Part shown: positions 1 through 23,393 of the stretch, piece after piece
Layout of the letters: each line of letters starts with the position of its first letter
Numbering within the stretch: position 1 is the first letter of the stretch
Source: a virus
IMG/VR virus record: IMGVR_UViG_3300035097_000006
Coordinates: 1-23,393 of that record
Length of the DNA stretch: 23,393 bases
Direction: 5' to 3' (one strand)
Made by a program: the position numbers and the translations under genes
The notes under the pieces: model-generated
What the model was told of the DNA's origin: nothing
Seen by the model: the letters and a program-made list of their open reading frames with translations, nothing else
Databases searched by the model: none

Positions 1-309
1 ACCCGGGGCGCGCCGGGGCACCATCCGCGGATGTACGCGGCGATTTTCAACGGGTCGCAGTCGAAGCTGGCGGCGTACGACCCGTTCGGTAAGTTCATCG
101 CGGCCGGTGATGTCCGCAACCAGTGGGATTACACCCACCAGCTGGTGGTCCTCGGTCGGGAGCGGGATTGGATCAGCCAGCGCCGCGCCGCGAACATGCT
201 GGTCTTCGAGATCCGGTACTGGCACCGCGCATTGACGCTGGCGGACCTGGACGCCCAGTACGCCCAGTTGTCCTCCACCCACCAGTTCGATGCGTACCGG
301 CTGCTGTGA
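1..309 (+). CDS. LamG/concanavalin A-like tail or adsorption protein, C-terminal fragment
   Basis: This frame is open from the first base and ends at the TGA at 307-309, so it is the 3' end of a gene that begins outside the window. The visible 103 residues finish with a pattern typical of LamG/concanavalin A-like domains. An aromatic and valine-rich strand (QLVVLGRERDW) is followed by a strand carrying FEIRYWHRAL and a short helix (TLADLDAQYAQL), which resembles the usual 'V.iYnRALs.aEi..ly' ending of the fold. In phages such domains sit in tail fibres or other surface proteins and are thought to bind host or environmental glycans. The gene lies 7 bases upstream of a minor tail gene, which fits a tail role. 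The fold is a pattern match only, and the full protein size is unknown. Confidence 0.55.
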   Translation, partial: TRGAPGHHPRMYAAIFNGSQSKLAAYDPFGKFIAAGDVRNQWDYTHQLVVLGRERDWISQRRAANMLVFEIRYWHRALTLADLDAQYAQLSSTHQFDAYRLL

Positions 310-316
310 GGCGTAG

Positions 317-2548
317 ATGAGCCGCTGGGACTACACGACGACCACCACGCCCGGTGGCCGGTTCCTGCCGGTGATCACGAAGCTGACCCGCGGTGGCGTC
401 CGGGCGGACGTGTCGACGGTGCGGGGCGCGCCGACGAAGATCGAATCCTTCTCCAGCGGCGACCCGTTCGGCGATGCCACCGCGGTCCTCACGTTCCCGG
501 CGCTGACGCTGTTCGACGACTTCAATGCCGTCGACCTGACGGCCTGGCTGGACTACTACTCCGACGTCGACATCTACTGGGCGCCGATCATTCCCGTGGG
601 GGATGGCCTGTACCAGGCGAACGAGCTGATCGTCGACGCGCTGACCAACGAGGCGGGGTTCGTCGCGCCGTACCGGCTCCGCGATTCGGTCGGGACGCCG
701 GGGGCGATGCACGCGGTGAAGGTGTGGGAGGGCTTCATCGCTTCGCTGGCGCCGGGTGCCGACGGTTTGCAGGTGCAGTGCCAGGGCGCCCTGTTCCAGG
801 TGGACCGGTACCTGGCGAAACCGCTGTTTCCGTCGCGGCCGTGGCCGCTCGAGGCGCTGATCGCGGAGAACTTCTCCAAGACCAACCGGCCGCAGCTGCG
901 GACCGCGCCGTTGGTGACGACCTTTCCGCCGGGCTGGGGCCGGGTGGTGCCGGCGTTCAACGCGGCTTCGGCAGATACCTACGCCCCGGTGGCGACACCT
1001 GGCACCCAGTGGACCGGCTACACCTCCCGGCAGACCGGTTCCTGGGACCATGCGCTGACCGGTTTCGTCCAGGACCAGTTGTCGGTGATGATCACCCGTC
1101 CTGGCGACGGCGTGGTCACCGGCAACCAGTGGACGGTCGTGCAGCGCCTGGCTGATGGGGTGAGCCCGGGACGGCAGCCGATCCTGCGGGTGCGGGACCG
1201 CTTCGCAGCCGCCGATTTCGCCATGTGGGTCGGTACGCCCGGGTTGGAGGTGAACCTGTCGGGCGACTCGACGCAGAGCGAGAACATCATCTTCGGCTCC
1301 GGCACCGACATCCACGGCACGGTGTGGCGCAATGCGGTCATCGCCAATGACGGGTCCCGCACCGACTACCTACCGTTGGCGGCGTCGCGGGACATCTACC
1401 CGCCGCAGAACAACCCGGCGCTCGTTCCGGGTGGTTTCGTCAGCGAGGCGATGACGAAGTTCAGTACCGGCTTCTCCCAGTCGGACGCGATGGACGTTGC
1501 GAAGCAGTCGCTGGCCCGTGATGTGCTGCCGGGATGGACCGGGTCGATCACGCTGGCCACCGACCCGTCGGTGCTGTTGTCGCGGTGGCAGCTGCGGGCC
1601 GGGATGACGATGCTGCTGAAAGGTTTCGCCGGGTCGGGGGAGACCGGGATCCGGTTGCATATCTCGGCGGCGACGGTGAACCCGGAGGCCGGCACGGTGG
1701 AGCTCACCGTGGACACCCGGTTCCGGGATCTGCTGACGGTGCAGGAGGCTGCCGAGCGGACCCGGGATCCGCTGACGCCGGTGAAGATGCTGCAGGTGAA
1801 CCGGGCCTCGGTGATGATCCCTGACGTCCAGGCTCCCTGGGACTACACCGCCGGGTCGGGCTACATTCCGAAGGAGAGCAAAGCGTTCCACGACTACTGC
1901 CCGACCGACCAGGCGTTCCCCTACGCGGACTGGGCGAGCAAGCACAATCCGCTGCACTACGACACTTGGTACATCAAGTGTGATGCCGGGTCGCCGTACC
2001 GGCAGAACCGCTGGGCCGGACCGATACCTATCCTCACCAGCGAGAAGGGTGACATTCTCCGCACCGAAGTTGCCTGTTTCGACCAATACGGACAGATCTT
2101 GAAGATCCCGTTCCATGTGTCGATTTACTACCTCGACGTCGGGGCATTGGGGATGCCCCGCGACGAAGGTGGGCCGTCGGCGTTCATCGACAACGCCTTC
2201 GAGAAGACCAACCCGGTGACCGGACAGCCGTGGCCGGAGGGCAACTACCTGGAGCCCGACAAGAGCTTCATCATCGGCTGGGGCAATCGGCAGGGTGGGA
2301 TCTTCAATCGGGCCGGCTTCTCCCCGGGCAGCGAGGCTGACGGCAACAGCCCGACCGGGATGCTCGTCGACGGGGCCAATTGGAGCTACGACAACACGCA
2401 GCACCGGGACTACAACCCGAATCCGGTCGACGCCGGCTATAAGCAGCTGACCGGGGCGATCACCCTCTACGCGATGATCTACGCCGAGCACTCGGAGAGC
2501 TGCTACTTCATGGGCCGGCTGTACCGGGCGAACCCGGGGACCGAGTAG
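317..2548 (+). CDS. minor tail protein
   Basis: This 743-aa protein begins with MSRWDYTTT and resembles large minor tail proteins of actinobacteriophages. It has an N-terminal region rich in beta strands with a D-F-N-A-x-D-L-T-x-W stretch. A central segment reads like 'tvnpeaGtVeLTVDTrfRDLLTVqEAxxRtRDpLtP' (about residues 454-490), a pattern I associate with the minor tail or baseplate proteins of such phages. The C-terminal third (from about residue 500) is rich in aromatic residues, Asp and Gly and could be a receptor-facing or fibre-like domain. No enzymatic motif was recognised. It starts with ATG seven bases after the previous stop, and its own stop directly abuts the next ATG (TAGATG), so it is probably translationally coupled to the propeller gene. 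The tail assignment is fairly firm; the exact position in the tail tip is not known. Confidence 0.7.
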   Translation: MSRWDYTTTTTPGGRFLPVITKLTRGGVRADVSTVRGAPTKIESFSSGDPFGDATAVLTFPALTLFDDFNAVDLTAWLDYYSDVDIYWAPIIPVGDGLYQANELIVDALTNEAGFVAPYRLRDSVGTPGAMHAVKVWEGFIASLAPGADGLQVQCQGALFQVDRYLAKPLFPSRPWPLEALIAENFSKTNRPQLRTAPLVTTFPPGWGRVVPAFNAASADTYAPVATPGTQWTGYTSRQTGSWDHALTGFVQDQLSVMITRPGDGVVTGNQWTVVQRLADGVSPGRQPILRVRDRFAAADFAMWVGTPGLEVNLSGDSTQSENIIFGSGTDIHGTVWRNAVIANDGSRTDYLPLAASRDIYPPQNNPALVPGGFVSEAMTKFSTGFSQSDAMDVAKQSLARDVLPGWTGSITLATDPSVLLSRWQLRAGMTMLLKGFAGSGETGIRLHISAATVNPEAGTVELTVDTRFRDLLTVQEAAERTRDPLTPVKMLQVNRASVMIPDVQAPWDYTAGSGYIPKESKAFHDYCPTDQAFPYADWASKHNPLHYDTWYIKCDAGSPYRQNRWAGPIPILTSEKGDILRTEVACFDQYGQILKIPFHVSIYYLDVGALGMPRDEGGPSAFIDNAFEKTNPVTGQPWPEGNYLEPDKSFIIGWGNRQGGIFNRAGFSPGSEADGNSPTGMLVDGANWSYDNTQHRDYNPNPVDAGYKQLTGAITLYAMIYAEHSESCYFMGRLYRANPGTE

Positions 2549-3634
2549 ATGGCACCAGCCTGGGCGCTGCGGACGTTGCCCGTTGCGGCGTACTGGACGG
2601 GCATCGCCTTCGGCAACGGGGTGTTCGTCGCGGTCGGGGGCGGCACCGACACCGGCGCCATCTCCGAGGACGGTGTCACCTGGACGCCGGTTACGCTGCC
2701 CGCGATGGGCGGCTGGTTCTCCATCGCCTTCGGCAACGGGATCTTCGTGGCTATTCCGGGGGAACCCGACCCGCCGGTCAGGATGGTCCTGGCGACGTCG
2801 CCGGACGGCATCAACTGGACGATGGGGCCACGGCACGACTACGAGCCCGCCTACAGCCGGGTCGTCTTCGACAACGGCCTGTTCGTCCTCCTCGACCAGG
2901 GCGGGCGGGCCCAGGCCTCGGTGGACGGCATCACCTGGACCGACACGTTCATCCCCTACCCGGACCCCATGTTCTATCTGGGGTGGACGTCACTGGCGGC
3001 CGGCAACGGGAGATTTGTCGCCGGGCCTGACGTCTCGCCGATGATTGCGTCGTCCTCGGACGGCTTGAACTGGGTGCAGAACAACGTCGGTATCTGGGCC
3101 GGGGTGCGCTGGATCGCCTTCGGCAACGGGGTATTCGTCGCCGCTCTCCACGATGAGTTCACCGGGCAGAGCGCCAGGGATGTCGTGTCATCCCCGGACG
3201 GCATCAACTGGACGTTGAAGACCAACGACGCGCCGTGGAAGGACAACTACACCGGGCCGGCGACGGGGACGTTCGGCAACGGCCTGTTCCTCGCCACGAT
3301 CAACGGGCCACCGTTCACTGAGGTGGGCACCGACGTCGCTTACACCTCTCCCGACGGTGCGGTCTGGACGCCGATCACGCTGCCCGCGGCGGGGGAGTGG
3401 CGGGTGGCCGGGTTCGGCGGCGGCGCTTTCGTCCTGCTCGAGCCCGGGAAGAACATCGCCGCGGTGTGGGGGAAGGTGGGCCCGGCCGGGCCCGGGCCTT
3501 ACCTGCGGTTGACCCAGCGCGACGACGGTCTCGGTATCCAGCAGGCCCCTCGGCTGGCCGGTGCGGACAGCAATGGGCCCACGTCGGTGCAGTCGAACTC
3601 GTCCCGCATCGGGACCAGCAACACCTACCAGTAG
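2549..3634 (+). CDS. beta-propeller tail protein
   Basis: This 361-aa protein is built almost entirely of a repeat of about 45-55 residues: '(I/V)xFGNGxFVA...xxSxDGxxWTxx'. Six full repeats are visible, with FGNG-type cores near residues 21, 61, 109, 152, 191 and 237. A seventh, divergent repeat (AGFGGGAFVLLEPGKN) follows, and the short N-terminal segment could close the ring. Repeats of this type form WD40/sortilin/BNR-like propellers and are common in phage tail and fibre proteins, where they probably bind surface sugars or proteins. The C-terminal 50 residues (GPAGPGPYLRLTQRDDGLG...) leave the propeller and may be a linker or attachment segment. The gene begins immediately after the minor tail stop and is followed by a small tail-fibre-like gene. 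The fold is well supported by the repeats; the ligand is unknown. Confidence 0.7.
   Translation: MAPAWALRTLPVAAYWTGIAFGNGVFVAVGGGTDTGAISEDGVTWTPVTLPAMGGWFSIAFGNGIFVAIPGEPDPPVRMVLATSPDGINWTMGPRHDYEPAYSRVVFDNGLFVLLDQGGRAQASVDGITWTDTFIPYPDPMFYLGWTSLAAGNGRFVAGPDVSPMIASSSDGLNWVQNNVGIWAGVRWIAFGNGVFVAALHDEFTGQSARDVVSSPDGINWTLKTNDAPWKDNYTGPATGTFGNGLFLATINGPPFTEVGTDVAYTSPDGAVWTPITLPAAGEWRVAGFGGGAFVLLEPGKNIAAVWGKVGPAGPGPYLRLTQRDDGLGIQQAPRLAGADSNGPTSVQSNSSRIGTSNTYQ
2603..3213 (+). repeat. propeller-blade DNA repeats
   Basis: The repeat is conserved at the DNA level as well as in protein. The 18-mer atcgccttcggcaacggg occurs exactly at 2603-2620, 2723-2740 and 3113-3130. The 20-mer ccggacggcatcaactggac occurs exactly at 2801-2820 and 3194-3213. 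This points to recent duplication or gene conversion between blades. Confidence 0.8.
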
Positions 3635-3643
3635 GAGCGATCG

Positions 3644-4006
3644 ATGCCCGATGTGCTGAGCAATTGGGCCGCAAATGCGGCGTTGCAGCTGATCCTGCCG
3701 ACCGGTTGCTACCTGGGCTGCCATCTCACCGATCCGACCCCGATGGGCAACACTGGGTCGGAGGCGGCCGGCGGTGGCTACATCAGGCAGCTCATCGGCT
3801 TCGCCGACGCGGCGAACCGGACCCGGGTGTCGATCAATGCGCAGCTGTTCCCGGGGATGCCGGCCTGCACGGTGACGTGGCTGGCGGTCCACACTGCGAT
3901 CAGCGGCGGCAACATCGTCTTCGCGAAGCAACTCGCCACCCCGGTGCCGGTCCTCGAGTCGGGGCAGTTCCTCGTCGCCGCCGGAGACATTGCGCTCAGC
4001 TTGTAA
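3644..4006 (+). CDS. small tail-fibre-like structural protein
   Basis: This 120-aa protein has the layout of a small phage tail or fibre family common in actinophages. It starts with a short helix (VLSNWAANAAL), followed by 'gxyxgxHLtDPtP.g..GsEaaGGgYiRq'. A strand region (TWLAVHTAISGGNIVFAKQL) comes next, and the ending 'sGqfLvaAGDIaLsL' matches the usual 'aGDxtvtl' terminus. It probably forms part of the tail tip or a fibre, given the propeller and minor tail genes directly upstream. It starts at ATG 3644, 10 bases after the preceding stop, with a TAGGAG ribosome-binding sequence overlapping that stop. The family resemblance is recognised from pattern only. Confidence 0.55.
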   Translation: MPDVLSNWAANAALQLILPTGCYLGCHLTDPTPMGNTGSEAAGGGYIRQLIGFADAANRTRVSINAQLFPGMPACTVTWLAVHTAISGGNIVFAKQLATPVPVLESGQFLVAAGDIALSL

Positions 4007-4015
4007 GTTTCGACC

Positions 4016-5557
4016 ATGCCCAGGGTGATGCTGCCGTATCCGCCGACCGATCGGGAAATGCTGTGGTGGTCGGTGCAGGCGCTACTCGGGGTGACCATTC
4101 CGCGGACCAAGGTCTGCCCTGACCACTGCTCTCCGTTCGACGCCTTCGCCGACGCCTACTTCCGGGAATGCACTTTGCCCGGGTATGAGGGGTCGATCTC
4201 GAGGGCGATCTGGCACGCGAGCCGCGGCCTGGCCGGGAAGTCCTACACCGTGGCGACGTTGGGCCTGTTCTACGCCTACGTCATCGGCGCCGACATCACT
4301 ATCCTCGGTGGCTCACTGGCGCAGTCGAACAACGTCCACGAGTACATGGTCCGGGCGATGGACTTCGAGGGGATCCCCGGCACGATGACCGTCGACCAGA
4401 CGGCCACCAAGACCGTGCTGACCAACGCCGGCCGGGTTCGCCCTCTTCCCGCCAGCCAGCGCAACGTCCGCGGCCCGCACCCGTCGATCCTGCTCATCGA
4501 CGAGGCCGACGAGATGGACCTGCCGATCTACGACGCGGCGCTGGGCCAGCCGCTGCCGCAGAAGAACTACCTGAACCAGACCGTCGACACCTTCACCGTG
4601 GTGAGCTCCACCTGGCAGAACCCGGACGCGACGTTCACCGAGATCCTGAAGCGGGCCGAGGAGAAGCACCAGCCCGTTTACCGCTGGTGCTACAAGGAGT
4701 CGGCGAACCCGGTGGATGGCTGGCTGACCCAGGCCACCATCCAGGAGAAGATCGACTCCGTCTCGGCGGAGATGTTCCGGGTGGAGTACGACCTCGGTGA
4801 GCCCTCGATCGGCAACCGGGCCTTCGATACCGAGGCCATCGAGAAGACCTTCAGCCTGAAGTTCGACTCCACCGATGTAGTCGGGGAGGGCCATGGCCAC
4901 ATCGAGCACAAGGTGTCGAAGGACTTCGAGGAGTACCGGTTCGCCCGGCGGGTCAACACCGCCTCCTACGTGGCGGGCGCCGATTGGGCCAAAGAACAGG
5001 ACAAAACGGTCATCTGGGTGGCTCGGATCGACGGTCCGAAGCGCGAGCTCGTCTACTTCCTCCGGCTGAACCGGCGACCATATCCGCAGATGATCGGCTA
5101 TCTGAACAAGGCCATCTCGTACTACCGAGTCCCCCTGAAGGGGGTGTGGCACGACTCCACCGGCCTCGGCAACGTCGTCAACGACTACCTCGACGTGCGG
5201 GCCCGGCCGTTCCCGATGACCGGCGACAAGCGGGCCGTGCTGCTCTCCGACTACGTCAACGCGGTGGAGAAGGGCAGCTGGAAGATTCCGCGGATCACCA
5301 GCGCCTGGCTCGAACACAAGTACTGCACCACAGGCGACCTGTACGGCTACGGTCCTGGCAACCACCTCCCGGACACGGTGTGCGCGGCCGCGCTCGCCGA
5401 GTACGCCGCGAAGCGGTTCACCGGCGTCGGCGTTCCGGCGGTGGTCGTCCGCAGCAACGTTCCGTCGAAGATGGAGCGCGAGTTCACCGGCACCGACGAC
5501 GCCGCCAAGGCCGAGCTCAGCCCGGATCAGCCGGTGACGTTCGAGCTTGTGCTGTAG
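4016..5557 (+). CDS. terL: terminase large subunit (ATPase and nuclease)
   Basis: TerL pumps DNA into the prohead and cuts it. This 513-aa protein has both expected domains. The ATPase domain has a Walker A variant, SRGLAGKS, at residues 69-76, with K75 and S76 contacting nucleotide. Its Walker B is ILLIDE at residues 158-163, with D162 and E163 as metal and catalytic residues. A likely coupling motif, VVSSTWQNP, follows. The RNase H-like nuclease domain shows VAGADWAKEQDKT (D323) and GVWHDSTGLG (D380), two of the usual metal-binding aspartates. Length is normal for the family. There is no clear Shine-Dalgarno at the ATG; a second in-frame ATG lies four codons in. No small terminase subunit is seen next to it. 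The last 41 bases overlap the end of a convergent regulator gene. Confidence 0.93.
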   Translation: MPRVMLPYPPTDREMLWWSVQALLGVTIPRTKVCPDHCSPFDAFADAYFRECTLPGYEGSISRAIWHASRGLAGKSYTVATLGLFYAYVIGADITILGGSLAQSNNVHEYMVRAMDFEGIPGTMTVDQTATKTVLTNAGRVRPLPASQRNVRGPHPSILLIDEADEMDLPIYDAALGQPLPQKNYLNQTVDTFTVVSSTWQNPDATFTEILKRAEEKHQPVYRWCYKESANPVDGWLTQATIQEKIDSVSAEMFRVEYDLGEPSIGNRAFDTEAIEKTFSLKFDSTDVVGEGHGHIEHKVSKDFEEYRFARRVNTASYVAGADWAKEQDKTVIWVARIDGPKRELVYFLRLNRRPYPQMIGYLNKAISYYRVPLKGVWHDSTGLGNVVNDYLDVRARPFPMTGDKRAVLLSDYVNAVEKGSWKIPRITSAWLEHKYCTTGDLYGYGPGNHLPDTVCAAALAEYAAKRFTGVGVPAVVVRSNVPSKMEREFTGTDDAAKAELSPDQPVTFELVL

Positions 5558-5846
5558 GCGGCGGTGGCGCTGGGAAGTAGGGCCGCTCAAGTGGTTCCAT
5601 CAGCATGTTCGGGGTCAGCCGGAGCACCACCGCGAGCGCCATCAGATCGTCGACATCGATGTGGCGTGTGCCCATCTCAAGTTCACAGACGCTGGACAGC
5701 GACATCTTGCGTCCTGCTTGGGTTATCTGAGCGGCCAGCTCTGTTTGACTCCAGAGATTCATCCGGCGCGCCAACCGCACATTGGCGGCGACAACCAGTC
5801 CGGTCTCTCCGACCCTTTTGGGCCTCGTTGATGAAGGATTTGGCAT
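5517..5846 (-). CDS. XRE-family helix-turn-helix regulator
   Basis: This is the only gene on the minus strand and encodes 109 aa. Residues about 18-85 match the Cro/CI-type (XRE) HTH domain: 'VVAANVRLARRxxxWSQTELAAQI', an inserted QAGRKM, 'SLSSVCELEMGTRHIDVDDLMALAVVLRLTPNMLM'. This form is common in actinobacterial repressors. The C-terminus is a short proline-rich tail with no peptidase or dimerisation domain. The start ATG (5844-5846 read in reverse) has no visible Shine-Dalgarno. A TACGGT hexamer lies seven bases before it, as expected for a leaderless actinobacterial message. The 3' end overlaps terL by 41 bases. A repressor placed between terL and portal is unusual. It may act on its own divergent region, on the portal-onward operon, or as a lysogeny-expressed 'moron'. 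The DNA-binding role is well supported; the target is inferred. Confidence 0.8.
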   Translation of the reverse strand: MPNPSSTRPKRVGETGLVVAANVRLARRMNLWSQTELAAQITQAGRKMSLSSVCELEMGTRHIDVDDLMALAVVLRLTPNMLMEPLERPYFPAPPPPTAQARTSPADPG

Positions 5847-5853
5847 ATTCCGA

Positions 5854-5859
5854 ACCGTA
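5854..5859 (-). promoter_or_regulatory. candidate -10 of a leaderless promoter for the XRE gene
   Basis: Read on the minus strand, TACGGT (TANNNT type) is followed by seven bases and then the ATG of the regulator. That is the spacing expected for a transcript starting at the start codon. No convincing -35 is seen, which is not unusual in actinobacteria. This is an inference from spacing only. Confidence 0.35.
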
Positions 5860-5911
5860 GCTCATGCCTACGTCGGGCTGCGTGTGGTCCGGCTCCGGAG
5901 AATGAGAACGT

Positions 5912-5923
5912 GACAGGCCTGTC
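5912..5923. promoter_or_regulatory. perfect palindrome GACAGGCCTGTC, candidate operator
   Basis: This 12-bp perfect inverted repeat lies in the 98-bp region between the divergent XRE gene and portal gene, about 20 bases before the portal start and just upstream of its GGAGGGG ribosome-binding site. Dimeric XRE proteins bind such short palindromes. A second, shorter palindrome (CTCCGGAG) is at 5893-5900. Binding is inferred from position and symmetry. Confidence 0.4.
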
Positions 5924-5944
5924 CAGTGACCGGAGGGGGGATCA

Positions 5945-7525
5945 GTGACCCGACCGGGGCGCGTGGATCAGCTCGAAGCCGACGTCAGCGACGAGATCAA
6001 GCAGTTCTCGCCGATGCTGGAGGTCGGTTCTACCGGTCTGCAGCGCTCCGGTGGTTACGTCAACGACGAGTTCCTCCCGCAGTTGCGCGGTCGGCAGGCC
6101 GTCAAGATCTACCGGGAGATGAGCGACAACTCATCGGTCCTGGGCGCCTGGATGTACACCGTCAAGCAGCTGCTGCGGCAGATCGAGTGGCGCGTCGAGC
6201 CGGCGTCGAGCAAGCCCGAGGACAAGCAGAACGCCGAGTTCGTCGAGCTGGCACTGGGCGACATGGAGCACAGCTTCGCCGATTTCATCTCCGAGGCGTG
6301 CTCGATGATGACCTACGGCTGGTCGGTGCACGAAATCGTGTTCAAGCGACGGATGGGGCTGTGGAGCAAGGACCAACGACACAAGAGCAAGTTCAACGAC
6401 GGCAAGATCGGCTGGCGCAAGCTGCCGATCCGCAGTCAGGACTCACTACTGCGCTGGGTGTTCGCCGAGAACGGCGACGTCGAGGCCATGGTGCAGATGC
6501 CGGCGCCGAAGTACCAGAAGATCGTGTTGCCGATATCGAAGCTGCTGCTGCTGCGGCCCGACCTCAACAAGGGGTCACCCGAGGGCCGGTCCCTGCTGCG
6601 CTCCGCGTACCGGCCGTGGTTCATGACCAAGCGGTTCGAAGAGATCGAGGCCGTCGGCGTCGAGCGTGACCTGACCGGTCTGCCGGTGGCGTTCGTGCCA
6701 CCGAACGTGCTGAACCCCCGTCCGGGTAGCGCCGACGCCAAGATGCTCGAGGCGGTGAAACGGGCGGTCACCGCGGTGCGTCGCAACGAGCAGGAAGGCC
6801 TCGTCTGGCCGCTGATCTACGACGACGACGGTAACAAGCAGTACGACTTCCAGCTGCTCACCTCCGGCGGCAGCCGCCAGTTCGACGTCGGCGCGATCAT
6901 CCAGCGGTACGAGACCCGGATGCTGATGTCGGTGATGGCCGATTTCATCATGACGGGACACGAGAACAGCGGGTCCAGCTACGCGCTGCACACCGACAAG
7001 TCAGGGATCTTCGAGACCGGCGTCAACGGCATCGCCAAGGCGTTCGCCGACCCGTTCAACCGCAAGGCGATTCCGCAGCTGTTCAAGCTCAACGGGTTGC
7101 AGCCCGACGACCTGCCGACGCTGGTGCCGAACAACGTCAACCCGCCCGACCTGGCACAGCTGGCGGCGTTCATCAGCAGTACCGCCGGGGCCGGCATGAC
7201 GTGGTTCCCCGACGGCGAGCTCGAGAAGTTCATCCGCGACGCGGCGCAGCTGCCGAAGGTGGACCCGGCGATCACCGAGCAGCACGACATTCAGATGCGG
7301 CAGCAGGCGATTCTGGCGCTGGCCGAGCAGAAGATGCAGGCCGTTCAGATGCAGATGCAGGCCGCCCAGGGTGAACAGGGCCTGGTGCAGGGCGAGCAGC
7401 AGATCGCCGGTTCTGCTCAGACCCAGCAGATCGAAGCGGATCAGGCCAAGCAGGAGGCGAAGCAGTTGGCGGCCAAACCGACGCCGAGAGCCAAGCCCAA
7501 AGGAAAGGGAGTCGGCACTCGATGA
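5945..7525 (+). CDS. portal protein
   Basis: This 526-aa protein resembles the DUF935/gp6-like portal families. The portal is the dodecameric ring at the capsid vertex through which DNA enters and leaves. Supporting segments include 'RQAVKIYREMSDNSSVLGAW' and 'LLRQIEWRVEPAS' near the N-terminus. Further on are 'ALGDMEHSFADFISEACSMMTYGWSVHEIVFKRR' and 'LPIRSQDSLLRWVF', then 'SPEGRSLLRSAYRPWFMTKRFEEIEAVGVERDLTGLPV', which is highly typical of this family. The C-terminal tail (from about residue 440) is rich in Gln, Ala and Lys and is probably a helical crown or barrel. The start is GTG at 5945, preceded by a strong GGAGGGG site. An upstream start is not needed. Its stop overlaps the next ATG (ATGA). 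Size and position after terL fit well. Confidence 0.9.
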   Translation: MTRPGRVDQLEADVSDEIKQFSPMLEVGSTGLQRSGGYVNDEFLPQLRGRQAVKIYREMSDNSSVLGAWMYTVKQLLRQIEWRVEPASSKPEDKQNAEFVELALGDMEHSFADFISEACSMMTYGWSVHEIVFKRRMGLWSKDQRHKSKFNDGKIGWRKLPIRSQDSLLRWVFAENGDVEAMVQMPAPKYQKIVLPISKLLLLRPDLNKGSPEGRSLLRSAYRPWFMTKRFEEIEAVGVERDLTGLPVAFVPPNVLNPRPGSADAKMLEAVKRAVTAVRRNEQEGLVWPLIYDDDGNKQYDFQLLTSGGSRQFDVGAIIQRYETRMLMSVMADFIMTGHENSGSSYALHTDKSGIFETGVNGIAKAFADPFNRKAIPQLFKLNGLQPDDLPTLVPNNVNPPDLAQLAAFISSTAGAGMTWFPDGELEKFIRDAAQLPKVDPAITEQHDIQMRQQAILALAEQKMQAVQMQMQAAQGEQGLVQGEQQIAGSAQTQQIEADQAKQEAKQLAAKPTPRAKPKGKGVGTR

Positions 7526-10500
7526 AGACGCTGACCGCGGTCGATCGATGGGCTGACACCGGCCCCGGCTTCAACCGGCACGCTGCCGAGGTCGTCTACA
7601 AGGCGATGACCGCGATGGACGATGACAGCGCGCTGGTCTACGGCCGGATCCTGGTCGCCGGCGCGGTCAACTACGACCTCATTTCGCACCGTGACGAATT
7701 GGCCAAGGCTGCCGGTGACCAGGCCCGACAGCGAGCCGAGACACTGCGGGCGCACTACTCCCGGGAGGCGGTCGCCAAGGCCCGCCGCGGCCAGGACAAC
7801 ACCGAGGAGATCGCCATCCTGGTGCAGATCGAGAAGGCGTTCAACTACACCCCCGAGGAGCGGCGGCGGTACGTCTCGGCCCAGGCCCGCCAGCACGGCC
7901 GGTTCGTGCAGATGCACCACCAGATCGACACCGACCCGAGCTCACCACCGGCGGACCAGACCCGCGCCGAGAAGCAGGGCATCCCCTCGAACACCCTGTT
8001 GAGCGGCAAGGACCTGTCGCACTACCAGCAGGCTTACGGTCAGATCCAGGACCTGCTCGCGCCGTTCCACAGCGAGCACCTGAACCCGTTGCTGCACTTG
8101 CAGGTCGTCGGCCGCAACGGCAAGGAACGCACCGTGCAGGCACCGGTGCAGGCGACCGAGAAGGACGTGAAGACCGACTTCTCGGCCAGCATCAAGCCGG
8201 GCGACCGGATCCTCACGGCGGCGGTGTCAGTGACCCCGGAGCGCGGTCGGGCCGATACGGCGGCTTTCGACGCGCTGGCTGCGGCCGGCGCCCCGCGTCT
8301 CGGCGGCTACGTCGGTCACGCCGTCAACGAGGGTGTTCTCAATTCCGAGAAGGTGCGGGAGCTCAACACGAAGCGCGGAGCACGACAGGAGAACGAGAAC
8401 TTCTCTGCGGCGGGCCGGGCCTTCGGGCGGCTGGAGCGCGGCTCCGAGATCCTCCGGACCAGCATGGGACCGGCCGCGCCACCGCAGCTGCAGTACGCGC
8501 TGGCGGTGGCCAACCACGTCGGGCAGTTCGGCCCGGAGGCACAGAAGGTGATCGGCCCAGCGGCCGACCGGGCCGCCTACCGGTATCGGGGCACCGAGCG
8601 GGCGCCGGATCCGGTACTGCAGACCGCCTTCGGAAAGATCCGCCAGGTCCGGTTCCGCGGCCTGAATCCGCGCGACGTCGCCGTCGGCGGCATCGACGAC
8701 CCGAAGGAAGGCTGGGATCCCGGCCCGGTCCTGAACTACTTCCAGGACCGGCTGCCGAACCCTGACCTCAACGAGCTGCAGCGCCGGTCCGGCGTGATCC
8801 CGCCCAGCGAGGGCATCGTCATCACGGCCAACGGCGATGTCGCGCACCAGTCGATCGGGTATGCCGACGACTGGTACCTGCCGTTCAACCTGCGCCACCT
8901 GTCCGCGCTCAAGGGCGGCGAGTACATCAGGACCCGCACCTTCGGCGGCCCGACCACCGAGGACATCTACACCGGGCTGGTGTCCGGCGCGAAGTCGATG
9001 ACGATCGTCAGCCACAACGGCGTCTACACCGTCGATTTCGACCGGAACCTGCGCGGCGGCCGACGATTCAACGACAAAGCCTCTCGGATGGTCGCTCGGT
9101 ACGGACAGCTGCTGGACGCCCTGCGGTCCGAGCAGGTCGGCCGGGGGTCGATCTCGCCGAGCCGGATGGAGGAGCTCCGCGAGACGGCCCGGGAGTACGA
9201 CCCGGACGAGTCGTCGGAGGCGTTCACGCATCGGCTTCGCGAGCTGCAGACCAAGGAAAAGGCCCGGCCGACGCTGTCCCAGCAGGAGCAGCTCGAGGCC
9301 GCCGCGAACTGGGTGGGCGAGCAGGCCGCCGACACTCTCGACAACAGCGGGAATGCCCTGCGGTCGGACGAGTACGTCACCCGACTGGTGAACGCGCAGG
9401 CCAAGACCGCGTGGCAGGCCAACGTGGCGACCGCCCGGCAGATGGGCGTCGACCCGGCGTTCAAGGTGGAGGCATTCCAGGAGCAGATATGGGCCGGCCT
9501 CCAGACCGGCACGCCACTGGAGCAGATCGGCGCGATCGCCGATCTGGCCGGCAAGCGGTCGTCGTTCGACCGGGCGATGAAGCAGGCGGACCAGGCCAAC
9601 CGGGACCGGGTCCGGTCACTGCGGCTGGACGGCGAGGGCTACAACGACGCGCTCAACGCGCTGCACGAGCAGTTCCCGTACTACATCGCCAAGCCGGTCT
9701 ACCACCCGTGGCGGGCGTCCCAGGGTGTCGGGCCGAACCGGACGCTGGAGCGGGCAGTGGACTCCGGCTACGTCGCTCCGCGGTTCAACCGTCCCGAGAA
9801 GGCCGAGGGTGGCTACTTCAACGAGAGTGTGACCGGAGCCGGGAAGATCACGGCCCAGAGCACTCGGTACCAGAACTTCCGGGTCGGCCAGGGCAAGCTC
9901 GTTCCGGTTCCGAAGGAGCAGACGGCGGAGGAGGTCAGGAACAAGGCGGCCGGCCGGCACGCGGGGACCGCGGGCGCGGTGACCGACAAGGACCTGCAGC
10001 GGGCCGCCGACCTGGACATGCTCACCGAGGTGCTGGCCCAGACGTCCTTCGCCTCCGGTGCCGAGTTCAATGTCGGCGGCAAGGTGGTGGACGCCTCCGG
10101 TCTCAACATCAGGGCCGAGGCCAAACTCGACACCTTCCCGCACGCCGCGATCAAGCAGGTGTTCGGCGCTGTCGACCGGGCCGATCTCGAGGCACTGCCG
10201 CACGACGACCTGCACCGGTTGATGCTGGATCTCGCCGCCGTGGCCACCGGGCCGAAGAAGGCGTTCTCGCTGAAGCAGGTCGTCCTCGACCGGGTGCGCA
10301 CCGGTGGGAGGGTGGCGCCACCGGAGGCGCCGCCCGCGTCTCTCGGCGAGCTGCTGAGTGAGCTCGACAAGGACCACGTGTTCCCGGGCGGCGGCGCCGC
10401 CTACGACCCGGCGCGACCTGCCAGTGTCGCCGAGATCGAGCGTGCCTACGGTGCCGAGACGTCGATCCAGAACTTGGTGTCTGCCGGCGAACTGCTGCCG

Positions 10501-10893
10501 GTCGACACCCCGACCGGCACCCCGGATCCGTTCGACACCGCCGCCCGCGCGCTGAGGTCGAAGCTGGAGGATGCGAATCGCAAGCACATTCGGCTGCGTT
10601 CGGTCGGCGGTCAGCCAGATCTGGCGGCGCAGCAGGCTGACATGCGTACCGCCGGGGCGCTGGCCCGGGCGATGCAGCTGCGCCGTCGCTGGGTCGACGC
10701 GGACAAGAACCGGCCACCGGCACCGCCGACGCCGCCGAACAACGGGCCGGTCAACCAGGTGATCCTGGCCCAGGGTCCCGGCGGGGCCCCGGTTCCGTTG
10801 AACCAGGCTCAGCTGATGGGGTTCCTCAACAACCTCAACAACCCCAACGCGTTCAATCCCAACGCCTCTAATGTCGTCAACGGCATTCCGTGA
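7522..10893 (+). CDS. large head-region protein of unknown function
   Basis: This 1123-aa protein follows the portal with a 4-base ATGA overlap and runs into the next gene with a GTGA overlap, so it is certainly co-translated with head genes. I recognise no catalytic domain. The N-terminal part (residues 1-200) is helical and charged. A central portion (about 375-525) has a well-ordered, aromatic-rich sequence including DDWYLPFNLRHLSALKGGEY, RTRTFGGPTTEDIYTGLV and NGVYTVDFDRNL, likely a folded beta domain. The region 540-720 is rich in helices (LRELQTKEKARPTLSQQEQL). The C-terminus is a Pro/Asn-rich low-complexity tail ending NNLNNPNAFNPNASNVVNG. In many phages this gene slot holds a MuF-like minor head protein or an ejection protein, but neither signature is visible here. 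A virion protein associated with the portal is the best inference. Confidence 0.6.
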   Translation: MKTLTAVDRWADTGPGFNRHAAEVVYKAMTAMDDDSALVYGRILVAGAVNYDLISHRDELAKAAGDQARQRAETLRAHYSREAVAKARRGQDNTEEIAILVQIEKAFNYTPEERRRYVSAQARQHGRFVQMHHQIDTDPSSPPADQTRAEKQGIPSNTLLSGKDLSHYQQAYGQIQDLLAPFHSEHLNPLLHLQVVGRNGKERTVQAPVQATEKDVKTDFSASIKPGDRILTAAVSVTPERGRADTAAFDALAAAGAPRLGGYVGHAVNEGVLNSEKVRELNTKRGARQENENFSAAGRAFGRLERGSEILRTSMGPAAPPQLQYALAVANHVGQFGPEAQKVIGPAADRAAYRYRGTERAPDPVLQTAFGKIRQVRFRGLNPRDVAVGGIDDPKEGWDPGPVLNYFQDRLPNPDLNELQRRSGVIPPSEGIVITANGDVAHQSIGYADDWYLPFNLRHLSALKGGEYIRTRTFGGPTTEDIYTGLVSGAKSMTIVSHNGVYTVDFDRNLRGGRRFNDKASRMVARYGQLLDALRSEQVGRGSISPSRMEELRETAREYDPDESSEAFTHRLRELQTKEKARPTLSQQEQLEAAANWVGEQAADTLDNSGNALRSDEYVTRLVNAQAKTAWQANVATARQMGVDPAFKVEAFQEQIWAGLQTGTPLEQIGAIADLAGKRSSFDRAMKQADQANRDRVRSLRLDGEGYNDALNALHEQFPYYIAKPVYHPWRASQGVGPNRTLERAVDSGYVAPRFNRPEKAEGGYFNESVTGAGKITAQSTRYQNFRVGQGKLVPVPKEQTAEEVRNKAAGRHAGTAGAVTDKDLQRAADLDMLTEVLAQTSFASGAEFNVGGKVVDASGLNIRAEAKLDTFPHAAIKQVFGAVDRADLEALPHDDLHRLMLDLAAVATGPKKAFSLKQVVLDRVRTGGRVAPPEAPPASLGELLSELDKDHVFPGGGAAYDPARPASVAEIERAYGAETSIQNLVSAGELLPVDTPTGTPDPFDTAARALRSKLEDANRKHIRLRSVGGQPDLAAQQADMRTAGALARAMQLRRRWVDADKNRPPAPPTPPNNGPVNQVILAQGPGGAPVPLNQAQLMGFLNNLNNPNAFNPNASNVVNGIP

Positions 10894-12668
10894 CCCCGCG
10901 CGAAAAGCGCGACGTGGCAGTGGATCTCGCCGCGTGCGTGCTGGCTCTCTACCAGTGCGTGGGGCGGGTCCTGGCGGAGCAGCCGCCTCGCGTCGGGGCC
11001 ACCGAGGAGCAGGCCAAGGCGGCGTTCGCAGCCTGCTCGGCGCAGTGGAAGACACTGGTCGGGCAGGCCGCCCGGGACGCTGTCGCACTCGCCCCCGCGG
11101 CCTCGGTCCCCACTGACGGCCGGTCCCGGATCGGGCTGGCTCGGCAGTACGCCGCGCAACTGGGCACCGCGGTCAGCACCGACGCCGCGGCGGCGCTGTC
11201 GGTCGCGATGGACACCGAGCTGGCTCGCGGCCAGCATCCGGAGGTGGCCTGGCAGCGGGCCGTCGCCGGGTACGGACTGGTTACCGCCGCGATGCGGACC
11301 TACCTCGCTGCGGTGACCCGGCGCGGCAAGAACCTCGCGGCACCACTGGCCACGGCGAAGCTGGCCGCTCAGCGCGCGTTGCTGGCGCAGGTCGACCGGA
11401 TCGGCAACCGGGAGGCCACCGCCTGGGCCCAGCTCCCGGTTCCCCGGACCCCGATAGCCAAGATCGTCACGCTCGTCAAGGTGTTCGACCCCGACGAGCT
11501 GCGCGACGAGGGTGGCCGCTGGACCGCCGGCGGCCGGACGAAGCTGCGGGTGAAGGAGAAGGCCGACGCCGTCGACGAGTTGCTGTCCGAGACGCCGGTC
11601 GAAGCGCCGGTCGACCGTTGGGCCGCCGCGGCCGCTGCTGCCGCCGCTGATCGCTACGCACCGGCACCGACCGATCGGTGGGCCGCCGCTGCCGCCACTG
11701 CCGATCGCTGGGCACCGGCGCCGGCCGACCGCTGGGCACCGGCCGCCACCGCCGCTCCGGCCGACCGCTGGGCCGAAGCTGCCGCGGCCGCGTCCGCTGA
11801 TCGCTGGGCGCCGGCTGCCGCCCCGGCGCCCAATGTCCGGCGGTTGATCTACTTCATCGGGGCCGCCGAGCCGAACAAGACACCCGCGCCGGCACCGGCC
11901 AGGGAGGCGGCCGACGACGACTACGGCCTGTACGTGCCGATGCAGGGGCTGCACCACTACTTCTACGACCACGCCATGAACAACCGGGGCAAGTTCGTCA
12001 CCAACGCGGTGAACTTCCAGGTCGTCCTCGAGTACCTGACCGATTTCCACGGCCGGACCGACCCGATCGAGATGAAGGAATCCCGGTCGCCGTGGAGCGT
12101 CGCGGTCGGTATCGAGGGCATCTCCGACGACGACTGGCAGGCCGCGCTGGCGCTGGCGGTGCCGCTGTGGGACGAGGTGGGGAAGAACCCGCTACGGGCG
12201 ATCAACGCGCTCGGGCCGATGGAGCGGGCGGTGATCGCCGAGCACGCCGGATACCGGCCACGCTCGGAGGCCGGTACCAAGCAGTTGCTGATCGACAACG
12301 AGTACCTGCGGGCCAACGGCGTCCAGCAGGGCCGCGACTCCGACAACGCGCACATCCGCTACGACATGGGGCTGTCGGACGCGCTGGCCGACTATGTCGT
12401 CTGGAACAACCCGCGGGTGATGGGCCCGAAGGGCGCCGCGCTGGAGGACCTCCTCGATGACCGCGGCCTCCGGCTGCCGCTGGACATCACCGCGCTTCCC
12501 GAGGTGCTGAACCTGAGTTCGGGGCTCAGTCCGGACGATGACGGCGGGGACCTGCGCGGTACCTACCGGATCGACACTACGCACTACCACTCGGCGATCG
12601 GCGAGTTCGACTACGCGGCACCCAAGGGGAAGATCGCGCTGCGGGAGACCCATATCGAACCGGAGTAG
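10890..12668 (+). CDS. minor head-region protein with DRWA repeats
   Basis: This is a 592-aa protein with a GTG start that overlaps the previous stop. Residues 1-190 are alpha-helical and Ala-rich; 'AVAGYGLVTAAMRTYLAAVTRRGKN' and 'LAQVDRIGNREATAWAQL' vaguely recall minor head (MuF-associated) proteins. Residues 199-215 read FDPDELRDEGGRWTAGG, a short motif seen in many phage portal-adjacent and MuF fusion proteins. Residues 242-310 are a low-complexity linker with seven DRWA/DRYA units separated by Ala/Pro runs. The C-terminal 260 residues, from DDDYGLYVPMQGLHHYFYDHAM onward, appear to be a globular domain that I do not recognise. It contains His and Asp clusters but no pattern that I can tie to an enzyme. 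The modular layout (helical domain, motif, flexible linker, C-terminal domain) suggests a virion-attached effector or minor head protein; this is inference. Confidence 0.55.
   Translation: MTPREKRDVAVDLAACVLALYQCVGRVLAEQPPRVGATEEQAKAAFAACSAQWKTLVGQAARDAVALAPAASVPTDGRSRIGLARQYAAQLGTAVSTDAAAALSVAMDTELARGQHPEVAWQRAVAGYGLVTAAMRTYLAAVTRRGKNLAAPLATAKLAAQRALLAQVDRIGNREATAWAQLPVPRTPIAKIVTLVKVFDPDELRDEGGRWTAGGRTKLRVKEKADAVDELLSETPVEAPVDRWAAAAAAAAADRYAPAPTDRWAAAAATADRWAPAPADRWAPAATAAPADRWAEAAAAASADRWAPAAAPAPNVRRLIYFIGAAEPNKTPAPAPAREAADDDYGLYVPMQGLHHYFYDHAMNNRGKFVTNAVNFQVVLEYLTDFHGRTDPIEMKESRSPWSVAVGIEGISDDDWQAALALAVPLWDEVGKNPLRAINALGPMERAVIAEHAGYRPRSEAGTKQLLIDNEYLRANGVQQGRDSDNAHIRYDMGLSDALADYVVWNNPRVMGPKGAALEDLLDDRGLRLPLDITALPEVLNLSSGLSPDDDGGDLRGTYRIDTTHYHSAIGEFDYAAPKGKIALRETHIEPE
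11613..11820 (+). repeat. DRWA-Ala/Pro linker repeats
   Basis: Seven units of gac/gat-cgN-tgg/tac-gc (Asp-Arg-Trp/Tyr-Ala), spaced 8-14 codons apart, encode residues 242-310 of the 592-aa protein. The spacers are Ala/Pro/Thr-rich and vary in length, which suggests expansion by replication slippage. The regular Trp within a disordered linker is unusual and may be a binding element. Confidence 0.75.
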
Positions 12669-12699
12669 TGCGTCTAGCGGCCTTCGTGAGACTTGAGAT

Positions 12700-14337
12700 A
12701 TGCCGACCTCTCCCCCTGCCGCCATCGACCCGGTGTTCGCCGAGGTCGCCAAGGCGATCTACGGGGACGTCGACCCGCGAGAAATCGCCAAGTTCAGTCC
12801 TGGCGGGGCCGACCTGCACGCCGACGGCCCGATGACGCCGGAGCAGGCGAAGAAGCAGAAGAAGCTCGCGCTGGTCGGCCTCGGCGCTACCGGTCTCGCC
12901 ACGGTGGGTGCTGGGCACGCCATCAGTGCCTCCGTCCTGGAGCACCGGCACCGCATCGCCGAGGCACGTGGCGAGCCGCCGCCGGTGCCCAAGGTGAAGA
13001 ACGGCCTGCACCGCCAGGCCGCCCGGGCCGTCGCCCGGAAGCTGAAGCTCAGCCCGGTGAAGACGGCGGGCATCATCGGCGCCGGTGTGCTCGGACTGCA
13101 CGGCGTGGAGCTCGCCAGCGACGTGCTCGGTGCGCACGCCCAGACGAAGCAGCTCCGGGAAGCCAACAAGCAACTCGGGCCCAAGAAGCCGGTGGCGAAG
13201 GCTTTCCGGCTGCGGCCGCTCAACTCACTGCCCGACCAGGTGCCCAGCCTGCGGGCGAAGCGCCCCCGGACGACTCCGCTCCCGGCCAACCCGCGAACGA
13301 AACGTGGTGTGTTCCAACCAGTCTCGAAGGTTGGGGACGTCACGTGGACCGGCTTGTTCAGCAAGGTCGACACCGACAAGCGGCAGGTGTTCGGCTGGGC
13401 CTCGGTCAGTCAGATCAACGGCGAGGACGTCGTCGACCTGCAGGGCGACATCGTCCCGATCGAGGAAATCGAGAAGTCCGCCTACAAGTACGTTCTCGAT
13501 TCCCGCAAGGGCGGGGATATGCACCGCCGGGTGTCCAAGCTCGACGACGGAACCGTGCCGCACCACACCGCGGACATGATCGAGAGTTTCGTCGTCACCC
13601 CGGAGAAGCTCGAGAAGATGGGGCTGCCACCCAACGCCCTGCCTCTCGGATGGTGGGTCGGGTACCACGTCAATGACGACGAGCAGTGGTCGCTGGTGAA
13701 GTCCGGAGCGCGCGCCGGTTTCAGCATCCACGGCAGTGGTACCCGCACCACGGTGTCGAAGATGGGTCCCGAGGTGAAGGACTGGGACGTCTACCACGCG
13801 CTGCGGCGCAAGGGGAAAACCAAGACCTCTGCGGCCAAGATCGCCAATTCGGTGTCCAAGAGCATTCGTGAGGATCTCGACGACGGTCGCAAGCGGCGTC
13901 CGCTCCGATTGAAGGAGCGGACCAGGCAGGCGGTACACCCGCCGCCGGTGAAACTGAAGCCGGTGACCTCGTCGGCGATCGACTCGATGGGCTACCAGCG
14001 CCAGACCCGGCGGCTCTCCGTGCAGATGCACTCCAACCTGGGTCGGCCCTATCAGTACCGGGTGGACCCGAAGGAAGCCTCGGCAGCGCTCAACGCTCCG
14101 TCGCTGGGACATCACTACGCCACCCAGGTCCGCGGCAAAGCGCAGCGAGCCACCCGCTACACCCTCGCCGACCGGGCCCGGTTGTTCGCCAAGCCCGATG
14201 TGTCCAAGGGGTTGTTCAAGGTCAAGCAGGCCATCGACAGTGTGAAGGCCGCTCCGGCCGAGCTGATGAAGCCGCTCGCGACGATGGCGCCAGTGAAGCC
14301 GGGTCTCAAGCCGATCGGAAAGGTTCCTCTCGGATGA
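12700..14337 (+). CDS. XkdF-type prohead protease with hydrophobic N-terminal region
   Basis: Prohead proteases remove scaffold and trim head proteins during capsid maturation. Residues about 212-360 match the putative phage serine protease XkdF family (Peptidase_S78_2): 'VFGWASVSQINGEDVVDLQGDIVPIEEIEKSAYKYV', 'GGDMHRRVSKL', 'ADMIESFVVT', 'GWWVGYHVNDDEQWSLVKSGARAGFSIHG'. The probable catalytic residues are H275 and S342. Unusually, the first 200 residues hold two glycine-rich hydrophobic segments (about 56-75 and 122-145) separated by basic helices, like the small basic proteins encoded downstream. The N-terminal AIYGDVDPREIAKF (residues 19-32) may be a degenerate copy of their shared SAFGV motif. 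The basic C-terminal tail (370-545) is unassigned. The ATG start is 31 bases after the previous stop without a strong Shine-Dalgarno. The stop overlaps the next gene (ATGA). The protease call is strong; the catalytic pair is by family analogy. Confidence 0.85.
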   Translation: MPTSPPAAIDPVFAEVAKAIYGDVDPREIAKFSPGGADLHADGPMTPEQAKKQKKLALVGLGATGLATVGAGHAISASVLEHRHRIAEARGEPPPVPKVKNGLHRQAARAVARKLKLSPVKTAGIIGAGVLGLHGVELASDVLGAHAQTKQLREANKQLGPKKPVAKAFRLRPLNSLPDQVPSLRAKRPRTTPLPANPRTKRGVFQPVSKVGDVTWTGLFSKVDTDKRQVFGWASVSQINGEDVVDLQGDIVPIEEIEKSAYKYVLDSRKGGDMHRRVSKLDDGTVPHHTADMIESFVVTPEKLEKMGLPPNALPLGWWVGYHVNDDEQWSLVKSGARAGFSIHGSGTRTTVSKMGPEVKDWDVYHALRRKGKTKTSAAKIANSVSKSIREDLDDGRKRRPLRLKERTRQAVHPPPVKLKPVTSSAIDSMGYQRQTRRLSVQMHSNLGRPYQYRVDPKEASAALNAPSLGHHYATQVRGKAQRATRYTLADRARLFAKPDVSKGLFKVKQAIDSVKAAPAELMKPLATMAPVKPGLKPIGKVPLG

Positions 14338-16529
14338 CGGATACCACGGAAACGGCTGCATCCCTGCGGACAAAGGCCCGGCGGCAGCAGCAGGACAACG
14401 CGAAGCACCACCTGCGGGCCGCCGGTGGGGCCATGGCCCTCGTGGGCGGCTCCGGGCTGGCCATCAATGCAAGTGAACGTCGCTTCGCGGCGAAGGCCGC
14501 CGCACACAAGATGGCGGTGAACGCCCGCACCAGGGAGAAGTACTTCCGCGGCCCATCGGGGCAGCCTTCTCGGCCGACCGACAACGAGTTCGCCCGTGCC
14601 AAGATGCTCGGCCGCCGGTACCGGCGCGCCGGCCGGGTTCGCGCTGGCACCGCCGGTCTGGCGGTCGCCGGCGCGGCGACCATGCTCCACCAGGGGCACA
14701 AGGCCGACAAGGGCGACAAAGAGGTGCGCGAACTGCGGGCCAGGGCGAACAAGCTGGCTCGCGCCGAGCGCCCGGTCTCCCGGCGCCCGGTCACCAAGCG
14801 GGATGCGCTCGGGGTCGAGATCAGCAAGGACGAGCCGCCGACCGCCGCAGCGCTGCGCGAGTCGGCGAAGGCAAACCGGAAGCAGGGGTCCAAGCATCGG
14901 TTGGTGGCCATCGGCTCCGGACTCGCGTCGTACGGAGGACTGCATGGTGCGGTCGCGGCCCGGAACAAGCAGGCCGGCGTCCTGGCCGATGCGTTCGAGT
15001 TGCAGCGCCGAGTGGGACAGCGGCGGAACATGGCGACCCCCGAGCAACTCGAGCGGGCCGTCGCACTCGGCCGGACCCACCGGCTGGCCCGGGCCGGCAA
15101 GATAGCGGGTCTCACCACTGCAGCGGTGGCCACTCCGGTGGCGTGGCACCAGAGCGCGAAAGCCAATTCGCTCGACGCCAAGGCGCGGCAGCAGAACTGG
15201 CGGGCCCGGAAGATGGAGCGCGCCGAGCAGAAGGCCACCCGGGTGGCCAAGGTCGATGCGTTCGGTGTCGACCGTGAGGCGCTGTTCAAGGCGGACACCC
15301 CACTGCCGGGCGACAACCCGCATGCCGAAGCGGCCCGGCGCCGCCGGAAGGCGGGTCTCACCGTCGCCGGTGTCGGCTACCTGGCCTCCTCGCGCACCAA
15401 GGACGTCGCGCCGGGTGCGGCCGATTTCCTCACCCGGCCGCAGAAGGCACTGAACCGGAAGGGGATCAGCCCGAAGGCACGGGCCCGGATAGTCGACATG
15501 CGGGCCGCGAAGATGACGCGAATGGGCGGAAAGGCCGGCTTCGTCCTGGTGGGTACCGGAATCGGCGGTGCTGCCGAGGGCGCGGTGACCGACTTGCGGG
15601 AGCGTGATGCGCTGCGGCGGACCAGGGAGCAGGCGAGAGTGAAACTGCAGGCGAAGAAGCAGGAACGGCTGACCAAATCGGCGTTCGGCGTCGACCACGG
15701 TGACGTCGGGAAGGCCTATCAGCCGGGGTCGATCACTCTCCACCAGGAGCAGGCGGATCTGCACGCCCGGAAGAAGGGCTCCGCGCAGCGCCGGATGGAA
15801 GGCGGACTGATCGCCATCCCGGCCAGTGCGGCGGTCGCAAGTGCAGCGCATCGGGTCGCGCCGAATATCGCCGAGATGGTCCACGGCAAGTCCCGGGTCG
15901 GCGACAAGGTGGCGGATCGCGTCAAGCTCATCCGCCAGATTCGCCACGGCGCCAAGGTCGGTGGCGTGGTCGGTACCGCCGGTGGGGCCATGGTGGCCAC
16001 CGAGGGCGCCCTCTCGCGGGTCCGGCACGCGCACGGCCAGAACAAGGAGACCAAGCGGGCCCAGCAGGCGCGCAAGGCTCGCAACGCCACTCTCACGAAG
16101 GCGTTCGACTCCGAGCGGGCCCGGCACGGTCGCCAGGACATGTACGCCAGTGGTGCCACCGGTGGCGCGATCCTCGCCGGCGGTGCCGGAGTCGCCACCG
16201 GCGTGGCCGGTCGCCGGGCCGGTGCAGCCAGCCATGCCGAGGAACAGGAAAGCAAGAAGGCGTACCGGAAGGCGCGGTCCAACCTGAGCAGCATGGCCTC
16301 GAGCTCGAAGGGCACCAAGCCCAAGACGGCGGCGAACATCAAGGAGACTCAGGACCACCTCGCGCGAATGATGGAGCACCACGACGCCGCTGGGAACTTC
16401 GCCACCAGGGCCAAGAGGTTCCACCGGATTTCGCGCGCTTCACTGGCCGGCGCGGCCGTGCTGGGCACGGGAGCGTATGCCGCCCACGACTACGACCGCC
16501 GCCGCGGCGGTCGTTCCTACGGTTACTGA
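14334..16529 (+). CDS. tandem-module basic glycine-rich internal protein (polyprotein-like)
   Basis: This 731-aa protein is very rich in Lys, Arg, Ala and Gly. It divides into five units at copies of a short motif: DALGVEISKDE at residue 157, DAFGVDREALFKAD at 308, SAFGVDHGDVGKAY at 449 and the weak AFDSERARHGR at 590. Intervals are 151, 141 and 141 residues, and the last unit is 142 residues long. Each unit carries a basic helix and a glycine-rich hydrophobic segment (for example RLVAIGSGLASYGGLHGAV). A charged stretch and a second hydrophobic segment (for example AGKIAGLTTAAVATPVAW) follow, then another basic helix. It has no known enzymatic domain. Lying between the protease and scaffold genes, it could be a set of fused internal head proteins that are cleaved at the motifs and injected to act at the membrane or on DNA. 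That role is inferred; the repeat structure is directly visible. Confidence 0.7.
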   Translation: MTDTTETAASLRTKARRQQQDNAKHHLRAAGGAMALVGGSGLAINASERRFAAKAAAHKMAVNARTREKYFRGPSGQPSRPTDNEFARAKMLGRRYRRAGRVRAGTAGLAVAGAATMLHQGHKADKGDKEVRELRARANKLARAERPVSRRPVTKRDALGVEISKDEPPTAAALRESAKANRKQGSKHRLVAIGSGLASYGGLHGAVAARNKQAGVLADAFELQRRVGQRRNMATPEQLERAVALGRTHRLARAGKIAGLTTAAVATPVAWHQSAKANSLDAKARQQNWRARKMERAEQKATRVAKVDAFGVDREALFKADTPLPGDNPHAEAARRRRKAGLTVAGVGYLASSRTKDVAPGAADFLTRPQKALNRKGISPKARARIVDMRAAKMTRMGGKAGFVLVGTGIGGAAEGAVTDLRERDALRRTREQARVKLQAKKQERLTKSAFGVDHGDVGKAYQPGSITLHQEQADLHARKKGSAQRRMEGGLIAIPASAAVASAAHRVAPNIAEMVHGKSRVGDKVADRVKLIRQIRHGAKVGGVVGTAGGAMVATEGALSRVRHAHGQNKETKRAQQARKARNATLTKAFDSERARHGRQDMYASGATGGAILAGGAGVATGVAGRRAGAASHAEEQESKKAYRKARSNLSSMASSSKGTKPKTAANIKETQDHLARMMEHHDAAGNFATRAKRFHRISRASLAGAAVLGTGAYAAHDYDRRRGGRSYGY

Positions 16530-16541
16530 GAAGGGTCGCCG

Positions 16542-17075
16542 ATGTCGTCATTCGGTCCTGGAGAAGCTCCCATCTCCAAGAAGGGCGTGTACCGCAACGT
16601 GCGGGCGGCCGCTGAGAACGCAAGCCAGGCGTCGTCGCATGCCGAAGAGACCGCCAGGAAGATCAAGCTCCTGGTCCCCACGAGGCGAACCGCCGCCCTG
16701 GCAGCTGCTGGGCTCGGGACCGCACTGACCGGTGCGACCTATGCGGGGACCAAGGCCGGTACCTATGCGGGAACCCGGCCGGCCCGGAAGAAGGTCAAGA
16801 AGTCGGCGTTCGGCGTCGATGACGACCGGATCAGCAAAGCTGACGCCGACCCGTTGCAGCCACCGAAGGACCGCAAGAAGCTGAAGTACGCCGGTGCCAT
16901 CTTCGGCACCGGCATGCTCGCGGGACACGGCGGACGGGCCATCGCCCGTGCCGCCGGGGCCAGCGCGAAGACGCAGGGCGCAGTGTTCAATACCGCCGGT
17001 GCCGCCGGCTACGTCGGTGGCGGAATGGGCTACGCGGCCCACCGTCGGACCCAGAACTACGGGAGTGTCGGATGA
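16542..17075 (+). CDS. small basic glycine-rich protein, SAFGV-motif family
   Basis: This 177-aa protein starts at ATG 16542, twelve bases after the previous stop. Its N-terminus, SSFGPGEAPISKKG, looks like a diverged copy of the shared motif. A clear copy, SAFGVDDDRISKAD, begins at residue 88 after a basic stretch (RPARKKVKK), so the protein appears to hold two units. The first has hydrophobic glycine-zipper residues about 48-77 (TAALAAAGLGTALTGATYAG). The second has KYAGAIFGTGMLAGHGGRAI and a following GAAGYVGGGMGYAAH. The composition suggests a small membrane-inserting, DNA-tolerant (basic) protein. It is probably co-packaged in the head with its neighbours, as inferred from operon position. 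The stop overlaps the next start (ATGA). No function can be assigned from sequence alone. Confidence 0.65.
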   Translation: MSSFGPGEAPISKKGVYRNVRAAAENASQASSHAEETARKIKLLVPTRRTAALAAAGLGTALTGATYAGTKAGTYAGTRPARKKVKKSAFGVDDDRISKADADPLQPPKDRKKLKYAGAIFGTGMLAGHGGRAIARAAGASAKTQGAVFNTAGAAGYVGGGMGYAAHRRTQNYGSVG

Positions 17076-17401
17076 ACCTGTCAGCGTTCGGAGTCGAGGA
17101 CGGCCGCATCTCCAAGGCGGAGCGCAAGCCTGCGAGCGGGGGTCGGACCGCCGCCGGAATGCTCTTCCCCGGTTACCACGGCGCGCTCGTCGGGAAGCCG
17201 GGCAAGAAGCTGCGCTCGGTGGGCAACGAGCTCGGCGGCAACATCGGCGGAGGTCTCGTCGGGGCTACCGCGGGACGGCTCATTGCCCGCAAGAACCCGG
17301 CTGTCGGCACAATGATCGGCGCTCAGGCCGGTGGCTTGACCGGGGGCGGCCTCGGAACCCGTCGTGCGCATCGCCGGGGCTACTACAAGCCGGAACGGTA
17401 A
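17072..17401 (+). CDS. small glycine-zipper protein with N-terminal SAFGV motif
   Basis: This 109-aa protein begins MNLSAFGVEDGRISKAERK, an intact copy of the shared motif directly at the N-terminus. The remainder is glycine-rich with GxxxG spacing: 'GNELGGNIGGGLVGATAGRLIARKN' and 'GTMIGAQAGGLTGGGLGTRRAHRRG'. This is a pattern of close-packed membrane helices or amyloid-like/glycine-zipper proteins. It ends in a basic tail. It overlaps the gene before it by 4 bases, and its TAA shares a base with the ATG of the ADP-ribosyltransferase gene (TAATG), so its translation is probably coupled to that gene. It is the shortest stand-alone member of the family here. A role as an internal, injected membrane protein is an inference from composition and context. 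Confidence 0.7.
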   Translation: MNLSAFGVEDGRISKAERKPASGGRTAAGMLFPGYHGALVGKPGKKLRSVGNELGGNIGGGLVGATAGRLIARKNPAVGTMIGAQAGGLTGGGLGTRRAHRRGYYKPER

Positions 17402-18711
17402 TGCTCTCGGCCTTCGGGGTCGATGACGGCCGACTGGTCAAGGCCAAAAAGCTGACCGACGAGCAGAAGCGCACCGCCACCGGTGTCGGCGTCACCGGGG
17501 CGGGCGTCTACGGCTACCACGCGGGGACGTCCCTGCGTGCCCGCAACACCGCGCAACACCTGTCCGACCCGGAGCGGGCGAAGCACGCGGCGGAGACGAT
17601 GGCCGCTCAGCGCGGCCATGCGGCGACCGAGAGTGTCTCCACCCCCTACGAGGGGATTCGGAGGCAGCAGTCGGCGTACGACAAGGCAACGAAGGCGAAC
17701 CCGGATGTGAAGCGGGTCCGGGATTCCGCCGACCGGTGGTCGAGCACCTTTCGTTCGGTCAAGCGGATCCGCCGCGCCTACGACAAAGAGGCTCCGGTCC
17801 CCGGGGTGGGCCGGGTGCTGCTGCGCCCGGTCAAGTCCAAGGCCGAGTCCGATTCGAACGTGATGCGCCATCTCAACAACGCCAAGACCGAGGGACCGAC
17901 CCTGCACCGCGGGATGCGCACCGCCAAGCAGAGCTACAAGGTCGGCGACGAGGTGGATTTCCACGACCTCACGTCCTGGTCCGCCGACAAGAAGGTCGCG
18001 GGTCATTTCGCCGCTCGCGGCAGGGCCAAGCACGGGACGCCGCACGTCTTCCAGCGGGACCCCGGGCATGCCACGTCGTACGAGTCGGCCTCCCCGCAGT
18101 TCCAGCAGCGGGAGTGGGTCGCCGGCGGCAAGCACAAGGTCACCGGTATCAACCCCGACGGGTCGATCCGGGTCAGCCACATCAAGGCCGCCACCAACTT
18201 CGCCCGCTTCGCCAAGTTCGCAACCAGCACCGAGGAGATCACCATGGCCATGTCGGCGTTCGGCGTCGAGGACAGCCGGCTCAGCAAGGCCGACGACCGG
18301 CGGACCTCGACCGGGCTGGCGGCGACCTCGGGTGCTGTCGGCGGCGCCGGTGGCGTGGTGCTGTCCGCACGACGCGAGCTCGGACAGCACAAGGACCTGA
18401 TGGCCACCGCGGCTGAGCACGGCGACAACGCCAAGTTCTACGGAGGCCGACAGGCCAGTCACAACCGCCGGGTCGCCAGGGCTGCCGCCGGCCGAGCTCC
18501 CGGCTGGAGCTCCGTGGCCGCCGAGCACGCCGGCAACGCGCATGTATTCGGTGGCCTGGCAGCCGAGAACAAGGCCGATCAGGCCCGGGCCCTGCGGAGA
18601 GCGAAGAACATCCGGGGTGTCGTCGGCGTTCGGGCCGGGGTCGGACTCGCCGCCGGTGCGGCGGGAGCCGGTCTCGGTGCGGCGATCCACAACCGCGGAA
18701 AGAGGTCCTGA
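17401..18711 (+). CDS. ADP-ribosyltransferase with SAFGV motif, fused to a second SAFGV unit
   Basis: This 436-aa protein begins MLSAFGVDDGRLVKAK, the shared N-terminal motif, followed by one hydrophobic segment and charged helices. Residues about 150-275 carry the ADP-ribosyltransferase signature. It comprises TLHRGM (R170, NAD binding), a DLTSWSAD segment (S192-W-S194) with a helix ending in HFAARG, and FQQREWVAGGKHKV with Q236-R237-E238 (catalytic Glu). Q-x-E in place of E-x-E is the form seen in C3-like enzymes that modify Asn rather than Arg. At residue 282 a new unit starts in frame, MAMSAFGVEDSRLSKAD, preceded by its own GAGGAG ribosome-binding site. It has a glycine-rich segment at each end. 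T4 Alt is a precedent for an ART packaged in the head and injected. Start chosen at 17401 because it overlaps the preceding stop (TAATG) and places the motif at the N-terminus. The target is unknown. Confidence 0.82.
   Translation: MLSAFGVDDGRLVKAKKLTDEQKRTATGVGVTGAGVYGYHAGTSLRARNTAQHLSDPERAKHAAETMAAQRGHAATESVSTPYEGIRRQQSAYDKATKANPDVKRVRDSADRWSSTFRSVKRIRRAYDKEAPVPGVGRVLLRPVKSKAESDSNVMRHLNNAKTEGPTLHRGMRTAKQSYKVGDEVDFHDLTSWSADKKVAGHFAARGRAKHGTPHVFQRDPGHATSYESASPQFQQREWVAGGKHKVTGINPDGSIRVSHIKAATNFARFAKFATSTEEITMAMSAFGVEDSRLSKADDRRTSTGLAATSGAVGGAGGVVLSARRELGQHKDLMATAAEHGDNAKFYGGRQASHNRRVARAAAGRAPGWSSVAAEHAGNAHVFGGLAAENKADQARALRRAKNIRGVVGVRAGVGLAAGAAGAGLGAAIHNRGKRS
18232..18246 (+). promoter_or_regulatory. 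internal ribosome-binding site and start within the ART gene
   Basis: GAGGAG at 18232-18237 is followed six bases later by ATG at 18244, and a second ATG lies at 18250. Translation from here gives a 155-aa protein ending at 18711 that starts MAMSAFGVEDSRLSKAD, just like the stand-alone family members. The ART frame has no stop before it. The gene may therefore produce both a long fusion and a short product, or be a recent fusion of two neighbouring genes. Confidence 0.5.
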
Positions 18712-18763
18712 CATGGTCCTGTCGGCGTTCGGCGTCGAGGACGGTTGGCTCAGCAAGGCCGAC
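18253..18763 (+). repeat. near-identical 42-bp motif repeats at 18253-18294 and 18722-18763
   Basis: The two copies of the motif-coding DNA share their first 21 bases and the last 17, with three mismatches over 42 bases. Such DNA-level identity in otherwise diverged genes suggests recent duplication of the motif or recombination through it. Confidence 0.75.
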
Positions 18764-19099
18764 GGTGACGGGCGGCGGCGAGCTGCGAACGTCGGTGCCA
18801 CGCTTACCGGCGCGGCGGCCGGTGGTTTCGGAGCCAACGCAGCCCACACCGAGTTGGAGTCCCGCAGAGCCGGACGAGCGGCCAGCGTCCGCCGCTTCCG
18901 GGTTGTCAACCAGAGTCTCCGCGATCTTGCTGGCAGCAAGACGGGCGAGGCGGCAAACACGGCCCGACAAGCGGCCTGGCTGGAAAACGCCTCCAAGGAT
19001 CTCGGTCGCAAGGCGGTGCGCAGAGGTACCGCAGCTACCGGGCTGGCAGTGGCGTCCGGCGGGCTGGCCCTCTACGGCCACCACCGCAAGAAGTCCTGA
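18713..19099 (+). CDS. small basic glycine-rich protein with N-terminal SAFGV motif
   Basis: This 128-aa protein starts at ATG 18713, one base after the preceding stop (TGACATG). It reads MVLSAFGVEDGWLSKADGDG, the shared motif at the N-terminus. A glycine-rich hydrophobic segment follows (NVGATLTGAAAGGFGANAA, about residues 24-43). A charged central region comes next (ELESRRAGRAASVRRFRVVNQSLRDLAG...), then a second hydrophobic segment (TAATGLAVASGGLALYGHH) and a basic end, KKS. This two-hydrophobic-segment layout is the same as that of the units in the 731-aa protein. The longer open frame starting upstream at 18542 is not used, because it would overlap the previous gene heavily. The function is unknown. 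It is inferred to be co-packaged with the other family members. Confidence 0.72.
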   Translation: MVLSAFGVEDGWLSKADGDGRRRAANVGATLTGAAAGGFGANAAHTELESRRAGRAASVRRFRVVNQSLRDLAGSKTGEAANTARQAAWLENASKDLGRKAVRRGTAATGLAVASGGLALYGHHRKKS

Positions 19100-19122
19100 G
19101 CCTGCGTCTTGCACGCCCTCAG
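19096..19122 (+). other. weak interrupted hairpin before the scaffold-like gene
   Basis: CTGAG pairs with CTCAG, and inside that GCGT pairs with ACGC around a 5-base loop, with unpaired cct/c between the two helices. There is no T-run. It could be a minor attenuator or processing site between the internal-protein genes and the capsid genes, or have no role. Confidence 0.25.
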
Positions 19123-19148
19123 AGACTTAGACCAAAGGAGGAGAACAC

Positions 19149-19979
19149 GTGCCACGAGCAGTGCAACGGGTCACCGATATGGAAATCGACGAGGTTTCCA
19201 TGGTCGATCGAGCCGCCTGCCCGCCCGCAACGATCGTGTTCTCCAAACGCGCTGACCAGGAGGAAAGCATGCCGGACTACCTCGATGCGGACGGCGAGCC
19301 GCTCGACCTGAGTCAGTTCGAGGAAGGCGACATCCTCGAAGACGACGACGGTAACCAGTTCATGGTCACCTTCGGGGACCCCGAGGATGCCGATGACGTC
19401 GACTACGACGATGCCGACGAACTCGACGACGATCGCGAACTCGTCGGAATCGGCAAATCGGCGTTCGGTGCGCCGGCCGAGGACCCGGTGATCGCTTCCA
19501 TCCGCGAATCGCTGTCCAAGGCGGTGAACGAGCAGGACCGCGACGCCGTCCTGTCGAAGGCGTTCACCTCCCTGAGCAAGCGGGCTCAGCAGGCCGAGTC
19601 CCAGCTGGCCCACGCCGCGCAGATCGCCAAGAGCGAGCGCGACCTGCGGCTGCAGCGGGAGTACATCTCCAAGGCCGCCGAGTACAACGTGCCGATCGAT
19701 GCCGAGGAGCTCGGACCGGTGCTGATGCGGGCCGCGGAGGCGTTGTCCTACGACGACTGCGCCGTGATCCACAAGGCTCTGTCCGCCGCCGGCGCGATGC
19801 TCTACGAGGAGGCCGGCTACGACGGCATGGGCGCTCCCGAGGATCCGATGGACCAGATCGACGCCTTCCTCGGCGACGTGGTGTCCAAGGGGCAGGGCAT
19901 GACGCCCGAGCTCGCAACGACCGCCTTCTTCGACAGCAACCCGGGTGCGTACGACGCCATCCGGGCCGAGCGGCGCTGA
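19149..19979 (+). CDS. scaffold-like capsid assembly protein
   Basis: This 276-aa acidic protein has a GTG start after a strong AAAGGAGG site at 19134-19141, consistent with high expression. Residues 8-34, 'VTDMEIDEVSMVDRAACPPATIVFSKR', match a segment (DEVSLVDxxANxxAxxVxxKR) frequent in phage prohead protease and scaffold proteins. An Asp/Glu-rich stretch (about 43-98) follows, then GKSAFGAPAEDPV at 102-114, a copy of the motif shared by the upstream basic proteins. The rest is a helical, probably coiled-coil region (LSKRAQQAESQLAHAAQIAKSERDLRLQREYISKAA), ending with short helices. Position just before the decoration and major capsid genes, size and helicity fit a scaffold. An internal ATG at 19270 could give a shorter form. 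The scaffold role is inferred; no catalytic residues are apparent. Confidence 0.7.
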   Translation: MPRAVQRVTDMEIDEVSMVDRAACPPATIVFSKRADQEESMPDYLDADGEPLDLSQFEEGDILEDDDGNQFMVTFGDPEDADDVDYDDADELDDDRELVGIGKSAFGAPAEDPVIASIRESLSKAVNEQDRDAVLSKAFTSLSKRAQQAESQLAHAAQIAKSERDLRLQREYISKAAEYNVPIDAEELGPVLMRAAEALSYDDCAVIHKALSAAGAMLYEEAGYDGMGAPEDPMDQIDAFLGDVVSKGQGMTPELATTAFFDSNPGAYDAIRAERR

Positions 19980-19989
19980 GGAGCCCCCC

Positions 19990-20394
19990 ATGGCATATGA
20001 CGAAACACTCCGATCCATCTCGCTGGATTCGGACGACACGATCGGCTTCTACACCGGGGTGCCGGGGGCGCGCGGTTCGCTCTCCCCCAACGGCGGGAAG
20101 CAGTACCACTTCGTGGACATCACCGGTCCGCACCAGTGCGGACTGGCAGGTGCGGGCGCCGAGGCCATCGGTGTCCTGCAGAACAAGCCGCAGTACGCCG
20201 GTGAGGCCGCCACGGTCGCCATCGGTGGCATCAGCCTGGTGGTCGCCGGCGGCGTGCTCGAGGCGGGCGACAAGGTCTCTGCCAACGCCGACGGCAGGGG
20301 CATCAAGACCACCAGTACCAACGCAGTTCTAGGCCGGGTCATCCTCGGCGCCGGTGACGGCGAACTCGCCGCTGTTCTTCTGCTGACGAGCTGA
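19990..20394 (+). CDS. capsid decoration protein (DUF2190-like)
   Basis: This 134-aa protein begins MAYDETLRSISLDSDD. It consists of short beta strands and Gly-rich turns: GVLQNKPQYAGEAATVAIGGISLVVAGGVLEAGDKVSANADGRGI, then AVLGRVILGAGDGELAAVLL. This is the layout of the small capsid decoration or cement proteins (DUF2190 and relatives), which stabilise the capsid lattice from outside and lie next to the major capsid gene. ATG 19990 was chosen because GAGGAG overlapping the preceding stop lies just upstream; the frame is open further 5' but overlaps the scaffold gene. It lies 13 bases before the major capsid gene. Good family resemblance by pattern. Confidence 0.72.
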   Translation: MAYDETLRSISLDSDDTIGFYTGVPGARGSLSPNGGKQYHFVDITGPHQCGLAGAGAEAIGVLQNKPQYAGEAATVAIGGISLVVAGGVLEAGDKVSANADGRGIKTTSTNAVLGRVILGAGDGELAAVLLLTS

Positions 20395-20407
20395 GAGGTA
20401 GAACCCA

Positions 20408-21412
20408 ATGCCACAGAACCCCGGCGGTCCTGATCTTCACATTGATCGACCGCTCACCAACGTCTCGGTCGCGTACTTCCAGGACCCCAACGACTTCATC
20501 GCCGACAAGGTGTTCCCGGCGATCCCGGTCGACAAGCGGTCCGACATGTACTGGAAGTACACCAAGTCGGATTGGCGTCGCTCGGACTCGCAGAAGCGAG
20601 CACCCGGTACCGAGTCGGCCGGCATCGGCTGGTCGAACCAGACCGGGACGTACTACTGCGACGTCTACGCCGCGCACGTCGACATCGACGCGCAGACCAG
20701 GGCGAACGCCGACAGCAACTGGAACCTGGATTCCGACGCCAGCAGGCTGGTCACCCAGCACCTGCTGCTGCAGAAGGACCGGATCTGGGGCCAGAAGTAC
20801 TTCAAGCCCGGGGTCTGGAACAAGGAGTACCAGGGCGTCGCCGCCAGCCCGAGCGGGGACAGTGAGTTCCTGCAGCTCGACCAGGCCTCCAGCGACCCGC
20901 TGAACCTGTCCACCGGCTGGCTCACCGCCTTCCGGCTGGACATCGGCCGCAAGGCCAACTTCATGGTCGTCGGGGTCGACGTCTGGAAGGCGATCAAGAA
21001 CCACGAGGCGATCCTCGACCGGATCAAGTACACCCAGAAGGGCGTCATCACCGAGGAGCTCGTCGCCGAGTTCTTCGGCATCGACGACATCTACGTGGGC
21101 TACGCCTCCGAGGCCGTCGGCCCGCAGATCAACGACGGCGTCCTCCAGGACGAACAGACCGACTACGAGTGGATGCTCGACCCGAAGTCCATGCTGATCG
21201 GGTACCGCCCGAAGCGGCCCGGACTGCTGGAGCCGTCGGCGGGCTACACCTTCAACTGGCGGGGCTACGGCGCCGGCAACCGGTACGGGCTCACTATGAG
21301 CAACTTCCCGGACCTGAAGACCCGCTCGGATCGGATCGAGGGCGAGGCCGCCTACTCCCTGGAGCAGGTGTCCAAGGACTGCGGCATGTTCTACAAGAAC
21401 GTGGTCGGCTGA
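20408..21412 (+). CDS. major capsid protein
   Basis: This is a 334-aa protein whose N-terminus, 'HIDRPLTNVSVAYFQDPNDFIADKVFPAIPVDKRSDMYWKYTKSDWRR', is very typical of a widespread actinophage and siphophage major capsid family with the HK97 fold. Other typical parts are 'IGWSNQTGTYYCDVYAAHVDID', the A-domain-like 'FRLDIGRKANFMVVGVDVWKAIKNHEAILDRIKYTQKGVITEELVAEFFGIDDIYVGYA', and the ending 'ADxxTxSNFPDLKTRSDRIEGEAAYSLEQVSKDCGMFYKNVVG'-like tail. It forms the capsid shell. There is no long N-terminal delta domain, consistent with a separate scaffold gene upstream. It starts at ATG 20408 after GAGAGG. A strong hairpin follows the stop, as expected after a highly expressed gene. Confidence 0.92.
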   Translation: MPQNPGGPDLHIDRPLTNVSVAYFQDPNDFIADKVFPAIPVDKRSDMYWKYTKSDWRRSDSQKRAPGTESAGIGWSNQTGTYYCDVYAAHVDIDAQTRANADSNWNLDSDASRLVTQHLLLQKDRIWGQKYFKPGVWNKEYQGVAASPSGDSEFLQLDQASSDPLNLSTGWLTAFRLDIGRKANFMVVGVDVWKAIKNHEAILDRIKYTQKGVITEELVAEFFGIDDIYVGYASEAVGPQINDGVLQDEQTDYEWMLDPKSMLIGYRPKRPGLLEPSAGYTFNWRGYGAGNRYGLTMSNFPDLKTRSDRIEGEAAYSLEQVSKDCGMFYKNVVG

Positions 21413-21432
21413 CGCTGACTGCACTCCAGGTC

Positions 21433-21474
21433 AACCAGGTCGCACCCCCACCCCGGAGGGGATGCGGCCTGGTT
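21433..21474 (+). terminator. strong hairpin after the major capsid gene
   Basis: AACCAGG-T-CGCA on the left pairs with TGCG-G-CCTGGTT on the right (one U-G pair), and an inner CCCC/GGGG pairing continues the stem. There is no direct T-run after it, so it may be an incomplete terminator, an attenuator that lowers expression of the connector genes, or a 3' stabiliser of the capsid message. Confidence 0.6.
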
Positions 21475-21494
21475 CCCGTTGAGGGGATGTTTTC

Positions 21495-21821
21495 TTGATC
21501 AAAACCTACGCGATGCGCCGCCCGTCCAAGATCGGTACGGCGACGCGCGACCGTGACGAACTGACCCCCGAGGCGCACCTGTGGCGCCTCACCGAGGGCA
21601 TGGTCCGCTCCGGTCGGCTCAAGCAGGTAGAGGTCAGCGAGGCCGACTTCGCGGCCGCAATCGACAAGTACTGCCCCGACCTGTCCAAGCTCATCTACGC
21701 CAAGCTCGGACTGGAGCCGTTCGAGCTCCCGACGACAGGACGCCGCGGCCGGGTCACCGGCAAGCGCACCGTCGCCACCGCGCCGCCGACGCCGGTCGAC
21801 GATCTCCCCGATGCCGGGTGA
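21495..21821 (+). CDS. small conserved-position head protein, function unknown
   Basis: This 108-aa protein lies between the major capsid gene and the first connector gene. The TTG start at 21495 is preceded by GAGGGG at 21481-21486 with good spacing; an in-frame ATG six codons later (21513) is a possible alternative. The sequence has a basic start (MRRPSKIGTATRDRDEL) and two likely helices, 'PEAHLWRLTEGMVRSGRLKQVEVSEADFAAAIDKYCPDLSKLIYAKLGLEPFEL'. The tail is Pro/Thr-rich and probably disordered. No family was recognised. The slot is often filled by small head or connector proteins in related phages, so a head-associated role is likely but inferred. Confidence 0.55.
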   Translation: MIKTYAMRRPSKIGTATRDRDELTPEAHLWRLTEGMVRSGRLKQVEVSEADFAAAIDKYCPDLSKLIYAKLGLEPFELPTTGRRGRVTGKRTVATAPPTPVDDLPDAG

Positions 21822-21827
21822 GCGACG

Positions 21828-22280
21828 ATGGCCTACAGCGGTGACCCCACCAGCTCCCCACTGGACGCGATCCGGTTCTGGGCGCAGGACACCGGCGCTT
21901 CGCCACTGCTGAACGACGCCGAAATCGACTACCTCACCGATTTCGCCGGGGTGGACCCCGAGGAGAACCCGATCGACGCGGCCGCGCTGGTGGCCGACCG
22001 GATCGCCGCGAAGTACGTCGGCGACGTGAACATCAATGCCGACGGCGTCTCCTACAGCGGGGACCAACTGCAATCCAGGTACTCCGCGCTGGCCAAGGAG
22101 CTGCGCCGGCAGGCCGGTCGCTCGTCGGGCCGCGAGTCCGTGCCCTACGTCGGCGGGCTGCAGGACGGCCGACAGTTCGGCATCCGGATGCACGACAACC
22201 CACAGGCCGGCAGCCAGCAGTACTACGGCGAAGAGTGGCCGGTCGATCCCGAGCTGGACGCCGGCCGGGTCGGCAGGTAG
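21828..22280 (+). CDS. head-tail connector (adaptor) protein
   Basis: This 150-aa protein has the common adaptor pattern 'SPLDAIRFWAQDTGASPLLNDAEIDYLTDF', with a helix holding 'DAAALVADRIAAKYV', then the strand 'VNINADGVSYSGDQLQSRYSALAKELRRQAG'. HK97 gp6-like and related connectors have this arrangement of helices and bind under the portal to join the head to the tail. The C-terminal 50 residues (GGLQDGRQFGIRMHDNPQAG...) are polar and probably flexible. It starts six bases after the previous stop. Its position between the capsid gene and other connectors supports the call. Confidence 0.75.
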   Translation: MAYSGDPTSSPLDAIRFWAQDTGASPLLNDAEIDYLTDFAGVDPEENPIDAAALVADRIAAKYVGDVNINADGVSYSGDQLQSRYSALAKELRRQAGRSSGRESVPYVGGLQDGRQFGIRMHDNPQAGSQQYYGEEWPVDPELDAGRVGR

Positions 22281-22282
22281 TC

Positions 22283-22759
22283 ATGCCCTCCGTCGTCAGT
22301 GAGGCCGCCAAGGCGCGGGTGCGCGCGTACACCGAGCGCAACATGGACGGCTTCGTCACGATCCTGCGCGGCGGCAAGGGCGCGCTGAACCGGGACACCG
22401 GCGAGGTCTCCGGCATGACCGGAGCCGTCCAGATCTACGGTGACAAGCCGCCCATCACCGGGCAGATCGGCACGAAGGGGGCAAAGGCCCGCATCCATCC
22501 CGTCACCGGGCAGGGCTCGATCTCGCTCGGCCCGGGCCAGATCAACCTGCGGCAGACCACCATCTCCATTCCCTGGAGTGCGCCGGTGCCGCAGCGCGAC
22601 GACATCGTGCTGATCCGCGACGGTGGCTCCGATCGGGAATTGAACGGGTACGCGCTGCGGGTGGTGGAGGTCGCCGGCGGCGGCTTGTTCGGCGACGCCC
22701 GCCGGCTGTCCTGCACCCTGTGGGGCAAGTCGTCGGTGTGGGACGGGGTGGCACCGTGA
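22283..22759 (+). CDS. head-tail connector / head-closure protein
   Basis: This 158-aa protein starts at ATG 22283, two bases after the previous stop. It begins with a helix (SEAAKARVRAYTERNMDGFVTILRGGKGALNRDTGEVSG), then a run of beta strands, 'GQINLRQTTISIPWSAPVPQRDDIVLIRDGGSDRELNGYALRVVEVAGGG'. This is a beta-barrel layout seen in head-closure or stopper proteins and in the DUF6093-type proteins of actinophages. Its role would be to seal the portal after packaging and receive the tail. The family assignment is by pattern and gene order. The gene overlaps the next GTG start (GTGA). Confidence 0.62.
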   Translation: MPSVVSEAAKARVRAYTERNMDGFVTILRGGKGALNRDTGEVSGMTGAVQIYGDKPPITGQIGTKGAKARIHPVTGQGSISLGPGQINLRQTTISIPWSAPVPQRDDIVLIRDGGSDRELNGYALRVVEVAGGGLFGDARRLSCTLWGKSSVWDGVAP

Positions 22760-23043
22760 CGATCAGCCTGGACGACTACCTCAAGACGCTGACCTACGCC
22801 GCCGGTCCCGGCGCGGCCCGGCTTGCCTCGTCGGTGACCACCAGGGGCAACGTGGCAGCCCAGATCGGTACCACCGGGCCACGGCGACCCGGACCGGGGC
22901 TGCGAGCCGTCCAGGCCCGCGCAGAGCGGTCTACCGGCCGCGACATCGACGCTGCCAGTGAGGCCCAGATCCCGGTGATCGCCGACCGGGCAGCTCGCGA
23001 CGCACTGAAGCAGGGCGCCGACCTGTTGCGCGGGGGTGACTGA
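22756..23043 (+). CDS. small head-tail junction or tail completion protein
   Basis: This 95-aa protein starts with GTG at 22756, overlapping the previous stop by four bases. This start is preferred over upstream codons in the same frame because of the coupling overlap. It is helical and basic: 'DDYLKTLTYAAGPGAARLASSVTTRG', then an Arg/Pro-rich segment, then 'IPVIADRAARDALKQGADLLRG'. By gene order it occupies the slot of HK97 gp10-like tail completion proteins, but the sequence alone does not prove this. Its stop is shared with the next ATG (TGATG). Confidence 0.5.
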   Translation: MTISLDDYLKTLTYAAGPGAARLASSVTTRGNVAAQIGTTGPRRPGPGLRAVQARAERSTGRDIDAASEAQIPVIADRAARDALKQGADLLRGGD

Positions 23044-23393
23044 TGACCGCACCTCTTCTGCGCTCCCCACTCACCGATGTGGTTCTGCAGACCCTGGTCG
23101 ACACCGGACAACTCATCGGCGACGGCGTGCTGCCGGACGCCAACTGGATCGGCCAGCCGAACCTCCCCGGGTCGGTGTTCAAGCCGTTCGGGGTGCTGTC
23201 CGAGCTCACCGCCGATCGCGCCGAGGGGCCGCTCGGAGCCAGCCAGGGTGACTGGCAGATGCCGTACATGATCGAGTACTTCGGGATCCGCCGGGACCAG
23301 GTGGATTGGATCGCCGACAAGCTCCGCAGCGCCCTCCTGGGGCTGCGCTTCACCAAGCTCGAGCTCGGCGAGAACACCTACAAGGTGCAGCTG
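23043..23393 (+). CDS. tail terminator protein, 5' part (runs off the window)
   Basis: The frame opens at ATG 23043 and continues without a stop to the end, giving 117 residues. The sequence starts MTAPLLRSPLTDVVLQTLVDTG. It includes VFKPFGVLSELTADRAEGPLG and a strand region (QMPYMIEYFGIRR), followed by the helix DQVDWIADKLRSALLGL. This arrangement (mixed beta sheet with 'Y.v...G.rrdqvdwiAdklr..l') is that of actinophage tail terminators, which cap the tail tube and join the head. The gene order (connectors, then terminator) agrees. The C-terminus is outside the window. Confidence 0.65.
   Translation, partial: MTAPLLRSPLTDVVLQTLVDTGQLIGDGVLPDANWIGQPNLPGSVFKPFGVLSELTADRAEGPLGASQGDWQMPYMIEYFGIRRDQVDWIADKLRSALLGLRFTKLELGENTYKVQL

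Follow-up and report, generated by a model that had tools for sequence, protein, structure and literature searches.

A short peptide shared by otherwise unrelated basic proteins is a candidate capsid-targeting and release signal in a group of uncultured phages

Main

The internal proteins of phage T4 carry leaders of 10–19 residues in which targeting residues come first and processing residues last, with cleavage after [LI]-x-E (PMC9026906, PMC12373910). In the T-even proteins Ip1-3 this leader is the sole shared part; the T4 cargo includes the ADP-ribosyltransferase Alt (PMC9026906, PMC12373910). The T4 scaffold is itself degraded by the prohead protease at multiple sites (PMC9026906). In phage P1, an N-terminal signal, described for DarB, loads injected defence proteins, with no consensus among Dar N-termini (PMC9024508). 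In phiKZ/SPN3US (gp175/gp245), numerous head and ejection proteins lose propeptides that bear cleavage motifs, by more than one cut (PMC10052503).

Here we describe a window of 23,393 bases, a complete IMG/VR record of which all frames were read, in which one short peptide recurs through adjacent genes. The arrangement resembles the T4 capsid-targeting leader (CTS) and gp21 in that a short leader, its putative targeting part first and processing part last, precedes otherwise unrelated basic proteins; a hydrophobic residue at the predicted P3, probable cutting of the scaffold at multiple sites and a protease whose predicted fold may be similar are further likenesses. It differs in the tag sequence, in the predicted P1 residue (Lys here, Glu in the [LI]xE of T4), in tags that can be N- or C-terminal with the site relocated, in multi-tag polyproteins, in a far larger number of cargo families and in belonging to another phage lineage with an XkdF/PF14550 protease. 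Because the N-tagged proteins (159/159) have [IVLF]-x-K and not [L/I]-x-E, we regard the tag as an analogue of the T4 CTS rather than a member of it. Unlike in the Dar system, one consensus is common to many proteins (PMC9024508). The phiKZ/SPN3US propeptides, unlike the tag, are mostly 100–250 residues long (two are of 20 and 24) and are cut at a different residue, and the accessible part of that report mentions no shared short tag (PMC10052503).

Results

Tagged genes lie between protease and scaffold

The head module of the window comprises terminase, portal, proteins of 1123 and 592 aa, protease, five tagged genes, scaffold, cement and major capsid protein (MCP). The genes that frame the tagged block are as follows (gene starts here and below are inferred).

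4016-5557, + strand: probable large terminase (Pfam PF17289 Terminase_6C, weak and under the cut-off; synteny conserved)
5945-7525, + strand: portal protein (PF06074 Portal_Mu, 3e-28)
12700-14337, + strand: XkdF-type prohead protease with N-terminal region, DUF7218 and KTSC domains (PF14550, 3.8e-14)
19149-19979, + strand: acidic scaffold protein, pI 4.1, with many [ILVF][SAG]K[AS] sites (motif counts; synteny between protease and cement/MCP genes)
19945-20394, + strand: capsid cement/decoration protein (phrog_673, 9e-16; PF09956)
20408-21412, + strand: MCP, poor in the cleavage motif (phrog_1005, 6e-76)

Relatives keep the gene order portal, large protein, protease, [tagged genes], scaffold, cement, MCP, [tagged genes], connector-like genes. 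Elsewhere in the window, imperfect repeats of the (A)DRWAPA type form a run in the 592-aa protein (10890-12668), and 2549-3634, in the tail or baseplate region, encodes a propeller-like repeat protein with repeated IAFGNG.FVA units.

Seven clear tags of the form SAFGV[DE]-x(4)-x-K-A occur in five genes between protease and scaffold, with the Ala codons of the exact copies at 15258, 15681, 16806, 17084, 17410, 18256 and 18725.

14334-16529, + strand: 731-aa multi-unit basic protein, tags at unit boundaries, two clear plus weak forms (translation, pattern scan, site list)
14802-14837, + strand: weak tag DALGVEISKDEP in gene 14334-16529 (translation, site list)
15255-15296, + strand: tag DAFGVDREALFKAD (pattern scan)
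15678-15716, + strand: tag SAFGVDHGDVGKA (pattern scan)
16092-16130, + strand: weak unit boundary LTKAFDSERARHG in gene 14334-16529 (translation, site list)
16542-17075, + strand: 177-aa basic, Gly-rich protein whose internal tag is its sole scored phi-x-K site (translation, site list)
16803-16841, + strand: tag SAFGVDDDRISKA, residues 88-100 of the 177-aa protein (pattern scan)
17072-17401, + strand: 109-aa N-tagged glycine-zipper-like protein (PF13441, 0.0012, under the cut-off)
17081-17119, + strand: tag SAFGVEDGRISKA (pattern scan)
17401-18711, + strand: 436-aa N-tagged protein with a second tag and a possible ADP-ribosyltransferase-like segment (residue pattern by eye)
17407-17445, + strand: tag SAFGVDDGRLVKA (pattern scan)
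18253-18291, + strand: second tag of the 436-aa gene, SAFGVEDSRLSKA, with GAGGAG and then ATG at 18244 ahead (translation, site list)
18713-19099, + strand: 128-aa N-tagged basic protein (pattern scan, site list)
18722-18760, + strand: tag SAFGVEDGWLSKA (pattern scan)
19458-19523, + strand: degenerate scaffold tag SAFGAPAEDPVIASIRESLSKA (translation, scaffold comparison)

All seven tags are in frame on the + strand, with none on the - strand and none in the reversed pattern; 0 were expected from dinucleotide shuffles and 0.003 from residue shuffles, on which ground we reject a chance origin. As 18226-18260 holds a ribosome-binding-like GAGGAG ahead of the in-frame ATG at 18244, the second copy in the 436-aa gene may also yield a separate N-tagged protein. 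The initial annotation had seen the motif in six consecutive genes of the protease-to-capsid block, at the N-termini of stand-alone proteins and at unit boundaries of long ones, and the window translations bear this out, the scaffold being the sixth gene; the form it had seen within the scaffold-like protein is the diverged KSAFGAPAED...ESLSKA.

The tag and a Lys site are separable parts

Related IMG/VR contigs hold 207 distinct tags, 155 N-terminal, 34 C-terminal and 18 internal. Just after the tag, [ILVF]-x-K was present in 159/159 N-tagged proteins, compared with 10.7 expected (maximum 19) from random segments of the same proteins, all sequences being counted without phylogeny correction in this and the other shuffle tests. 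At C-terminal tags, phi-x-K was upstream in 33/34 (expected 3.0, maximum 8) and downstream in 1/34. Since N-terminal tags precede the site and C-terminal tags follow it, the Lys site stands between tag and cargo at either end, which fits a site that releases cargo from tag. A looser later scan served as a hold-out: of its 16 new matches, 13 look real and all 13 obey the rule, and three (L195, L227 and L228) look like chance. In L195 and L228, from other viral contigs, SAFGVDHG occurs by chance within proteins of 2,500 aa, outside any tag context.

Tags in a tandem array across adjacent genes could be the relic of a recent gene duplication, or the translation of a DNA-level element such as a recombination or mobile sequence. 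Tag Ser, however, is encoded as often by TCN as by AGY, and each of the four possible codons occurs for Ala, for Gly and for Val, indicating selection on the peptide; we reject a DNA-level repeat on wobble and Ser codon use, and the tags are always in frame. Recent duplication is rejected because the cargo is mostly unrelated, and C-terminal tags with a relocated site also speak against a relic. We consider an origin of this kind extremely improbable.

The Lys motif is enriched in the scaffold

Among 22 scaffolds (<70% identity), we counted 142 [ILVF][SAG]K[AS] sites versus 2.8 ± 1.7 in shuffles, a 50-fold enrichment, and 84% of 275 scaffold Lys residues had I/V/L/F at -2. In contrast, 19 MCPs had only two such sites. 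A motif rich in the scaffold and near-absent from the MCP points to a protease cleavage site and, as the T4 prohead protease cuts its scaffold to pieces, the simplest reading is that [ILVF]-[SAG]-K-[AS] is the putative cleavage consensus of the prohead protease. Scaffolds also carry a stretched tag, KSAF[FG]...ELSKA (GKSAF[FG]-type in 52/78), suggesting that the tag may mimic a scaffold segment.

In the bodies of N-tagged cargo, [ILVF][SAGET]K was depleted two-fold (41 versus 81 ± 8.5; 0/300 shuffles). Arg and reversed control motifs showed no depletion in these bodies. Neither was there depletion of [ILVF]SK alone in cargo bodies, nor any in C-tagged bodies.

An XkdF-type protease is the probable processor

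The window protease matches the PF14550 profile at 53.2 bits (curated cut-off, 24). In the catalytic domain, S137, H67 and H139 (numbering of the homologue L038) are invariant in 43 protease sequences and are putative catalytic residues. AlphaFold modelled this domain (residues 1-145) mostly at pLDDT 70-95, and the best structural match of the model was T4 gp21 (5jbl_C; Z 7.2 over 110 residues, 3.1 Å; next Z 5.1), a modest score, as Z below 8 is a range where unrelated folds can also score; the match agrees with the Pfam assignment and gene position. Foldseek returned no match at E <= 0.001 for the whole protease model because of its disordered tail. An invariant Lys of the N-terminal region, K31, is set within I-[SA]-K, and Lys sites lie just before the catalytic domain in the window protein and its homologues; both are compatible with self-processing and suggest that the protease may cleave itself and have a separate leader.

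In the relative L038/L088, a 1099-aa frame fuses the protease to tagged cargo units related to the multi-unit protein of 14334-16529. In the L038 fusion model the tag is undocked and disordered (pLDDT <50), and the model thus points to no docking partner. From the protease fusion, the multi-unit protein of the window and the cleavage-like site that always adjoins the tag, one could argue that SAFGV[DE]H is a mere protease exosite, that is, a signal for polyprotein or substrate processing, with capsid loading a side effect or absent. Most tagged proteins, however, are single and short and could do without processing if their leader served no other purpose; the tagged proteins are uniformly basic and clustered in the head module, and many of the scaffold's cleavage-like sites come without the full tag. 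We therefore hold a processing-only role to be unlikely, and infer that the XkdF-type protease processes a tag that also targets.

The tag is widespread among uncultured relatives

When IMG/VR was scanned with the coded pattern, 43 contigs besides the window matched; in nearly all of them several adjacent genes begin with M-x-SAFGV[DE]HG-x-[IV]SKA. PF14550 was present in 19 of these 43 contigs, among them most of the long ones. Searching by scaffold led to 80 loci, of which 63 had strict tags, 196 on the same strand as the scaffold versus two on the opposite strand. Most of the 17 loci without a strict tag hold variants (SAFGVYDDRLIEK, NAFGV[DEQ]H.P[IV]SK, DAFGVDREVVSK and SAFLDESVSKA), and at a few scaffold loci (L117, L143 and L145) no tag-like stretch was seen. 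Outside the capsid block, several genomes (L168-L174) have a second set of N-tagged genes, located upstream of the protease by ~6-21 kb.

Neither the tag pattern nor the scaffold profile was found in 84,980 cellular genomes, the pattern requiring His at position 7 and thus covering the commoner H-subtype while missing the window's own D-subtype; within that scope, the tag is not the widespread host-protein motif that the initial annotation had weighed against its own reading. The tag 20-mer had no tblastn match in 50,697 phage records, and a search for the motif in the open literature (most subscription papers being outside its scope) gave unrelated papers only, with the tag not described.

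The initial annotation had looked to actinophages and had proposed a motif search of other phages. The nearest named MCPs, at 36-39% identity, are those of Microbacterium and Arthrobacter phages, which hints at such an origin. Arthrobacter phages Salgado and Ottawa and Microbacterium phage ValentiniPuff are alike in MCP (36-39%), in cement and in a scaffold with [ILVF][AS]K[AS]-like sites; their inspected genes between portal/protease and MCP had no tag. The tag marks protease-to-capsid genes in IMG/VR relatives and was not seen in the inspected genes of the named phages, and the actinophage assignment stands only as that hint. Scaffold-like proteins with [ILVF][AS]K[AS]-like sites were seen in cultured Arthrobacter/Microbacterium phages without the tag (L182 gp24, L183 gp54 and L184 gp98).

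At the level of predicted proteins, the pattern is general: one short peptide is shared by many otherwise unrelated proteins of strong positive charge, in this virus and in uncultured relatives that number in the dozens.

Tagged proteins are basic, mostly Cys-free and diverse

The 217 tagged proteins fall into 53 families (single linkage, E<1e-3), in which Gly/Ala-rich members may be over-merged. All 200 cargoes scored (159 N-tagged and 41 C-tagged) had pI >9, and 90% were Cys-free, compared with 11% basic and 22% Cys-free among untagged conserved neighbours at the same loci. Most cargoes have no Pfam family; a tagged GNAT acetyltransferase (L048) passes the Pfam cut-off, and one C-tagged protein, of 67 aa, belongs to DUF7218.

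For the 17401-18711 product, an R-S-E-like pattern (LHRG, SWSADKKVAGHF, FQQREW) was seen by eye only. It had no Pfam match even at E 10 and none in PHROGs, PDB sequences or phage records, and a single-sequence model (pLDDT 39.5) was uninformative on fold. Given no profile, PDB-sequence or phage match and an unusable model, we do not claim a 436-aa ADP-ribosyltransferase; an ADP-ribosyltransferase-like segment is possible.

Uncharged, Gly-rich stretches 19 or more residues long occur in 58% of N-tagged and 90% of C-tagged cargoes, and several tagged genes have MCP and connector-like genes as neighbours, as might be expected if the tag marked minor structural or neck/tail-lumen proteins of the portal vertex or ejection channel and not DNA-associated head cargo. 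Yet some 53 patchy families would be unexpected for an obligate channel, and the GNAT enzyme and the DUF7218 protein carry the tag. We judge a channel role improbable, more so than a role in processing alone.

Discussion

We propose, with a probability of roughly 0.77, that the tag is a bipartite capsid-targeting and release signal by which basic cargo would be loaded into the prohead and then freed. During head assembly, the SAFGV[DE][HD] part would serve for docking, with the scaffold core or the protease as partner. The [IVLF]-[S/A/E]-K part would be the release site, cut after Lys by the XkdF-type protease, and cargo would be released in one step with scaffold breakdown at the many [ILVF]-[SAG]-K-[AS] sites. 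Once mature, the cargo, basic and mostly free of Cys, would remain in the head with the DNA and would probably be ejected into the host at infection.

The basis of this proposal is in the sequences themselves: the motif, the bipartite orientation rule (tag and site separable, the site always on the way from tag to cargo), the scaffold sites, the basic cargo chemistry and the synteny of a single head module. Across ~110 related IMG/VR contigs, these lend support to the suggestion in the initial annotation of a packaging and/or cleavage tag, analogous to the T4 CTS, with the XkdF-type protease as its likely processor. Counting against the proposal are the tagged genes upstream of the protease, the null outcome of part of the depletion tests, the undocked tag in the fusion model and the modest Z score of the gp21 match.

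Packaged and injected phage proteins are normally found virion by virion through proteomics, and a readable tag would turn this into a sequence search. For this phage group, of which the collections searched contain no cultured member, it names ~200 proteins as predicted head cargo. It further predicts a cleavage specificity for prohead proteases of the XkdF type, and the tag is itself a candidate module for putting foreign proteins into phage heads. The comparison with T4 suggests that a CTS-like strategy may have arisen in another lineage too. There is perhaps an even chance that a whole phage group plugs ~50 unrelated families, host-modifying enzymes included, into its head, through tags at either terminus or in polyproteins. 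If true, injected effectors would be directly readable from the genomes of the phage group with the tag.

What the first reader, a model, noticed from the sequence alone, without database searches (positions are those of the whole stretch)
17401..18711. ADP-ribosyltransferase carrying the same tag, likely a virion-delivered effector
R170, S192-W-S194 and Q236-x-E238 in the right order and spacing define an R-S-E class ART. It sits in a head gene operon and starts with the shared tag, as T4 Alt carries a targeting peptide. That points to an enzyme packaged in the capsid and injected to modify host proteins early in infection, possibly with defence or takeover function.
Basis: partly seen in the sequence, partly recalled or inferred. 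Interest (0 to 1): 0.85.

Follow-up and report, generated by a model that had tools for sequence, protein, structure and literature searches.

The report
Tagged phage ADP-ribosyltransferase, probable capsid cargo
An uncultivated phage encodes a probable protein-modifying enzyme (an ADP-ribosyltransferase) bearing a short peptide tag that this phage group puts on dozens of unrelated proteins; the tag looks like an address label plus a cut site for loading proteins into the virus head, so it could reveal what these phages inject into bacteria.

Summary
ORF 17401-18711 has R170, S192-W-S194 and Q236-R-E238. No Pfam or PHROG model matches it, but its domain aligns with L011 and 13 other viral ARTs with R, S and E invariant; profile comparison far exceeds shuffles. 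A model built on those relatives has the ART fold. The ORF also holds a second tagged unit (from 18244) with its own ribosome-binding site.

The tag matters more than the enzyme. In related uncultivated phages, 139 distinct N-terminal tags read SAFGV[DE]H-G-x(n)-[IV][SE]K, most often followed by A or G. They sit on about 56 sequence families of mostly basic proteins, clustered around the head genes. All six serine codons occur at the tag serine, so selection acts on protein. In relative L011 the same ART module is fused behind the XkdF-like head protease, joined at ISK, close to where unfused proteases end.

Best reading: capsid-targeting propeptide plus protease site ([IV]-x-K|A), working like T4's capsid targeting sequence; the ART is packaged, cut free and injected. 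Packaging, cleavage, injection and activity are inferred. Head-packaged ARTs are known; I found no earlier description of this tag.

The parts
17401..18711 (+). ORF with two tagged units: ART (about residues 1-280) and a second tagged basic protein (residues 281-436)
17407..17442 (+). N-terminal tag SAFGVDDGRLVK; predicted cut after the last K (17440-17442)
17881..18180 (+). ART catalytic domain (ORF residues 161-260): R170 17908-17910, SWS 17974-17982, Q-R-E 18106-18114
18244..18711 (+). second tagged unit in the same frame, tag SAFGVEDSRLSK at 18253-18288, GAGGAG at 18232-18237; possible separate start
17072..17401 (+). 109-aa tagged basic protein, tag SAFGVEDGRISK at 17081-17116
18713..19099 (+). 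128-aa tagged basic protein, tag SAFGVEDGWLSK at 18722-18757
16542..17075 (+). 177-aa protein with internal tag KKSAFGVDDDRISKAD (SAFG...SK at 16803-16838)
14334..16529 (+). 731-aa protein with three internal tags (14802-14828, 15255-15290, 15678-15713), each with a lysine just before and at its end: polyprotein-like
12700..14337 (+). XkdF-like head protease (Peptidase_S78_2 domain residues 220-349) continuing into DUF7218 and KTSC regions; VSK at the junction at 13753-13761
19149..19979 (+). scaffold-like acidic protein upstream of the capsid gene, with a partial tag KSAFGAP (SAFG at 19458)
20408..21412 (+). major capsid protein, no tag
   Evidence: phrog_1005, E 6e-76
5945..7525 (+). portal protein, no tag
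   Evidence: phrog_113, E 2e-77

Best explanation
The first unit is an R-S-E class ADP-ribosyltransferase made with the head proteins. Its N-terminal peptide SAFGVDDGRLVK is one copy of a tag used by this phage group. The block SAFGV[DE][HD] recruits the protein into the assembling procapsid, and the block [IVL]-x-K is cut by the XkdF-like head protease after the lysine, as T4's capsid targeting sequences are cut by gp21. The freed enzyme stays with the DNA, is ejected into the next host and there modifies a host protein with NAD. The QxE form of the active site suggests an acceptor other than arginine. Shown here by computation: ART family and fold; the tag's conservation, position, protein-level selection and independence of the body; fusion of the same ART module to the protease in a relative. 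Inferred: recruitment, cleavage, ejection, enzyme activity and target.
For: ART: R, S, E invariant in 15 sequences; profile score 43.5 against null maxima 17.7 and 20.0; the profile of the other viral ARTs finds solved ARTs; model confident over residues 161-260, its 50 listed PDB matches are ARTs. Tag: 133 of 139 N-terminal tags have [hydrophobic]-x-K a short way after SAFG (10.5 expected, maximum 24 in 500 shuffles), next residue A in 58 and G in 22; bodies fall into 56 families, basic (+0.109 per residue in tagged ORFs, -0.018 in untagged ones of the same loci); all six Ser codons; 70 tag matches in 14 records, all on the strand of the head genes, 0 for the reversed pattern, 63 of 70 within -22 to +8 kb of the capsid gene. 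Protease link: 45 of 53 proteases end just after FSIHGxGxR; of the 8 that go on, 7 have [ILV][SA]K at that place; in L011 the ART module follows that ISK (MTDEEKH, against LTDEQKR after the tag's RLVK here). C-terminal tags have K on the body side in 24 of 26 (15.8 expected, maximum 22). Precedent: T4 CTS, Alt and gp21 (PMC9026906); ARTs in phage head contexts (PMC9503650).
Against: No direct evidence of packaging, cleavage or activity. The window ART matches no curated family on its own, and the good model needed ART relatives in its alignment (a two-sequence model failed). Lysine is common in these basic proteins, so the C-terminal-tag result is only modestly above chance. A few tag matches lie more than 20 kb from the capsid gene. 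Only one close ART homologue was found.
Confidence: 0.6

Rival explanations
1. The ART works inside the producing cell late in infection, like T4 ModA or ModB, and the tag serves another assembly role (for example a scaffold-binding or DNA-condensing peptide) without injection.
For: The gene lies among late head genes; many tagged proteins are small and basic without enzyme-like motifs.
Against: The same ART module is fused to the head protease in L011, which acts within procapsids; the tag is bipartite with a conserved K|A site; tagged proteins include HExxH proteins (5 against 0.7 expected, maximum 4 in 300 shuffles).
Confidence: 0.17
2. The domain has the ART fold but acts as an NAD-consuming enzyme or a toxin against competing phages or cells rather than as a protein-modifying takeover enzyme.
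For: Sequence cannot separate transferase from NAD glycohydrolase activity; MuF-linked ARTs have been proposed as phage-borne toxins (PMC5576092, title and abstract only read).
Against: Window and L011 keep the Q-x-E arrangement that R-S-E transferases use; no immunity gene was looked for or found.
Confidence: 0.12
3. The ART has lost activity and is a structural or filler domain of a head protein.
For: Only two close sequences are known; activity was not measured.
Against: R, SWS and Q-x-E are kept at 32-35% identity between window and L011.
Confidence: 0.06
4. The tag is a repeated DNA element (regulatory or recombination site) that happens to be translated.
For: It recurs at gene starts.
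Against: All six serine codons and all four codons of Ala and Gly occur at its positions, on one strand and in gene frame only; it also occurs at C-termini and inside ORFs.
Confidence: 0.01

Closest known systems
T4 Alt and the T4 capsid targeting sequence (IPI-III, cut by gp21)
   Same: Short N-terminal peptide on otherwise unrelated internal proteins, one of them an ART; a targeting part followed by a hydrophobic-x-charged cut site of the head protease; basic cargo (PMC9026906).
   Different: Different tag sequence, K rather than E at the proposed cut, XkdF-type protease, more tagged proteins per genome, tags also inside proteins and at C-termini; experimental proof exists for T4 and not here.
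ARTs encoded in or fused to phage head proteins (MuF, portal and polyvalent proteins)
   Same: ART domain of the same broad class in a head gene context (PMC9503650, PMC5512222; viral structure matches).
   Different: No MuF or portal domain in this ORF; delivery by a separate short tag, or by fusion to the head protease in L011.
R-S-E ARTs of solved structure: Vis, Tre1, HopU1, C3 enzymes
   Same: Fold and R/S/E motifs.
   Different: Sequence identity 7-20%; a different delivery route; substrate unknown.
Encapsulin targeting peptides
   Same: Short terminal peptide that loads unrelated cargo into a shell of HK97 fold (own knowledge, not tested).
   Different: Different sequence, mostly C-terminal and not cut off.

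Membership tests
R-S-E class ADP-ribosyltransferase | Catalytic Arg, [ST]-x-S-type motif and [QE]-x-E Glu in order | tested here: met
   R170, S192, E238 invariant over 15 sequences; position before-last of the Glu motif is Q or E in all but one
R-S-E class ADP-ribosyltransferase | ART fold | tested here: met
   model pLDDT about 90 over most of residues 161-260, pTM 0.61; Foldseek 2.8e-5 to Vis, VIA Z 9.5 to Vis and Tre1
R-S-E class ADP-ribosyltransferase | NAD-dependent transferase activity | not testable with these tools
   needs an assay
T4-type capsid targeting sequence | Short peptide shared by otherwise unrelated proteins of the head module | tested here: met
   139 tags on 56 body families; 63 of 70 tags near the capsid gene
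T4-type capsid targeting sequence | Cut motif L/I-x-E of gp21 | tested here: not met
   the conserved block is [IVL]-x-K; it works like a CTS but is not filed as one
T4-type capsid targeting sequence | Shown to direct cargo into heads and to be removed | not testable with these tools
   needs virion proteomics or fusion tests
MuF-ART polymorphic toxin | ART fused to a MuF domain | tested here: not met
   no MuF match in the ORF
T4 Alt family | Specific sequence relationship to Alt/ModA/ModB | tested here: inconclusive
   no sequence-family hit; structure matches include T4-type ADP-ribosylases among many phage ARTs

The most novel reading that the evidence does not exclude
A group of uncultivated tailed phages uses a common bipartite address-and-cut tag, SAFGV[DE]H-G-x(n)-[IV][SE]K|A, to load many interchangeable proteins, among them ARTs and HExxH proteins, into the capsid for injection, so that the tag alone lists the injected protein set of such a phage from its genome.
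Probability: 0.5. Interest if true: 0.85.

Novelty: new variant of a known kind. Interest (0 to 1): 0.72.

Why it matters
Which proteins a phage injects with its DNA is hard to know from sequence. If this tag is a packaging label, the injected proteins of this group can be read off the genome, and the claim is directly testable with a tag-reporter fusion. It would show that a T4-like targeting-peptide strategy exists in a different phage lineage with another protease type, and it would turn a pool of orphan genes, this ART included, into candidate early-infection effectors.

Tried and rejected
Pfam and PHROG scans of the ART: no hit. tblastn of the ART in phage records: none. First structure prediction with two sequences failed, pLDDT 38, and was not used. 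Tag peptide search in phage and plasmid records: no convincing match; sensitivity for so short a query is low. Genome-collection scan for MxSAFGV[DE]HG: one hit whose frame meets a stop after about 35 residues, judged chance. Tag as DNA element: rejected by codon use. Idea that the C-terminal half of the ORF is homologous to a separate gene of L011: not supported once the tag was left out. Arr-like ART in L114: resemblance by eye only, no database support. Pfam scans of 20 ORFs of related phages, mostly tagged proteins: almost no named family. Literature: no paper in the held open-access library contains SAFGV.

Full report
What is there. The window is a 23.4 kb fragment of an uncultivated virus with a head module: large terminase, portal, a 1123-aa protein, a 592-aa protein, an XkdF-like head protease (PF14550, E 3.8e-14), a series of tagged genes, a scaffold-like protein and the major capsid protein (phrog_1005).

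The enzyme. No curated family matches the protein alone. One clear relative exists among the viral contigs, in L011, at 32-35% identity, keeping R, SWS and QxE. From an ART in L064, which is over the Pfam ART cut-off, I collected further viral ARTs. In the joint alignment of 15 sequences the Arg, the first Ser and the Glu are invariant, and the residue two before the Glu is Q or E in all but one. Profile comparison of window+L011 with the other ARTs gives score 43.5 (E 2.6e-6, probability 88.6); 100 column shuffles reach at most 17.7 and 145 unrelated ORFs at most 20.0. The profile of the other ARTs, without the window, finds Vis, Tre1, HopU1 and C3-type enzymes among solved structures. A model made with these relatives is confident over most of residues 161-260 of the ORF; the listed PDB matches are ARTs, and many viral matches are annotated as ADP-ribosyltransferases, portal or minor capsid proteins. 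The model with two sequences had failed, so the fold evidence is not fully independent of the alignment.

Two units in one ORF. Residues 281-436 begin with a second full tag, and GAGGAG stands six bases before ATG 18244. A second contig of nearly the same virus (L002) covers residues 250-436 at 100% identity, so the joined frame is not peculiar to this record. The ART may be made as a fusion, separately, or both; the tag between the units would allow cutting.

The tag. Searching related contigs by capsid and protease proteins and then by a SAFGV[DE]HG pattern showed the tag at the starts of many proteins. Among 139 distinct N-terminal tags the sequence is S-A-F-G-V/I-D/E-H/D, mostly G, then a short variable spacer, then [IV]-[SEA]-K: 133 of 139 have it (10.5 expected, maximum 24 in 500 shuffles), and the next residue is A in 58 and G in 22. 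The bodies fall into 56 families by BLAST. All six serine codons are used at the first position, so the protein is under selection, not the DNA. In 14 longer virus records 70 matches all lie on the strand of the head genes, with none for the reversed pattern; 63 lie between 22 kb before and 8 kb after the capsid gene, a stretch that is about 40% of these records. In the two head modules mapped gene by gene, portal, protease, scaffold and capsid proteins carry no tag, and the tagged genes sit between them like cassettes. Tagged ORFs are basic (+0.109 net charge per residue, untagged -0.018), as T4 internal proteins are. Five tagged proteins carry HExxH (0.7 expected, maximum 4 in 300 shuffles).

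The link to the protease. Most related proteases (45 of 53) end soon after FSIHGxGxR. In 8 the frame goes on, and 7 of those have [ILV][SA]K at that point. In L011 what follows that ISK is the ART module: MTDEEKH... there, LTDEQKR... here after the tag's RLVK and AKK. The same module thus hangs behind the tag in one phage and behind the protease in the other, with a predicted cut site at the joint both times; the L011 ORF has no SAFGV block, as would be expected if fusion to the protease replaces the address. Tags at C-termini have a lysine on the body side (24 of 26; 15.8 expected, maximum 22 in 500 shuffles), and the internal tags of the window have lysine on both sides. This fits an address that is cut off, in each arrangement.

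Mechanism and what is known. T4 uses a ten-residue capsid targeting sequence, cut by gp21 after L/I-X-E, on its internal proteins, and Alt is an injected ART with propeptides at both ends (PMC9026906). ARTs in phage head contexts are common (PMC9503650), and enzyme domains fused to head proteins are an established theme (PMC5512222). What is different here is the tag: another sequence, another protease type, lysine at the proposed cut, use at both ends and inside proteins, many cargo families. No paper in the held library contains SAFGV, and the stretches of five phage records related by portal, capsid or protease that I checked lack it. The library is open-access only and the phage collection was searched with a short query, so an earlier description cannot be excluded.

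Limits. Recruitment, cutting, ejection, activity and target are inferences. QxE suggests, from knowledge of C3-type enzymes, an acceptor other than arginine. A defence or takeover role is possible and untested. The host is unknown; the best annotated matches of the portal and capsid proteins are in Arthrobacter and Microbacterium phages.

Noticed in passing
L193:7468-9486: The head-morphogenesis (MuF-type) protein carries a tag-like FSK-SAFGI-VRK right after its MuF region, at the joint to its C-terminal part.
   Followed up: partly
L024:412-1221, L024:18007-18651, L083:6778-7554, L093:1055-1846, L100:1862-2623: Five tagged proteins with HExxH, possible metallopeptidases, without Pfam matches.
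   Followed up: partly
L024:10777-13257, L087:3884-5239, L193:10554-11870: A tagged protein next to the protease gene that resembles ParB-type domains by eye (VRYKDG...FDGNHRA); no family hit for those tested.
   Followed up: no
L114:3657-4127: Tagged 157-aa protein with a start resembling Arr-type ADP-ribosyltransferases (YYHAS...LKAGD) by eye; no database support.
   Followed up: partly
window 19458: The scaffold-like protein has a partial tag KSAFGAP, also in L008 as KSAFGAS, and several SK sites; it is absent from the scaffold of L193.
   Followed up: no
window 14334-16529: 731-aa protein with three internal tags flanked by lysines, perhaps a polyprotein of tagged units.
   Followed up: no
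window 2549-3634: Protein with repeated IAFGNG-F units that looks like a beta-propeller, next to the terminase gene.
   Followed up: no
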